A stretch of 64,000 bases of DNA from an uncultured Pelagibacteraceae bacterium (GTDB taxonomy: Bacteria > Pseudomonadota > Alphaproteobacteria > Pelagibacterales > Pelagibacteraceae), in assembly GCA_902567765.1 (NCBI GenBank), contig CACFNI010000003.1, positions 1-64,000 of the forward strand, written 5' to 3'. Within the stretch, counting starts at the first letter, position 1; each line of letters starts with the position of its first letter. The notes beneath the pieces were generated by a model. It searched no databases and was not told where the DNA came from. It was given only the letters and a program-made list of their open reading frames with translations. The translations under genes and the position numbers were made by a program. Shown here in pieces: positions 1-64,000 of the stretch.

Positions 1-1050
1 TTTCTTTTTACCTTTTTTCTTTTTAGCTTTTTCTTTTTTCTTTTTCTTGTTTACTTTTTTCTTTTTCTTCTTTTTATTTTCTTTAGCTTTTTCTTGCTTA
101 GGTTCTTTTGGCTCAACTTTTGGCTCAGCTACCTCAGGTGTCTCTGGTTCTGCAACATCTTGCTCTATAGTAGTTTCTTCAGTGATACTTTGATCAGGTG
201 TTTCTAAATCTGAAACATCTTCTCCTCTTTCTTTTAATAATACAATTCTTTTTTCTTTATCAACTTTAATATTTTGTTTGATTAAAGTTTTAATCTCTTC
301 TTTATCTAAACCAGCTTCTTTAAGTTCTTTTCTTATTTTTTTTCTGATTGCTTTCTTTTCTTCTTTTGAAGCACCTTCCATTTTTGCTGTTCTAAGTGCC
401 TTCATTCTTTTTTTGAATTTTTTTAATTGACCTTGTGAAATTTGTTTTGCTTTTCCTGGTTTCTTTCCAGACGTCATACTTGCAAATGTATAAGGGTTAT
501 TAAGCATGGTGTTTCCAAACTTATTACCAACAAGTACGGCTCCAGGTCTTAATCCTAATGTATTATTTTTTCCTGGACCGATTAACAACGTATCTGTTCT
601 TTTATTTTTTCTAGAAACTATTGTTTGAAATTCTGTTCCTCTAGATCCTAGAGTTCCTTCAGGGACTTTTACAGTTAAACTATCTGGATCTTTTTTGCTT
701 ATTAATCCAGAAATTACTTTTAAACTTCCCTCTTTAACTGTTGCAACGATTTTTCCATCATTAGTTTTAGGATCATATATAAAAGTGTCCATTAAAACTT
801 CTGAGTCTGCACCAATTGTAAATGTTGATTGATCTAATAATAAAAGTTGTGTTCCTGATCCAGCGCCTGCATAAATAGTCTCATTTAAATAAATTTTATC
901 ACCCGCTTTTAGAGTTCTTGTTTCTGTTTTAACTGTTCCTGAAATAGCACCAACTATACCAACTAGTTGTTTTTCAATACTTAACTCTTGCGATTGCGAC
1001 GTATTCACTAAGAGAAAAAAGCTTGCTACAAATGCTAAAATTTTCTTCAT
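1..1050 (-). CDS. FecR-domain exported protein with lysine-rich tail (3' end outside window)
   Basis: This open frame is absent from the ORF track because it has no stop inside the window; I translated it from the ATG at 1048-1050 (complement). It has a signal peptide (MKKILAFVASFFLLVN), then a FecR-like domain with the typical run LLDQSTFTIGADS, FIYDP, VKEGSLKVISG and VPEGTLGSRGTEF. It closely matches the 191-residue protein at 22745-23320. Unlike that copy, it continues beyond the FecR domain for at least 150 residues of charged sequence (KKEEKKAIRKKIRKELKEAG, then proline/glutamate-rich) into a tail that is almost pure lysine. FecR domains of this type are usually exported and found with outer-membrane or sensory proteins; the exact role is unknown. 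It follows the barrel gene at 1170-2897 in the same direction. Confidence 0.82.
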   Translation of the reverse strand, partial: MKKILAFVASFFLLVNTSQSQELSIEKQLVGIVGAISGTVKTETRTLKAGDKIYLNETIYAGAGSGTQLLLLDQSTFTIGADSEVLMDTFIYDPKTNDGKIVATVKEGSLKVISGLISKKDPDSLTVKVPEGTLGSRGTEFQTIVSRKNKRTDTLLIGPGKNNTLGLRPGAVLVGNKFGNTMLNNPYTFASMTSGKKPGKAKQISQGQLKKFKKRMKALRTAKMEGASKEEKKAIRKKIRKELKEAGLDKEEIKTLIKQNIKVDKEKRIVLLKERGEDVSDLETPDQSITEETTIEQDVAEPETPEVAEPKVEPKEPKQEKAKENKKKKKKKVNKKKKKEKAKKKKGKKK

Positions 1051-1105
1051 AACTAAATTATCTAAAATTTATAGTATAAATTCAACATCTTTAAAGTTAA
1101 ATTTT

Positions 1106-1118
1106 GACCAAAATGGGT
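1106..1118. promoter_or_regulatory. Candidate operator, ACCYA-N3-TRGGT family (weak copy)
   Basis: GACCAAAATGGGT lies 55 bp upstream of the FecR-protein ATG at 1050. It fits the 13-bp inverted repeat seen near the regulator gene at 15.2 kb, with one mismatch in the left arm. On the minus strand a TATACT hexamer follows about 27 bp downstream. The call is inference from similarity and position. Confidence 0.3.
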
Positions 1119-1169
1119 GCATTTTTTAAAGCTTTTTTCATAAATTTAATAAAAATTAAATATTTTCTA

Positions 1170-2897
1170 TTATTTGTTTAATTGAAACCCCTTGGTGAAA
1201 CTTAATGAGTAAGAATCAGCAATATAGTCATAATTCATTATATTGGCTTCAGATATTATTTTCTCATAAGCTAAGTTTATAAACAAATTTTTGTTTGGAT
1301 CTAAAATTGGTATAAAATCACCAAGGGCTTTAGTAACTGAAATATCCATAGTATTTGTATAATCAGATCTTATAATATTTGAGACCACGCTTGTATCTTG
1401 ATGAATATAATCATTAAAACTTAAGGCGTCCCCGATAGAAATATATGCCCAAGGAAATGCAAGGTTTAATCTTAAACTAAAATCATAGGTGTGAAAATCA
1501 TTAGATCCAACTTTTGCTTCTGAAATACTGTAACCTAGCCCTGTTGAAGTTGATGCTATATCATTAATCATATAATCATGTCCGATAGAAACACTGTGGC
1601 CTATCGCATTCGTTTCATCTGCAGTTGTGTCATTCATGTTTCTGTTGTTTTTCGAGTCTGACAAAGAGTAGCCGTAACTAAATGAATGTTGATCATCTTC
1701 ACCTGCGGAAAAAAATCCACCAATACCTACCATTGTTGCAAAATTATCAGCATCATCGCCATTATCAGTTTTACTTAAAGATAATGATGGGCTGATACTT
1801 TGATTTCCAATCGTTGTATCAAAAGCAAATGAAAGACTATAACTATCAAAATCATCTGTAGTATCAGTTACTTGCCTTGAATCTGCAAAACCAGCATTAA
1901 TCATAAAAGAAGATGCCTCTCCAACACGTCTTAGTGCAGTTACACCGATATTACTATTGTAAGTTCTGTCGTGCATTGCAGTGTTAAATGGAACAATTTC
2001 ATCTGAACTAACTTGCAATCTATTCTTTGAAACACTATTAACGTTGTTATTTTGTATAAAACCTGCGCCTAAGTCTGCAAAAAAGTTCCATAACTTAGGA
2101 GCTTTTCTAGCTTTCATTTGTTCTTCAATATCTGCAACGGCTAGTAAATCTTCAGGAGACAAATCTTCACTAGATTTAATTTCCTCAATAATAATCAATG
2201 CTTTGTCTGGAGCGTCTGCTTGTACTAAAACAGATAATAAATATAATTTTATTTCTACATTGTCAGGATAAATCATATTCAATCTCTCTAAAGTAGCGAT
2301 TGTTTGTTTAAAGTTTCCAGCCTTACCTTGTTGCCTTGCGTATTTTAAGTTTAAATCTAAATCGTTAGGGTTTTGTAAAATTTCTATGTAAGTTATATTT
2401 TTGTCAGCAGAACCGGGAATAATTTTTTCTTCTCCATCAATTATTATTGTTTTCGTAGAGGTGTCGGCTTGGGTTAATTTTACAGCCGAAGCTACTTTAA
2501 TTTTCTCTTCTACTTTTGGAACATCAACAATTTCTTCACTAACTATTTTTGGTTTAACTTTTTTAATCTCTTTTTCAACTGGTTTTACAATAACTAATTC
2601 ATTGTCTATAGTAAAATTTTCTTCAATTAAAAAATCGTAATTTTTTGAATTTTTATCGACAATAAAATTTTTATTTATAAATTTTTCTTCAAAAATATCC
2701 GAATTTAAGTTTGGTAATTCAAAAGGTAAGTTTCTAAAGTTTTCACTTTTAGCTCCAGCAGGAACTGTTCGTACTGTTTCTGAAAATAAAGATAATAATC
2801 CAATGGCGAATAAAACAGGGAGAATTGATTGTTTTTTAGACTTATTTTCTAAAAGATAGTTTATTTTTTTTTTTCCTTTTTTTCTTACTTTTTTCAT
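1170..2897 (-). CDS. TPR plus outer-membrane beta-barrel protein, long form
   Basis: A 575-residue envelope protein. Residues 1-60 hold a lysine-rich start followed by one hydrophobic segment (SILPVLFAIGLLSLF). Residues of about 95-140 are rich in VKPVEKE/VPKVEEK repeats, like a periplasm-spanning linker. Residues of about 170-270 carry TPR-type helices (LNLKYARQQGKAGNFKQTIATLERL). The rest, to the C-terminal SLSFTKGFQL, alternates like a transmembrane beta-barrel. Periplasmic TPR followed by a C-terminal barrel is the layout of Slam/DUF560 surface-lipoprotein assembly factors, but I cannot confirm membership. It is paralogous to 21427-22755, which lacks the long N-terminal linker. It precedes the FecR gene at 1-1050, and the paralogue precedes its own FecR gene. 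Confidence 0.8.
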   Translation of the reverse strand: MKKVRKKGKKKINYLLENKSKKQSILPVLFAIGLLSLFSETVRTVPAGAKSENFRNLPFELPNLNSDIFEEKFINKNFIVDKNSKNYDFLIEENFTIDNELVIVKPVEKEIKKVKPKIVSEEIVDVPKVEEKIKVASAVKLTQADTSTKTIIIDGEEKIIPGSADKNITYIEILQNPNDLDLNLKYARQQGKAGNFKQTIATLERLNMIYPDNVEIKLYLLSVLVQADAPDKALIIIEEIKSSEDLSPEDLLAVADIEEQMKARKAPKLWNFFADLGAGFIQNNNVNSVSKNRLQVSSDEIVPFNTAMHDRTYNSNIGVTALRRVGEASSFMINAGFADSRQVTDTTDDFDSYSLSFAFDTTIGNQSISPSLSLSKTDNGDDADNFATMVGIGGFFSAGEDDQHSFSYGYSLSDSKNNRNMNDTTADETNAIGHSVSIGHDYMINDIASTSTGLGYSISEAKVGSNDFHTYDFSLRLNLAFPWAYISIGDALSFNDYIHQDTSVVSNIIRSDYTNTMDISVTKALGDFIPILDPNKNLFINLAYEKIISEANIMNYDYIADSYSLSFTKGFQLNK

Positions 2898-2922
2898 AAA
2901 ATAAAACCATCAAATTTAATTT

Positions 2923-3345
2923 TTAAAAAGCTTCTCCCCAAGTTCCATTTTGGTCTAATGTTAATTGACTTTCTCCATCTGTTGCTTTAATGAGATAGCC
3001 CCCTGAACCACTCTCTATACACATATCCCAGCCAGTTTCTGGCGTAATTATTTGTCCACCAGAAAATAATTCACTATTAATCTCTTTAGAAGTAGCACCC
3101 TCTCCATTTTTTTCGTCTATAGTGCAAGCTGCACCTCCATCAAGAGTAAAAAAATATTCTCCGAAGCTTGATAGATAATCTGATTGTCCTAAAGATATCT
3201 GTTGCATCATATTTTTTGCGCTAGTTTGTTTAGTTCCATCCACATAACCATTGTAAGCAATAAGACCAACAGACGAAAGAACTCCGATAATTGCAATAAC
3301 TACTAAAAGCTCGATCAAACTAAAACCCGAGCTTTTAGTAATCAT
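2923..3345 (-). CDS. Type IV pilin-like protein
   Basis: A 140-residue prepilin. A short basic leader ends in the class III cleavage motif: SSG followed by FSLIELLVVIAIIGVLS, with Glu at position +5 of the mature protein, then an amphipathic helix and a globular part with two cysteines. PilD (20579-21346) would cleave after the glycine and methylate the new N-terminus. It lies 30 bp downstream of the second pilin gene on the same strand and probably shares its transcript. The mature size suits a major or accessory pilin. Which of the two forms the fibre cannot be told from sequence; the neighbour looks more like a classic major pilin. Confidence 0.9.
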   Translation of the reverse strand: MITKSSGFSLIELLVVIAIIGVLSSVGLIAYNGYVDGTKQTSAKNMMQQISLGQSDYLSSFGEYFFTLDGGAACTIDEKNGEGATSKEINSELFSGGQIITPETGWDMCIESGSGGYLIKATDGESQLTLDQNGTWGEAF

Positions 3346-3375
3346 AAATTTTAAATTGCTCTTAAGATCCGATAA

Positions 3376-3825
3376 CTACTCTATAGAAACGTTGTTCGTC
3401 ATCATTTTATCTGAAGCACAATCTTCTTCAAAACAAGTTGTAACTTTTATCGAACTACCTGTTTGTACGATAGCTACTTGACCTTGTTCTGGAGTACCAG
3501 AAGTTATTATTGCATCTTTAGAAGAGTCGAATGAGTTTTTAAAATCTGACAATGCACTTGCAGCTGCATCAGCTGTGTTTGTATCAGCTTTCCTTGTACT
3601 ACAATCAAGATCGCCACCCATTGCATCTGCGTCAGGATCAATTGAACATTTTGCAGTTTCTGCTGCAATATATTTTACTGCTGATGCGTGATTTGATTTT
3701 GTTGCACTTTTATTTGCACCTTCAATGTAACCTTGGTAAGCAACTGTACCAACAGCGGCAAGAATACCAATAATTGCTACTACAACTAATAATTCTATAA
3801 GAGTAAATCCTTTATTATTTTTCAT
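3376..3825 (-). CDS. pilA: Type IV major pilin candidate
   Basis: A 149-residue prepilin with leader MKNNKG, cleavage before FTLIELLVVVAIIGILAAVGTVAYQGY, and Glu+5. The globular part carries two cysteine pairs (C..C near the middle, CFEEDC close to the C-terminus), consistent with alpha/beta-loop and D-region disulphides. It is first in a two-gene pilin transcript and reads away from the STAS gene across a 172-bp divergent intergenic region holding an inverted-repeat site. The gene symbol is assigned by family; the fibre subunit could equally be the neighbour at 2923-3345. Confidence 0.9.
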   Translation of the reverse strand: MKNNKGFTLIELLVVVAIIGILAAVGTVAYQGYIEGANKSATKSNHASAVKYIAAETAKCSIDPDADAMGGDLDCSTRKADTNTADAAASALSDFKNSFDSSKDAIITSGTPEQGQVAIVQTGSSIKVTTCFEEDCASDKMMTNNVSIE

Positions 3826-3935
3826 TTTTATCCCTTTTTAATATTTTTTTTTAAGTAATAGTCTATTTAATATAAAATAATATATTAAGTAAACACTAAA
3901 AAACTTACTAATATTCTTCAATATGATGAAGTATT

Positions 3936-3948
3936 GCCCATATTGGGT
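3936..3948. promoter_or_regulatory. Candidate operator between pilin and STAS genes
   Basis: GCCCATATTGGGT is a near-perfect inverted repeat (CCCA-TAT-TGGG) in the divergent promoter region, 49 bp before the STAS gene ATG and 110 bp before the pilin ATG. It matches the ACCYA-N3-TRGGT pattern seen at 13.2, 15.2 and 34.2 kb in all but the first base of the left arm. Binding is inferred. Confidence 0.45.
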
Positions 3949-3997
3949 CTTAATTATTGATTTTAATAATAAATTTATGTGTTATCTATAAAGTCCA

Positions 3998-4297
3998 ATG
4001 TCATACAAGGTTACAGAAGAAGGTAATATAAGCACGGTTTTTCTTAATGGAGAAATCGATATGGATGTTACTGAAAAAGCTAAAGAAGTAATATTACCTA
4101 TAGTAGAGTCAGGAAAAGAAGTTCATTTGAATTTAAAAGATGTGTCGTATATGGACTCATCAGGAATATCAGTCTTAATTGAGAGTCATCAAAAAGCCCT
4201 AGAAAAAAATACTAAAGTGGTTGTTAAAGAAGTAAGTAAGTCTGTTTTAAAAGTTATTATGATGGCTAAACTTGAACAGATTTTAAACCTTGAATAA
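3998..4297 (+). CDS. STAS-domain anti-sigma factor antagonist
   Basis: A 99-residue single STAS domain of the SpoIIAA/RsbV type. The strand-helix pattern and the phosphorylation-site motif MDSSGISVLIE, with the conserved serine after Asp, are clear. In partner switching, the unphosphorylated antagonist binds the kinase/anti-sigma and frees its other partner; the kinase inactivates it by phosphorylating this serine. Its stop codon overlaps the start of the HATPase gene by one base, so the two are translationally coupled. The matching PP2C phosphatase is at 19135-20415. No sigma factor is visible in the window, so the final target is unknown; the pilus genes around it make surface behaviour a plausible output. 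Confidence 0.92.
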   Translation: MSYKVTEEGNISTVFLNGEIDMDVTEKAKEVILPIVESGKEVHLNLKDVSYMDSSGISVLIESHQKALEKNTKVVVKEVSKSVLKVIMMAKLEQILNLE

Positions 4298-4710
4298 TGA
4301 ATTTATCAGAATCAAAAGATTTTGCTGTAAGTACTGCAAGCTTAAAAGATGTAAGGGTCTTTTGTAGAGAAATTTTTGAAAAAATTAATTTACCTCAAGA
4401 ACAAAAAGATGAATTAGTTTTGGCTATAGCCGAAGCAGCACAAAATATAGTTAAACATGGCTATAAAGGAGTTGAAGAAACTAATGATAGAATGGAAATT
4501 AAAATTTCCTTAAAAGATAAAGATCTTGAAATAGGTTTTTTTGATAAAGGTAAAGCTGTTGTTCCTGAAAATGTAAAACATAGAAAACTCGATGATATAA
4601 AACCTGGTGGCTTAGGAACTTTTTTTATAAAACAAATAATGGATAACGCTGTATTCAAAAAAGATCAAGACGGATGGGTAAACCATCTTATATTAACCAA
4701 AAAGATTTAA
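4297..4710 (+). CDS. Anti-sigma regulatory serine kinase (RsbW/SpoIIAB type HATPase)
   Basis: A 137-residue GHKL ATPase fold. The N-box reads ELVLAIAEAAQNIVKHGY and the glycine-rich ATP lid reads KPGGLGTFFIKQIMD. This is the size and layout of RsbW-type kinases, which phosphorylate a STAS antagonist and alternately sequester a sigma factor or other partner. It shares its first base with the STAS stop codon. Its 3' end overlaps the convergent pilC gene by 4 bp, so the two-gene plus-strand unit is wedged between the pilins and pilC. Confidence 0.92.
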   Translation: MNLSESKDFAVSTASLKDVRVFCREIFEKINLPQEQKDELVLAIAEAAQNIVKHGYKGVEETNDRMEIKISLKDKDLEIGFFDKGKAVVPENVKHRKLDDIKPGGLGTFFIKQIMDNAVFKKDQDGWVNHLILTKKI

Positions 4711-5948
4711 CCGATAATTGCACCAACGTTAAAGATTGGTGAATACATTGCTATCATTAATCCGCCTATCATCACTCCCATAAAAACAATCATGATTGGT
4801 TCAATTAAGCTAGACATATTTTCTACAGAGTTATCAAATTCTTCCTCATAATACATAGCAACAGATCCGAACATTTCATCTAATTGTCCGGTTTGTTCTC
4901 CAACAGAAATCAACTGGCTAAATGTAGGAGGAAACAAAGGTTCTTTCAAAAAAAGTTTTGTTAAAGTATCTCCAGAAAAGACTCCTTTCTTAACATTCTC
5001 AAGAGCTTCTGTAACAACAACATTGTTACTTACTGATTTTGCAATTTCTAAACTTTCTAATAAATTAACTCCAGCCGCACTAAGATTTCCTAAAATTAGT
5101 GAAATTCTTGCAAGAAGTGATTTTAAAATCATATCTCCAAATACTGGTAACTTTAAAACTTGTTTATGCCATTTATATCTTACAAGTGGATTTTTAGTTG
5201 TTAAATACCTAAAAATTAAAAAGCCACCGATCCCTCCAAATAATAATACCATTCCTCCTGTACCTCTTAAAAAATCACTCATAGACATAATCGTTGCTGT
5301 AGCTTTTGGAAGTTCAATGCCCATTCCATCATACATTTTAGCAAAAACTGGAACTACTTTAACTAACATAAAAGCACTTACTGTAATCGCGACTGTAAAC
5401 ATTATAGATGGATACATTAAAGCACCTTTAATTTTTTTTTTGATTTTTTCCTTTTTTTCTAATGACTCAACAATTTTTAATAAGAAAACGTCTAACTTAC
5501 CACTGGCCTCTCCCGCTTTTATAAGGTTACAATAAACATTATCAAAATATTGTGGATACTTTTCAAAACATTTTGATAACGTAACACCACCCTCTAAGCT
5601 TTTTCTTATATCTTCAATAATTTCTTTAATTCCGGGGTTTTCAAGCTGATCTCTTAACATGCCTAAAACCTCAAGTATAGGTAAACCAGCTTTTACCATC
5701 GTTGCAAATTGTTTTGAAAAAATAAGTATATCTTCTGTTTTAGCTTTTTTTTTGCCTCCAAAAAGTGAAAAGCTAGATTTTTTAACTTTATCTTTTGCTT
5801 CAGTCTTTTTTTTCTTACCCTTTATTAAGTTTGTAATTATTACTTTTTGCTCTTTTAACTTGTGGGATGCTTCGTCTTGATTAAGAGCTTCAATTTCACC
5901 CTCAACATATTTGCCTTCAGCAATACCTTTATATGTAAATAATTCCAT
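4707..5948 (-). CDS. pilC: Type IV pilus inner-membrane platform protein PilC
   Basis: A 413-residue GspF/PilC protein. A short N-terminal domain (MELFTYKGIAEGKYVEGEIE) and a lysine-rich linker lead to two repeated cytoplasmic GspF domains (KQFATMVKAGLPILEVLGML and SLILGNLSAAGVNLLESLEI) separated by membrane helices, with a final helix near the C-terminus (LIEPIMIVFMGVMIGGLMIA). It forms the membrane platform on which PilB and PilT act. It lies 10 bp downstream of pilB, in the order M/N-O-P-Q-B-C. Confidence 0.96.
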   Translation of the reverse strand: MELFTYKGIAEGKYVEGEIEALNQDEASHKLKEQKVIITNLIKGKKKKTEAKDKVKKSSFSLFGGKKKAKTEDILIFSKQFATMVKAGLPILEVLGMLRDQLENPGIKEIIEDIRKSLEGGVTLSKCFEKYPQYFDNVYCNLIKAGEASGKLDVFLLKIVESLEKKEKIKKKIKGALMYPSIMFTVAITVSAFMLVKVVPVFAKMYDGMGIELPKATATIMSMSDFLRGTGGMVLLFGGIGGFLIFRYLTTKNPLVRYKWHKQVLKLPVFGDMILKSLLARISLILGNLSAAGVNLLESLEIAKSVSNNVVVTEALENVKKGVFSGDTLTKLFLKEPLFPPTFSQLISVGEQTGQLDEMFGSVAMYYEEEFDNSVENMSSLIEPIMIVFMGVMIGGLMIAMYSPIFNVGAIIG

Positions 5949-5958
5949 TATTGATCAA

Positions 5959-7713
5959 TTATGAGGATAAAACTCGCTCATACTCTCTAAAATTAAGATC
6001 GCCATTTGCAATCATTCTTCTTCCCATATCTTGCATGGTTTGAAAACCCTCTTTTATAGCAATTTCTTTTAATTCAGGAGTGGTAGCTTGTCTAAGTATA
6101 GCTTCTTTAATTGGTTTGGTAACTACTAAAATTTCATAAATACCTTGACGTCCTTTATAACCAGAGTCTTTACACTTTGGACAGCCTTTTCCCTTAGATG
6201 CTTTTACTCTTGATGCTTTTTCTGGAGTAAAACCTAAGTCAGTTAAAACTTTTGGATTAACGTCTTCGTCTGGTACTCTGCAATCTTTACAGTTTCTTCG
6301 TGCAAGTCTTTGCGCAAGGACCATTTGGGTTGCAGCACTTATTAAATAATCTGGTGTTCCCATGTTTTGTAACCTGGTAATTGTACTTGGTGCATCATTA
6401 GTGTGCAGTGTGCTAAATACTAAGTGTCCAGTAAGTGCAGCTTTTAGCCCAATATCAACTGTTTCCTTATCCCTCATCTCACCCACTAATATTATTTCTG
6501 GGTCTTGACGAAGAAATGATCTCAGCGCGGCAGAAAAAGTTAGTCCTATATCATCTTTAATTTGGACTTGTCCTACTCCATCTAGTTCATACTCGACAGG
6601 ATCTTCTGCTGTTAAAATATTTAAATGTGGTTTGCTTACTTCTTTAAGAATACTATACAAAGTTGTTGACTTTCCTGAACCTGTTGGTCCTGTAACAAGT
6701 ATTAACCCTTGTGTACTATGAATTGCTTTTCTTAAGTTTTTTAAATCAGCATCTTCAAAATTTAGTTGTTCTAAAGTTATGTCTCCTGCGTCTTTATTTA
6801 AAACCCGCATTACAATTCTTTCATTGCTAGCAGTTGGCAAAATAGATAATCGTAAATCAACAACTTTACCATCTATTTTAAAATTAATTGCACCATCTTG
6901 TGGTAATCTTCTTTCAGCGATATCTAACTTACCCATAATTTTAAAACGAGTAACTACTGCGCCATAATTATCATGAAGGAACTTTCTGTACTGTTCTTGC
7001 TCTTGCAACATACCATCTAAACGATAACGAACTCTTGAAGAAAATCTATATGGTTCGATATGAATATCACTCACTCCTGACTTGATTGCATCAGCAACAA
7101 CGGCTGTACTAAATTTTATAACTTCTGATTCATTTTCTAGCGCTTCTATATCTTCTTCAGGTGGTTTTTCTAAAACTTCTCCTGCTTCCCCTAAATCAGA
7201 GTCAAAAGTTTTTGTTTTTTCTTTACTAACATTTTCTTTTCTAATTGACTGTGCAGTCACATCGCCCGACTCACTTAATAGTTTATCTATGAAATTAGAA
7301 ATTTGTGTAACCTTTGCAGCATGTAATTCTATATTTTTTTTTGTAATTGCTTTAAGATTTCTCATTAAACCAAGTTTTGAACTATCTGAAATTGCTATAT
7401 GTAAATTTTTTCCCTCTACTTTAAACGGAGCAACAAAATTCATTTTAATATAATTAGATGGTAGAACTGCTTTAATTTCATCAGTAATGTCACTTTTTGT
7501 AAGATCAACAACTTCTAAATTTTGTTCCTTAACTAAAACGTCTAAAATTTTATTTTCATCTGTTAGTTTTAATTCAAATACAGCATCAATCTGTGATGAA
7601 TTTTTTTCAGTACTTACCTTCTTTATATTTGCTAAATCTTTTCCTGAAATAATGTCATGGTCAATTAAGACATTAATTAAATTTATTTCACTTTCTCTAC
7701 TTATTTTAAGCAT
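5959..7713 (-). CDS. pilB: Type IV pilus extension ATPase PilB
   Basis: A 584-residue GspE/PilB ATPase. The N-terminal GspE-II domain is followed by a catalytic half with Walker A GPTGSGKSTTLYSI, an Asp box, Walker B ILVGEMRDKETVD and a His box around STLHTNDAPS. The zinc-binding tetracysteine is present as CKDC...CPKC. This hexamer powers pilin addition. Its ATG overlaps the pilQ stop region by one base, and pilC follows after 10 bp. Confidence 0.96.
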   Translation of the reverse strand: MLKISRESEINLINVLIDHDIISGKDLANIKKVSTEKNSSQIDAVFELKLTDENKILDVLVKEQNLEVVDLTKSDITDEIKAVLPSNYIKMNFVAPFKVEGKNLHIAISDSSKLGLMRNLKAITKKNIELHAAKVTQISNFIDKLLSESGDVTAQSIRKENVSKEKTKTFDSDLGEAGEVLEKPPEEDIEALENESEVIKFSTAVVADAIKSGVSDIHIEPYRFSSRVRYRLDGMLQEQEQYRKFLHDNYGAVVTRFKIMGKLDIAERRLPQDGAINFKIDGKVVDLRLSILPTASNERIVMRVLNKDAGDITLEQLNFEDADLKNLRKAIHSTQGLILVTGPTGSGKSTTLYSILKEVSKPHLNILTAEDPVEYELDGVGQVQIKDDIGLTFSAALRSFLRQDPEIILVGEMRDKETVDIGLKAALTGHLVFSTLHTNDAPSTITRLQNMGTPDYLISAATQMVLAQRLARRNCKDCRVPDEDVNPKVLTDLGFTPEKASRVKASKGKGCPKCKDSGYKGRQGIYEILVVTKPIKEAILRQATTPELKEIAIKEGFQTMQDMGRRMIANGDLNFREYERVLSS

Positions 7714-9284
7714 TATAAAATCCTTGGAGCGATAAACACTAAAAGTTCATTCATTCTATCGCTTTTTGTTGTTCCTTTAAACATTTTTCCTATAATAGGA
7801 AGTTTACTTACTCCAGGAACTTGTTCTGCTGCGTTTGAGATGTCATTTTTCTTAATTCCACCAATTACAACGATATCTCCATCAGCTATCAAGAGTTTTG
7901 TCGCGATTTCCATTTTGTTAATACCTACTGCCGCTGGGTCTGTCCTATCTGGGGTATCATTATTAACCTGAACCTCTAAAAGTACGTTACCATCACCAAT
8001 TATACTCGGAGTTACAGTTAATTTTAAAGCAGCGTCTTTAAATGTAGGTGCTGTATTATCTGTACCTGCAACAGGTATCTGAACACCTTGAGTGATAGAC
8101 GCAACCTGATTGTCTAACGTAAATAATTTAGGATTAGAAATAGTTTTTCCTAAACCTTCTTTTTCTAAGGCCTCTATTTGAAGTTTTAAAACAGCTGAAC
8201 CTGTTTTTTTAAGAACTCCTATACCGCTTGTCGCACCAATTGCATTGAAATTATATATACCGTCAGAACCAGCACTTCCTGCAGCACTAATACCAGCTGT
8301 ACCTGAAGAAATTTCTGCACCTGATCCAGATGCTGCTCCAACAGTTGTTCCTCCAACTGTACCGCCAATTCTTTCTGACTTTCTTGTATAAGCTCCACCA
8401 AGTTTATTTCCTAGTGCTCTTTCAAAAGTAGAAGTTGCTTCAACAATAAAAGCTTCAATTAATACTTGTTTAGTTCTAACATCAATTTCTCTTATAACTT
8501 TATCAACTACATCCAAGTCTTTTTCTTTTCCTCTTACAATAATAGATCTTGTAGTTTTTTCTTCTGTCACCTGTATTGGTGAATAAGTTGCACTCTCACC
8601 AACTGATGTAAATAATTCTGATATTGTAGCTTTAGCCTCAGCGGGCGTTATATAATAAAGTCTAAATATTTCTGAAACGATTGGTTCTACTGAATTTTCT
8701 AATTCAACTTTTTTTCTAACTGCTGAAGCTCTTGCAGATTTATAACTTTCTTGGGAGGTTAATGTAGCTGGGGAATGGACTCTTATAATATTACTAGCAA
8801 CATCAATATCAGCTGCAAAATTTTTCATATCTAATAAAGCATTAAAAGCTTTGTCCCAAGGCACACTTGATAGTTCTGCAGAAATTGCGCCAGCAACATC
8901 ATCGCCTACTAAGATGTTAACATCTCCTATTTTTGCCATTAAACCCATGGCCTCTTTGTAATCTAGATTTTGAAATTTGAATGATACGTCTTGCTTTAGT
9001 AGCGTATATTCATCTGGAATTAGTAAATAATTTTTTTCTTTAACAGATGAAATTTGTTTTCTTTTTTCTAATACTTTAATATCACCTTCAACTGGTGTTG
9101 GTCCCATTTTTGCACTTTTTTCAACTTCTATTTTTCCTAATTTTTTTACATCTTCTTTAATTAATGGTGTATCGTGTTTAAAGCCTTTATTCTTTTTGAT
9201 CTTAGACATTTGTTGTGCACATCCGCTCAAAACAAAAGATAAGAATATTAAAGAAATTATTATTTGAAATGACTTAAAATTCAT
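7713..9284 (-). CDS. pilQ: Type IV pilus secretin, lipoprotein PilQ/MshL type
   Basis: A 523-residue outer-membrane secretin. The N-terminus is a lipoprotein signal with lipobox LSGC. An STN/N0 domain (FKFQNLDYKEAMGLMAKIGD, then VPWDKAFNALLDM) matches PilQ. An N1/KH-like domain and the secretin barrel follow, with the signature VPGVSKLPIIGKMFKG near the C-terminus. A Gly/Ser/Ala-rich insertion (about residues 295-350) falls in the secretin domain, probably the gate region. The lipobox and the lack of AMIN domains are closer to MshL or short PilQ forms than to classical PilQ. It overlaps its neighbours by one base on each side. Confidence 0.93.
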   Translation of the reverse strand: MNFKSFQIIISLIFLSFVLSGCAQQMSKIKKNKGFKHDTPLIKEDVKKLGKIEVEKSAKMGPTPVEGDIKVLEKRKQISSVKEKNYLLIPDEYTLLKQDVSFKFQNLDYKEAMGLMAKIGDVNILVGDDVAGAISAELSSVPWDKAFNALLDMKNFAADIDVASNIIRVHSPATLTSQESYKSARASAVRKKVELENSVEPIVSEIFRLYYITPAEAKATISELFTSVGESATYSPIQVTEEKTTRSIIVRGKEKDLDVVDKVIREIDVRTKQVLIEAFIVEATSTFERALGNKLGGAYTRKSERIGGTVGGTTVGAASGSGAEISSGTAGISAAGSAGSDGIYNFNAIGATSGIGVLKKTGSAVLKLQIEALEKEGLGKTISNPKLFTLDNQVASITQGVQIPVAGTDNTAPTFKDAALKLTVTPSIIGDGNVLLEVQVNNDTPDRTDPAAVGINKMEIATKLLIADGDIVVIGGIKKNDISNAAEQVPGVSKLPIIGKMFKGTTKSDRMNELLVFIAPRIL

Positions 9285-9796
9285 TAAAAAGGCTCCGAGG
9301 TTTCTTTGATTTGATTTTTAAAATTAATAACTAAAAACGAATTATCCCCTTTTTCAAAAATTGCTTGCTCAGCTTTAAGTGCAACTAATTTTATACCTGG
9401 GCTAAGTTCTTCATTCATCTGCAATGTAACTATTTCTCCAGTTGGGTTAATTAAAGATACATAGCTCTCATATTCACCATTCATTATTCCAACAAGTTTA
9501 AAATTATATAAACTCATTTGTGCTCTCTCTTCATCGCTGTTGGTAATTACAGATACGGTGCTTGCTCCTCCCAAAGATGCATCTCCAACAAATGGATCGT
9601 TTAATGGAAGAGGCTCCTCTTTGCCAATCTCCGAACTAATGTTTAATTGTTGATCTGCTTGTTTCTGTTTAACTTTTTTATTAATTTCTTTTGCTTTATC
9701 AATTATGTTTTGTTCAGTATCATGATTTTCAGCATGTAAACTGAAAATGCTAAATGAAGCTACAACGCTTAATATTAATAATTTTTTAAAACTCAT
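9284..9796 (-). CDS. pilP: PilP-like pilus assembly protein
   Basis: A 170-residue exported protein. A signal peptide ending near SLHA is followed by a linker and a small beta domain: ERAQMSLYNFKLVGIMNGEYESYVSL, then IVTLQMNEELSPGIKLVALK. The LNDPF motif before the domain and its place between pilO and pilQ identify it as PilP, which links the PilN/O inner-membrane subcomplex to the secretin. The usual lipobox cysteine is missing, so it would be periplasmic rather than lipid-anchored. It overlaps pilO by 11 bp and pilQ by one. Confidence 0.85.
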   Translation of the reverse strand: MSFKKLLILSVVASFSIFSLHAENHDTEQNIIDKAKEINKKVKQKQADQQLNISSEIGKEEPLPLNDPFVGDASLGGASTVSVITNSDEERAQMSLYNFKLVGIMNGEYESYVSLINPTGEIVTLQMNEELSPGIKLVALKAEQAIFEKGDNSFLVINFKNQIKETSEPF

Positions 9797-10496
9797 CAGC
9801 CAATCCTACTATAGTTAATACTCCATTAACTTTTATCGCACCGGTTGTATCTCCTTTTACCACTTTTATTGATTCCTTGTCAAAATTAAGCATCTTTTTA
9901 GACATAGAAAGCGATCTTTTAAACTTAATGTAGCCCAAGAAATTGCCAGTAATCTCAAAATTAACTGGAATTGAGTAATATGCCATGTTTCCAGCTGATT
10001 TCTTTTTACTTTTCTTTTTCTTCTTTTTCTTCTTCTTCTTTTTTTTCTTCTTTTTCTTCTTATCAGTTGTTTCTTCTAAAATATCAGATCTGTAGACAGC
10101 TTTTGGTGGTTTTTTCTCTATTTTTGAAATTACCAAGTCATTAATGCCCGCAAAGTAACTTAAGGTTTCGTATAATCCCTCAACTTCCGCTTTTGTATGA
10201 AATAAAGTTGAATACTCATCGTACCTCGGTTTTAATTTTTTAATTTTATTCTTTTTTGACTTAATTTGTTTTACGAATTTAGCAGTCTGCTCTTTTTTTT
10301 TATTCATATCTTCTATCTGCTTTTTCTTTTTTTCAACTATCGGATCTAAAATTGCATAATAAATAATTAAAAATATAATTATCGCCCCAACTGAGATACC
10401 AACTTTAATTAAAGTTTTTCTATCAGCTAGTTGAAGAACTTTTTCCTTTAAGTCCTGTAAGTTAATATTTTTGAGATCTATATTTTTTAAGTCCAT
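9786..10496 (-). CDS. pilO: PilO-like pilus assembly protein with polylysine insert
   Basis: A 236-residue protein. Short cytoplasmic N-terminus (including NIDLKNINLQDLKEKVLQL), one membrane helix (VGISVGAIIIFLIIYYAIL), a coiled coil, then a ferredoxin-like periplasmic domain (AYYSIPVNFEITGNFLGYIKFKRSL). This is PilO topology, and the gene lies between pilMN and pilP. Between the coil and the domain is an almost uninterrupted run of about 18 lysines followed by SKKKSAG, which is not normal for PilO. The DNA there is a pure pyrimidine (ctt/ttt) tract on the plus strand, so slippage could vary its length. Confidence 0.85.
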   Translation of the reverse strand: MDLKNIDLKNINLQDLKEKVLQLADRKTLIKVGISVGAIIIFLIIYYAILDPIVEKKKKQIEDMNKKKEQTAKFVKQIKSKKNKIKKLKPRYDEYSTLFHTKAEVEGLYETLSYFAGINDLVISKIEKKPPKAVYRSDILEETTDKKKKKKKKKKKKKKKKKSKKKSAGNMAYYSIPVNFEITGNFLGYIKFKRSLSMSKKMLNFDKESIKVVKGDTTGAIKVNGVLTIVGLADEF

Positions 10497-10504
10497 ATTA
10501 AAAC

Positions 10505-12907
10505 CTATGTTTTGCTCTTACCTTTTGGATCAATTAATACAAAAACTCTAAATCCTTTCATTGTAATTCCACTCTTTGATCTTTTTGGAAGTTTCATCGA
10601 TGATAGTGATGCTTGCTTAATATATTTTTGACCACTTAAATTTTTTATAAATTTTAATATATCTTGATCACTTGCTGCTACACCTTGAATTGTAACCTTT
10701 GTTTTTCCATTATAATCAACTTTGTCAAATCTTACTCTTTTTGGAACACTTGCTGCAATTTGTGCCAATATTCTATAACTCAAATCTTTATTTGATTTAA
10801 GACTATTACTTAATTTTAAAGTTGTTTCAATTAAGCTTAATTCTTTGCCTATTGCTTTATTTTCCTTTTTTTTCAAAGCATGTGTTTTCTTTACCTTTTC
10901 ATAGTTAGCAAGTTTCTTATTATAAGAATGAATATTCCAAAAAGACAGTGCAAACATGATAAGATAAATTCCAACAACTCCACCAACAAATCCTTTAAAA
11001 GCAAAATTTGAGATTGCTTTCATTTTTTTCTGCTTGACCATGCCTTTTCTATTAGGAAGTAAATTTATGTTTTTAACCGCAGTTACAAACTTATAATAGC
11101 CAAAAACATCTAACTTCCTAAAAGCCAAACCAATTACAGTAGAAAGATATGATCGATTTTGTAAATTTACTGATTGATCAAGTTGTTGAGGTATTTTCAA
11201 TCCATCAATTGGATCAAAAGTTTTAAAACCAACATTAACTAAATTAGTTCTAAAGATTGATAAATAATCTTCAATATTTTCTAAATCAGAAACAACTTTT
11301 ATGTTTCTAATTCTTTTTTCATATTTTGTTTCAAAATCCTGTACAGCTTGTTTAACTTGTGTAACAAATCTTCTAACTAAGCCCTCTTTCTCTTCTTGAA
11401 CTTGTGATGATTTTAATATTTGTCTATCTTGTCCTCTTAAAAAAATATCAGTAATAATTGGATTATTATCATATAAGATCATTAGATAATTTTCATCTAA
11501 ACCAAATTCTAAAACAGCTGTTAAATTTGCATCCTCAGCTTTTTGAGAAATCTGATTAATTTGGTCTACTGCAGATTTTAATGCAAAACATTTTACGTCA
11601 ATTATAACTGGATTAAGTCCGCTTGATTTTATAATAGAAGTATAACTATTGATGTCAGATAGTTTTGACGCAACAAATAAAATATCCATAGTATTTTCTT
11701 TTTGATTTCTATTTATTACTTGATGAAATATTGAATAATCATCTAAATTATCAGTTAATTGAACAAGATTTTCCCAAAGAGAATTGGTTTCAATTGCCTT
11801 TTGCAATTCCTCATCCTTCATAAGAGGTGCTGTCACTACTCTTATGATTGCACTTGTAACAGGTATCGCAATTGCAGCATTTGGAGTTTTGATTTTCGAT
11901 TTTTGAAGGGCAATTGTCAATTCAGCTCCAAGTTTTTCAGAATTTTCCAAAACAACTGAATCTTCAGGCAGGTCTACTTTATGAATATAAAATTTTTCTA
12001 ATACCCATTGATTTGCTTTGTTAGAAGCAACTTGTGCTAATCTAATTTCTTTATTTGTTATTTCTACTCCAAGTATTTCTTCACCTTGTGCAGAAGATTT
12101 TCCCAATTTTGATTTAAAAAAATTGTCTAACTTGTTTTTAAAATTATTTGCCCCACCACTAGATGCTTTTGGCATTTTGAGACCACTTGCAAAAGATGGT
12201 TTTTTTAATTTTATATTTTTAAATTTATCTAATAAACTAGAAATAGATTTTTTACTTTCTGTAGATTCTTTATTATCGCTCACATTAATTTGTGGCTTTT
12301 GATTATTTTCGTTTTCAACTGAGCTTACAACTGGTTTTGGTGTTTCTGCTACAGGAGGTGTAATTGGTGCTGGGGGAGCTTCTGCCACCGGAGCAGAAGT
12401 TGCACTCGAGCTAGTCGCTGAAGTCTGGCCTGATAAATCTTGAGTTTCTTCTGTTTTTGAAGGTTCTTTTTCTTTATTTGCATGAACATCATCAAACCAT
12501 TTTTCTAAAATAGGAATTGCATCTTCTAAATTTTGTGTACCTGATGAAGAAATTTTTTGTTTTCCATCAATATAAAGCCTTCCAACCCAATTTTTTGATT
12601 TAAGCTCGCCCTTATATTTATCTTGTCTTACATATATATGTAATCTTCCATCTTTTTTATGAATTACCTCATGCTCTTTTTTCTCTTCCTGCTTTTTTTC
12701 TTCATTTTTGGGGGCTTCTGGAGTTTGAACTTCTTCATTTATTTCATTTGGAGTAGATTGGTCAACACTTATGTATGATTCACTTCCAGATTGTAATTCA
12801 TCATTACTTTTTGGATTTTGATTTACATCTTCCGATTGATTCTTCTGATTATCATCAGAACCTTGATCGTCAACCTTATCTATTTTATCTTTTTCGTCTT
12901 CACTCAT
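10505..12907 (-). CDS. PilM-PilN fusion protein with disordered N-terminal extension
   Basis: An 800-residue protein. Residues 1-80 are acidic and low-complexity. Residues of about 84-142 form a small folded segment (GRLHIYVRQDKYKG, then AIPILEKWFDDV) I do not recognise. Residues 150-270 are Pro/Ala/Ser-rich and then basic. Residues of about 278-600 are an actin-like PilM domain (ILGVEITNKEIRLAQVASN, then LEFGLDENYLMILYD). Residues of about 612-800 are PilN: the conserved INLLPNRK motif, a membrane helix at about 636-657, a coiled coil and a ferredoxin-like domain. Normally PilM is cytoplasmic and binds the INLLP peptide of PilN; here the two are covalently joined. First gene of the pilMN-O-P-Q-B-C run, behind a 532-bp repeat-rich upstream region. 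Confidence 0.9.
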   Translation of the reverse strand: MSEDEKDKIDKVDDQGSDDNQKNQSEDVNQNPKSNDELQSGSESYISVDQSTPNEINEEVQTPEAPKNEEKKQEEKKEHEVIHKKDGRLHIYVRQDKYKGELKSKNWVGRLYIDGKQKISSSGTQNLEDAIPILEKWFDDVHANKEKEPSKTEETQDLSGQTSATSSSATSAPVAEAPPAPITPPVAETPKPVVSSVENENNQKPQINVSDNKESTESKKSISSLLDKFKNIKLKKPSFASGLKMPKASSGGANNFKNKLDNFFKSKLGKSSAQGEEILGVEITNKEIRLAQVASNKANQWVLEKFYIHKVDLPEDSVVLENSEKLGAELTIALQKSKIKTPNAAIAIPVTSAIIRVVTAPLMKDEELQKAIETNSLWENLVQLTDNLDDYSIFHQVINRNQKENTMDILFVASKLSDINSYTSIIKSSGLNPVIIDVKCFALKSAVDQINQISQKAEDANLTAVLEFGLDENYLMILYDNNPIITDIFLRGQDRQILKSSQVQEEKEGLVRRFVTQVKQAVQDFETKYEKRIRNIKVVSDLENIEDYLSIFRTNLVNVGFKTFDPIDGLKIPQQLDQSVNLQNRSYLSTVIGLAFRKLDVFGYYKFVTAVKNINLLPNRKGMVKQKKMKAISNFAFKGFVGGVVGIYLIMFALSFWNIHSYNKKLANYEKVKKTHALKKKENKAIGKELSLIETTLKLSNSLKSNKDLSYRILAQIAASVPKRVRFDKVDYNGKTKVTIQGVAASDQDILKFIKNLSGQKYIKQASLSSMKLPKRSKSGITMKGFRVFVLIDPKGKSKT

Positions 12908-12992
12908 AAAAAATTAATTTATTCTCTAACACAATATTACGAATCTCTAACACAATTTAGATAAATGTCTAACACAAAATTAAAAGTTGTAT

Positions 12993-13005
12993 GCTCATTT
13001 TAGGT
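12993..13005. promoter_or_regulatory. Weak candidate operator upstream of pilMN
   Basis: GCTCATTTTAGGT fits the ACCYA-N3-TRGGT pattern except at the first and third bases of the left arm. It lies 85 bp before the pilMN start codon, between element clusters of the CTCTAACACAA array. Confidence 0.25.
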
Positions 13006-13104
13006 CATATGCATAAAATATTAAGTAAAATCAACAATTATTAATTATTAAAATATTTTGGATAAGTTTATGAAAATAATTTTAAAATTTAATTTCTCTA
13101 ACAC

Positions 13105-13153
13105 AAAAAATAAAAACTCTAACACAATGATAAAATTTACGTTTGTGTTAGAG
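13105..13153 (-). terminator. Possible rho-independent terminator formed by two array elements
   Basis: The facing copies at 13117-13127 and 13143-13153 make a perfect 11-bp stem around a 15-nt loop. Read on the minus strand it is followed by TTTTTATTTTTT, the form of a terminator for the regulator-MFS transcript coming from 14.7 kb. The same bases also belong to the regularly spaced array, so termination may be secondary or coincidental. Confidence 0.4.
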
Positions 13154-13212
13154 TTTATATGAAAAAAAAAAATTTTTAAAAGTCAATAAAATCAACAATT
13201 TTTGCGATTTCA

Positions 13213-13225
13213 ACCTAAAGTAGGT
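13213..13225. promoter_or_regulatory. Perfect inverted-repeat operator candidate upstream of pilMN
   Basis: ACCTAAAGTAGGT has perfect 5-bp arms (ACCTA/TAGGT). It is almost identical to ACCTAAAATAGGT at 15253-15265 beside the winged-helix regulator gene. It sits just before the inverted CTCTAACACAA pair, 305 bp from the pilMN start codon. Confidence 0.5.
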
Positions 13226-13439
13226 ATTTTGTGTTAGAGTACGAAGTTTTTGTGTTAGAGAATAAAAATATTTTTAAAAAAATAAAATTCTACCTTCCAA
13301 TCATATAAAAAATTAATAAATTTTCGAAAAAAAGATAAAATTTAGGGTTGTATTTTGGAAAAAAGTTTAATTTTTTAAATTTTTATAAAATTTTCAACTA
13401 AATATAGAAAACTTATTAAAAATTTTTAATTTTTTTTAA

Positions 13440-14669
13440 TTATACGTTCTTTACTGAAAGCATTAATAAAAAACCAATAATAAAAAAAAGTGAAACAGAT
13501 AAGAAACCAATTCTTTGTGAATACAAGTAAGTTAAAGTTCCTACCATTAAAGGTCCCGCAAAAGCAGTAACTCTTCCAGAGAAACTAAACAAACCAAAAC
13601 CTTTTCCTAAATCTGTTTTAGATAATAGTTTTGTCATCATTACACGGCTTGCGCTTTGAATAGAGCCTATAAAAAAAGAAATTACCATTACATTGTAAAA
13701 AAATTCACTTTTTGTTTGTGCAATCATTGATCCATAAACAACTGTGCATGTTAATACAACAATACAAAATAAAATAATTGTTTTAGAAGAAAATTTATCA
13801 TTTAAGTATCCCCCGATTAAAACTCCAGCGAATGCAACAATGTTTCCTGCGATTGCAAGTTTTAATAAATCACTTGAATTAAAATTAAAAACTCCAGAAG
13901 CATAAACACCTCCACCTGCAATCAATACAATTAATGCATCAGAATAAATCATTCTTGCTAAAAGAAACTTTCCAACTGATGTAAATTTATTTTTCCAAAT
14001 TATTTCAATAATTTTCTTTGCTACTGGTGTTGTGTCATTATTTTCTTCATAAGATATTTTTTTTTTAAAATAACTCATCATTGGTAAAGAAAAAATAAAA
14101 AACCAAAACGCAACAATCAATGGAATGAATCTTATGTGTTCAAAATTATTTTTATCTAAGCCGAAAGGAATTGTTTTAGGTAAAATAAAAAAATATAAAA
14201 CTAATAAAAGTATTGGTATCGATCCAATGTAACCTAATGCAAATGCAAATCCAGATGTTTTTCCAATATTGTTTTCATCTGAACATTTTTTTAATAACGA
14301 ATTGTAAAATATTGTTCCAACTTCATAACAGTAGTTTGAAATAAAAAAAATAATTAAAGTAAATAAAATATAATTTGGGTTTGGTTTTGAAAACCAAAAC
14401 AAACAAGTTGTTAGAATACAAAGTAAAGTAAATATTTGTAAGAAATTTATTTTTCCTTTAGGTTTTTTGTCAGCTATCGCCCCAATGAACGGTCCTGTTA
14501 ACGCAATCATAATTCCACAAAGTCCTGCAGTCCATTGCCAGTACGCTGCACCCAGTTGTGCGTTACCAACAATTTGATTTGCAAAGTAAGTTGAAGTTAC
14601 AAATGTTATAATGATCATTGTATACGCAGAATTTGCTAAATCATACAGTCCATAAAAAAATTTACTCAT
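13440..14669 (-). CDS. MFS transporter, UMF1-like
   Basis: About 409 residues with roughly 12 membrane helices. The N-terminus FFYGLYDLANSAYTMIIITF and the loop GPFIGAIADKKPKGK are typical of UMF1/Atg22-like major facilitator proteins. The track start at 14681 is a TTG inside the upstream gene; the ATG at 14667-14669, one base past the regulator stop, is more likely and is used here. It appears co-transcribed with the regulator at 14671-15216. The substrate is unknown. Confidence 0.88.
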   Translation of the reverse strand: MSKFFYGLYDLANSAYTMIIITFVTSTYFANQIVGNAQLGAAYWQWTAGLCGIMIALTGPFIGAIADKKPKGKINFLQIFTLLCILTTCLFWFSKPNPNYILFTLIIFFISNYCYEVGTIFYNSLLKKCSDENNIGKTSGFAFALGYIGSIPILLLVLYFFILPKTIPFGLDKNNFEHIRFIPLIVAFWFFIFSLPMMSYFKKKISYEENNDTTPVAKKIIEIIWKNKFTSVGKFLLARMIYSDALIVLIAGGGVYASGVFNFNSSDLLKLAIAGNIVAFAGVLIGGYLNDKFSSKTIILFCIVVLTCTVVYGSMIAQTKSEFFYNVMVISFFIGSIQSASRVMMTKLLSKTDLGKGFGLFSFSGRVTAFAGPLMVGTLTYLYSQRIGFLSVSLFFIIGFLLMLSVKNV

Positions 14670-14670
14670 T

Positions 14671-15216
14671 TTATTTATCAAACTCCAATAATGTTTTTAA
14701 TGTACCGCTCTTTTCCCACTTTTTTATCAATGAACTTAAATCTAATGTGGTTTGACTTACAAAGTCTTTATAAATAGTTTTATAAGCTGGTCCAAGTTTA
14801 ATCCCTCCATAAGTATTAAAAGTCAAAATTTCTTTTTTACTTAAAGAAATTACTTTTCTTCTTACTGTTTCTCTTGGAAGCTGTAATACTTCTGAAATAC
14901 TTGCAAAAGTTAATTTGTTAGTACTTATATTTTTTTTTTGCGTTATTCTTGTCATTTGTTCTTGTAGCTCAGCAAATGTTCTATTTCCTGATTTATTTAT
15001 TTCATAAAGGGAATGACTAACAACCACTTGGATTATTACGAAAGATTCATAGTCTACGTTTAATTTTTCACGTACTCTTGTATATAAAGAGAGAACGAAC
15101 ATCACCCAGTGATAGAAGCCCTTGGAAAATGGATGTTCCTGTTGCCTACTAGCTTTCTTTGCATCATCTAAAGAAATGACTTTGCTTTCACCTAATTTAG
15201 TTTTTTCATTACTCAT
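14671..15216 (-). CDS. Winged-helix transcriptional regulator, probably autoregulated
   Basis: The track start is at 15273, but the two inverted repeats at 15232-15265 would then be coding. The ATG at 15214-15216 (MSNEKTKLGES) with an upstream AGGGAG is preferred, giving 181 residues. An N-terminal helical part (GFYHWVMFVLSLYTRVREKL) precedes a helix-turn-helix: LTFASISEVLQLPRETVRRKVISL, then a beta-wing KKEILTFNTYGGIKL. The Crp-type recognition pattern (LPRETVRRK) is clear, but no cyclic-nucleotide domain is visible. I do not recognise the subfamily. Similar inverted repeats at its own promoter and at pilus, STAS and FecR genes suggest it as their binder; that is inference. Confidence 0.8.
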   Translation of the reverse strand: MSNEKTKLGESKVISLDDAKKASRQQEHPFSKGFYHWVMFVLSLYTRVREKLNVDYESFVIIQVVVSHSLYEINKSGNRTFAELQEQMTRITQKKNISTNKLTFASISEVLQLPRETVRRKVISLSKKEILTFNTYGGIKLGPAYKTIYKDFVSQTTLDLSSLIKKWEKSGTLKTLLEFDK

Positions 15217-15231
15217 TATAGTTTTTATTCT

Positions 15232-15265
15232 CCCTATAGTAGGTAGAGTACAACCTAAAATAGGT
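15232..15265. promoter_or_regulatory. Tandem operators between regulator and divergent surface-protein gene
   Basis: Two 13-bp inverted repeats, CCCTATAGTAGGT (15232-15244) and ACCTAAAATAGGT (15253-15265, perfect arms), are spaced 21 bp centre to centre. They lie 15 and 36 bp upstream of the regulator ATG at 15216, and the second is 53 bp before the divergent gene at 15319. This is the classic layout for an autoregulator that also controls its divergent neighbour. Confidence 0.6.
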
Positions 15266-15318
15266 ACAATCAATCTTTTTCCCCATTATGAGTTTAATAA
15301 GCTATCATTAATAAAATT

Positions 15319-17643
15319 ATGAAGAAGTTATTATTTTTTGTTTTATTTTTTTTATCTATGAGCAATTTTGCTTGGGGAGGAGCTTGCGATGCCACATTAA
15401 GCTCTGACTCTACTAGCATGCTCAATTGTTCAAATGACGATGAGTTAACTGTTAACGAAGATGTTACTTTGTCAAGAACTGGTAATGTAGCAATCCATGG
15501 AGAGTCAAATGAAAATTTGAAAATAACAAATCACGGAACTATACAAAATAGTAAACATCATACAATTTTTCTTACATCGGGAGTTAGTCCTACTATTGAT
15601 AATAAAAGTACTGGTACAATTGAATCAGAAGGAGGATGTTGTACTATAAATTATAAAAATGTCAGTGGTACATTCACTGTTACTAATGCTGGAAGTATAA
15701 TTTCTAAAACCCACGGTACAATTGTTAATTGGGGAAGTAGTAGCGCAGAAACAAATATTATAAATTCAGGAACAATCAGAATGCGTGGAGTAAGTGTCAG
15801 TCAAAGTAATGTAAAAGCACTTTGTGCAATTTGTGCAGGAGGTTCATCTGGTACTGTAACCATTACAAACTCTGGAACAATTGAAACTATCGGAGATGAT
15901 AGACCAGCAATTTATACCAACGATGCAACTACAGCTACTATAACTAATTCAGGAACTATTTCTGGCCACGGAACTTCAAAAGATATTTTAATTGAAGACG
16001 ATGCATCAGGTACTGCTACAACTACAATCAACATCAATCGTGGAGCAACATGGAACAAAGGAATTGATTTAGGTAATACTAATTCGAAAATTGTATTAGG
16101 ATCAGATAATAATAGAGATGTAACAGTAACAATTTATAATCATGATAATTTAACAATAGAAAATAAGACAGGAACAAACGGTTTCACTTTAACAACAGAG
16201 GATTTAGATAGTGGTGGTTCTAGTAATGATGGAACCCTAACAATTTTGGGAGAAAATCTTGAAGTTGAAAAAAATAATCAAAAATATCGAGCAGAAAATA
16301 CTCTAACTAAGATGAGAGGTATATTTGGTGCAGCAAATTACTTAGGAGGACAGTGGCCAGATGAATGTACAACAGTTGATAGAAATGAAAATGATAACGA
16401 ACTTAAAAGAAAATGTAATAATAGATTTGTTAAATTATTTCATAGCTATCAAAAAAGAGATGGTGTGTATGATGGTGCATCTAGTGGAATACTTGGCATG
16501 TTAAGTCCAATAAAATGGAGAGGATATCCAATTGTCAGTAATTTTTTTGTTGGCTACTCTAATCAAGAAGGTGATTTCGATAATGGTGAGTTTTTAGGTG
16601 GAGATAATTTTATTTTAGGACTAAAAAACACTTATGAACACAAAGGAATAAGAGCTTCTTTTACTCCAATGATAGGAGTAAATGACTTAAATGTTAAAGA
16701 TTACGATACAGATAAGGTTGAAAAAAGAACCAATGACTTTCTTAGTGAGTTTGCTGCTATTAATGCGAAAATTAATAAAAAAATTGGAACAGGAGATGAA
16801 AATTATTTGAACATAAGTATTGAAAGTACTTATGGACTACAAAGATTTCCAGAATATTTATCGAAATTTACCGATGGGGATTTAAGCGTTGATGAAAGTA
16901 TTGAGCAATTATTAAGTGGAGGATTTCAAGTTTCATACACAGAGGGACTGCCAGGTAATTTCATTTTAAAACCTTATTTTGGAGCTACTTTAAATAGTAG
17001 TTTAAACGATGAGATAAAAATTACTGCAAGGAATGAAAATAGTAATGTAACAAGTTCTCAAGAAACCTGGTCAGGCTATCACGCGGGTGTTTCATTAACT
17101 AAAAAAGCTAAAGGTATAAACTTTGATTTAAATTTAATGTATGGCAACGAAGATGGCTTAATCAACCAAATTGCAGCTTTTTCAGTGACTAAATCACTTG
17201 GTATTTCAAAAGAAGAGCAAAGGTCAAGTAATAAAGATGAAAATTTAAAACTTGCGAACATTAAGATTGATGAAAATCTATTGGAATTCGGAAAGCTTAA
17301 AGAAATAAATGAACAACTAAAAAATCAAAATGCAAAATTGAAAGCTGAAAATGAGGCTCTTAAATTATTGTATACAAAAACTATTGAGGAAAACAAAACT
17401 AGTAAAAATCTGATTGTTGAACTTTTAAAGGAAAACGAAAAAATAAAACTAGAAAAAGAGATTTTTAAAAATAAACTTTTAGAAAACGAAAATAAAGAAT
17501 TAAAAAAGCAAATAGAAAATGTAGTTGATAATAGAGGGGTTAATAAATTTGCTTTATTATTATTCACTGTAATATTATTTTTACTTGCATATGGGATATC
17601 AGTTTTTATTGTTTCTATTTTTCAATATTCTTTTAAAAAATAA
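15319..17643 (+). CDS. Exported beta-solenoid/barrel protein with coiled-coil and C-terminal membrane helix
   Basis: 774 residues. A signal peptide ends near NFAWG. Residues of about 20-330 are a repetitive solenoid with recurring ITNSGTI units, as in autotransporter passengers. Residues of about 370-640 have alternating, Gly/aromatic beta strands resembling an autotransporter barrel (FFVGYSNQEGDFDNGEF, then GFQVSYTEGLPGNFILKPYF). Unlike an autotransporter it does not end there: residues of about 655-735 form a long Lys/Glu coiled coil (LKEINEQLKNQNAKLKAE), and about 743-768 is one membrane helix (FALLLFTVILFLLAYGISVF). That would tie an outer-membrane domain to the inner membrane. It diverges from the regulator, with shared operator sites. 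Confidence 0.75.
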   Translation: MKKLLFFVLFFLSMSNFAWGGACDATLSSDSTSMLNCSNDDELTVNEDVTLSRTGNVAIHGESNENLKITNHGTIQNSKHHTIFLTSGVSPTIDNKSTGTIESEGGCCTINYKNVSGTFTVTNAGSIISKTHGTIVNWGSSSAETNIINSGTIRMRGVSVSQSNVKALCAICAGGSSGTVTITNSGTIETIGDDRPAIYTNDATTATITNSGTISGHGTSKDILIEDDASGTATTTININRGATWNKGIDLGNTNSKIVLGSDNNRDVTVTIYNHDNLTIENKTGTNGFTLTTEDLDSGGSSNDGTLTILGENLEVEKNNQKYRAENTLTKMRGIFGAANYLGGQWPDECTTVDRNENDNELKRKCNNRFVKLFHSYQKRDGVYDGASSGILGMLSPIKWRGYPIVSNFFVGYSNQEGDFDNGEFLGGDNFILGLKNTYEHKGIRASFTPMIGVNDLNVKDYDTDKVEKRTNDFLSEFAAINAKINKKIGTGDENYLNISIESTYGLQRFPEYLSKFTDGDLSVDESIEQLLSGGFQVSYTEGLPGNFILKPYFGATLNSSLNDEIKITARNENSNVTSSQETWSGYHAGVSLTKKAKGINFDLNLMYGNEDGLINQIAAFSVTKSLGISKEEQRSSNKDENLKLANIKIDENLLEFGKLKEINEQLKNQNAKLKAENEALKLLYTKTIEENKTSKNLIVELLKENEKIKLEKEIFKNKLLENENKELKKQIENVVDNRGVNKFALLLFTVILFLLAYGISVFIVSIFQYSFKK

Positions 17644-17661
17644 ATTAGTTTTTATTAATTT

Positions 17662-19113
17662 ATGAAACTTTGGTTAAAAAAATATTTAATTAGAATTCTA
17701 ATTATAAATTTCTTCTCTTTGATTTATTTAATTCAAACTCCAGCTTTTGATCATGGTTTTTTTTCGGTTCAATCAATTTTTTATTCAGCTAATGTTTTCT
17801 TATTATATTTTTTTATTTTTCTTGAGGCAAAAACTTCTTTCTTTTCTATATATGGTTTGGACTTTAATTTTTATAAACTTCTTATAAATAATTTAAATAA
17901 TTTAAACTTTGAATATGTAATATATATTGCACATGAAAATATAAATATTTTTTATTTTTTATTTTTTTCTTTAGGTTCTATTATTTTTATAGAGAAAATA
18001 AATTATAATTTTGTATTAAAAAAAAATATCTTTAATACAAAAAAAATTATCGCCTCTTCTATTGTTGTTATTATTTTTATTTTAACTAATTTTAATCCAA
18101 GTCATACACATTTAACTCTTGTGGATAGATACAAACATCTAACCAATACGTGGACCTCGAATGATTTAATAGGCTATGGTGTAAAATACATTTCTCAATA
18201 TGTTGATAATAGTTTTTTTAGAAATGATAATTGGTTTAATACAGTTAAATATTCTTATCTTTATTTTGATAGTAACCCTTCAGGAAAAAGACAGCTTTCA
18301 CAGTTTGATACAAATTTAGAATTCAAAAGTTTTAAAAATTTTGGTGAAATTATAAATAAAAAAAAATACCATAACATTTATGTCATAATAAATGAATCTT
18401 ATCCTAATTTTAGAAATAAAAAACTTAAGAATAATTTATTTGAAAAAATAAAATTAGGTAATGATGATTTAATAATTCAGAATTTTAAAAAAAAATGGAA
18501 TAGGACTTTAACAACTCAAGGATCAGAAATGGAATTTTTCTGTAACAATGATGTGGATTTTGAAAAATATATTGTTAGTGAATTAAAAAATTTTATTGAA
18601 GACAATAATTGTTGGATAAATTCAATGAAAGATAAAAACTTAATATACATACATAGTTATGAAGAATATTTTTTTAATCGTATAAGATATAAAAGTTTTT
18701 TTGATAAAACTTTCTTCAAAAAGGAATTAAAAAAATTAAATTTTGAAATTTGTAATCAAAAGTATAGTGGAATATGTGATCATACAATCTTAAATAATAT
18801 GGATAAGATTGTTGAAGATAAAAAAAATAACTTTATTATTTTTTTAACTGTAAATAATCACGTTCCTGTAGAACCTGTTTATGATACTCCATATATAAAT
18901 TGTAACGAAAATTTTCCACTTAATTTAAGTGAACAGTTTTGTAAAATTTATAATAATCAAATGTTATTTAATGAGAGCATTTCTAATTTCTTAAATCGTA
19001 TGAATAAAAATGATTTATTAGTTTTATTTTCTGATACTCCACCTATGTTTGCAACTAAAAGAAGAATTCATTTTGAAGATTTAATTGATGTTTACTTTTT
19101 TTCCAAAAAATAA
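17662..19113 (+). CDS. Membrane-anchored sulfatase/alkaline-phosphatase-fold protein
   Basis: 483 residues: about four N-terminal membrane helices, then a soluble domain resembling phosphoethanolamine/phosphoglycerol transferases. Likely landmarks are YVIINESYPNF (metal-ligand Glu, as in GES motifs of EptA-like enzymes), RTLTTQGSEM (candidate catalytic Thr), FLTVNNHVPVEP (conserved NHxP) and LLVLFSDTPP, where the usual SDHG has lost its metal-binding His. It would modify a surface glycan or lipid on the periplasmic side. It lies 18 bp after the solenoid/barrel gene and may be co-transcribed. Family assignment is by motif; the missing His raises the chance of changed or lost activity. Confidence 0.6.
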   Translation: MKLWLKKYLIRILIINFFSLIYLIQTPAFDHGFFSVQSIFYSANVFLLYFFIFLEAKTSFFSIYGLDFNFYKLLINNLNNLNFEYVIYIAHENINIFYFLFFSLGSIIFIEKINYNFVLKKNIFNTKKIIASSIVVIIFILTNFNPSHTHLTLVDRYKHLTNTWTSNDLIGYGVKYISQYVDNSFFRNDNWFNTVKYSYLYFDSNPSGKRQLSQFDTNLEFKSFKNFGEIINKKKYHNIYVIINESYPNFRNKKLKNNLFEKIKLGNDDLIIQNFKKKWNRTLTTQGSEMEFFCNNDVDFEKYIVSELKNFIEDNNCWINSMKDKNLIYIHSYEEYFFNRIRYKSFFDKTFFKKELKKLNFEICNQKYSGICDHTILNNMDKIVEDKKNNFIIFLTVNNHVPVEPVYDTPYINCNENFPLNLSEQFCKIYNNQMLFNESISNFLNRMNKNDLLVLFSDTPPMFATKRRIHFEDLIDVYFFSKK

Positions 19114-19134
19114 TTTTTAAACACCAATCAATTT

Positions 19135-20415
19135 TTACTTTCCATCAATAACTACTATTGTTAAATCATCTTTTTGAATTTTACCGGACTTAACAATATC
19201 TTCGATGATAACTTTTAACCTGTTATTGTTTGGCGTGGATTGATATTTTTTTATATAATTCTGAAAACCTTCAGAGCCTAACATTTCACCATTTGGATCT
19301 TTAATCTCTGTAATTCCATCTGTAAAAATATACATTGAGCTATCTGAAAAGGGTATTACGTTCTCTTTATAAGTAATCTTTGGCATAATGCCTAAAGGTG
19401 GCCCTGCTTCTTTATGATCAGAAAATTTTCTATCCTTTGAGTAAATAAGAGGAGGTTCGTGACCGGCATTTGAAATAAGTAATTCTTTTTTATTGCTGTC
19501 GTATATTCCAACCAGCATAGTTACAAACATGCCCCTTGCTGCAGTTTCACAAATTTCTTTATTTAATAAATTTAATAAATCTGAAGCTGAAAACATTGTT
19601 TTACTTAAACATCTATAGAGACTTGAGGCCTTTGACATTAAAAGTGATGACTTTATTCCTTTCCCAGATACATCTGCAACACCAAATCCATACTTGCCGT
19701 TTCCTAAATCAGAAAAATTATAAAAATCTCCAGATACTACCTTCGCAGGAATATTTATTCCAGCTATAGGAAAGGGATCTTCTTTATTTTTTGATAATAA
19801 AGTTTTTTGAATCTCTCCTACAATTTCTATTTCTTTTTGCATTCTATTTTTATCTATAAGTTCTTTAGCCATTCGTGCATTTCTGATAGCGAGTGCTGCT
19901 GGTGTTGCAAGAGTTTCCAAAAGTTTTCTATCGCTTTCTTCAAAAAGTTTATTTGTTGTTTTTTTATTTAGACAGTGAATTACGCCAATGCATTCATTGG
20001 CAGCAATTAGTGGAGCACATAATACAGAATATGTTGTAAAATTAGTTTTGTTGTCCAAGTCAAAATAAAATTCAGCAATTTCTCTTACATCTTTTCTTAC
20101 ATCTCCAACCCTAATACATTTTTTTTGCAAAACAGCTTTTCCCATCACTCCTTGTGTTAAAGGAATTTCATAATCTTCAAGGTAAGCTTGGTGTTTAGAT
20201 TGAATGCACTGAAAAACTTGTTTTTTTTCTTCGATTAAAAATATGTTTGCAGCTTGAGCATTTATTCTTTTTATTATTACCTCTAAAGAATTTTGTAAAG
20301 TTTCGTTAAGATCAAGAGAGGTTGCAAACTCCTGATTCATTTGAGTGATTATCTGTAAATCCTTAATACGCGAATCTTCTTTAATTGGCTCAGGTTTTTT
20401 CGATTTAAAAAACAT
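19135..20415 (-). CDS. GAF-domain PP2C (SpoIIE/RsbU type) phosphatase
   Basis: 426 residues. A short coil leads into a GAF domain at about 30-180 (FATSLDLNETLQNSLEVIIK, then GVMGKAVLQKKCIRVGDV). A second short coil follows, then a PP2C-SpoIIE domain with metal-binding motifs VSGDFYNF, GFGVADVSGKGIKSSLLM, ISNAGHEPPLIY and MYIFTDGITE. Such enzymes dephosphorylate a STAS antagonist in response to a signal sensed by the GAF domain. The STAS/kinase pair at 3998-4710 is the evident partner set, though 15 kb away. Its 3' end faces the sulfatase-like gene. Confidence 0.93.
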   Translation of the reverse strand: MFFKSKKPEPIKEDSRIKDLQIITQMNQEFATSLDLNETLQNSLEVIIKRINAQAANIFLIEEKKQVFQCIQSKHQAYLEDYEIPLTQGVMGKAVLQKKCIRVGDVRKDVREIAEFYFDLDNKTNFTTYSVLCAPLIAANECIGVIHCLNKKTTNKLFEESDRKLLETLATPAALAIRNARMAKELIDKNRMQKEIEIVGEIQKTLLSKNKEDPFPIAGINIPAKVVSGDFYNFSDLGNGKYGFGVADVSGKGIKSSLLMSKASSLYRCLSKTMFSASDLLNLLNKEICETAARGMFVTMLVGIYDSNKKELLISNAGHEPPLIYSKDRKFSDHKEAGPPLGIMPKITYKENVIPFSDSSMYIFTDGITEIKDPNGEMLGSEGFQNYIKKYQSTPNNNRLKVIIEDIVKSGKIQKDDLTIVVIDGK

Positions 20416-20461
20416 ATTTTATATTTTGCATTTTACATCTTTTTTGATAATTTTAACAATA

Positions 20462-20575
20462 ATGGAAATTATAATATACGCGCCTAATTTTTATTTACAC
20501 ATTCAAGATGCGGTAGTATTTATACAATACTGTATAGATGGAGTTCTTGAAATTGCATCTCATATAAAAATATAA
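20462..20575 (+). CDS. Possible 37-residue leader protein upstream of pilD
   Basis: An ATG at 20462 opens a 37-codon frame (MEIIIYAPNFYLHIQDAVVF...) whose TAA lies 3 bp before the GTG start of pilD, in the same reading direction. The close spacing and the non-ATG start of pilD would suit translational coupling. No family is recognised, and the ORF track extends the frame further upstream without an obvious start. It could be chance in an AT-rich leader. Confidence 0.35.
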   Translation: MEIIIYAPNFYLHIQDAVVFIQYCIDGVLEIASHIKI

Positions 20576-20578
20576 TTT

Positions 20579-21346
20579 GTGCTTTACACACTAGCTTTTG
20601 TATTGGGCAGTATTTGGGGAAGTTTTTGTAATGTTTGTATTTATCGTCTTCCTCTAGAAAAAAATATCATAAAGGGTAGATCTTTTTGCACTTCATGTGA
20701 AAAGAAAATTAATTGGTATGATAATATCCCTCTTTTATCTTTTATACTCTTAAAAGGAAAATGCAGATGTGGTAAATCTAAAATAAGTTTACAATACTTT
20801 ATAGTAGAATTGCTTTCTGCAATAAGTTTTGTTTTAATTTATTATTTCTATGGAGTTTCAATCACAACTTTATTATTAATAATATTAACTATTTTTTTTA
20901 TAATAATTTTTTTTATTGATTTAAAACATTATATTATTCCAAATGAACTAACATTTCCTTTAATGTTTATTGGTTTTGTAAAATCTTTTGATCCTAATTT
21001 AAATCAATCTTTATTTCCAAACTATATTAATTCTTTAATAGGAGGATTGTTTGGTTATTCAATAATTTGGTTAATTATTTTTTTCTACAAAAATTTAAGA
21101 AAGAAAGAAGGCATGGGACTTGGTGATGCAAAATTAATTGCTGTTGTCGGCTTTTGGTTTGGATGGTTTAGCATACCTTTTACAATTTTTATTTCATCAT
21201 TGGTTGCGCTCATTTTTTCTGTTCCATCTCTATTAAAAAAAACTAGAGATATGTCTACGCAAATTCCTTTTGGACCTTTTATTATAATAGGCTGTCTTAT
21301 CTACGTTTATTTTGCAAATTATATTAAAAACTTCTTTTTATACTAG
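20579..21346 (+). CDS. pilD: Prepilin peptidase / N-methyltransferase PilD
   Basis: 255 residues, GTG start. The N-terminal domain keeps two CxxC-type pairs (CTSCEKK and CRCGKSK, zinc site), followed by seven or so membrane helices. Both catalytic aspartate motifs are present: FFIDLKHYIIPNELT (the xxD...P site) and GLGDAKL (GxGD). It removes the leader of every prepilin in this window after the glycine and N-methylates the mature end. It is the only plus-strand pilus gene and is separated from the pilus operons. Confidence 0.95.
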   Translation: MLYTLAFVLGSIWGSFCNVCIYRLPLEKNIIKGRSFCTSCEKKINWYDNIPLLSFILLKGKCRCGKSKISLQYFIVELLSAISFVLIYYFYGVSITTLLLIILTIFFIIIFFIDLKHYIIPNELTFPLMFIGFVKSFDPNLNQSLFPNYINSLIGGLFGYSIIWLIIFFYKNLRKKEGMGLGDAKLIAVVGFWFGWFSIPFTIFISSLVALIFSVPSLLKKTRDMSTQIPFGPFIIIGCLIYVYFANYIKNFFLY

Positions 21347-21426
21347 ATAAAATTTTTTTAAAACAAATTAGATTTTTTTTGATATAAAAAAAATTCAATT
21401 TAAAAAATTTTTATTTAATTTAAAAT

Positions 21427-22755
21427 ATGAAAAGAGCTATTCTTAATGTAATTTTTATTTTCTTTTTTTTGACAGGAAATTTATTTTCATCCCAAATTAC
21501 ATATGAAGAAATTTTAGATAATCCATCAGACCTTCAGTTAAATTTAAATTATGCAAAGCAGCAACAAAATTCGGGCAACATTAAATTGACAATAGCAACT
21601 TTAGAAAGATTAAGTATGCTTTATCCTGAGAATCTGGATATTAAATTATATTTATTATCCATTTTGATTGAAATGGACTCATCTGTAAAAGTTGATCTCA
21701 TGGTAAGAACTTTGATGAATGATCCTAATACCACAGATGAAACTAAAAAAGTAATCGCAGGATTATTATCAAATACAAAAAAAGAAAAAAAAGAAAAACA
21801 AAAAAGCAAATGGTTTGCTTATCTAGATTTAAAATATTCACATACTGAAGAAGATAATATTAGTGGAGTAACAAAATCAAAAAAAAATTTACAAGAAAAC
21901 AATTTATTACCATACCCACAAATTGATAATAGATTAGTTGTAGAATATGACAAAACTTATACGAAAGCAGCTGCCTTAACACTAGGAAAAAACATTAATG
22001 ATACTTCATCAATGTTTTTAAATTTTGGTTTAGATTCAAATACAATTAATAAAAAAATTAAAGGTGACAGCGATGTTGTATCTTCCTCAGTAAGTTATTT
22101 TAAAATATTGGGAAACCACTACCTGTCACCATATTTTTATTGGAATCGACCTAATTATAGAAAACAAGAGGATTCCAATTCAAAAGGTGTAGGAATAAAC
22201 AATACTTTAATTATCAATGAAAAAAGTAATATTAATTACAGTCTAGGTTTTGCGAACACCTCTTATGATAATAACCTAACCTTTAGCACAGCAAATGAGA
22301 GTAATAGCGATGTATATTCAAGTTTTCTTAGATACAATTATAATGTTACAAATAAAATTCAATTAGGTGCAAAAATTATTTTAAATAGAACTGAGACTTT
22401 AAAAGAATTTGATAGCTTTGATACAAATGGTTTTAGTATTTTATATTCGCAAATATTACCATTTGGAACTTTGAAATTTAAAAATACATATCTTCAAAAT
22501 AATTATGATGATAAAGAGACGTTTATAAGTACATCCATAACAAGAAATGATGAAAGTTTAGTTACATCAATATCATTAGAGGGACAAATAAACCAAATCC
22601 TTCCAGTTTTGAAAACGCTAAATAAAGACAATAGTATTTTTTATTCTTTTAATTTAAAGCAGTCTGATGTAAGTTCAAATATAGCTAATCATGATATTTT
22701 AAGAAATTTTATTACTTTTGGACTAACTAAAAGGATTAATTTAAATGTACAGTAA
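21427..22755 (+). CDS. TPR plus outer-membrane beta-barrel protein, short form
   Basis: 442 residues. A cleavable signal peptide (ends near LFSS) is followed at once by a TPR segment (EEILDNPSDLQLNLNYAKQQ, then IKLTIATLERLSMLYPENLD). A Lys-rich linker and a C-terminal region of alternating strands ending DILRNFITFGLTKRINLNV follow, typical of an outer-membrane barrel. The TPR segment is a close match to residues 170-240 of the 575-residue protein at 1170-2897, so the two are paralogues. Its 3' end overlaps the FecR gene by 11 bp. The Slam/DUF560-like layout suggests help with surface-protein assembly; unproven. Confidence 0.8.
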   Translation: MKRAILNVIFIFFFLTGNLFSSQITYEEILDNPSDLQLNLNYAKQQQNSGNIKLTIATLERLSMLYPENLDIKLYLLSILIEMDSSVKVDLMVRTLMNDPNTTDETKKVIAGLLSNTKKEKKEKQKSKWFAYLDLKYSHTEEDNISGVTKSKKNLQENNLLPYPQIDNRLVVEYDKTYTKAAALTLGKNINDTSSMFLNFGLDSNTINKKIKGDSDVVSSSVSYFKILGNHYLSPYFYWNRPNYRKQEDSNSKGVGINNTLIINEKSNINYSLGFANTSYDNNLTFSTANESNSDVYSSFLRYNYNVTNKIQLGAKIILNRTETLKEFDSFDTNGFSILYSQILPFGTLKFKNTYLQNNYDDKETFISTSITRNDESLVTSISLEGQINQILPVLKTLNKDNSIFYSFNLKQSDVSSNIANHDILRNFITFGLTKRINLNVQ

Positions 22756-23320
22756 AAAAATAATTATTATATTAATTCTAATATTGTTGCCAAACTTTGC
22801 AAATGCAAATACATCAAATTTTATTGGTGTTGTAGGCGCAGCCATTGGGGAGATTAAAAATCAAAATAATGAAAACTTGGTTGATGGATCAAAAATATTT
22901 TTTGGAGATACAATTATCTCAAAAGAAAAGTCAAATGCGCAAATACTATTTCTTGACCAGACAGTTTTAACACTTGGTGAGGATACAGAGTTAACTATAG
23001 ATGAATTTATATATGATCCTAAAAGTCACGAAGGATCTTTCATTTCCAATGTTAAGTCTGGCACTGTTAAATTTATAACTGGACAAATAAGTAAACAAAA
23101 TCCTGACAATTTAGAAGTAAAAGTTCCATCAGGAGTATTAGGTGCTCGTGGTACAGAATTTATTGTTCTATCGGAAAATGAAAATAAAAGTACAGTTGTA
23201 TTATTGGGGCCAGGACCAGAAAATACTTTGGGAATGATACCTGGAAATCTAATACTTTCCGATGGGATAAACTCTATAAATATTACTAATCCTGGATATG
23301 AAGCAATGGTAACAAATTAA
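22745..23320 (+). CDS. FecR-domain exported protein, short form
   Basis: 191 residues with a signal peptide ending near NANA and one FecR domain: FLDQTVLTLGEDTELTIDEF, VKSGTVKFITGQIS and VPSGVLGARGTEFIV. The order of motifs and much of the sequence match the protein at 1-1050, but this copy stops soon after the domain and has no lysine-rich extension. It overlaps the preceding barrel gene by 11 bp and abuts the next gene with no gap, so the three genes 21427-24343 form one unit. Confidence 0.88.
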   Translation: MYSKKIIIILILILLPNFANANTSNFIGVVGAAIGEIKNQNNENLVDGSKIFFGDTIISKEKSNAQILFLDQTVLTLGEDTELTIDEFIYDPKSHEGSFISNVKSGTVKFITGQISKQNPDNLEVKVPSGVLGARGTEFIVLSENENKSTVVLLGPGPENTLGMIPGNLILSDGINSINITNPGYEAMVTN

Positions 23321-24343
23321 ATGAAAAAAATACTATTTATATTCAAAACAATTTTTATAATTGAGTTAATGATTTCTTTTGGATTTGCCGAAATTTCAAC
23401 TCCTACACCTACAACTGCTCTTAATAAAATTGCGAGTTCTATGAGCCATTCAGCACAAAATGATCAACAAAATATTTTGGAAATAACTAATGCCACATCA
23501 AATTTACTAAATAGCTCTGAACTTACTGCAGGAATACAAGAGTCAGCTGAAAAATATGGATTAACAATTGACTCAGAAGCAGCAGCTATTTTGGCAGGTA
23601 TCGATACGTCTAGCAGTGAATCCATAGCTAAGGCACTTGCATCAATGGATGCTAATATAGGCTGGCTGGATGATGATTACGTTCAAACAATTGATCAGGA
23701 TACAATTATTTATGATTCAGAATTTCAAACTTTAACTAAAGTAACTGGGGGAGATTTAGAATATGCTTCTAGTAATGACGTTTTTGATCCAAATGTAGCA
23801 CAACAAGTAAGAGCTCAAGTTTATGTAAATTTTAAAAAGAGAACCATATTTGCTGAAGTAGATACAAAAGTAACTCGAACAGGTACTTCAGATGAAATTG
23901 AAATAGGTTGGAATACAGGAACTGCTTCATTTAGTTCATTACCTGTCGTGGCTACAGCAGATCAACGCCTTAGAAAGGATGGATTTTCTCACGATGTTCC
24001 TTTTGGAACCAACATTGATGCTTCAAGTACATTTAGTACTATGAAAAAAAGTACAACACAGCTTCAGGATGCTTGTGCTGTTTCAACTTGTGGGGATGGA
24101 GATTATTGGACTGTTAAACAAAATTTTATTGAGGAATTTAATAACGATACATCGGATACTAGTTCAGTGGGGTCAGTATACTTTTATGGTAAATTTACAA
24201 CTGCATCAGAAGGATCTGCAGGGTCTGGAACTTTAGTTTTAGAAGGTGGTCATACAGCAGACGGTGCTAACGAACAAACATTTGTAGAGTCTATTGAGAG
24301 ATATGAAGCAACTGCTACCTTGATTGGAAAAGCTGCGGAATAG
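23321..24343 (+). CDS. Exported protein of unknown function in the FecR/barrel unit
   Basis: 340 residues with a signal peptide ending near GFAE. Residues of about 20-120 are helical and Ser/Ala/Thr-rich. The C-terminal two thirds alternate as beta strands: AQVYVNFKKRTIFAEVDTKV near the middle and SVYFYGKFTTASEGSAGSGT near the end. This spacing recalls small surface beta-barrel domains in which a 'vdF..rtv' strand is followed by a GxFyG turn. It starts directly after the FecR stop codon. I do not recognise the family. The pairing suggests it may be the exported client of the TPR/barrel protein; that is inference. Confidence 0.75.
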   Translation: MKKILFIFKTIFIIELMISFGFAEISTPTPTTALNKIASSMSHSAQNDQQNILEITNATSNLLNSSELTAGIQESAEKYGLTIDSEAAAILAGIDTSSSESIAKALASMDANIGWLDDDYVQTIDQDTIIYDSEFQTLTKVTGGDLEYASSNDVFDPNVAQQVRAQVYVNFKKRTIFAEVDTKVTRTGTSDEIEIGWNTGTASFSSLPVVATADQRLRKDGFSHDVPFGTNIDASSTFSTMKKSTTQLQDACAVSTCGDGDYWTVKQNFIEEFNNDTSDTSSVGSVYFYGKFTTASEGSAGSGTLVLEGGHTADGANEQTFVESIERYEATATLIGKAAE

Positions 24344-24366
24344 TAATCTATTACAGTATATTAAAT

Positions 24367-24564
24367 ATGCTTTTATTTTTTTGTATATCTGTATCAGCAT
24401 TTAACTTTTTTATAATTGTCTATGCTTATTCACTAAATTTTTTTCCAAAAAAATGGAGAAAGAAAGTTAATCAAGATACTTTGGTTGGATTAGCACTGAT
24501 ATTTGTAACTATGACTACAATGTTTGCGTGGATTATTTATTTTTATTTTAAAATATTTAGTTAG
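24367..24564 (+). CDS. Small two-helix membrane protein
   Basis: 65 residues with two hydrophobic segments (FFCISVSAFNFFIIVYAY and LVGLALIFVTMTTMFAWIIYFYF) joined by a basic loop KKWRKKVNQ. It lies 23 bp after the exported-protein gene and overlaps the 3' end of pilY1 on the other strand by 4 bp. The clean two-helix pattern supports a real gene. No function is recognised. Confidence 0.6.
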   Translation: MLLFFCISVSAFNFFIIVYAYSLNFFPKKWRKKVNQDTLVGLALIFVTMTTMFAWIIYFYFKIFS

Positions 24565-27500
24565 AAACCGCTTTCTCTCCAACTACCTCTGTTTGCTTCA
24601 ACCTCTCCTGCTGCGGCTAAAACTGAATAAAGTGTCTCAGCATCTTCTTTAGGTCCCGCAACGTTGGCAAATAATTTATCTCCAAATATTACGAGCTCTG
24701 ATAAAATACCTTCTCTTACAAATTGACAATTTTTTCCGTTTGCAGCACCACCTCTAGTTAAAAGGTGTGAATTATTTGCTCCACATTCATCATCTACAAC
24801 ACAGATGATAGCATTACCAATATTGCACGGGTTAGCTCCTTGAGGTGGTTCGTAGATTGGAAAATAAACTTGGCCTTTAAATAAAGTTGGTGAAGCTGAT
24901 AATTTTCTAAATGTATTTGTGCTACCTTCGTTAGGTCCCTTATCATCCGGTGTATCTAAATGTACTACCCATGCTTGCTGTCCTGTTGTCGGTCCATCAT
25001 CGCAACTGATGTTACCAGTTGTGTTTTTACAGATGACAGCATCGTCAACACTTGGAGCATTATCGGCACCTGTATGTGCATCAAATAAAAACGTATCTTC
25101 AGTTTCTCTTGGTATGTGTACACTGTTTAAATGTTTAAAATAAGGATAATGTGGATCCTTAATACCATACAAAATATTATCCATTTTTTTCGAGCCACCA
25201 CCTATATCATTAAAGTTTCCAGTACCGCCAAATAACCAAAATTCTCTCGTTGTTTGTCCAATCCCTGCATCCATTGAAAAATAACTGTACCTTTTATTTT
25301 CTGTATCAGCATTTAATCTAAATAAAGTAGTTTGATCAAAAAGATCTGCATCATTTTTAGTAGAGCTTGTTAAATTTATTTTTGTTATCTTTCCTTCAAG
25401 GTCATTGAAGTAAACCATTGCGCCTCTCCAAGGAATGTTAAATGCTGTGTCTGGTGTTATAACTACGGCTGAAGAAGGTAAAGAGTTACCAATATCACTT
25501 CCATTTGGAGTGGTCGCCCCAGCAATAGAGGTTGCTGGTTTTGTAACCACGGTTGTAGTTGTTTCTACTTTTTCTCCGTCGTCATTTGTAGTTGAAGTTG
25601 TTACTTCTTCTGTTACAGCTGCATTAGTTTCAACTGTATCAATGATTGTTATTGGACCTCCATTAGATGTACTTCCAAAAATAGTACCAGGTTCAATACC
25701 ACTTTCATCATCTCTATCTAAATTTACTATAAATACTGCTGATCCAGCACATAAATTTGTAGCACCCATACCTGCTCCCATTACTGCAACATATTTATCA
25801 TTTTTCGAGTCGCTTCTGTTACCAATTTCTTCTGAAGGAATTCTAAATATTCTCGGAGCTGACCAAGTTTCCCCTAACTGACTATAATCATATTGCTCTG
25901 GAATATCGGCAGCTGCGGTACATGATGTTGCAACAGTAAATTGGTTTGTAGCTGCGGTCTCAAGTGGACTACCACCTGCATTATAAGTCTTCTCAGTTGG
26001 AAATTCTATTACTAAGTTGTCATTTACATATGATGCGCTTGTAAAATCTATTGTCACTAAAGTTCCAGCAACTCTTTCGGTAACTTTTAATGATGACTTG
26101 GGCACAGTTCCATCAGCATTTGCTTTAGGTTTTAAATCAGGAAATCTAAACTTTGTACCTTGAAAGCATGAGGCTGTTCCTAGTGCATCAGAATGAAATA
26201 AATTTGTTGTAGTTGCAACTTCATTGGTTTGACAAACTGCTATAGCATCTTGATTAGCACAATCTTGTATAAGATCAGGATCGTCTGAACTATCACAGTA
26301 AGATGCATGATCTGGATCAAGCGAGTCATCACCTCCATCTGCCGTAAAGGCTGTATCTAAATTTTCACCCGCTCTTTTTGCTTCTAAAGAATCTTGAATA
26401 CTGACCGAACCAGATGAATAAGGGTATGTAGTAATTTGACCTTCATGATCAGCCATATAAACAGTACTATTAATCGCATCATTAAAGACACTAAACATAT
26501 GTATAGGTCCTAAATTATCTTTTAAAATAGGATTGGTTACATCTAAAACAGAAAACCCTGCTCCACCTCTTCCATATGGAACAAATAAAATAGTATGCCA
26601 ACTTTTTTGATCCTCTAGTTCTCCCTCTTCATTAATTCCTTTAATAAAAACATCATGAACTACTGGAGAGCCATCCACACCAAAAATTGCATTCGTTCCA
26701 CCTTTAGAACCATCAATTTTTCCGCTAAGATCTGGATTAATTATTGAAGGAAGTAATCCAGCAATGAACGGCGGAATAAAACCCCACTCCTCTGCACCGG
26801 TTTCAGCATTAATAGCATGGAGTATTCCACTATTAGCACCTGCATAAATTACGTTTCTTCTTGTGGCATGTTGTTGTTGAAAACCTTGATAGTTATTAGT
26901 TGCTCTAAAATAAGCTTCTTCGTTTGCACCAGTAAACTGTGTGCTTGCATCAGGTGGACCCACTTCTATTAATTGTGAATGATAAATATCTCCAAGAACA
27001 TGGTCTCTTACTTCTGTAACATTACAATCCCCGTTATAATCAAAATAATCAGTTCCTTTCATGAAATTTATTAAACCTAGAAGATCATCAGAAGTTCCAT
27101 CATCACCTACATATCCTCTTGTTGCACAGTATGATGTTGCATTGTGGTAGTCAGTAATATTGTAACCAAATAATTCAAATAATTCAGTTATATCATCTGA
27201 ATTGTCAGTTTTAAAATTATCCCAATTACCAATGTAAGGTGATCCAGGTATTGCACTCCATAAATTTCTTGTATCAGCAGCGTCTGCTATTGAGGCTTGT
27301 TTCTTGATTTCAACCGATGCATCCCAATTTCCAGGAGCGTCTATATCGTGAATAACAGTTCCATCTGCATTTAAAGTTTTTCTTAATATTGTTCCTTGCC
27401 ATTCTCCAAATTGTTCATAAGCAAATTGTGCTTGATATAAAGAACCCCCTTCTTGAACAGTTGCTGTAATTGATGGAGCAGTAAATGATAATCGTTCAGC

Positions 27501-29426
27501 AAGTATCTGCCTAATTTTTGCAGTTAATTGAGTTTTTAATGACTCCGGTGTATCAGCAACTATTGTTGGTTCACAATCAGGGCTATTGGCATCACCACCT
27601 GGACATGATCCTGCAACAGCCATAGCATCGAAAATATCCATACCACGAGTATTAATTCCACCTCCATAAGCAACAAATAAAGTTTTAATTGGATTTTCTT
27701 TGTCCCTTAATGCTTCAATTCTAGGAATAGCGGAAGTATTATTTCTCATCATTCCGTCACCAATTACAATTACATAATTTAATTGGCACTCTGAGTCTTC
27801 ATCGTATGCTTCAAAATCGTTCAAAAAGTAATCATGAGCCATGATGGAATAAGCGTTGGCATCAGTGCCCCAAGCCAAACCTTGAGGAATAAGATTGTCT
27901 AGAATTCTTGTATAACCTTCTGCGCTTATTCCTACATTTAAACATGAGTCTCTATTACATTGTATTGATTGACCATTTGGATGAGAACCATTCCAACCAC
28001 CATAATATGTACAACCATCACGAAAATGACACCATCTTCCACCTCTAGCTCCTGTTCTTGGACCTCCAGTTTCTCCTGCATTCCAGTGTCCATAACCAAA
28101 ATGAGCTCCACTGGTTAATGTTGTGTCACTTATAATTGCACTCATTGCTTTTTTAACACCAACCCATCTAGATACATTTCCACCCCCCATTTGTAGTAAC
28201 CAAGCGGTGTCTCTATTATCTGCAGTAAATAAATTTTCATTGAAAACATCTATGGTACCTCTTGTTGTTCCAACTAAAATTCTATCTGATGTTACATGAA
28301 TACCAATTGGTTGATTAAATCTAACATTGTTAGCTGAAAGAGCTCCGGCAGCTTCAATATTTGCTCCATTATCTCGTCTTCCTCTGCCTGCTCTTGCTAA
28401 TATTGTATACGTTGTATTTGTATCAAGCCGAACTTTTTGAATTACATGTCTTCTTGATGAAGTTATATATAAAATATTATCATCATCAGGAGAAACATCG
28501 ATACCTATTACATCTGCTAATTGTGTATCTAAATTTCCACGATTTACTCTAGTATAAAGTCTAGTGACCGCATTGTTGGTAATTCGATAAGCTTCACCAT
28601 TTCTTTCCATGGTATACCCATATATATGAACTCGACCTAAATATAACATTGAGGCATCACTGTTGACTGCAATTCTCCAAGTAAGCCTACCAAGACGTGC
28701 AAATGAATTATTAAGATTACCTGTAAAAGTCTGTACACCGCTACTCGTGCCTGTATTTAAATTGAATGATACAAATGCTGAAGAATTGCCCACTCTACCA
28801 GTAACGAACAAAAAGTGTTCGTCTCCTATTTGTTGATAATCCAATCCTTGGATTGTCAGTCCAAGTTCCAAGTACATCTTGCAATCCTTTCCATCCTCAG
28901 AATATCCAACAATTGCTTGATCGTCTCTTAATTGACGATCATTAGATCTGAAAAAAAATATATCTGTATTTGCAATTACTCCATTATCGGTAGTTAATTC
29001 TTCTGCAAATCTTATATCAGCAGTGTGCCGTGCAACTGTATTTTTAGTTATGGCTCCACCATAACCCATTCCTGTAGATGATAGTTCGCATGAATCGGAT
29101 GCATTACCAGTGTATCTTCCAACATTATCGTTAAATTCCCTGTCTCTACTTCCGTCGGCTTTAAATTTTACTACTCCATTATTTCTAAACTGTGATGCAA
29201 GTATATCTCCATTTGAATCGAAAATTGCATTTGGAACATACTGAATAGCATCTCTATTGCTCATTCTTCGTCTCATACTTGCAGAACTATCAATTAAAAT
29301 TAAAATATTTGCAGGAACATCACCCTCTCCTGAACCAGGAGGAACTGGTTTTGCATTTACTTTTGCTACATGAGCAATTTCTAATATTATAAATATAAAT
29401 AAAAAATATTTTGCAAAAATTTTCAT
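24561..29426 (-). CDS. pilY1: Pilus tip/adhesin protein PilY1 with propeller inserted in the VWA domain
   Basis: 1621 residues, longer than most PilY1 proteins. After the signal peptide a von Willebrand A domain opens with an intact MIDAS motif DSSAS (residues 46-50). The VWA helix expected next appears only at about 419 (SRWVGVKKAMSAII). Residues of about 60-415 between them look like NHL-type propeller blades (VIGIDVSPDDDNILYITSS; RFNQPIGIHVTSDRILVG). The VWA fold then resumes (YVIVIGDGMM). The C-terminal half is the PilY1 beta-propeller (VIYAGANSGILHAINAETG) with many cysteines. It follows the minor pilins, as in other T4P operons, and probably caps the pilus and aids adhesion or retraction control. 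Confidence 0.92.
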   Translation of the reverse strand: MKIFAKYFLFIFIILEIAHVAKVNAKPVPPGSGEGDVPANILILIDSSASMRRRMSNRDAIQYVPNAIFDSNGDILASQFRNNGVVKFKADGSRDREFNDNVGRYTGNASDSCELSSTGMGYGGAITKNTVARHTADIRFAEELTTDNGVIANTDIFFFRSNDRQLRDDQAIVGYSEDGKDCKMYLELGLTIQGLDYQQIGDEHFLFVTGRVGNSSAFVSFNLNTGTSSGVQTFTGNLNNSFARLGRLTWRIAVNSDASMLYLGRVHIYGYTMERNGEAYRITNNAVTRLYTRVNRGNLDTQLADVIGIDVSPDDDNILYITSSRRHVIQKVRLDTNTTYTILARAGRGRRDNGANIEAAGALSANNVRFNQPIGIHVTSDRILVGTTRGTIDVFNENLFTADNRDTAWLLQMGGGNVSRWVGVKKAMSAIISDTTLTSGAHFGYGHWNAGETGGPRTGARGGRWCHFRDGCTYYGGWNGSHPNGQSIQCNRDSCLNVGISAEGYTRILDNLIPQGLAWGTDANAYSIMAHDYFLNDFEAYDEDSECQLNYVIVIGDGMMRNNTSAIPRIEALRDKENPIKTLFVAYGGGINTRGMDIFDAMAVAGSCPGGDANSPDCEPTIVADTPESLKTQLTAKIRQILAERLSFTAPSITATVQEGGSLYQAQFAYEQFGEWQGTILRKTLNADGTVIHDIDAPGNWDASVEIKKQASIADAADTRNLWSAIPGSPYIGNWDNFKTDNSDDITELFELFGYNITDYHNATSYCATRGYVGDDGTSDDLLGLINFMKGTDYFDYNGDCNVTEVRDHVLGDIYHSQLIEVGPPDASTQFTGANEEAYFRATNNYQGFQQQHATRRNVIYAGANSGILHAINAETGAEEWGFIPPFIAGLLPSIINPDLSGKIDGSKGGTNAIFGVDGSPVVHDVFIKGINEEGELEDQKSWHTILFVPYGRGGAGFSVLDVTNPILKDNLGPIHMFSVFNDAINSTVYMADHEGQITTYPYSSGSVSIQDSLEAKRAGENLDTAFTADGGDDSLDPDHASYCDSSDDPDLIQDCANQDAIAVCQTNEVATTTNLFHSDALGTASCFQGTKFRFPDLKPKANADGTVPKSSLKVTERVAGTLVTIDFTSASYVNDNLVIEFPTEKTYNAGGSPLETAATNQFTVATSCTAAADIPEQYDYSQLGETWSAPRIFRIPSEEIGNRSDSKNDKYVAVMGAGMGATNLCAGSAVFIVNLDRDDESGIEPGTIFGSTSNGGPITIIDTVETNAAVTEEVTTSTTNDDGEKVETTTTVVTKPATSIAGATTPNGSDIGNSLPSSAVVITPDTAFNIPWRGAMVYFNDLEGKITKINLTSSTKNDADLFDQTTLFRLNADTENKRYSYFSMDAGIGQTTREFWLFGGTGNFNDIGGGSKKMDNILYGIKDPHYPYFKHLNSVHIPRETEDTFLFDAHTGADNAPSVDDAVICKNTTGNISCDDGPTTGQQAWVVHLDTPDDKGPNEGSTNTFRKLSASPTLFKGQVYFPIYEPPQGANPCNIGNAIICVVDDECGANNSHLLTRGGAANGKNCQFVREGILSELVIFGDKLFANVAGPKEDAETLYSVLAAAGEVEANRGSWRESGF

Positions 29427-29429
29427 AAC

Positions 29430-29942
29430 TTAATTGACTGCTAAAATAACTTCCTCTCCTACTGTAAAATCTATCAATTCCTCAGTTGAAATATCAAGGG
29501 TTTCGATCGTTCCATTAAAATCTTTATTTTTCGCATAAAGTATTTTGTCTTGACCAACACTAATATCTTTATAGCCAAACCAATTTTTATTTTTAACATC
29601 TTGACTTAAATTACCATAAGTATTTTTAGCAAATTCATATATTTCGTTTTCTTTTACACCAACATCCATTGTTTCTACCCGAATGCCAACAACTTTTGAT
29701 TTGTAAACAAAAACGTTTATGTAAGTATTTTCTAAATTACTTTTGGGACAATAATCGGCTGTGTAACCTACGTACTGAACGGTAGCCCACTCATCAAAGT
29801 CTTCCTCTGAATATCCATCAATAATGAAAAAAGTATTTTGTGCTTTTGAAACAGAAGTGCCTGTTAATTTGAGTGCATCACATGCAAAAGAGTTGCTAGT
29901 GAATAAAATTAAAACAAATATCATGAGATAATTTTTATTCAT
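29430..29942 (-). CDS. Small exported protein between pilX and pilY1
   Basis: The track frame begins at 30029 inside pilX, but the ATG at 29940-29942 gives a proper signal peptide (MNKNYLMIFVLILFTSNSFA, then C) and is preferred: about 170 residues. The mature part has two cysteines and mixed alpha/beta character (YINVFVYKSKVVGIRVETMD). The residue after the small-residue motif is Cys (FACD), so a lipoprotein is possible, though the lipobox is poor. Its position between pilX and pilY1 resembles the PilE/PilZ-type accessory slots of T4P operons. Family unknown. Confidence 0.65.
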   Translation of the reverse strand: MNKNYLMIFVLILFTSNSFACDALKLTGTSVSKAQNTFFIIDGYSEEDFDEWATVQYVGYTADYCPKSNLENTYINVFVYKSKVVGIRVETMDVGVKENEIYEFAKNTYGNLSQDVKNKNWFGYKDISVGQDKILYAKNKDFNGTIETLDISTEELIDFTVGEEVILAVN

Positions 29943-30012
29943 AAATGTATTATAAAAATTTGGAGAAATTTTTAAAGTGAACTTTTTAAGAAATGTATCT
30001 ATTTTGGGCATA

Positions 30013-30825
30013 TTAATTTGACAATACAACTACAGTTTCCAATGCAACCAATATATCTGGATCTTCTCCATCGATTGCTGCCCAACCTTCTGCTGAAAAA
30101 CCTTCACCAATTGTATCAGAGTTTTTTGACTCACTTTTTGGCATCATGTAACCACAACCATAAATCTTATAGGCTGTTCCTGATGTCTGTGTGTTTGTGG
30201 TTGTTTTTTTTATACTCGATCCAGCACCTCTAAAATTGGCCGATCCAATGTTTACAATAAAGTACTCATACCTAAATCTATCCATATGGGCTTTCTCTTT
30301 ATTAATCGTTTCACTATCTGCTAACGTATCAAGCTGGACGTCAGCAAATACTGCTTGAATTAATGATCCAAAGTTTTTATTTATTTGGTGATGTGCAACT
30401 AAAAATCCAGCTCTATTTATATTTCTAAAACTTTCATAACACGGCGTAATTTGAGGTCCTGAAAGGTTTGAGGGAAGATCTCTTTTATCAACATATCTTG
30501 ACAAGCCTTGTTGTTGATTTGCAAGCATTTGGTCAGTCATTAAATCCCAATCTGCGCTTTCATCATCATCTAATCCTACAGGTTTTTCTGTAATTACAGT
30601 TTCTACAACAACCCAAGGTCCCATCATCTGATTTATAATAAATTTTTCTCCCTCAAGTAAAGCTGTTTCGGCTACATAAAACGTTTGTTGGTATTCATCA
30701 CTTGAATTATTACTTTGGTGATCTGTTGATGATATAACTATAAGTGATCCTCCCATTAACGACATAACAAGTAAAAGTAATAGAGAGAGAACTAACGCAA
30801 ATCCTTTTTCATTTTTACGTTTCAT
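30013..30825 (-). CDS. pilX: Minor prepilin, PilX-like
   Basis: 270 residues. The leader MKRKNEKG precedes FALVLSLLLLLVMSLMGGSL, a prepilin helix with no Glu at +5, as is usual for PilX/GspK-type subunits. A short conserved stretch YQQTFYVAETALLEGE follows, the typical PilX segment (AExAL). It lies 2 bp downstream of pilW. Minor pilins of this set prime assembly together with PilY1. Confidence 0.88.
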   Translation of the reverse strand: MKRKNEKGFALVLSLLLLLVMSLMGGSLIVISSTDHQSNNSSDEYQQTFYVAETALLEGEKFIINQMMGPWVVVETVITEKPVGLDDDESADWDLMTDQMLANQQQGLSRYVDKRDLPSNLSGPQITPCYESFRNINRAGFLVAHHQINKNFGSLIQAVFADVQLDTLADSETINKEKAHMDRFRYEYFIVNIGSANFRGAGSSIKKTTTNTQTSGTAYKIYGCGYMMPKSESKNSDTIGEGFSAEGWAAIDGEDPDILVALETVVVLSN

Positions 30826-30827
30826 AA

Positions 30828-31748
30828 TTATATTCCACCTCCAATATTCCTGGTGTGAATGGTAACTACAACAGAGTCTCTTAATTTAGTATCTTCGAAA
30901 TTATGTCCTCTATCTCCTAGACCTTTTACATAACGTGGTTTATCTGCTGTTGCCTTAAATCTATAAAAATTACCTTTAGATCTAAAAGTTATTCTTAAAT
31001 CAACAGCTCTTATTTTATAAAGATTGTCCCTTGCAACTGCATCTTCTCCGGGACTTGGAAGTGGAGTGAGCACTCTCCCTTCGGCATCAAGTGGAATAAA
31101 CTCCATATCAACTATGTGATCACGAATTTTTTGTCCTATATAGCATTCTGGACAATCGTCTACCCAAATTCCAGATTCCGTTCCCATTGGTTGTAGCCAA
31201 CTTCGAACTGATTTATATGCAGCGTATCTTGATCCAGCATTATCAGTAAGTGGTGCCGCATAATATGTAATCTTATATCTTTTATAAGGCTGAGTTTCAT
31301 CGTTTTGATTAAAGTCATCGTAAACTATGTGTATCCTATCACAACATTTGCTTCCTGTATCAGGATGATTTTGTTCAGATATTCTTGAGTAAGTACCTCC
31401 TAAAGAACCTAAAGCATTTTCACCTTTCTCAATAATAAGAGGATCATGACTTTCTAAAATTGATGTGTTGCCACCTACAAATTCCAAATAACTTCTGTTA
31501 GGAAAATTAAGAGTGTTTGTGCCTAAAATATATTTAAAGCCTGCCATTCTTATGTCTCTCATCATCATTTCTATGATATCTCTTCCTGATCGACTAATTT
31601 TAGCTCTCTCTGTCACTTGACCGTAACTATTATTCACAACTGTATATGTTGTGTAAATTGCACCCATCATTATTGAGGAAATAACAACTCCTATGAGCAT
31701 CTCTATAAGAGTTAAACCTGCGATATTTTTTAATTTATTTTTTTTCAT
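30828..31748 (-). CDS. pilW: Minor prepilin, PilW-like
   Basis: 306 residues. The leader ends KNIAG, followed by LTLIEMLIGVVISSIMMGAIY with Glu+5. A conserved PilW segment SRSGRDIIEMMMRDIRMAGF follows, characteristic of PilW/GspJ-like minor pilins. It has a large C-terminal domain with several cysteines (CCDR, CPECYIG). It overlaps pilV by 4 bp (31745-31748). Confidence 0.92.
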   Translation of the reverse strand: MKKNKLKNIAGLTLIEMLIGVVISSIMMGAIYTTYTVVNNSYGQVTERAKISRSGRDIIEMMMRDIRMAGFKYILGTNTLNFPNRSYLEFVGGNTSILESHDPLIIEKGENALGSLGGTYSRISEQNHPDTGSKCCDRIHIVYDDFNQNDETQPYKRYKITYYAAPLTDNAGSRYAAYKSVRSWLQPMGTESGIWVDDCPECYIGQKIRDHIVDMEFIPLDAEGRVLTPLPSPGEDAVARDNLYKIRAVDLRITFRSKGNFYRFKATADKPRYVKGLGDRGHNFEDTKLRDSVVVTIHTRNIGGGI

Positions 31749-32455
31749 TTTCTTGTGTTGTAATCTGCTTGAAAATATAAAAATTTTCTTTTCCTGCCGT
31801 CATTCATATTTACTTGAATTCTTCCTACGTACATTCCGTTGTCATTGATTGCAGCATCTGAGTAGGTTGGACAACTATCGTTCCATCTGCAAATTTTATA
31901 CACCTTCATTTTTTTTATATCTTTCTCCCCTCTACACTTTAAATAGCGACTTTCTCCGAATACTTGCTTCCATTTTTCTTCCTTATTTGATGGACCATCT
32001 TTGAACTGATTTCCATATATACTTGTTGGGGGACTAAAATCTTTACCTTGATTTCCTAAATTTCCTGCATCAGGATCTGTATCACCACCGACAGCAGCAG
32101 TTATTGTTCCAGATGATCCACATGCTCCTGAAAAAAATTCTGCCTGAGCTAAATGATCTGAAAATTTTCTTGCACTTTCCTTGATTTCTTCATTAACAGT
32201 TACTGTTCCATCAATGCTTATAGCTACTTTATCTACCATTGAATCTATACCGTAGATACTATCTCTATGTCCAATAACATCTTCAGCCATCATGCTTACC
32301 AAATAATTTGCTTTAGTTCTCTCACCAGAATTATCAATTGATTGTACGGAATAATTAACCATTTGAAGTATAGCTATAAAACCAATTCCAACAATTGCTG
32401 TTGAAACTAGACCTTCTAAAATTGTTAAACCTAAAATATTTTTCAATTTAGTCAT
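31745..32455 (-). CDS. pilV: Minor prepilin, PilV-like
   Basis: 236 residues. The leader ends NILG, then LTILEGLVSTAIVGIGFIAIL with Glu+5. The segment ERTKANYLVSMMAEDVIGHR matches the helix after the N-terminal stalk of PilV/GspI proteins. It ends in a region with cysteine pairs (YLKCRGEKD, YKICRWNDSC). It lies between the FimT-like gene (1-bp gap) and pilW (4-bp overlap). Confidence 0.88.
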   Translation of the reverse strand: MTKLKNILGLTILEGLVSTAIVGIGFIAILQMVNYSVQSIDNSGERTKANYLVSMMAEDVIGHRDSIYGIDSMVDKVAISIDGTVTVNEEIKESARKFSDHLAQAEFFSGACGSSGTITAAVGGDTDPDAGNLGNQGKDFSPPTSIYGNQFKDGPSNKEEKWKQVFGESRYLKCRGEKDIKKMKVYKICRWNDSCPTYSDAAINDNGMYVGRIQVNMNDGRKRKFLYFQADYNTRK

Positions 32456-32456
32456 A

Positions 32457-33158
32457 TTAATTTTGCAAAATCCATTCTAGCTGAGTACTGCTCCATTTAT
32501 CCATAGTTATTTCTCCAAATCTAGTCCAGTCTATAGAATACATTGTAGAATCATCTTTGTCATTTGGTTCTCCACTAACACTGAGTAAACATCTAGAATT
32601 TGTTGCTGTTCTCTTACAAACGAATAAGCTTTCATCTACAACTGCGCTATCTCCTGTTCCGCTAAGCAAATCACCAGCACCACTAAACCACCTGGCATTT
32701 TTTGAAAAACATACCCCTGCATTAGTGGACAAATTTGTAGTAATGCTATCAAATGTTACAGTCTGAACTTCGATTACTGTATCTACAGAGCCGTCTACGT
32801 CCCAGTAATCATCATTGTCGATATTACATCTCGAAGCTGAAGATGTATTCCATTCACTATCACCATTATTTATCTTTGTAGTCAATGTGTCTGTTTTCAT
32901 ACCTTTGGTTGTAAAAACTACATTATCATCATTTACTTCAATTAACACCTGTACAAAAGCAAATTGACCTCTCTGAACTTGTGCATTAATAGCCTCGAAT
33001 AACTTTTTTGCTCTTAGAACATCAGTCCTTACATCTCTACTCTGTTTCCAATTTGAAAAACTCGGATATGCTGCAGCAGATATTACTCCTATAATTGCAA
33101 GAACAACAATTAGCTCGAGTAAATTAAAACCTTTAATGTTCTTTTCCGGCACCAGCAT
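32457..33158 (-). CDS. fimT: Minor prepilin, FimT/GspH-like
   Basis: Using the internal ATG at 33158 (MLVPEKNIKG) gives a normal short prepilin leader; the track start at 33179 adds seven residues. Cleavage would precede FNLLELIVVLAIIGVISAAA, with Glu+5. The segment SFSNWKQSRDVRTDVLRAKK resembles the GspH/FimT helix. It is first of the four minor prepilins and overlaps the 3' end of pilT by 26 bp, so translation is probably coupled to it. The gene symbol is family-level only. Confidence 0.83.
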   Translation of the reverse strand: MLVPEKNIKGFNLLELIVVLAIIGVISAAAYPSFSNWKQSRDVRTDVLRAKKLFEAINAQVQRGQFAFVQVLIEVNDDNVVFTTKGMKTDTLTTKINNGDSEWNTSSASRCNIDNDDYWDVDGSVDTVIEVQTVTFDSITTNLSTNAGVCFSKNARWFSGAGDLLSGTGDSAVVDESLFVCKRTATNSRCLLSVSGEPNDKDDSTMYSIDWTRFGEITMDKWSSTQLEWILQN

Positions 33159-34146
33159 CAATTTTCCCAGCTTTGACAAGTTCCTCTAAGGATTTCGTCA
33201 TTGTTATCATTCCTTCTTTTACAGCAGTTTGCATGATGCTTGGGATCTGATGAATTTTAGATTCTCGGATTAAGTTTTGAATAGGAGCAGTACACTTCAT
33301 CACTTCAAAAGCACCACAACGACCTTGCCCGTCTTTTGTTTTTAGTAATCTTTGAGTTACAACCATTTTTAAAGATGTTGAGATTTGTGCACGTATCTGA
33401 GCTTGTTGCTCTGGTGGAAATACGTCAATAATTCTATTAATTGTACTTGGGGCACCACTGGTATGCAATGTTCCAAAAACTAAGTGACCTGTTTCTGCAG
33501 CTGTAAGTGCAAGTGAAACTGTTTCTAAATCTCTCATCTCACCAACTAGAATTACATCTGGATCTTCTCGAAGCGCAGCTTTTAAAGCACTTGCAAAACT
33601 TTGAGTTTGTTTTCCAACTTCTCTATGAGAGACAATACTTTTAATATCTTTGTGGATAAATTCTACAGGATCCTCAACAGTTATTATATTTGATGTTCTA
33701 GTTTTATTTATTTCATTCACAATTGCAGCAAGTGTTGTTGATTTACCTGAACCCGTAGGTCCAGTTACTAAAACTAAACCTTTATGCATATCAATAATAT
33801 CATATAGCACTGGTGGTAAATCAAACTGGTCCATAGTTGGTATTACACTTTCTACCCTTCTAAGAACAGCAGCAGGACCATGAATTGTTTTATAAAAATT
33901 TGCACGAAATCTTAGACCCGCAAGAGTTACTGATGAATCTAATTCGTGTGTATCTTGAAATCTTTTCATCTCTACTTCATTGCAATTTGTAGAAATTAAA
34001 TCTTGAAGATCTTGCTTTTTAACAAGGACCTCTTGTACTTTATGAATTTCGCCGGTTTGTCTGTAGGCAAGAGGCCATCCGCTCCTGATGTGAAAGTCAG
34101 ATATCTTTTTATTGTTTTTTGCTAATTCTTCTAATTTTTCAAACAT
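33133..34146 (-). CDS. pilT: Type IV pilus retraction ATPase PilT
   Basis: 337 residues. An N-terminal PAS-like half leads to a RecA-like half with Walker A GPTGSGKSTTLAAI, Walker B VILVGEMRDLETVS and the His box FGTLHTSGAPS. Near the end APIQNLIRESKIHQIPSIMQ corresponds to the PilT AIRNLIRE helix needed for retraction. It lacks the C-terminal extension of PilU. It heads the transcript pilT-fimT-pilV-pilW-pilX-pilY1. Pairing PilT with minor pilins rather than with pilB is unusual. Confidence 0.94.
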   Translation of the reverse strand: MFEKLEELAKNNKKISDFHIRSGWPLAYRQTGEIHKVQEVLVKKQDLQDLISTNCNEVEMKRFQDTHELDSSVTLAGLRFRANFYKTIHGPAAVLRRVESVIPTMDQFDLPPVLYDIIDMHKGLVLVTGPTGSGKSTTLAAIVNEINKTRTSNIITVEDPVEFIHKDIKSIVSHREVGKQTQSFASALKAALREDPDVILVGEMRDLETVSLALTAAETGHLVFGTLHTSGAPSTINRIIDVFPPEQQAQIRAQISTSLKMVVTQRLLKTKDGQGRCGAFEVMKCTAPIQNLIRESKIHQIPSIMQTAVKEGMITMTKSLEELVKAGKIDAGAGKEH

Positions 34147-34199
34147 ATGAAATTTTTATATAATAATCATTAATTAACAATGAATAAACTTAAGAATAA

Positions 34200-34212
34200 A
34201 CCCAAAATAGTT
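34200..34212. promoter_or_regulatory. Candidate operator upstream of pilT
   Basis: ACCCAAAATAGTT fits the ACCYA-N3-TRGGT inverted repeat with one mismatch in the right arm. It is 53 bp before the pilT ATG, the same distance seen at the STAS gene, the FecR gene and the gene at 15319. On the minus strand TATTAT lies about 34 bp downstream. Confidence 0.4.
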
Positions 34213-34261
34213 AATAAATTAAAGATGTTTTTTTTAAATTTACGTTTTTGAGTTGAAAAAT

Positions 34262-35386
34262 TTAAGAAATCTGCTGTTTTCCGTATATTTTAGAGCTCAT
34301 CACAATACTAAGTCCAATCATTGTAGCAAGCATTGATGATCCACCGTAAGACATAATAGGTAATGGAGAGCCCACTATAGGAAGTAACCCTAAAACCATG
34401 CTCATATTTACAGTAATATAAATAAAAATTGCTGCAGCAAAACTAAAACAGTAAAGTTTTGCAAAATAACTTCTAGTAAAAGATCCTATTCTTAAAATTC
34501 TAAAAATCATTATTGCGTATAGTATTAAAAGAAATATGGATCCAGTAAAACCATGCTCTTCGGAAAATAGGGTAAAAATAAAATCTGTATGTTTTTCAGG
34601 TAAAAAATCTAAATAACTTTGTGTTCCTTTTAAAAAACCTTTTCCAGTTAAACCACCTGAGCCAATTGCAATTTTCGATTGGATTATTTGATAACCTGCA
34701 CCCAAAGGATCTTTATCAGGATTAAAAAAAGTTAATATTCTTAATTTTTGATAAGGTTCTAAAAATGAAATTACAAAGGGTAGTGATATTACAAAGAATA
34801 ATGAGGAGTATATAAAATACTTTATATTTAAACCTGCTAGCCATAAAACCACTAATCCACTTAAAGCAATTAAAATCGAAGTACCTAAATCTGGTTGACT
34901 CACAACGAGCACTATTGGAATTATTAAAATTGTTATAGGTAGTAAAAGATTTTTAAAACTATTTACATCACTAACGTTTGTTCTGTGATAATATCTTGCA
35001 AAACAAACGATAATTGCAATTTTCATTAATTCTGATGGCTGTAAATTAATAAAATATAAACTTATCCAACGTTGAGAGCCTGATGCGGTTATTCCATAAA
35101 AAGATGCCCAAATTAAAAAAGCTAAAACTATAAAGTAAAATAAATAACCTGTTGCATGCCAAAATTTAATATTAAAGAATGATAAGACCAACATCATAAA
35201 AAAGAAAACTAAAAATCTAATAGTATGACTTTTGCTATGGTATAGTATTTCACCTCCATCGGTTGAATACATTGAAAAACAACTAATTATCCCGATTGTC
35301 AAAACACATCCTAATAATATGAAATCAAAAGATCTTATTTTTTGAAAAAAAGTTAACTGATTGGAAATTGATCTTCTTTGGAACAT
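34262..35386 (-). CDS. rodA: Peptidoglycan glycosyltransferase RodA
   Basis: 374 residues, SEDS family, about ten membrane helices. Conserved blocks include GSQRWISLYFINLQPSELMK, PDLGTSI, EKHTDFIFTLFSEEHGF and PIVGSPLPIMSYGGSSML. With PBP2 it polymerises lateral-wall peptidoglycan. It lies directly after the PBP2 gene with no gap and ends the mre operon. Confidence 0.97.
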   Translation of the reverse strand: MFQRRSISNQLTFFQKIRSFDFILLGCVLTIGIISCFSMYSTDGGEILYHSKSHTIRFLVFFFMMLVLSFFNIKFWHATGYLFYFIVLAFLIWASFYGITASGSQRWISLYFINLQPSELMKIAIIVCFARYYHRTNVSDVNSFKNLLLPITILIIPIVLVVSQPDLGTSILIALSGLVVLWLAGLNIKYFIYSSLFFVISLPFVISFLEPYQKLRILTFFNPDKDPLGAGYQIIQSKIAIGSGGLTGKGFLKGTQSYLDFLPEKHTDFIFTLFSEEHGFTGSIFLLILYAIMIFRILRIGSFTRSYFAKLYCFSFAAAIFIYITVNMSMVLGLLPIVGSPLPIMSYGGSSMLATMIGLSIVMSSKIYGKQQIS

Positions 35387-37363
35387 TTAAGATATTATTG
35401 AATTATTTTTAATTATTTTTTCTCTTTCTTCATGGCGATCGATTATCAACTTAAATAATTTTTTCGCCATAGGTGCTGCTGTAGTACTGCCCGATCCACC
35501 ATGTTCAACAATAATGCTAAGTGCATAACGTGGGTTTTTATAAGGACCAAAAGCAACATACAATGCATGATCTCTATCTTCATAAGGCATATCTTTTGCC
35601 TTAAGTTCTAGTTCTCTCTGTCTTTCTGTTATTTTTTTAACTTGAGCAGTTCCAGTTTTGCCAGCAAATTGATATTTTTTATCATCAAATCTTGATCCAT
35701 AGGAAGTTCCCATTACCTCGTTTGTTGAACCCCACATTGCTTCCAATACAAATTTTACATTTTCTGGATTTCTATAAAGAACCTCGTGTTCATTTTCTTG
35801 ATTATTTAAAAAATTTTGAGCTTTTATTATTGGAGAAATAGTTGTGTTCTCGTCCTCTATTTTTTTATCAGCCATTAATTTCATTTTATTTTTAATGACC
35901 TCAGCAGTATCTTGATTTTCTTGAACTCTAATTCTTGGATATATTTTGTAACCTCCATTTGCAAGCTGTGCAGTCATCAAACATAATTGTAAGGGTGTTG
36001 TCTGAATATATCCTTGTCCTATACCTGTAATTAATGTTTCACCTAAAACCCATCCTAAACCAAGATTATCCTTTTTCCATTTAGTGCTAGGAACTAGTCC
36101 TTTTTTCTCATCAATAAATGTTTCCCCAAAAACTTTTTCACCGAGACCAAACTTTAGAGCTGTCTTGTTAAGCCTATCAACTCCTAACTTTCTAGCAATC
36201 TCGTAAAAGTAAGTATCACAAGATTGTTTAAGTGCGTTTCTAAGGTTCATATATCCATGACCCTTTTTTTTCCAGCAGTGATAAGCTTGACCATACATTT
36301 CCATTTTCCCTGTACATCGAACTGTTAATTTAGGAGAAATAATGTCATTTTCTAATGCAGATAAAGCTACTATAGGTTTTATGGTGGAGCCTGGTGAATA
36401 CAATCCCGCAACCGTTTTATTTATTAAAGGCTTTAGAGGATTTCCTCTAATATCCTGCCAATCTTTTTGGCTTATTCCATATAAAAATAAATTTGGATTA
36501 AAAGACGGAGAAGAATGCATAGCTAATATATCGCCAGTGTAAATATCCATAACACTTATAGAGCCAGATTTGTCTGCAAGCAGTTCATTTGATAGCTTTT
36601 GAACCTCTGTATCAATTGTTAATCTGATATTTTTTCCCTTTTTGCCCTCTAAAAAATCTATTTGATTAATTCTTTTTCCATATGCATTAACCTCATACCT
36701 TTGTATTCCATTAGAGCCTATTAAATCATTTTCAAAAGCCTTTTCTAATCCAATTTTGCCAACTCTTAAACCTGGAACATGATTTTTTTTGATTATTTCA
36801 TTATTTGCTAAATCACTTTCACTTGCTTGAGCAACATATCCTAAAACATGAGTAAAATTTTCATTATGTGGATAGCTTCTAGCTACTGATAAAACTGGTT
36901 TGGCACCAACTAGTTCATGAAGGTAGAAATTTACTTTAGAAAATTGATCCCAACTTAAATTTTCAGAAACTACCAACGTTTCCCAAGGCTTTTGAGATCT
37001 TTTTTTTTTAATAATTCTAGCAAACTGTTTATCACTTAATTCTAGGATATCTTTTAATCTAACCATTAAATATTTAAAATCCTCAACTTGTTCTGGAACT
37101 ACGTGAAGTTGATATACTTTAAGATTTCCAGCAATAGTATTACCAAAAAAATCTTTAATTTCTCCACGCTCTGGTGGTAATTTCCATTCTCTTAAACGAT
37201 TTTTATCTGACAAAGTTAAATATTTTTTATTTTCATTTATTTGTAATGAAAATAATCTTGCTACAATTCCTGTAAATACAACTACTTTCGCAGCGGAAAA
37301 AATAAACATTCTTCTGTTTATAGTATTTAATTTTTTGAAACTTGTATCACTTCCACTAATCAT
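35387..37363 (-). CDS. mrdA: Penicillin-binding protein 2
   Basis: 658 residues. N-terminal anchor helix, pedestal domain (LPPERGEIKDFFGNTIAGN) and transpeptidase domain with all three motifs: PGSTIKP (catalytic Ser), SCD in QSCDTYFYE, and KTGTAQV. Class B PBP of the elongasome, partner of RodA. It overlaps mreD by 8 bp. Confidence 0.97.
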   Translation of the reverse strand: MISGSDTSFKKLNTINRRMFIFSAAKVVVFTGIVARLFSLQINENKKYLTLSDKNRLREWKLPPERGEIKDFFGNTIAGNLKVYQLHVVPEQVEDFKYLMVRLKDILELSDKQFARIIKKKRSQKPWETLVVSENLSWDQFSKVNFYLHELVGAKPVLSVARSYPHNENFTHVLGYVAQASESDLANNEIIKKNHVPGLRVGKIGLEKAFENDLIGSNGIQRYEVNAYGKRINQIDFLEGKKGKNIRLTIDTEVQKLSNELLADKSGSISVMDIYTGDILAMHSSPSFNPNLFLYGISQKDWQDIRGNPLKPLINKTVAGLYSPGSTIKPIVALSALENDIISPKLTVRCTGKMEMYGQAYHCWKKKGHGYMNLRNALKQSCDTYFYEIARKLGVDRLNKTALKFGLGEKVFGETFIDEKKGLVPSTKWKKDNLGLGWVLGETLITGIGQGYIQTTPLQLCLMTAQLANGGYKIYPRIRVQENQDTAEVIKNKMKLMADKKIEDENTTISPIIKAQNFLNNQENEHEVLYRNPENVKFVLEAMWGSTNEVMGTSYGSRFDDKKYQFAGKTGTAQVKKITERQRELELKAKDMPYEDRDHALYVAFGPYKNPRYALSIIVEHGGSGSTTAAPMAKKLFKLIIDRHEEREKIIKNNSIIS

Positions 37364-37880
37364 TTTTTTCGCTTCCTCTTATTAATCTTTGATAAATTTC
37401 AAAGAGATTTGCAAAAATAATATATAAAAAAAATGTGAAGACTATATTCACTGCTATATCCAAGTAGTAAATTTTAAATTTAAAAAATAAAATTAACATT
37501 ATATAAGTCAATGAGTTGACAACTAAGATTGCAAATAAAAAAAATAGCCAGTCCTTTAATGTGCTGGGTCTTAATGTAATATTTCTCAAATAGGCTGCAA
37601 AGCCACACATAAAAAGATAAGCAAAACTGCTTATGCCTAATGGAAAACCAATAACTACATCATTTATGAGGCCTGCAAAAAATATTAATCCATAACCTAA
37701 ATTTTCTGGTTTTTTTAAGCTCCAATAAAAAATTAAAATAAAAGGAAAGTTAAATGAAAAATATGCTAAATTTAAATAATTAAAGTCAAATTCATTTAAA
37801 ACCGCCATATATAAAATTAAAATTGGCCCAAGTTCTAAAAGTTTATTTAAAATTTTTCCCTTTCCTAATTTAGACATCAA
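37356..37880 (-). CDS. mreD: Rod-shape protein MreD
   Basis: 174 residues with five or six membrane helices (LGPILILYMAVLNEFDFNYL; GLINDVVIGFPLGISSFAYL). The GLINDVVIGFPLG segment is typical of MreD. It lies between mreC (4-bp overlap) and mrdA (8-bp overlap). Confidence 0.93.
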   Translation of the reverse strand: MMSKLGKGKILNKLLELGPILILYMAVLNEFDFNYLNLAYFSFNFPFILIFYWSLKKPENLGYGLIFFAGLINDVVIGFPLGISSFAYLFMCGFAAYLRNITLRPSTLKDWLFFLFAILVVNSLTYIMLILFFKFKIYYLDIAVNIVFTFFLYIIFANLFEIYQRLIRGSEKND

Positions 37881-38710
37881 TCTTCCTCTTTTTTAAATTC
37901 TATTACTTTCACAAACTTAAGTTGAGAAAAGTCTGAAAAATAATCAACTTTTATTTTATTTGTAATTTTTCCAATTGGTATTCCTGATTTAAATAAAGCG
38001 CCTGACCCAGAAGTAAAAACTGAACTTCCTTCTTTAAGAAAAATTTCTTCTTTTGAATATTGAATAATACCATTATTTTTTCCTGTTCCTGAAAGTATTG
38101 ATTGATATCCTTCAGGTTCTATCGTTACAGGGATTTTGCTATTTAAGTCTGAAAGCAAAAGCACTCTTGATGTTGTAAAATTTACCTCAACCACTTTTCC
38201 GACTAGAAATTCTCCATCTAAAACGGCCATTCCTAGTTTTATATTATTTTTACTACCCTTGTTGATAATCATTGATCTAAGGAAGGGACTTTGTTTATCT
38301 ATTAAAACTTTTGCAATAATTTCATCAGATACAATTATATAATCATCAATAATTTTTTTTAATCTTTCATTTTCTGAAGTTATAAAGTTTGTATTTTCTA
38401 CTGTAGTTTTTAATTCTATGTTTTCTTTTTTAAGTTTTAAATATTCATCGTAGTATGTAAAATGATCTTGTATATTTATGTAAGTTTTTTTTATGTAGTT
38501 TTCGGGAACAGAAACAATAAATGAAGACCTATAAACAAGCTCATTAATTGAAATTTTAATATAATTTATTGCAGATAAATTAAATCTACCAAGAATTAAA
38601 AAAACTATTGATAAAATTATTAGAAAAATTAAAGAAAATCTTTGCTTGTTACCTCTTTGAATAAAAGCAGAGCGAATTGCAATTACGAAGTCGTCTCGGC
38701 TCGCTTCCAT
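37877..38710 (-). CDS. mreC: Rod-shape protein MreC
   Basis: 277 residues. One N-terminal membrane helix, a periplasmic coiled coil at about 75-110 (YDEYLKLKKENIELKTTVEN) and the MreC beta-barrel domain (INKGSKNNIKLGMAVLDGEF; VLLLSDLNSKIPV). It bridges MreB filaments to the PBP2/RodA synthase. It lies 6 bp after mreB. Confidence 0.95.
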   Translation of the reverse strand: MEASRDDFVIAIRSAFIQRGNKQRFSLIFLIILSIVFLILGRFNLSAINYIKISINELVYRSSFIVSVPENYIKKTYINIQDHFTYYDEYLKLKKENIELKTTVENTNFITSENERLKKIIDDYIIVSDEIIAKVLIDKQSPFLRSMIINKGSKNNIKLGMAVLDGEFLVGKVVEVNFTTSRVLLLSDLNSKIPVTIEPEGYQSILSGTGKNNGIIQYSKEEIFLKEGSSVFTSGSGALFKSGIPIGKITNKIKVDYFSDFSQLKFVKVIEFKKEED

Positions 38711-38716
38711 TTTATT

Positions 38717-39751
<1,035 letters not shown>

Positions 39752-41341
39752 TTAAATTCCTCTCACCTTTTGTTCATAATTTTGCTCTGTAGTTTGACCG
39801 GGAGCAGTTTTATCTCTTTTAATAATCATTTTGTTTAAAGCATTTATGTAAGCGTTAGCTGATGCAACTAATGTATCAGTATCTGCTGCTTGTCCAACTG
39901 TTGTTTTACCATTTTCCTCAATACGGACACTTACTGTGGCCTGAGCATCTGTTCCTTCTGTTACTGCATGAACTTGGTAGAGCTGAAGTTTAACATCATG
40001 AGGATATAATTTTTTAATGCACTTAAATATAGCATCAACTGGTCCATCTCCGCTTTCTGTAGCATCTTTTACATCGCCGTAAACATCTAAAATCATTTCT
40101 GCTCTTTGAGGTTCCCCTGTTCCAGCATAAACTTTTAACGACTTAAGGTTTATAGCGTTTACTTTATTATCGATAATTAAACTATCATCAACTAAAGCTA
40201 TAATGTCCTCATCATATACATGTTTCTTTTTATCAGCCAAAATTTTAAATTTTCCAAATGCGTTTTCTACAACATCATCAGTAACTTCTTTATAACCAAG
40301 GCTAGTAAGCTTATCTTTAAAAGCATGTCTTCCTGAATGTTTGCCCATCACCAGCGAGGTTTGTTTAACTCCTACACTTTCTGGTGTCATTATTTCATAC
40401 GTTTGTCTATTTTTTAACATACCATCTTGATGAATTCCTGACTCATGTGCAAAAGCATTTTTACCAACTATTGCTTTATTATATTGCACAGGAAAACCAG
40501 TAGCATTTGAAACAATTTTTGAAGCTTTGCTTAAAAGTGTTGTATTAATTCCAGTTTCATAAGGCATTAAGTCTGGTCTTGTTTTCATAGCCATAACCAC
40601 TTCCTCTAATGCTGCATTACCAGCTCTTTCTCCAATTCCGTTAATAGTACATTCAATTTGTCTCGCTCCAGCTTGTACACCTGCCAATGAATTAGCCACT
40701 GCTAACCCTAGGTCATTATGACAATGAGTTGATAATATAGCTTTATCTATGTTTGGAACTTTGTTTAACAATGTTTGAATTATTTTTGTAAACTCAGAAG
40801 GCACTGTATATCCGACTGTATCAGGAATATTTATAGTTTTTGCTCCACACTTGATGGCAAGTTCTACAGTTTTACACATATAATCCATATCAGTCCTTGT
40901 GCCATCTTCACATGACCATTCAACATCATCTGTAAATCTTCTTGCATAAGTTACATGTTCTTTTATTGCTTCATAAACCTCTTCAGGACTTTTATTTAGT
41001 TTATGTTTCATATGTAGTGGACTAGTAGATATAAAAGTATGTATCCTAAATCTTGGAGCATGCTTAAGTGCTTCGTAACATCTATCTATATCTTTTTTAG
41101 AATGTCTTGATAAACCTGCAGGAATAGATTTTTTTAAAATTTTACTTACTTCTGTTACGGCTTCAAAGTCTCCTGGTGAAGCTATTGGAAAACCAGCCTC
41201 AATTATATCAACTCCTAATTCGTCAAATACTCTAGCAATTTGAATTTTTTCTTCTAAACTCATTGACGCTCCGGGTGATTGTTCACCATCCCGCATCGTA
41301 GTATCAAATATATAAACTCTATTTTTGTCTGACATTTTCAA
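39752..41341 (-). CDS. leuA: 2-isopropylmalate synthase
   Basis: 529 residues. TIM-barrel signature FDTTMRDGEQSPGASM, metal-binding STHCHNDLGLAVANSLAG and the C-terminal regulatory (LeuA allosteric) domain ending around HAVTEGTDAQATVSVRI. It condenses acetyl-CoA with 2-ketoisovalerate, the first step to leucine. It follows ilvC by 86 bp and touches mreB. The ATG two codons in (MSDKNR) is an alternative start. Confidence 0.97.
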   Translation of the reverse strand: MKMSDKNRVYIFDTTMRDGEQSPGASMSLEEKIQIARVFDELGVDIIEAGFPIASPGDFEAVTEVSKILKKSIPAGLSRHSKKDIDRCYEALKHAPRFRIHTFISTSPLHMKHKLNKSPEEVYEAIKEHVTYARRFTDDVEWSCEDGTRTDMDYMCKTVELAIKCGAKTINIPDTVGYTVPSEFTKIIQTLLNKVPNIDKAILSTHCHNDLGLAVANSLAGVQAGARQIECTINGIGERAGNAALEEVVMAMKTRPDLMPYETGINTTLLSKASKIVSNATGFPVQYNKAIVGKNAFAHESGIHQDGMLKNRQTYEIMTPESVGVKQTSLVMGKHSGRHAFKDKLTSLGYKEVTDDVVENAFGKFKILADKKKHVYDEDIIALVDDSLIIDNKVNAINLKSLKVYAGTGEPQRAEMILDVYGDVKDATESGDGPVDAIFKCIKKLYPHDVKLQLYQVHAVTEGTDAQATVSVRIEENGKTTVGQAADTDTLVASANAYINALNKMIIKRDKTAPGQTTEQNYEQKVRGI

Positions 41342-41427
41342 ATTATTTACAGCAAAAGCAATATACTATCTCTCGCGCAGATTGCAAAATAAATTGAATA
41401 ATTAATAAAAAAAATTAATAGATTTCC

Positions 41428-42465
<1,038 letters not shown>

Positions 42466-43014
42466 TTATTTAAAAGTATCCGCTCCTCTAGTCATTGCTA
42501 CTGCTCCAGTTCTTGAGGCGCTTACAAGACCAAGTGATTTTAAATTTCTAGATAGTTTATCAATCTCTCTCCTTAAAGCTGTTACTTGAATAACAACAGA
42601 TTTATTTGTTTTATCTAATATAACCGCATTAAATTTTTTACAAGCATTAAAAGCTTTTTTAGCTTTTGTAGAATTTCCAACAAATTTTAATAATGCCATC
42701 TCTTTAAAAATTACATTCTTGTCTTCTCTTTTAAAATCGGCAACTTTATGAACTGGAATAAGCTTTTTTAATTGTAATTTTATTTGTTCTATAACTTGTG
42801 GGGTACCAGTTGTTACTATTGTAATTCTTGAAATATTCTTTTTATGATCTACCTCAGCAACAGCAAGGGATTCAATGTTGTAACCTCTTCCAGAAAATAA
42901 CCCAACAACTCTGGCTAAAACTCCTGCTTCATTATCTACCCACACAACGATTATATGGGTATCCATTTTGCCAAGCTTTCCTGGAATACTATAAGCTGAT
43001 TTAGGTTTTGCCAT
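42466..43014 (-). CDS. ilvH: Acetolactate synthase regulatory subunit
   Basis: 182 residues: an N-terminal ACT domain (IIVVWVDNEAGVLARVVGLF, SGRGYNIESLAVAEVD) followed by the AHAS small-subunit C-terminal domain. It binds valine and activates the large subunit. Its start codon overlaps the ilvI stop by one base. Confidence 0.96.
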   Translation of the reverse strand: MAKPKSAYSIPGKLGKMDTHIIVVWVDNEAGVLARVVGLFSGRGYNIESLAVAEVDHKKNISRITIVTTGTPQVIEQIKLQLKKLIPVHKVADFKREDKNVIFKEMALLKFVGNSTKAKKAFNACKKFNAVILDKTNKSVVIQVTALRREIDKLSRNLKSLGLVSASRTGAVAMTRGADTFK

Positions 43015-44780
43015 TAAACTAACGTTTTGCCCTTTCTTGTTATTTTTTTTTCTTTCTGATCATTTGGTCCAAGTAGCATTTCGTTATGTGGTTTGCCAGA
43101 TGGTATCATTGGATAACAATTCTCAATTTTATCAACTCTGCAGTCAAAAATTACAGGTCTATCAGTATTAAGCATTTCAATAATTTTATCATCAAGTTCT
43201 TCAGGTGTGTTAGCTCTTATGCCAACACATCCATAAGCTTCTGCTAATTTAACAAAATCAGGAAGAGCAGCAGTATAGCTTTCGGAGTAATTCTTATCAT
43301 GTAAAAGTTCTTGCCACTGACGTACCATGCCCATGTATTCATTATTAAGAATAAAAATTTTTATCGGTAAACTATATTGAACAGCTGTTGACATTTCTTG
43401 CATAGTCATCAGAACCGACGCTTCACCCGCAATATCAACAACTAATTTGTTTGGATGAGCAACTTGAACTCCGATGGCTGCTGGCAAGCCATAACCCATA
43501 GTACCTAATCCACCAGATGTCATCCATCTGTTAGGTTTATTAAATTTATAATGCTGCGCTGCCCACATTTGATGTTGACCTACTTCAGTAGTTATATAAG
43601 TATCTTTGTCCTTAGTAAGTTCATATAACCTTTGAACGGCGTATTGTGGTTTTATCGTCTCTGAGCTATTTTCATAATTAAGAGAATTAACTGATCGCCA
43701 TTTTCCAATTTGTTCCCACCATTTAGAAATTTTTTGCTTGTTAGATTTCATAAAACTTGGTTTTGTTTTCTTAATTGTTTTTAACGTTGAACTTATTACG
43801 TCAGTCACATCGCCAATAATTGGTAAATCTACTTTTACATTTTTGTTTATTGAAGATGGATCAATGTCTATATGAACTTTTTTTGATTTAGGTGAAAATT
43901 CATCTAACTTTCCAGTAATTCTATCATCAAATCTTGCTCCTATATTAATCATTAAGTCACAATCATGCATTGCATTGTTAGCTTCATAAGTTCCATGCAT
44001 GCCTAACATTCCAACAAATTGATTATCATCAGCTGGAAATGCCCCAAGACCTTGTAAAGTAGAAGTAATAGGGAAACCTGTTGTAGACACTAATTCTCTT
44101 AAGAGCTCGCTCGCTTTTGGTCCTGAATTAATAACACCTCCACCTGTATAAAAAATAGGTTTGGATGCAACACTCATTAATTTTATTAATTTTTCAATTT
44201 CTGACTGTTTAAAATGATTTTGAACTTTACCATTTAATTTTTTTAATTTTTTAAAACTATTGTATTTTGTTTTTTGAAATTGGATATCTTTTGGAATATC
44301 AATTAATACAGGTCCTGGTCTTCCAGTTGTTGCAACTTCAAATGCTCTATGAATAATCTTTGCTAAATCTTTTACATCTTTGACTAACCAGTTATGTTTG
44401 GTGCATGGTCGAGTAATACCAGTTGTGTCGCATTCTTGAAAAGCATCAGTGCCTATCAAATGTGTCGGTACTTGTCCTGAAATACAAACAATTGGAATTG
44501 AATCCATGTATGCATCTGTCAGAGCTGTAACAATATTTGTTGCGCCAGGTCCTGACGTTACTAAAGCAACTCCAGGTTTGCCAGATGATCTAGCATAACC
44601 TTCGGCAGCATGACCAGCACCTTGTTCATGTCTAACCAAATAATGTTTAATCGAGGGGAAATTTTTTAATTCATCATAAATTGGTAAAACTGCTCCACCT
44701 GGGTAACCAAATAGAACATTAACATCATGATCTTCCAAACATTTAAATACTATTTCCGCCCCTGAATATAATTTTGACAT
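43014..44780 (-). CDS. ilvI: Acetolactate synthase large (catalytic) subunit
   Basis: 588 residues with the three thiamine-enzyme domains. GYPGGAVLPIYDEL and HEQGAGHAAEGYARS (cofactor-activating Glu) lie in the N-terminal PYR domain, FAD-binding elements in the middle, and the PP domain has DIAGEASVLMTMQE followed by FILNNEYMGMVRQWQ. The metal-binding GDG/GDA position reads GEA, a conservative Asp-to-Glu change. It heads ilvI-ilvH-ilvC-leuA behind a 106-bp leader-free gap. Confidence 0.97.
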   Translation of the reverse strand: MSKLYSGAEIVFKCLEDHDVNVLFGYPGGAVLPIYDELKNFPSIKHYLVRHEQGAGHAAEGYARSSGKPGVALVTSGPGATNIVTALTDAYMDSIPIVCISGQVPTHLIGTDAFQECDTTGITRPCTKHNWLVKDVKDLAKIIHRAFEVATTGRPGPVLIDIPKDIQFQKTKYNSFKKLKKLNGKVQNHFKQSEIEKLIKLMSVASKPIFYTGGGVINSGPKASELLRELVSTTGFPITSTLQGLGAFPADDNQFVGMLGMHGTYEANNAMHDCDLMINIGARFDDRITGKLDEFSPKSKKVHIDIDPSSINKNVKVDLPIIGDVTDVISSTLKTIKKTKPSFMKSNKQKISKWWEQIGKWRSVNSLNYENSSETIKPQYAVQRLYELTKDKDTYITTEVGQHQMWAAQHYKFNKPNRWMTSGGLGTMGYGLPAAIGVQVAHPNKLVVDIAGEASVLMTMQEMSTAVQYSLPIKIFILNNEYMGMVRQWQELLHDKNYSESYTAALPDFVKLAEAYGCVGIRANTPEELDDKIIEMLNTDRPVIFDCRVDKIENCYPMIPSGKPHNEMLLGPNDQKEKKITRKGKTLV

Positions 44781-44886
44781 CCGGTCAATCTACTTGAAAT
44801 TGTATTAATTGGTCAAGTTTAAGAAACAATTATTGTGATAAAATTTTTTTAATCTCTCTCAAAAGAGGCTCAAAATTGATCTCTAA

Positions 44887-45780
44887 TTATAACTCGACCA
44901 ATTTAGCTAGCAAAAAGCTTAAAAAAAATAGAAAAATTATTATGACACTCCACTTATTTTTTATAGCAAATATAACAGGGTCATCATCCATTTCTTTATT
45001 TTTTGATTTTATCCATACTAATCTGATCCATAAAAATAATAATGGTATAGCTAACCATATAAATAATGATGTTTGATATATTCTAGCAACAGTTTCACTG
45101 CCCAAATAAAAAGCAAGTGTTAATATCGATAAATATCCTGAAATTATTCCTACAGTATATAAATTTTTTTGATCTTTATATGTGTAATTTCTACCAGATA
45201 TTTTTAAATTTTCACTTTCACTATAATGAAGATTTAATTCTATGTATCTTTTAGCTAAAGCGAGTGAAAAAAAAATAAATATTGAAAAAGCGACTAACCA
45301 AAAAGATGGCATTATATTTACAACTGCTCCCCCTGAAAATAATCTTAATACATAAAAAATAACTAAAGTAATACAATCTAAATATTTAACTTTTTTAAAA
45401 AAAAGAGAGTAGATGGTAGATAATAAAAAATATCCAATTAAAAAAATTACAAACGTTTTATTTAAACTTAGCGAAAATATAAAACTAATTATTAAAGAAA
45501 AAGATGCTAAAAAAATTCCTTGTTTAATTGAAATTTCTTTAGAAGCAAAAGGTCTTTGTTTTTTTTTAGGATGTTGAGTATCATTCTTTATATCTAAAAT
45601 ATCATTAATTATATAAATAGAAGAAGCGCAAAAAGAAAAGGAGAGAAAAGCTAAACAAAGTAAAAAAATTAAATCTAAATCATAAAATTTATGAGCGGTA
45701 ATTAAAGGAATAAATAATAAAAGATTCTTTATCCAATGATGAACTCGAAATACTTTCAATAAAGTTTTAAAAACTTCCAT
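44887..45780 (-). CDS. UbiA-family prenyltransferase, probable polyprenyl-phosphate phosphoribosyltransferase
   Basis: 297 residues with about nine membrane helices. UbiA-type motif YIINDILDIKNDTQHPKK (NDxxDxxxD) and, N-terminally, FRVHHWIKNLLLF, which is characteristic of the decaprenyl-phosphate phosphoribosyltransferase (Rv3806c/UbiA) subfamily. That enzyme puts 5-phosphoribose from PRPP on a polyprenyl phosphate. The next two enzymes of the pathway, DprE1- and DprE2-like, are at 59888-61926, which strengthens this reading over quinone prenylation. It lies 19 bp downstream of miaA. Confidence 0.83.
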   Translation of the reverse strand: MEVFKTLLKVFRVHHWIKNLLLFIPLITAHKFYDLDLIFLLCLAFLSFSFCASSIYIINDILDIKNDTQHPKKKQRPFASKEISIKQGIFLASFSLIISFIFSLSLNKTFVIFLIGYFLLSTIYSLFFKKVKYLDCITLVIFYVLRLFSGGAVVNIMPSFWLVAFSIFIFFSLALAKRYIELNLHYSESENLKISGRNYTYKDQKNLYTVGIISGYLSILTLAFYLGSETVARIYQTSLFIWLAIPLLFLWIRLVWIKSKNKEMDDDPVIFAIKNKWSVIIIFLFFLSFLLAKLVEL

Positions 45781-45799
45781 AGTATTTAAATATAATATA

Positions 45800-46705
45800 T
45801 TATTTTTTTAACAATGTTTGAAAATCTCTTGGTTCTATTTTTATCCATGAGCTCATTTTGCTTCTAGCCCATGTTTTCTGCCTTTTGGCATACTGTCTTG
45901 TTCTAATTAATATTAGCTCCTTAGTTTTTTCTAATTTTAAAGTTTTATCTAAAAATTTTCCAATTTCTTCTATTCCAATTATTTTACTGGCACTGTATTG
46001 ATTATGTAAATTTAATTTCCTATAATTTTTAACCTCATCAACAGCACCGGCGCGGATCATTTTGTTAATTCTTTTCTCAATTCTATTTATTAAGTTTTTT
46101 TTATCGATATTAATATAGAATTTTAAGAAACTATTTTCTCTAAAATATGGTTGGGTTTGTTTTATCCAATCGTAAAGAGATTTTTTAGTAAATGATTTAA
46201 CTTCATAAGCTCTTATAGATCTTTGGATATCATTAGGATCTATTTTTTTCTTTACTTTTTTATCAATTTTTAAAAGTTTATTGTAAAATTTTTTTTGACC
46301 ATATTCTTTTTGCATTGCTCTTATTTTATTTCTAAAGGTTATTGGAATTTTTGGTATTTTAACCAAACCTTTTTCCAAAGCGTTAAAGTAAAGCCCTGTG
46401 CCACCAACTAAGATTGGCACTTTTTTCAATTTTTTTATTTCGCGTATTTTTTTAATTGCTAATTTTAACCATTGGCCTGTTGAAAAACTACTTTTCACAC
46501 TCACTATTCCATAAAGGTGATGTTTTATTTTTTTTTGTCCTTTTTTGTTTGGTCTTGCAGTTAAAATCTTAAACTCTTTATATGCCTGCATACTATCGGC
46601 ATTTATTATTTCTCCATTATTTTTTTTAGCAAATTCAATCGCGAAATTTGTCTTACCTGATGCTGTGGGTCCAGAAATTAATATTATTTTGGACTTTATG
46701 TCCAT
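45800..46705 (-). CDS. miaA: tRNA dimethylallyltransferase
   Basis: 301 residues. P-loop ISGPTASGKTNFAIEF, NADSMQAYKEFKILTARP, and the later VGGTGLYFNALEKGL and RTRQYAKRQKTWAR motifs. It adds a dimethylallyl group to A37 of tRNAs reading UNN codons. It directly follows the Do-protease gene with no gap. Confidence 0.97.
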   Translation of the reverse strand: MDIKSKIILISGPTASGKTNFAIEFAKKNNGEIINADSMQAYKEFKILTARPNKKGQKKIKHHLYGIVSVKSSFSTGQWLKLAIKKIREIKKLKKVPILVGGTGLYFNALEKGLVKIPKIPITFRNKIRAMQKEYGQKKFYNKLLKIDKKVKKKIDPNDIQRSIRAYEVKSFTKKSLYDWIKQTQPYFRENSFLKFYINIDKKNLINRIEKRINKMIRAGAVDEVKNYRKLNLHNQYSASKIIGIEEIGKFLDKTLKLEKTKELILIRTRQYAKRQKTWARSKMSSWIKIEPRDFQTLLKK

Positions 46706-48106
46706 TTAATCCAATTTGACACCAATGTATCGTCTTTGGTTTTGATTGTTATAAATCGCAATTAAAATTGTCTTCTCATTTGTCTTCATCGCCTGATTGA
46801 CTATTCTTTGCAATTCTTTTATTGACCTAATTTTTTTCTTTTGCGCTTCAACTATTATATTATTTATATTGAGATAATTTATAGGGCTGTCTACATCAAT
46901 ACCAGTAATTACCAATCCTGTAGTGCCTTTTGGTAATTTTCTTTGCAGTATATCTTCTTTATTCAACAGTCTGACAGTTATTTTTAATTCCTCTATTTTT
47001 GAGAGTTTTGGTCCTTCTGCTGGTTTTGCAGTTTGGAAATCTTCTGATGTCTCTAATCTTCCTAATTTAATATCCTTAATAATTTCTCTTTGGTTTCTCC
47101 AAATTTTAACTTTTACAACTTTGCCCACTTCTGTTTGTGCTACTATTTTTGGTAGCTCTCGCATCTCTTTTATTAAAGTCCCATTAAACTCTAAAATAAT
47201 ATCACCTGCTTTTATTCCAGCCTTATCTGATGGGCTGTTTTTAGCAACGCTAGCAACAAGTGCACCTCGAGGTTTATCTAATTTTTCTAGGTCTGCAATT
47301 TCTTGTGATACATCTTGAATTCTTACTCCAAGCCAACCTCTTTTTGTTTCTCCAAACTCAATTAACTGATTAATAACTATTTTCGCACTGTTCGAAGGAA
47401 TTGAAAAACCAATTCCAATAGATCCGGCTTGTCCTAATATTGCTGTATTAATTCCTATTACATTTCCATCCATATCAAAAAGAGGTCCGCCAGAGTTTCC
47501 TACATTTATAGACGCATCGGTCTGAATATAATCCTCATATCTTGATAAACCGATAGATCTGTTACGAGCAGATATAATACCTGAAGTAACTGTTCCACCT
47601 AATCCAAATGGATTTCCAATTGCTATAACCCAATCACCTATTCTTGCTTTGTCAGAGTCGCCGAATTTTACTGGTTTAAATTTTTCCTTAGACTGTATTT
47701 CGAGAACCGCAATATCTGATAATGGATCAGCACCTATGACTTTCGCTTTGTATTCTTGTTCTCCATTAACTCTAACTATAATATCTTCTGCTCCTTGGAT
47801 TACATGATTATTTGTAACAACAATACCTTTTGCATCAATAATGAAACCTGATCCAAGAGCGCTTGCTTTTCTTTCTTGTGGAGTTCCAAAGTCCTTAAAT
47901 AGGTCCTCAAATGGCGAACCGGGAGGAAATTGAAAAGGAAAAGGATTTGCGCTTGTAACGACTGTTTGTGTAGTTGAAATATTTACAACCGAAGGCATTA
48001 ATTTTTCTGCTAAATCTGCAAAAGATGCCGGGGCATCCTTGCTTAATGCAAAAACACTATAATTAATGAAAAAAATTGAGAGTAATATTAATTTTATTTT
48101 TTTCAT
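46706..48106 (-). CDS. degP: Do-type periplasmic serine protease (DegP/DegQ family)
   Basis: 466 residues. Signal peptide, trypsin-like domain with the triad in TNNHVIQGAED (His), DIAVLEI (Asp) and GNSGGPLFDMDG (Ser), then two PDZ domains (GWLGVRIQDVS; TGLVITGIDVDSPINYL). It degrades or refolds misfolded envelope proteins. It sits between the hfl genes and miaA, as in many alphaproteobacteria. Confidence 0.95.
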   Translation of the reverse strand: MKKIKLILLSIFFINYSVFALSKDAPASFADLAEKLMPSVVNISTTQTVVTSANPFPFQFPPGSPFEDLFKDFGTPQERKASALGSGFIIDAKGIVVTNNHVIQGAEDIIVRVNGEQEYKAKVIGADPLSDIAVLEIQSKEKFKPVKFGDSDKARIGDWVIAIGNPFGLGGTVTSGIISARNRSIGLSRYEDYIQTDASINVGNSGGPLFDMDGNVIGINTAILGQAGSIGIGFSIPSNSAKIVINQLIEFGETKRGWLGVRIQDVSQEIADLEKLDKPRGALVASVAKNSPSDKAGIKAGDIILEFNGTLIKEMRELPKIVAQTEVGKVVKVKIWRNQREIIKDIKLGRLETSEDFQTAKPAEGPKLSKIEELKITVRLLNKEDILQRKLPKGTTGLVITGIDVDSPINYLNINNIIVEAQKKKIRSIKELQRIVNQAMKTNEKTILIAIYNNQNQRRYIGVKLD

Positions 48107-48107
48107 A

Positions 48108-48293
48108 TTAGTTTTTAATATACCAAATAATTATAAATCCAATTAAAGCAAAAATTAATCCACCTGTTCTTAGTTGTGAGTCTTTAATCATTTCCAATTT
48201 CTTTAACATATTTTTCATTTTTGCTGGAAATATGGCATATAAAATTCCTTCAATAAAAAGAAAAAGTCCAAAAGCTATAATAAGCTCTTTCAT
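48108..48293 (-). CDS. DUF2065 (YjeT-like) small membrane protein
   Basis: 61 residues with two membrane helices (LIIAFGLFLFIEGILYAIFP and RTGGLIFALIGFIIIWYI) and the conserved LRTGGL turn of DUF2065. It sits between hflC and the Do-protease, a conserved place for this family near hflKC. Function unknown. Confidence 0.85.
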   Translation of the reverse strand: MKELIIAFGLFLFIEGILYAIFPAKMKNMLKKLEMIKDSQLRTGGLIFALIGFIIIWYIKN

Positions 48294-48304
48294 TGATGAG
48301 TTAT

Positions 48305-49180
48305 TTATTGAGCTGTTTTCTTCTGCTCTATATTTCCAAAAAATTTAAAAAATTCACTATCTGGAGACAATATTAAAGAAGTATCACCACCTATTAATGC
48401 TTTTTCATATGCTTGCATTGCTCTATAAAAGGCAAAGAAATCTGGGTCTCTTCCGAAGGCAGTAGCAAAAATTTTATTTCTCAAGCCATCACCTTCACCT
48501 TTCATAATTTCAGAATTTTTATTTGCCTCAGCTAAGATTACTGCAACTTCTTTATCTGCAGTTGATGTTATTGTAACTGCCATTTCTGCACCTTTTGCTC
48601 TAAATTCTTTTGCTTCTCTTTCTCGCTCTGTCTGCATTCTTCTATATATTGCTTCACTGTTTGCAGGTGGTAAATCAGCTCTTTTAATTCTAACATCTAC
48701 AATTTTAATACCAAATTTCTCAGCTTCGTTATTTACGCCCTCTTGTATCAAAGACATCTGTTTTGTACGATCTTCTGATAATAAAGTTTGTAACCTTTGA
48801 GTTCCGAGAACATTTCTTATTCTTGAGTTTATAATTGTTGAAAGTCTTGATCTAGCAACTCTCTCATTTCCAACAGAAATATAAAACTTTAGAGGATCAA
48901 CAATTTGGAATCTTGCGAATGCATCTACAATTAATCTTTTTTGGTCAGAAGCAATTACTTCCTCTGGTGGAGTATCTAAGTTTAAAATTCTTTTATCTAA
49001 AAATACTACGTTTTGTATGAAAGGAATTTTGAAGTTTAAACCAGGTTTCAAAATAATTCTCTTTGGATCACCAAATTGAAGAACAATTGCTTGATTAATT
49101 TCTTTAACAATAAAAATAGAGAAAAAAGAAACTACTGCTATTACTAAAATGACCGGTAATATAAATTTTCCTGCTTTCAT
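48305..49180 (-). CDS. hflC: FtsH-modulating SPFH protein HflC
   Basis: 291 residues. One N-terminal membrane helix, then an SPFH/band 7 domain (NQAIVLQFGDPKRIILKPGL; VDAFARFQIVDPLKFYISVG) and a C-terminal coiled region (RMQTEREREAKEFRAKGAE). With HflK it forms a large cage around FtsH in the inner membrane. It overlaps hflK by one base. Confidence 0.96.
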   Translation of the reverse strand: MKAGKFILPVILVIAVVSFFSIFIVKEINQAIVLQFGDPKRIILKPGLNFKIPFIQNVVFLDKRILNLDTPPEEVIASDQKRLIVDAFARFQIVDPLKFYISVGNERVARSRLSTIINSRIRNVLGTQRLQTLLSEDRTKQMSLIQEGVNNEAEKFGIKIVDVRIKRADLPPANSEAIYRRMQTEREREAKEFRAKGAEMAVTITSTADKEVAVILAEANKNSEIMKGEGDGLRNKIFATAFGRDPDFFAFYRAMQAYEKALIGGDTSLILSPDSEFFKFFGNIEQKKTAQ

Positions 49181-50277
49181 TAGTTTACTTTCTTTTTTGT
49201 TAATTCAGGTAATGGCAAGTAAGGAACTACTCCTGAACCTGAATTTTTATCAATAATAACTTTGTCTATATCTGCAAGAACTTTTTCCATTGTTTCTAAG
49301 TACATTCTTTCTTGAGTAACTTCTTTTGCTTTGGCGTATTCATTATATATAGCTACAAATCTACTTGCTTCACCTTCTGCTCTTGCAACAACTTCTTTTT
49401 TATATGCCTCAGCAGCTTGCAAAATTTTTGCAGCTTCCCCTCTTGCTCTTGGAATTACATCATTTGCATAAGCTTCGGCTTCGTTTTTAGATCTTTCCAT
49501 ATCTGCTCTTGCAGCTTGTACATCTCTAAACGCATCAATAACTTGATCTGGCGGGTCGGCTTTTTGAGTTTGAACTTGAGTAATTTGAATACCACTATTG
49601 TACTCATCTAAAATATTTTGAATAATTTCTTGAGTATCTATCTCTATTTTTGATCTTCCTTCGGTTAAAATTGGCTGAATATCACTTCTTGCAATAACTT
49701 CTCTCATCGCAGTTTCTGCAGCAGCTTTTACGGTTCCTTGTGGATCTTGAATTTTAAATAAAAAATTTCCTGCATCTTTAATAACCCAAAAAACGGAGAA
49801 ATCTATGTTAACTATATTTTCATCTCCGGTTAACATTAAGCTTTCTTCTGGAACATCAGCAACACCACCAGATGTAAAACCGCTGTCTCTCTCTGATCTA
49901 AATCCAATATCCATTCTATTTACTTTTGTAACTTTAGGAGTTTGAACGCTCTCAATTGGAAAAGGTATATGATAATTTAGTCCAGGCTGGGTAGTCTTTA
50001 CAAATTTTCCAAATCTTAAAACAACACCCTGTTCATCTGGTAACACTCTATATAAGCCACTTGCAATCCAAATCAATGCAAGTATTACGGCTCCAACAAT
50101 TAATGTTTTTGCATTTCCAGAACCACCACCGGGTAAAATTTTATTTATACCGTCCTGAACTTTTCTAATTATTTCCTCGATATCTGGGGGTCTTGGACCT
50201 CTACCCGATCCATTGCCACCTCCTCCTGGAGGTGATCCCCAAGGACTTCCACCTCTACCTTTAAAGTCGTCAACCAT
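49180..50277 (-). CDS. hflK: FtsH-modulating SPFH protein HflK
   Basis: 365 residues. A glycine-rich cytoplasmic N-terminus (GGSPWGSPPGGGGNGSGRG), one membrane helix (TLIVGAVILALIWIASGLYR) and an SPFH domain (EQGVVLRFGKFVKTTQPGLN). Partner of HflC. It diverges from mrp, with start codons only about 13 bp apart if the nearest mrp ATG is used, so the promoters must overlap the coding ends. Confidence 0.96.
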   Translation of the reverse strand: MVDDFKGRGGSPWGSPPGGGGNGSGRGPRPPDIEEIIRKVQDGINKILPGGGSGNAKTLIVGAVILALIWIASGLYRVLPDEQGVVLRFGKFVKTTQPGLNYHIPFPIESVQTPKVTKVNRMDIGFRSERDSGFTSGGVADVPEESLMLTGDENIVNIDFSVFWVIKDAGNFLFKIQDPQGTVKAAAETAMREVIARSDIQPILTEGRSKIEIDTQEIIQNILDEYNSGIQITQVQTQKADPPDQVIDAFRDVQAARADMERSKNEAEAYANDVIPRARGEAAKILQAAEAYKKEVVARAEGEASRFVAIYNEYAKAKEVTQERMYLETMEKVLADIDKVIIDKNSGSGVVPYLPLPELTKKKVN

Positions 50278-50290
50278 GCCAATCTATATA

Positions 50291-51157
50291 ATGTCTTTAA
50301 TGAGAAAAACAAGCTATGATGCTGATATGCCAAAAGAAAAACCTGAATTAAGTGACGCAATGAGGAAAAAAATTCAAGGAAAAACCTTTGAAAAAAACCC
50401 TATTAAAGGAACAAAGTTTACTATCGCTATTTCTAGTGCAAAAGGAGGTGTTGGAAAATCAACTTTTGCTACAAACATGGCTTTAGCTTTATCAAAATCA
50501 GGTTGTAAAGTTGGTCTTTTAGATGCAGATATTTACGGACCATCTTTACCAAAATTATTTTCAATAAATGAAAAACCCAAAAGTGATAATCAAAATTTAA
50601 TTCCAGTTATGAAATACGGAATACAATGTATGTCCATAGGTTTTTTAACAGAAGAACAAACGCCAATGATTTGGCGTGGACCAATGGTTACAAGTGCAAT
50701 AAAAACATTTACCCAAAAAGTTGATTGGAAGGATTTAGATTTTATTATAGTTGATATGCCACCAGGTACTGGAGATACTCAGTTGACGTTTTCTCAAGAA
50801 ATTAAAATGGATGGGGTTATAATTGTTTCAACACCGCAAGAAATTGCACTGCAAGATGTAAAGAGAGGTATAAGAATGTTTGATAAGCTCGGTGTTAAAA
50901 TAATCGGTCTTGTAGATAATATGAGCTATTTCAAAGGTGATGATGGAAAAAAATATCCTATTTTTGGAGAGGGTGGAGTTCAAAAAACAGCAGAAGAGTT
51001 TAATAAAGAATTTCTAGGAGAGATACCTATTGATCCAGATGTCGGTAAACAAGGTGATTTAGGAAAACCAATAGTTGAAAGTAATCCAGAAAACGAAATA
51101 TCAAAAATTTATTTTAACTTAGCTAATAAAATTAAATCTGTTTTTTTTAACAATTAA
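50291..51157 (+). CDS. mrp: Iron-sulfur cluster carrier Mrp/ApbC
   Basis: P-loop ATPase with the deviant Walker A SSAKGGVGKSTFATNMAL, DADIYGPSLPKLF and the metal-site region. The track start at 50213 lies inside hflK; ATGs at 50291, 50300 and 50327 (MPKEKPELSD) are the real choices, and 50291 is given here with reservation. About 288 residues. The N-terminal DUF59 domain found in many Mrp proteins is absent. It overlaps the convergent autotransporter gene by 4 bp. Confidence 0.93.
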   Translation: MSLMRKTSYDADMPKEKPELSDAMRKKIQGKTFEKNPIKGTKFTIAISSAKGGVGKSTFATNMALALSKSGCKVGLLDADIYGPSLPKLFSINEKPKSDNQNLIPVMKYGIQCMSIGFLTEEQTPMIWRGPMVTSAIKTFTQKVDWKDLDFIIVDMPPGTGDTQLTFSQEIKMDGVIIVSTPQEIALQDVKRGIRMFDKLGVKIIGLVDNMSYFKGDDGKKYPIFGEGGVQKTAEEFNKEFLGEIPIDPDVGKQGDLGKPIVESNPENEISKIYFNLANKIKSVFFNN

Positions 51158-53271
51158 TTTAAATTTGAAATTTGAATATATATCCCATAATCAGGATCAT
51201 CTTTAAAAAAATCATAATGACTATCTACATCAAGATTTAAACTTTTAAATTTTCTGTTGTGGGATAACTCTGCTGAAGTATCTTTTAGTGACATAGAATA
51301 AAGTGATCTTTGAGAATTTTTATAATCTAAAGCAATAACAAAACTGTCATTCTTATTATCTTTAGCTTGATCTCTAGTATATTTGGTCATTAAAGTTAAA
51401 CCATTTTCTGATACAAAATCAAATCCAATACCACTTATAAAATTATGAGTAGAATTATTTATATTTTTAAGGGTAAATTCTTCTCCATTAGATCTGTAGG
51501 AGAATGTTTGTTGAGAAGATGGACTCATATCAGCATAATACTCAAAATCAAAATATGGAATAAAAGTACCGATTTTAAAGTCATAAGTATTATCTAAACT
51601 TGTTCCTAAAGAAGACGTAAAATTTCCAATATATTGATCATTAAATTCTAAATTTAATCCTTCGGCACCTGTCTCCTCATAAGCTCCTAGGTGTGTAATT
51701 CCATAATTGATTTTTAATTTAGGAGTAAAGTTTAATCGATTTTTTGAAAATGTATCTCTTAAACTTAAAGATCCATATAATTGTTCACCATATCTGTCAC
51801 CATCTGTTGAAGTAGAACCACTATTATTAATCAAATTAGAATTTAAAAAACTTAAACCTAATAAATGATCAACAAATCTTTGCTCTCCTCTTGGTCTACT
51901 TTCATAAAAGGTTAAACCAAATGAACTCATATCTAAAGCACTTCCTAAATCTCCTACATCAACATCATCAGCACCAAATCTTAATGCAATACCTCTCATA
52001 ATATCATCTTCACCTTTTTTATCTGCTCCAAGAGTAATTCCAGAAGTTTTAATATCTTTAAATGAAGAAGTAGCAGAGTCTCCTGTTCTCCCAATACTGA
52101 TGCTACCTTCACTCCAAAAAGACCACATTGAATTTTGATAGTTTGACTCATTAGAATTATCATTAGAAAAATAAAGAGGAATTAAGCTGCTTGAAAGAGC
52201 ATTAAGCATTTCATTATTAAACTGAAACTTAATATTTTGATTTGTTAAGTTTACTCTTCCACTATTTCGTCTAAGCCATTCCATACGATTTAATACAGGG
52301 TACGTCGTGTGCTGTATTAACTTTTTTGTTCCTTCAGATTGAGACTCAACAGATGCAACATCATCTTTATTTGCTGTCGGATCAATACATTTAACCACTC
52401 CAAAACCACACGTTAAATCATATTGAAAGACACCTCGAGCCGCACTATTTTTCCAATCCGCAACAATCATTTTAGAACCATCTGAACTAAAAGTAATAGC
52501 TCCTAGCTCTACAACGTCAGTCACAATGTGCTCTCCATCATAAGTTACATTTGCGGACAAATCGAATGGATTTGATAAACTAAATGCTAGAATAGTGTCT
52601 TCTTTATTTCCAGTTATAAACATTTTTGTTCCATCAGAGCTGAATTCTAATCCTTGTGCAAAATCTTCAATTGAATTCAAATCACTATTGTGACCTACAT
52701 ACTCTGTTACTAAAGTTGGATTTGATAAATCAAACGAACTTGCAAGTGAATATTCTTTGATTGAATGTTTTTCATTATTTCCGTCTTGATCAAAAATGAA
52801 AATCTTGCTGCCATCATTACTAAATGAAAATGACCTCATCTCCATTCCACCTCCAAAATCTTGTGGACTTCCAGCTACTAATGAACAATTAGAAATATCG
52901 TAAGCTGTGGTTAATGAATATTTGTCTATAGTCTCTGTGGTCGCTGTATCAAGTACAAATATTGCAGTTCCATCAGAATTAAATCTGAACATTAATGCAT
53001 CATTCTCACCTGTCAGGTCACATGTTTTTGATGAATACGTTGCTGAAGTAACAGTAAAAGGTGTTGTCAAATTATACATATAGATTTTATTTTGTACTGT
53101 GCCGGTGCTGTACATTTTAGTTCCATCAGGGTTAAATAAAACACCAGTTGGTTGCCTCTGTTCACCGGTACCCCAGTTTTTTTGTCCAACTAAAGAGGAG
53201 ACTGCCCCAAAAGCATTAATATTTATAAATAGGAAAATTATTATGAAAGCTATTTTCTTTATAATTTTCAT
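51154..53271 (-). CDS. Autotransporter-like protein with propeller passenger
   Basis: 705 residues. The signal peptide ends near NAFGA. Residues of about 30-290 repeat the blade pattern 'F(N/S)SDGTKMF..' (GVLFNPDGTKMYSTG, LEFSSDGTKMFITG, AITFSSDGSKMIVAD), a seven- or eight-bladed propeller. From about residue 380 an autotransporter beta-domain follows (MWSFWSEGSISIGRTGD; FTPKLKINYGITHLGAY) to the end, QISNLN. It would display the propeller on the cell surface; the ligand is unknown. It is convergent with mrp and lies 25 bp downstream of thyX on the same strand. Confidence 0.82.
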   Translation of the reverse strand: MKIIKKIAFIIIFLFININAFGAVSSLVGQKNWGTGEQRQPTGVLFNPDGTKMYSTGTVQNKIYMYNLTTPFTVTSATYSSKTCDLTGENDALMFRFNSDGTAIFVLDTATTETIDKYSLTTAYDISNCSLVAGSPQDFGGGMEMRSFSFSNDGSKIFIFDQDGNNEKHSIKEYSLASSFDLSNPTLVTEYVGHNSDLNSIEDFAQGLEFSSDGTKMFITGNKEDTILAFSLSNPFDLSANVTYDGEHIVTDVVELGAITFSSDGSKMIVADWKNSAARGVFQYDLTCGFGVVKCIDPTANKDDVASVESQSEGTKKLIQHTTYPVLNRMEWLRRNSGRVNLTNQNIKFQFNNEMLNALSSSLIPLYFSNDNSNESNYQNSMWSFWSEGSISIGRTGDSATSSFKDIKTSGITLGADKKGEDDIMRGIALRFGADDVDVGDLGSALDMSSFGLTFYESRPRGEQRFVDHLLGLSFLNSNLINNSGSTSTDGDRYGEQLYGSLSLRDTFSKNRLNFTPKLKINYGITHLGAYEETGAEGLNLEFNDQYIGNFTSSLGTSLDNTYDFKIGTFIPYFDFEYYADMSPSSQQTFSYRSNGEEFTLKNINNSTHNFISGIGFDFVSENGLTLMTKYTRDQAKDNKNDSFVIALDYKNSQRSLYSMSLKDTSAELSHNRKFKSLNLDVDSHYDFFKDDPDYGIYIQISNLN

Positions 53272-53296
53272 TTGTTGCTTTAGTTTTTTTTGGGGA

Positions 53297-54244
53297 CTAT
53301 ATCAATTTATCTTTTAGTTCCAAAGCTAACATAAGCTCATTCCACTCTCTTTTTGAAAGCCCTGATTGCTCAATATCTACTTTTTCGCCACTAATTAGCT
53401 TTTGAATGACTTTCTTACCTTTAGAGGAAACTTCCGTACCACCAACTCTATAATCCATAAATGCCTCATAAGTGATTGGAACCCATTTTTTTACTGTATC
53501 CAACATTGCATCAGCGTATGCTCTTATTTCATATTGTGCATGACTGTCTGCTCTTAGTCTTAAAAAATTCATTAAATTTAATAAATCAGTTTTCCAGTAC
53601 CATTGAGTATAAGTATTTAAAGTTAAATTCATTCTTGCAAGTTCTCTGGCTAATCCTTTTTTATTTTCATCAATAGTTGTTCCATCAAATCTTTGATTAA
53701 GCATCTCTTCATAATTTTTGTATGTACGTTCGGCATCATTCTTTAATAATTCCAAAACTTGTTTTGCTTGTTCTCCTTCAATTACTTCTCCTCTTCCCTG
53801 CCTGTTGCTTTGGGACTGTGCAGCTAAGTTTTCAGATGATGGTAAATAAAATTCTTTATCTAAAATTGAGTACCGAGCTGAATATTCATTAACATTTGCA
53901 GTTCTATGTCTTATCCATTGTCGTGCAATAAAAATAGGAAGCTTAACGTGATATTTGATTTCACACATTTCAAATGGAGTGCTGTGCCAATGACGCATTA
54001 AGTATTTTATAAGCCCACTATCTGTCGAAACTTTTTTTGTTCCTTTTCCATAAGAGACTCTTGCGGCTTGTACTATCGATGTATCGTCTCCCATATAATC
54101 TACAACCCTTATGAATCCATGATCAAGTATAGGAATTGCTTCATACAGAATCTTCTCTAATTCGGGAGCAGTAACTCTTTTTGTACTATTTGATTGTGAC
54201 TGTTGATCTTTTATTTCTTGAGCCTGTTCTTTTGTTAATTTCAT
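53297..54244 (-). CDS. thyX: Flavin-dependent thymidylate synthase ThyX
   Basis: The ATG at 54244 ([15 protein letters not shown]) is preferred over the track start at 54322, whose extra 26 residues are AT-rich leader. About 315 residues. ThyX signature [18 protein letters not shown] (RHRxxxxNExSxRY) and [20 protein letters not shown]. It makes dTMP from dUMP using FAD and methylene-tetrahydrofolate. Alphaproteobacteria of this kind commonly have ThyX instead of ThyA. Confidence 0.96.
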
Positions 54245-54376
54245 GAATTTTAAAATTTTATTGTAAGTATTTATATTAATAGGATTCTTTTTCCAACAAA
54301 GAGAAAAAGTAATCTTATACAAATCATTACAACTTATAAGATACGATCGGGCTGGTGATTTTCTTTATAGATGAAA

Positions 54377-55351
54377 TTATTTAAATAATTTTAAGTTATT
54401 TTTATACCAATCTATAGTAACTTCTAAGGCCTTGCCTAGAGTCCATAAAGGTTTCCACCCAAGTTCTCTATTTATTTTACTATAATTTAATTTTTGCCTT
54501 TTTATCTCTATTCTAGTGGTGTTGTCTAAAATTTTGGGTTTTAAAGCATTATTTTTAATTTTTTGAACAATAAGTTTCACAAGTTGTAAAACTGTCAGAT
54601 TTTCTTTTGATCCTAAATTATAAATGTATAGTTTCTTTTTTTTTTTAAGCATTTCTTTCATTAATAAAACATAAGCTCTAGAAACATCATCAACGTATAT
54701 ATAATCCCTAATTAACTTTCCATTAGATCTCAAAACAGACTTTTTATTTTTTAATGATGATATAATCACATGCGGCACTAATCTATTCATGTTATAATCA
54801 CCTGGTCCATAAATATTTCCAGACCTAATAATTCCTACTCTCAAACCATAAGTTTTTACATAACTTTGACATACAAGATCAGATGCTGATTTAGATACAT
54901 CATAAGGAAAATCTCCCTTTAATTGATGATCTTCAAAATATTCTTTTTCTTTCAGTTCTCCATAAGCTTTATCAGAGGAGCTATATATGAAAACTATATT
55001 CTTATTTAAATTTCTTATAGCCTCCAAAATATTAATTGTTCCATCTATATTGCATTCGAAAGTTTCTATGGGACTTTTATAAGCATCAATTACTTGAGTC
55101 ACTGCGCCAAGATGGAAAACAGTTCCAATCTTTTTATTTTTCATTAACTTAAATAATGCTTTATATTTTTTAAAGTCTCCTCTAATGACCTTCAGGTTTT
55201 TGCTTTTTAATTTAAGGGTTGAAATTTTTTTTTTGTTACTGCTCCTATCTAACAAAAATACTTTATTTTTTTTATCTAATAATAATTGTTTAATTACGGA
55301 TCTACCTAATATTCCAAAACCCCCAGTGACTAGTATATTTTTTATATTCAT
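54377..55351 (-). CDS. NAD-dependent sugar dehydratase, RfbG-like (CDP-glucose 4,6-dehydratase)
   Basis: 324-residue extended SDR. NAD motif TGGFGILG; catalytic triad region SSSDKAYGE with YDVSK (Tyr/Lys). The blocks PYDVSKSASDLVCQSYVKTY and IRSGNIYGPGDYNMNRLVPH resemble CDP-glucose 4,6-dehydratases (SDK, PYSxSK, RxGNVxGxGDW). With the RfbF- and RfbH-like genes of the same operon it would convert CDP-glucose to CDP-4-keto-6-deoxyglucose. UDP-glucose/GalE-type epimerases are the alternative. Last gene of the operon; one-base overlap with the GT2. Confidence 0.75.
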   Translation of the reverse strand: MNIKNILVTGGFGILGRSVIKQLLLDKKNKVFLLDRSSNKKKISTLKLKSKNLKVIRGDFKKYKALFKLMKNKKIGTVFHLGAVTQVIDAYKSPIETFECNIDGTINILEAIRNLNKNIVFIYSSSDKAYGELKEKEYFEDHQLKGDFPYDVSKSASDLVCQSYVKTYGLRVGIIRSGNIYGPGDYNMNRLVPHVIISSLKNKKSVLRSNGKLIRDYIYVDDVSRAYVLLMKEMLKKKKKLYIYNLGSKENLTVLQLVKLIVQKIKNNALKPKILDNTTRIEIKRQKLNYSKINRELGWKPLWTLGKALEVTIDWYKNNLKLFK

Positions 55352-56070
55352 TAAGAAAAATAACTTGTTAAAATTGCTTTGAAAATCATACTTCCATCTT
55401 TTAAAGCCCTAAGCTTTTTTCCTTCTTTAAATGATCTTGGATAATATTCAACTTTATATTCTTTGATTAAATGACTTAGTTTAGCGAATTTGCATAATAC
55501 CTCAAATTCAAAATCAAAACCATTAGTGCTGATTTTTAATTTATCGTATATTTCTCTCTTAAAAATCTTTGTAGCACAGGCCGAATCTGAAAGGTTTATC
55601 TTGTAAAGTAAATTTATTAGCTTTGTGAGAACAATCACACCATATAAGTTTTTTTTATATATAAATCTGTTATTTTCCCCAAATCTACTACCACATAAAA
55701 AATCAATTTTTTTGTCGCTTTCAATTATTTTGTGACCTTTTATTAAATCTTCAATTAAATATTCATCTAAATCAAAAATAATAATATATTTATTAGTAGA
55801 GCTAGATATCGCTTTCTTAATAGAACCGCCCTTTCCAAGATTCTTTTCATTATATATAAATTTTAAATTCTTATGTTGTTCTAGCTCTAATTTTTTTAAA
55901 ATTTCTGTTGTTCCATCATTAGAACAGTTATCACAAAAAATTACTTCATTTTTGAAAGGGAGGTTTTTTAAAGCTTCGAGGAAAGAACCAATTTTTTTCT
56001 CTAATAATGGTTTCTCATTATAATAACAACATACTATTGAGTATGAAATTTCATCCATTAAATTTATCAA
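55351..56070 (-). CDS. GT2 glycosyltransferase, DPM1-like
   Basis: 239 residues of GT-A fold. SIVCCYYNEKPLLEKKIGSF, FCDNCSNDGTTEILKK, NLGKGGSIKKAI and a metal-binding FDLDEYL motif mark a soluble polyprenyl-phosphate glycosyltransferase-like family. The ATG at 56058 (MDEISYS) may be the true start. It overlaps the RfbH-like gene by up to 20 bp. Sugar and acceptor are unknown. Confidence 0.85.
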   Translation of the reverse strand: MINLMDEISYSIVCCYYNEKPLLEKKIGSFLEALKNLPFKNEVIFCDNCSNDGTTEILKKLELEQHKNLKFIYNEKNLGKGGSIKKAISSSTNKYIIIFDLDEYLIEDLIKGHKIIESDKKIDFLCGSRFGENNRFIYKKNLYGVIVLTKLINLLYKINLSDSACATKIFKREIYDKLKISTNGFDFEFEVLCKFAKLSHLIKEYKVEYYPRSFKEGKKLRALKDGSMIFKAILTSYFS

Positions 56071-57262
56071 TAAATTTTAAAATTAAACTATGTATAGTTT
56101 TGATATTATTTATTTTTAACCCTTGATGACATCCAATTAAAATCCCATTCTTCATAATATAATCAGCATTTTTTAAAGAATTAATTTTATTTTTTTTTGA
56201 TATTAAATAGCTAAATCCAGGATGTCTTAAAATGTTCCCACTGAAAATCGGCCTTGTTTGAACTAAATTTTTTTCAAGATAAATCTGTAACTTTTTTCTG
56301 TTAAAGTACTTATTTTCTTTGATTATAATTGGGTAGGCTAAAAAGTTTGTTGATACATTTTTTAGTAATTTTGGAGTTATGAAAAATTTTTTAAACTTTT
56401 TAAAAAAATTTAAATGCATAAAAAAATACTTATTTCTTAAAGAAGAAAACTTTCTAAATTTCTTTAATTGCTCAAGACCAAAAGAGGCGCTTATTTCTGA
56501 GGGCTCAAAGTTATAACCAATATCTTGAAAAACAAATTTTTTATCATAATCATAACCTTTAAGTTTTATATTTAATCTTTTATTTATATTTTCAGAGTCT
56601 TTAATTAAAGACGAAGCTCTACCCCAGCTTCTTAAAATTTTTGCTTGTAAATAATATTTTTTGTCATTTGTTAAAAGGATTCCTCCATTACCTGCACAGC
56701 TAATGACATGTGAACCATAAAAACTTGTTATTGAAATATCGCTATATGAACCGGTCGTTTTTGTTCCTATTTTTGCACCCATTGTGTCTGCAGAGTCCTC
56801 TATAATTTTAAGTCTATGTTTTTTTGCAATTTTTTTAATTTCGCTCCAATTTGGAATGTTTCCAATTAAGTTTGGAATTAATAAAGCTTTAGTTTTTTTT
56901 GTTATTTTTTTTTCTAATAACTTTGTATCAATTTGTAGAGTTTCTACCTCAACATCCACGAATATAGGTTTTAAATTATTCAGAACTATTGAAGATACTG
57001 CAGTACCAAAATTTAATCCTGGTGTTATAACTTCGCTATTCTTTGGTAAGTTTAAAACTTTTAGCGCTAAAATTAGTGCCGAGGTTCCTGAGTTAACCAT
57101 TAACCCATACTTTTTAGAAAAAAATTTACAAATTTTCTTTTCAAATGAACCAACATTAAAACCCATTTGTGTTGTTTTTTTTAAAGTTTTTAGAACTGCA
57201 TTTATTTCTTCATTTCCATAGATATTCTTTCCATAAGAAATGAAATTTTTTTTTATACCCAT
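56051..57262 (-). CDS. DegT/RfbH-like PLP sugar dehydratase with His in place of Lys and no Fe-S cysteines
   Basis: 403 residues of aspartate-aminotransferase fold. TPGLNFGTAVSSIV, IIEDSADTMGAKIG (PLP-binding Asp156) and SITSFYGSHVISCAGNGGIL, where the residue that is Lys in sugar aminotransferases is His185. That swap marks 3-dehydratases such as RfbH/E1 and ColD. E1 enzymes also carry a [2Fe-2S] cluster in a cysteine-rich stretch just after the WGRD motif; here the stretch reads WGRASSLIKDSENINKR, with no cysteine. So deoxygenation at C3 is predicted, but by an Fe-S-free (ColD-like) route or a modified chemistry. Its neighbours are RfbF (10-bp overlap) and RfbG-like. Confidence 0.82.
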   Translation of the reverse strand: MGIKKNFISYGKNIYGNEEINAVLKTLKKTTQMGFNVGSFEKKICKFFSKKYGLMVNSGTSALILALKVLNLPKNSEVITPGLNFGTAVSSIVLNNLKPIFVDVEVETLQIDTKLLEKKITKKTKALLIPNLIGNIPNWSEIKKIAKKHRLKIIEDSADTMGAKIGTKTTGSYSDISITSFYGSHVISCAGNGGILLTNDKKYYLQAKILRSWGRASSLIKDSENINKRLNIKLKGYDYDKKFVFQDIGYNFEPSEISASFGLEQLKKFRKFSSLRNKYFFMHLNFFKKFKKFFITPKLLKNVSTNFLAYPIIIKENKYFNRKKLQIYLEKNLVQTRPIFSGNILRHPGFSYLISKKNKINSLKNADYIMKNGILIGCHQGLKINNIKTIHSLILKFIDKFNG

Positions 57263-57945
57263 GGCGCATTACCTTTCTTAAATAAATCATTTAAGAAATT
57301 TTTATCTCTTAGAGTATCAATAGGATGCCAAAAACCTTCATGTTTAAATGCCATAAGCTCTCCATCTTTTGATAAATTCTCTAATGGTTCTCTTTCAAAA
57401 ATACAGTCTTCTTTATCGTTTATATAATTAAAAACTTTTTTATTTAATACAAAAAATCCTCCGTTAATCCAACCTTCTGACAAGAAATCTTTTTCTTTAA
57501 ATTTTATTACTTTATCGTCTTTTAATGTTATGTGGCCAAATCTTGGTATGGGTCTTACTGCAGTTAAGGTTGCAATTTTGTTATTTTTTTTATGAAAAGA
57601 TAATAATTCATTAATGTTAACATTTGAAAGTCCATCCCCATATGTCATAAAAAAATTTTCATCATCATTTATAAATTCTTTAATTTTTTTAATTCTTGCT
57701 GCAGTTTGCGTATTTAAACCAGTATCAACAACTTGAATATTTTGCTCGTTTAAAAAATATTTCTCAATATTGTCTTTTTTATATCCTGCACAAATAACAA
57801 CTTTATCAAAATTAAATTTTCTAAAATGTTTTACAATATGTGAGATTATTGGATCTTCCCCAATTTTGATCATAGGTTTTGGAAGTTGATGAGTTTCTTC
57901 CGCCAATCTCGTCCCGAAACCTCCAGCTAATATAACAACTTTCAT
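57253..57945 (-). CDS. rfbF: Glucose-1-phosphate cytidylyltransferase-like enzyme RfbF
   Basis: 230 residues. Nucleotidyltransferase signature VILAGGFGTRLAEETHQLPK and PMIKIG, FMTYGDGLSNVNI (metal-binding Asp), TLTAVRPIPRFGHITL and EGWINGGFFVLNKKV match glucose-1-phosphate cytidylyltransferase; ILAGG...TRLAEET is the RfbF form. It makes CDP-glucose, which feeds the RfbG/RfbH steps encoded just downstream. Slightly shorter than the usual 257 residues. Confidence 0.87.
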   Translation of the reverse strand: MKVVILAGGFGTRLAEETHQLPKPMIKIGEDPIISHIVKHFRKFNFDKVVICAGYKKDNIEKYFLNEQNIQVVDTGLNTQTAARIKKIKEFINDDENFFMTYGDGLSNVNINELLSFHKKNNKIATLTAVRPIPRFGHITLKDDKVIKFKEKDFLSEGWINGGFFVLNKKVFNYINDKEDCIFEREPLENLSKDGELMAFKHEGFWHPIDTLRDKNFLNDLFKKGNAPWV

Positions 57946-57956
57946 TTAATTTTTAT

Positions 57957-59342
57957 TTACTTAACTTTTTGTTTTATTTTTGTATATAAAAAATTTAAGC
58001 CATATCCAAAAAAAATAGAAAAAAATATCTGATTTGTGACCATATATCTCCCTGTTCCTACCCAACCAAGTGCTGCAACAAAATATAAACAAATTAATAC
58101 AACGAAAAATGCAATTTTTTTTTCAAAAGAATTACCTTTTAGTAAAATTAAAATAAATCCTATTAAAGAAATAAGATAAATAAAAAATGAATAAATGATT
58201 TTATATTTTTGATATTTGTCAAAGTCTGGCAAGGACCAATATCTCTCAACAGTTTTATCATTTAAATATTCTGATTTTACTGCATCAACTGAAAATACAA
58301 GTGCCTGAAATGATTTCCAAATATGATATTTTGCGTAGAAAAAATAATTGTCCTTTAATAGATTTAAAAAATATCTATTTTTATACTTATAAACTTTTCT
58401 TACATCTTCGTAATTGTCCAAGTTAATATTATTTTCTTTTTTCCAATCATTTAAATCTATTTGTTTTTTTTTTTCAGCTTCTTCAGCGTTAATTTTCAAT
58501 TTATTAGATATAAGTTTTGTAGCTACATAGTGCCAATGTATTGTTAGTTGATGGAATGGCATCAGATAAAAAACTTTACTTTGCTTATAGTTAGAGTAAC
58601 CCACAAAAGATAAAATGATAAAATATCCAATGAAAATATATAAAGTAGGAACAAAAATTTTATTTTTGAGATAAATCAATAAATAAAAAAGTACAGGTAA
58701 TATTAGATAAATTGAAACATTTCTTTGCATATACATTACTCCAATAAACAATCCTAAAAAAAAATAGGAGTAATTTTTTCTTTTTTCCTGAAAAAAAAAT
58801 GAGAAAAATAATAAAAGCAAACTAAGGTATAATGATTCGGTCCAATAAGATGAATGATACTGAATTATATTTGGCTCTAGTGACAAAAATAAAATGATAA
58901 ATGCTACAGTAGACTTTGATTGTAACTTATTAACTATTTTTTTATAAAATAAAAACAAGCAAAAATAATAAAAAAGTGATTGTATTAATGGTATACCAAC
59001 TTTATAGTTTTTAAGTTTATAATCTCCATCTTCATTTTTTATTTCTTCATTTATTAAAATATAATAAATTGCAATTAATCTAGGATAAAGAAATGATCTA
59101 GTATATTCTGCTCCTGACTCCGTTATTGTTTTGCCACTTTTTATATCTGATTTAAATTTATGAGCATCCTTCCAATAAGCATTTATATCTGTTCTTAAAA
59201 TGTGATGGGTTTTTCCACCGTTGCTATTTATAAAATATTTATCAAATTTAATAGTATCATAAAAAGAATTGTAAATTGAATAAACTAATCCAATTATCAA
59301 AAAAAAATAAACTAGATTTTCAGATTTTATTTTATTTTCCAT
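57957..59342 (-). CDS. Polytopic membrane protein, probable GT-C type glycosyltransferase
   Basis: 461 residues with about ten membrane helices. The first periplasmic loop contains ILRTDINAYWKDAHKFKS, where the acidic pair is placed like the DE motif of PMT/ArnT-like GT-C enzymes. LEPNIIQYHSSYWTESLYLS is a typical conserved loop of this superfamily. It heads the minus-strand glycan operon, 11 bp before rfbF, and diverges from the tmRNA gene across 66 bp. Such enzymes use polyprenyl-phospho-sugar donors, which fits the donor-making genes nearby. The specific family is not identified. Confidence 0.65.
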   Translation of the reverse strand: MENKIKSENLVYFFLIIGLVYSIYNSFYDTIKFDKYFINSNGGKTHHILRTDINAYWKDAHKFKSDIKSGKTITESGAEYTRSFLYPRLIAIYYILINEEIKNEDGDYKLKNYKVGIPLIQSLFYYFCLFLFYKKIVNKLQSKSTVAFIILFLSLEPNIIQYHSSYWTESLYLSLLLLFFSFFFQEKRKNYSYFFLGLFIGVMYMQRNVSIYLILPVLFYLLIYLKNKIFVPTLYIFIGYFIILSFVGYSNYKQSKVFYLMPFHQLTIHWHYVATKLISNKLKINAEEAEKKKQIDLNDWKKENNINLDNYEDVRKVYKYKNRYFLNLLKDNYFFYAKYHIWKSFQALVFSVDAVKSEYLNDKTVERYWSLPDFDKYQKYKIIYSFFIYLISLIGFILILLKGNSFEKKIAFFVVLICLYFVAALGWVGTGRYMVTNQIFFSIFFGYGLNFLYTKIKQKVK

Positions 59343-59363
59343 TTTTAAAGAATTTTAAATTTA

Positions 59364-59379
59364 TTAAACAATTGTTTAA
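59364..59379. promoter_or_regulatory. Perfect 16-bp palindrome between divergent glycan operon and tmRNA
   Basis: TTAAACAATTGTTTAA is perfectly self-complementary and lies in the short divergent gap, overlapping the probable -35 region of the tmRNA promoter and 22 bp from the start of the gene at 57957-59342. It may be an operator; such AT palindromes can also arise by chance here. Confidence 0.35.
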
Positions 59380-59402
59380 ATTTATCTAACTATGTATATA
59401 AT
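59372..59402 (+). promoter_or_regulatory. ssrA promoter
   Basis: A perfect -10 hexamer TATAAT (59397-59402) lies 6 bp before the first base of the tmRNA 5' hairpin at 59409. TTGTTT at 59372-59377 could serve as -35 with a long 19-bp spacer; a GTTTAA two bases later would give 17. Confidence 0.55.
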
Positions 59403-59408
59403 AGTAAT

Positions 59409-59670
59409 GTTGGGTTTCCAACTATGACGATAAACGAATTTCGTAATAACCATTACGGACGTGGGGGCAGTACCCACCACCTCCACCAATTAAAACTATT
59501 GGGGGTGAATTAGGATCGACGGATGTCTAAAAGTTATTCTTTCGTTCGGTATTGTTCCGCCGAAACGGGCTAAATTATAATTGCAAATGATAAATTTGCT
59601 CTTGCTGCTTAATTAATTTATTAATTAAGTAACGGGGTTTTGGGGCACCTGGCAACAGAACGCCCCTTTT
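59409..59670 (+). ncRNA. ssrA: Circularly permuted two-piece tmRNA
   Basis: The acceptor piece comes first: hairpin GTTGG-GTTT-CCAAC (59409-59422), a T-stem GTGGG/CCCAC with loop GGCAGTA, and the 3' end CACCTCC-A-CCA at 59488. After a 12-nt spacer the coding piece starts at 59501 with GGGGGTG, which pairs with CACCTCC to form a 7-bp acceptor stem with the alanine-identity G3-U70 pair. GTTATT (59533-59538) can pair with AATAAC (59445-59450) of the acceptor piece, as helix P2. A pseudoknot-capable TTCGG...CCGAA follows. The tag frame at 59583-59612 encodes ANDKFALAA-stop, and the gene ends with a GGGGC/GCCCC stem and TTTT. It rescues stalled ribosomes and marks proteins for proteolysis. Confidence 0.95.
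59644..59667 (+). repeat. 24-bp direct repeat, tmRNA copy (attachment-site candidate)
   Basis: The 24 bases beginning GGCACCTGGCAACAGAAC inside the tmRNA 3' end recur exactly at 59857-59880. This copy is part of the terminal GGGGC/GCCCC stem. Repeats of a tmRNA 3' end are the usual trace of site-specific integration. Confidence 0.7.
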
Positions 59671-59683
59671 GATATGAATTAAT

Positions 59684-59857
59684 ATGAAAAATTTTAACAA
59701 TAATCAGAAAATTATATTGATAGGTATTATTGCTGTCTTTTTAATGTTTGTTGTTTATAACTTTTTTTTATCACCATTTGCTCAATGTGTGTCTGGGGCA
59801 GACAAATACATGGAAAAAGAAAAAGCAAAAGTTCTGTGTGGAAAGAAAGCACAATAG
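59684..59857 (+). CDS. 57-residue single-helix membrane protein with two cysteines
   Basis: Below the track cut-off. ATG at 59684 and TAG at 59855-59857. It has a short polar start, one membrane helix (IILIGIIAVFLMFVVYNFFL) and a small tail with two cysteines (AQCVSGADKYMEKEKAKVLC). The spaced Cys pair and clean topology suggest a genuine gene. It lies entirely between the two copies of the 24-bp repeat, and its stop codon uses the first base of the second copy. Function unknown. Confidence 0.6.
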   Translation: MKNFNNNQKIILIGIIAVFLMFVVYNFFLSPFAQCVSGADKYMEKEKAKVLCGKKAQ

Positions 59858-59880
59858 GCACCTGGCAACAGAACGCCCCT
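59857..59880 (+). repeat. 24-bp direct repeat, distal copy (attachment-site candidate)
   Basis: Exact copy of the tmRNA 3'-end segment at 59644-59667, 213 bp further on and 7 bp before the DprE1-like gene. The outer bases that complete the terminal stem in the tmRNA copy (GG before, TTT after) are not repeated, so it is not a working duplicate terminator. Confidence 0.7.
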
Positions 59881-59887
59881 ATAAAAA

Positions 59888-61192
59888 ATGAATTCATTTA
59901 AAACTATTTCTGGCTGGGGAGGATATCCTAAAACAAATTCAGAGGTCATATCACCTAGAAATATTGATGAATATAAAATAAATTTAAAAAAAACATTTAT
60001 TGCTAGGGGAAAAGGTCGTAGCTATGGAGATAGCGCTAATTATAAAACTGTCCTTCAAACAAGTTTTTTAGATAAAATTATCCACTTCGATAAAATAAAT
60101 GGTTTAATAACTTGCGAAGCAGGAATTACTATTAAGAAAATCTTAGAAAATATTGTTCCAACGGGATGGTTCATACCCGTTTCACCTGGTACAAGCTTTG
60201 CTACACTTGGAGGATCCATAGCTAGTGATGTGCATGGAAAAAATCATCATAGATCAGGTTCATTTGGAGAACATGTAAAAGATATTAAAATAATGTTGGG
60301 CAATGGAAATATTGAAAATATCTCTACTGAAAATAACTCTGATTTGTTTTACGCGACATGTGGAGGAATGGGATTGACCGGCGTTATTCTCTCAGCCACT
60401 ATAAAATTAATTTCAATAAAATCATCGCAAATAATTCAAACAGAACTAAAATCGAAATCATTAGAAGACACCTGTTCAATTTTTGAAGAAAATGATAAAG
60501 CTCAATATAGTGTTGCGTGGCTTGATTGCTTTGCAGAAGAAAAATCTATTGGCAAAGGCATAATAACATTAGGTGAACACAGTGAAAAAGGAAATTTAAA
60601 TTTTAATATTAAAAGAAAAGTTAATATATCTAAAAATTTCCCTTCATTTGTTTTAAATAAGTATTCTATATCAATATTTAATAAACTTTATTATGCATAT
60701 CATAAAAATAATAGAAAAAGATTGGTGCATTTATTTGATTATTTCTATCCATTAGATAAGATTAATAATTGGAATCGACTTTATGGAAAAAATGGTTTTA
60801 TTCAATATCAGTTTGTAATCCCAAATGATCAGATAGTTAAAAATCTTAAGCTTATATTTAAAAAAATTTCTGAATTTGGAATTAACCCTTTTTTAGGTGT
60901 ATTGAAAAAATTTGGAAAACAGAACGATAATTTATTATCATTCCCGATGTCAGGATATACATTAGCCATGGATATCAAAATAGATAAAAAATTATTTAAA
61001 AGTATTGAAGAGCTTGATAAGGTTGTGGCTAACTTAGGAGGAAGAATTTATTTAACAAAAGACTCTTTGATGAAAGAAGAAATATTTAAAAATAGTTATA
61101 CAAAATGGAAACAATTCGAAAAAATTAGAGAAAAATATGGTGCTATTAATAGATTTCGTTCTGATCAATCATTAAGACTAGGTTTAAAATGA
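59888..61192 (+). CDS. dprE1: FAD-dependent polyprenylphosphoryl-ribose 2-oxidase, DprE1-like
   Basis: 434 residues of VAO-type flavoprotein. FAD-binding ARGKGRSYGDSAN and PGTSFATLGGSIASDVHGKN, then FGEHVKDIKIM. The C-terminal SFPMSGYTLAMDIK and GGRIYLTKDS blocks align with mycobacterial DprE1; the catalytic-site Lys is kept, and the position of the benzothiazinone-reactive Cys387 is Ala360. It oxidises polyprenyl-phospho-ribose at C2. The gene overlaps the DprE2-like SDR by 4 bp. It belongs to the plus-strand unit starting after the distal repeat. Confidence 0.88.
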   Translation: MNSFKTISGWGGYPKTNSEVISPRNIDEYKINLKKTFIARGKGRSYGDSANYKTVLQTSFLDKIIHFDKINGLITCEAGITIKKILENIVPTGWFIPVSPGTSFATLGGSIASDVHGKNHHRSGSFGEHVKDIKIMLGNGNIENISTENNSDLFYATCGGMGLTGVILSATIKLISIKSSQIIQTELKSKSLEDTCSIFEENDKAQYSVAWLDCFAEEKSIGKGIITLGEHSEKGNLNFNIKRKVNISKNFPSFVLNKYSISIFNKLYYAYHKNNRKRLVHLFDYFYPLDKINNWNRLYGKNGFIQYQFVIPNDQIVKNLKLIFKKISEFGINPFLGVLKKFGKQNDNLLSFPMSGYTLAMDIKIDKKLFKSIEELDKVVANLGGRIYLTKDSLMKEEIFKNSYTKWKQFEKIREKYGAINRFRSDQSLRLGLK

Positions 61193-61926
61193 AAAAGATA
61201 TTAATTTTAGGAGCAACCTCTGCAATTGCTGAAAGTTGTGCAAAAATATGGGCCAGAAAAGGTGCAAGTCTATTTTTAGTTGGAAGAAATGAGGAAAAAT
61301 TAAATAAATTAAATTCTGATTTGAAATTAAATGGATCCAAAGAAATTTTTTCTTATTTAATGAATTTAAACACAATTGAAGAGCATAAAAAAATGTTAGA
61401 CATAGCACAAAATAAACTTGGCGATTTAAATATAATACTAATTGCTTATGGAAATTTACCTAATCAGGAAAATTGTGAGGAAGATGTGTCATCTACTTTA
61501 GATGAAATAAAAACAAATGCAATTTCTACAATTGCTCTTTTAACTGAAATATCGAAAAGATTATCAAAGAAAAAATCTGGAACAATTGCAGTAATTACCT
61601 CTGTAGCTGGAGATAGAGGTAGGGCTAGTAATTATGTTTATGGTAGTGCAAAAGCAATGGTAAGTACTTTTTTATCTGGTCTTAGACAAAGACTTGATAA
61701 GAGCAATATTTCTGTCGTAGATATAAAACCAGGATTCATTGATACTCCAATGACAAAAAATTATAAAAAAAATTTCCTATGGTCGTCCCCAGAAAAAATT
61801 TCTCCTAAAATTGTAAAAGCAATTGATAATGGAGAAAGTGAAATTTATGTTCCATCTTTCTGGAAAATAATTATGTTGGTTATAAAGTATATACCAGGCT
61901 TTATTTATAAAAAAATTCGCTTGTGA
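61189..61926 (+). CDS. dprE2: Short-chain reductase, DprE2-like
   Basis: 245-residue classical SDR. Cofactor motif ILGATSAIAESCAKIWARKG, catalytic ITSVAGDRGRASNYVYGSAK (Ser...YxxxK) and PGFIDTPMTKN. The GATSAIA start and the SVAGDRGR..NYVYGSAK block are typical of DprE2. It would reduce the 2-keto intermediate to polyprenyl-phospho-arabinose. It overlaps both neighbours, giving a tightly coupled dprE1-dprE2-membrane protein set. Confidence 0.88.
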   Translation: MKKILILGATSAIAESCAKIWARKGASLFLVGRNEEKLNKLNSDLKLNGSKEIFSYLMNLNTIEEHKKMLDIAQNKLGDLNIILIAYGNLPNQENCEEDVSSTLDEIKTNAISTIALLTEISKRLSKKKSGTIAVITSVAGDRGRASNYVYGSAKAMVSTFLSGLRQRLDKSNISVVDIKPGFIDTPMTKNYKKNFLWSSPEKISPKIVKAIDNGESEIYVPSFWKIIMLVIKYIPGFIYKKIRL

Positions 61927-63401
61927 TGAATAAAAAAATATTTTTATTTTCACTTGCCTTTTCTATTCTTCTTCCAACAATCAAAATTTTTTACTTTTCC
62001 AATCAAAATGTTTACCTCTTTCAAGCTTACATTTTAAACAATCCTAACATTCTCCAAAATGATTGGCTTTCAACTACAAAGGATGGAAATTATATTTTTT
62101 CCCAGTTCACCTTTTTTTTGATGGAAATAAATGAATATTTACCAAAATTTATAAACAAAGTTTTTGAAGTACTTTTTTTTTATTTTTTATTAAAAATTAT
62201 TTTTAATAACGAAGAAAAAAATAATCTAATTTTAATCTCAATAATATTGATATTAAGTATTATTGCATATTATTTAGGTATAGGTTTTAGTGGAATTAAA
62301 AATCAACATATATTAGGAGAAGTATACCAACCAAGTATATTTAATGTATTTTTTGTTACCAGTATTTATTTTTTTTTAAGAAAAAATTTTTATTTATCTA
62401 TATTTTTTCTAGCAATACCTCCATTATTTCATCCATCAATAATACCTACGGCAATAGTTTTAGGTTTTATTTATACCTTATTAACAATTAGAAAAGATTT
62501 AAAAAAAACAGTATTTTTTTTATTGTTAGGAATTTTGTTAATTTCACCATCTATTTTTTTTGCTTTCAAAAGTCAATTAAGTACCCCAGAAGATTTAAAA
62601 AATGCTCACGATATACTTGCGAATTTTAGAGTTCCTCACCACTCTGATATTAGTTTTTTAGGAAAAAGAGATATAGTCAGTTTTTTAATTTTAATTTTTG
62701 GATCGTTATTGTGTAATGATAAAAATCTTAAATTAATATTAATTCTTGGGCTTATCTATATTTTAATCTCTCTTTTTCTAGTAAGTTTCTTGCAATCAAA
62801 TACGATTAAATTGATGTTTTTGCACAGAATTAATGTTGTATTAATTCCAATAGCTTATTTAATTTTAATAAAAGAAACTTATAAATTTTTAAATAATAAA
62901 ATAAACTTATCCATTAAAATTGAAAAATTTAAAAAATTATCATATTCATTTTTTTATTTTATAATTACAATTTTATTTTTAATAAGTTTAAATATAAATA
63001 TAAATAATAATAATAAATTTGTCGAAAAATCAAAATTGGTTGGAACTTTTACAAATAACAAAAATATTTGGTTAGTTCAGTCAATTAAATCTCTTAAACC
63101 GGATATAATTTCTCAGCTTAGATTAAATTTCTCTCAACCATTATTTGTAGATTTTAAAACCCATCCAAGCAATCCTAAAGATATAATTCAGTGGAAAAAA
63201 AGAATTGATCTTGTTGACTCTTTTTTTAATTCAAAATCAAGTAAAGAATTTAGTTATAACTTAAATGAGATTTTAAAAATAAGCAGAATTGACTTTATAC
63301 TTTTTTCTAAATCTCATATGAATATTATTAAATGTAAGAATCAAAAAAAGTTCGTAGATAATTATATTTTAGTAGATATAAATAATTGCGATTTTGAATG
63401 A
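61926..63401 (+). CDS. Polytopic membrane protein in the DprE operon
   Basis: 491 residues with ten or more membrane helices. The ATG at 61926 overlaps the preceding TGA (TGATG); the track start is the GTG one codon earlier. Segments such as GEVYQPSIFNVFFVTSIYFF, IPPLFHPSIIPTAIVLGFIY and a C-terminal periplasmic part (IWLVQSIKSLKPDIISQLRL) look like surface-polysaccharide membrane proteins or GT-C enzymes. No clear family motif is seen. Co-translation with the DprE1/E2 genes suggests use or transfer of the arabinose donor. Confidence 0.6.
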   Translation: MNKKIFLFSLAFSILLPTIKIFYFSNQNVYLFQAYILNNPNILQNDWLSTTKDGNYIFSQFTFFLMEINEYLPKFINKVFEVLFFYFLLKIIFNNEEKNNLILISIILILSIIAYYLGIGFSGIKNQHILGEVYQPSIFNVFFVTSIYFFLRKNFYLSIFFLAIPPLFHPSIIPTAIVLGFIYTLLTIRKDLKKTVFFLLLGILLISPSIFFAFKSQLSTPEDLKNAHDILANFRVPHHSDISFLGKRDIVSFLILIFGSLLCNDKNLKLILILGLIYILISLFLVSFLQSNTIKLMFLHRINVVLIPIAYLILIKETYKFLNNKINLSIKIEKFKKLSYSFFYFIITILFLISLNININNNNKFVEKSKLVGTFTNNKNIWLVQSIKSLKPDIISQLRLNFSQPLFVDFKTHPSNPKDIIQWKKRIDLVDSFFNSKSSKEFSYNLNEILKISRIDFILFSKSHMNIIKCKNQKKFVDNYILVDINNCDFE

Positions 63402-63403
63402 TT

Positions 63404-64000
63404 TTATTTGAAAAAATAATAAATTCTTTTAATAGAAATAGTTTTAATCATTTTTAAAGCTGTAATTGCAGATTGAAATAATGTTCCTGAAATTTTTGAC
63501 GTTCCTAATGACCTTGGATAATAACATACTGGAATCTCAATAATTCTAAATCCATTTTGAATAAATTCTATTGTATGTTCTGGTGCAAATGAAGCGTTAT
63601 TAGAATTTAAATTTTTTTCTATTTCTAAATAATCTTCTCTCCAAAAAGCTCTTAATGTACATCCAACATCAGTTAAAGAAACAGATCTATCAATCCATAA
63701 AATAGTAATTATTTTACCATATAAAATATTAAAAAATCTTTTTAAAATTCCCATGCTGGCTCCATATTGAATGTATGAAGGGTTTGTTCTAGTTCCAACT
63801 ACTAAGTCAGATTCTTTAAGTAATGTAATAAATTTTTCAACGTCAGAAGATCTAAATGTTCCATCTGCTTCAGATAAAACAATTATATCGGCGTCAGAGT
63901 TTTTTATTCCTTCCTTAATAGCATGACCATATCCAAGAAAATCTCCAGATACTAATTTTCCACCATTTTTCTCAACTAGAGCTTCTGTATCATCATCGCT
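63404..64000 (-). CDS. GT2 family glycosyltransferase, N-terminus outside window
   Basis: The track shows only the part after an internal Met at 63754, but the frame stays open to the right edge. The 198 visible residues contain GGKLVSGDFLGYGHAIKEGI, IIVLSEADGTF (at the usual metal-binding DxD site) and SLGTSKISGTLFQSAITALK near the end. These are features of polyprenyl-phosphate mannosyl/glucosyl-transferase-like GT2 enzymes; ADGTF at the catalytic loop is a recurring variant. Its stop faces the membrane-protein gene 2 bp away. Confidence 0.82.
   Translation of the reverse strand, partial: SDDDTEALVEKNGGKLVSGDFLGYGHAIKEGIKNSDADIIVLSEADGTFRSSDVEKFITLLKESDLVVGTRTNPSYIQYGASMGILKRFFNILYGKIITILWIDRSVSLTDVGCTLRAFWREDYLEIEKNLNSNNASFAPEHTIEFIQNGFRIIEIPVCYYPRSLGTSKISGTLFQSAITALKMIKTISIKRIYYFFK

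Follow-up and report, generated by a model that had tools for sequence, protein, structure and literature searches.

Which protein controls the pili of SAR11 bacteria? These organisms outnumber all other marine heterotrophs and are believed to possess few regulators (PMC12636525). In energy-starved Ca. Pelagibacter ubique kept in the dark, pilA rises and pili appear, and the part of that report considered here names no regulator (PMC3090418); none for these dark-starvation pili was found in the literature searched. The question is raised by a 64,000-nucleotide stretch of DNA from an uncultured Pelagibacteraceae bacterium (the window), whose own assembly comprises 991 kb and is 75% complete. 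The window carries a pilus set (a PilM/PilN fusion, a secretin, extension and retraction ATPases, pilins and a prepilin peptidase), a partner-switching set (a STAS protein, an RsbW-like kinase and a SpoIIE phosphatase) and the gene for a 181-aa winged-helix protein. Since a 13-bp motif before these genes is precisely conserved across dozens of genomes, this protein is, as judged from sequence, a strong candidate switch for pili. No paper describing it was found in the literature searched. With a candidate protein, an operator and likely targets named, SAR11 pilus control can be tested in vitro with synthetic DNA.

A predicted operator array across the regulator start codon

The sequence-only reading had listed copies of a 13-bp inverted repeat, ACCYA-N3-TRGGT, at seven positions, and a scan of the window recovers every one of them, with zero to two mismatches. 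The copies at 15253 and 13213 are perfect and, as claimed, differ from each other by one base; those at 15232, 3936 and 34200 have one mismatch each, and those at 12993 and 1106 have two. At the regulator's promoter, a pair 21 bp apart (15232 and 15253) had been described, which is correct but incomplete, as copies at 15211, 15190 and 15281 were missed. The sites at 15190, 15211, 15232 and 15253 form a four-site array in exact 21-bp steps across the regulator start codon (Table 1). The same arrangement is found in the regulator promoters of 19 other genomes, where the common offsets are -49, -28, -7, +14 and -77, and no further offset is common to at least four of the 19 between -140 and +119. 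These 19 regulators are about 55 to 85% identical, and arrays with 20- to 21-bp spacing are still present at about 43% regulator identity. Among named relatives, those closest at the regulator locus are SAR11 single-cell genomes of uncultured Pelagibacteraceae, with identities of up to 98%. In one related locus (L166, about 5970-6050), operator and start codon lie together in a 21-bp unit that is tandemly repeated, so that the regulator's N terminus reads as MSEKKTI repeats.

The array also has a defined place in the promoter. The -49 site lies between a predicted TTGATT -35 element and a predicted TGTAAT-like -10 element with 17-bp spacing, and the remaining copies cover the predicted transcription start and the translation start. 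The regulator gene would offer a clear example from nature of an array of self-controlling operators that extends across the start codon and puts the opening codons under constraint. Written as RCCYA-N3-TRGGY, the repeat is the predicted operator of the 181-aa protein.

Table 1. Genes and operator sites in the window. Offsets are relative to the regulator ATG; scores are from the array-only matrix unless noted.
Feature	Coordinates	Strand	Evidence
FecR-domain protein gene, runs off window	1..1050	-	Pfam FecR, E 1e-7
Operator 55 bp before FecR-domain gene	1106..1118		14/17 regulator-bearing genomes
Two type IV pilin genes (2923-3345, 3376-3825)	2923..3825	-	Pfam N_methyl
Operator between pilin genes and STAS gene, 49 bp before STAS start	3936..3948		15/19 regulator-bearing genomes, score at least 11
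STAS-domain gene and RsbW-like kinase gene, partner-switching pair	3998..4710	+	Pfam STAS and HATPase_c_2
pilM/pilN fusion gene, first of pilus assembly operon	10505..12907	-	Pfam PilM_2 and PilN
Eight copies of TTGTGTTAGA, pilMN promoter	12925..13259	12925-, 12946-, 12968-, 13097-, 13118-, 13143+, 13229+, 13250+	Scan; alignment
Operator before pilMN, about 85 bp from its start, deeply conserved	12993..13005		18/18 loci (earlier matrix); alignment
Second operator before pilMN, perfect, near relatives only	13213..13225		Scan; locus comparison; alignment
Winged-helix regulator, 181 aa, proposed motif binder	14674..15216	-	ATG at 15216, stop 14671-14673; orthologs with same array
Operator copy at +14, inside codons 5-9	15190..15202		Offset kept in 17/19 relatives
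Operator copy at -7, overlaps start codon	15211..15223		13/19 relatives
Operator copy at -28	15232..15244		16/19 relatives
Operator copy at -49, perfect consensus, regulator promoter	15253..15265		19/19 relatives; promoter geometry
Outlying operator copy at -77, CCCCATTATGAGT	15281..15293		11/19 relatives
774-aa exported repeat protein, divergent from regulator, possible target	15319..17643	+	Sequence; variable neighbour in relatives
pilT-like retraction ATPase gene	33133..34146	-	Pfam T2SSE
Operator 53 bp before pilT	34200..34212		19/22 regulator-bearing genomes

Candidate target promoters

Counting the bare consensus does not discriminate real sites, either in the window or in the genome. 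With up to two mismatches, the window holds 59 copies versus 47 +/- 6.6 in shuffled sequence, which is barely an enrichment. Genome-wide, where claims are based on pattern searches and on stretches examined individually, there are 53 copies with at most one mismatch (about 50 of them among the places listed) versus 118 for the reversed pattern, no more than expected by chance. Perfect copies number two in the genome, both within the window. It is therefore position and conservation, not bare counts, that set the motif apart from chance.

A more discriminating tool is a matrix trained on the four main array positions of the 19 other regulator promoters, with no pilus site included. It replaced an earlier matrix whose training set contained target sites of relatives, which made it partly circular. 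Across the 64 kb, the ten best matches of the array-only matrix are the five array sites together with 13213, 3936, 34200, 1106 and 12993. Coding sequence makes up about 96% of the window, yet eight of the ten matches lie upstream of genes and the remaining two fall on the opening codons of the regulator. Of the high-scoring matches examined in the rest of the genome, all 12 lie inside genes, and the motif was found at just one further promoter, that of a two-domain paralog, discussed below. A comparison of coding with upstream DNA had been proposed as a check on the regulon and comes out in its favor, with these matches concentrated in the promoters of the candidate members.

The sites before these genes hold their register, are conserved and are nearly restricted to these promoters. 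Among regulator-bearing genomes, a score of at least 11 is reached before the STAS gene in 15/19, before pilT in 19/22 and before fecR in 14/17, compared with 4% of random 210-bp stretches; in genomes without a detected regulator, the corresponding figures are 0/9, 3/6 and 2/5. The usual distances in relatives are nearly constant (about -62 for STAS, about -66 for pilT and about -59 for fecR), and the STAS site also serves as the candidate site of the pilin genes. The spacings from site to start codon reported earlier for the window also prove accurate: 55 bp for FecR (start at 1050), 49 bp for STAS (3998), 53 bp for the putative adhesin (15319) and 53 bp for PilT (34146). Both sites previously placed before pilMN are present, but only that at 12993 is deeply conserved, with 13213 confined to near relatives. 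In each of the 18 loci where the pilMN start could be read, the conserved pilMN site scores highest, in a scan made with the earlier matrix, which contained some pilMN sites. One genome with a regulator of 51% identity (G028) has five perfect copies across its entire assembly, three of which are at fecR, STAS/pilin and pilMN. In most genomes, pilMN and the regulator gene are physically linked.

Where relatives keep the regulator, the array and the pilMN, STAS, pilT and fecR sites are kept as well, which is what the sequence-only reading had asked of them. Its larger proposal, a single regulon joining pilus, partner-switching, FecR and surface genes, is supported by these conserved sites, but the case for control of the divergent adhesin is weak because the adhesin gene is not always beside the array. 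The product of 15319-17643 has no Pfam match and is, from its sequence, likely an autotransporter-type adhesin. In SAR11, such an adhesin always neighbors genes for pili or type II secretion (PMC12636525), a placement that this gene fits. The window encodes a second FecR-domain protein at 22745-23320, near the prepilin peptidase gene. In a related locus (L115, G015 contig 23), a TPR/barrel gene orthologous to window 1170-2897 and a gene for a 96-aa lipoprotein-like product are also preceded by operators.

A regulator family with one- and two-domain members

The 181-aa protein belongs to an undescribed MarR-like winged-helix family. It has no match to a Pfam or NCBIfam family, and sequence searches of the PDB likewise name none. 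Its predicted model (pLDDT 75) has a winged helix at about residues 104-141 and long flanking helices, and a Foldseek search of this model gives weak matches (best E 0.006, query TM-scores below 0.5), with MarR-type proteins among the best. Like MepR, OhrR, MexR and NadR of the MarR family, it is modelled as a small winged helix with flanking helices, has predicted palindromic operators and is predicted to control its own gene. Unlike them, it has no Pfam MarR or MarR_2 match above cut-off (its paralogs have sub-threshold MarR_2/MarR matches only), and it has a paralog with two winged-helix modules. Some likeness to Crp/Fnr proteins can be seen in the weak HTH_Crp_2 similarity of the paralogs' helix-turn-helix and in a predicted operator upstream of -35, but the cyclic-nucleotide-binding domain of that family has no Pfam match in the 181-aa protein or its paralogs. 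Dedicated control of pilus genes is known from PilS/PilR, which is of the sigma-54 two-component type. A similar dedication is predicted here, but for one small protein with predicted self-repression instead of a sigma-54 two-component system.

The 181-aa protein aligns with the C-terminal half of a two-domain family of 320 to 360 aa (hhalign probability 98%, E 5e-14), which is present in most of 61 genomes searched and in both represented families of the order. The aligned recognition-helix sequences of family members read LPRETVRRK and IPRATVVRK. In the window's own genome, the two-domain gene (G000 contig 1, about 164.9-166.1 kb; L023, L024) is preceded by three related operator-like sites, 16 bp apart; it is divergent from a gene for a 78-aa putative membrane protein. 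Its product may also bind some of the pilus-linked sites of this genome. Within the window's genus, paralog genes carry pairs of GTTCA-N3-TGGGT before their own start, usually 32 bp apart, while those of the other Pelagibacterales family carry a single ACCCA-N3-TGGGT or a near copy. Because paralog genes also carry related operators, the motif appears to be the operator of a regulator family, and it is mainly for this reason that we infer the 181-aa protein to be the binder. In the other family, a perfect ACCCA-N3-TGGGT is also seen before a small HTH_25 (RodZ-like) gene in five of six genomes (L235, L237, L233, L240, L242), and this gene is likely a second target of the two-domain regulator.

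The two forms can also be compared at the targets they might share. At targets, the single-domain matrix score minus the two-domain matrix score has a median of +2.1 where the genome carries the single-domain gene and -4.2 where it does not (p 1.5e-5). On a PilT gene tree, presence or absence of the single-domain gene changed at least five times; after pairing on the tree, site class versus regulator presence is not significant (five supported pairs), with about two to three pairs agreeing and almost none opposing. The correlation rests on few independent events and is therefore suggestive only. Several of the absences may be assembly gaps. For instance, one such genome (G003) falls within the G067/G069 pair on the PilT tree, and its contig extends no further than 234 bp upstream of pilMN. 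Sites are kept in some genomes where no regulator was detected, and most of those assemblies are incomplete. The sites in regulator-less genomes look more paralog-like, so shared control, or control handed over to the paralog, is possible. A wider reading is that an order-wide, self-regulating winged-helix family controls SAR11 pili, with two forms, the ancestral one having two domains and the pilus-linked one a single domain, reading the same promoter positions, and the sequence class of the sites following the form that a lineage keeps. We put this forward tentatively, as a possibility slightly less probable than its opposite.

Models of control

Our preferred model, which we consider probable, is that the repeat is the operator of the 181-aa protein, which would repress its own gene through the array and set the expression of pilus, partner-switching and FecR/surface genes through single copies, likely by activation. 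The protein would bind four to five copies over its own promoter and start codon, mostly 21 bp (two helical turns) apart, and the occupied array would occlude the promoter; self-repression is predicted because the array covers both the promoter and the start codon. Single operators lie just upstream of the predicted fecR, pilT and STAS/kinase promoters, with one before pilMN, and through these the protein would set expression, with activation the likeliest mode. The fecR and pilT operators end 10 to 11 bp before the predicted -35, with the -10 at +32/+34, and a position just upstream of -35 is the usual one for an activator. Averaging of promoter elements gives a clear picture at the regulator, fecR and pilT; the promoter call at STAS is similar but weak, and that at pilMN is ambiguous, the operator seeming to overlap the -35 region. 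The geometry at the regulator, fecR and pilT therefore leads to a model of a self-limiting activator. Three elements of the model are inferred: which protein binds, whether it activates or represses, and what signal it answers to. The pili of dark-starved Ca. P. ubique are the likely biological output of the proposed regulon (PMC3090418).

The closest competitor keeps the 181-aa protein as the binder but makes it a plain repressor at every site. The operator inside its own predicted promoter and the overlap with the -35 region at pilMN would suit such a protein, but at fecR and pilT the operators are upstream of -35, at the same offset, where activators usually bind, and we find a uniform repressor rather doubtful. 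We think it unlikely that the sites mainly belong to the two-domain paralog, with the pilus-linked single-domain protein competing with it or antagonizing it. The paralog does have three related sites of its own, spaced by 16 bp; several genomes that lack the single-domain gene have the paralog's GTTCA-N3-TGGGT in place of the array type at their pilus promoters (fecR and pilMN of G036 are of this class); and in the window's genome the sites at 3936 and 1106 fit the paralog matrix slightly better. However, the pilT site, 13213 and the array are far closer to the single-domain type, the single-domain gene is the one linked to pilMN in most genomes, and the shift in class loses significance after tree pairing.

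Two further readings dispense with the winged-helix protein. The partner-switching genes adjoin the pilus genes, and the motif could be imagined as an element in the core promoter read by an alternative sigma factor that STAS/RsbW/SpoIIE partner switching sets free. This is very improbable: the repeat is a palindrome, its 21-bp arrays extend into coding sequence, and elements resembling an ordinary -35 and -10 lie downstream of it. A chance origin of the palindromes, in DNA that is AT-rich, would account for bare consensus counts near expectation, but not for positions fixed across dozens of genomes or for the ten best matches of an independently trained matrix. A chance origin of the sites kept in relatives is refuted by their conservation, and we assign this explanation a negligible probability.

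A second repeat shares the pilMN promoter. Eight perfect copies of TTGTGTTAGA lie in the 533-bp gap before pilMN, five in one orientation and three in the other, many of them 21 to 22 bp apart, and there are none elsewhere in the 64-kb window. Rfam has no match in 12800-15400. The repeat is almost absent from the rest of the 1.8 Mb of DNA examined. It is a conserved array separate from the 13-bp operator, and most of its copies are kept in nearly every such pilMN locus, including those of genomes without the regulator.
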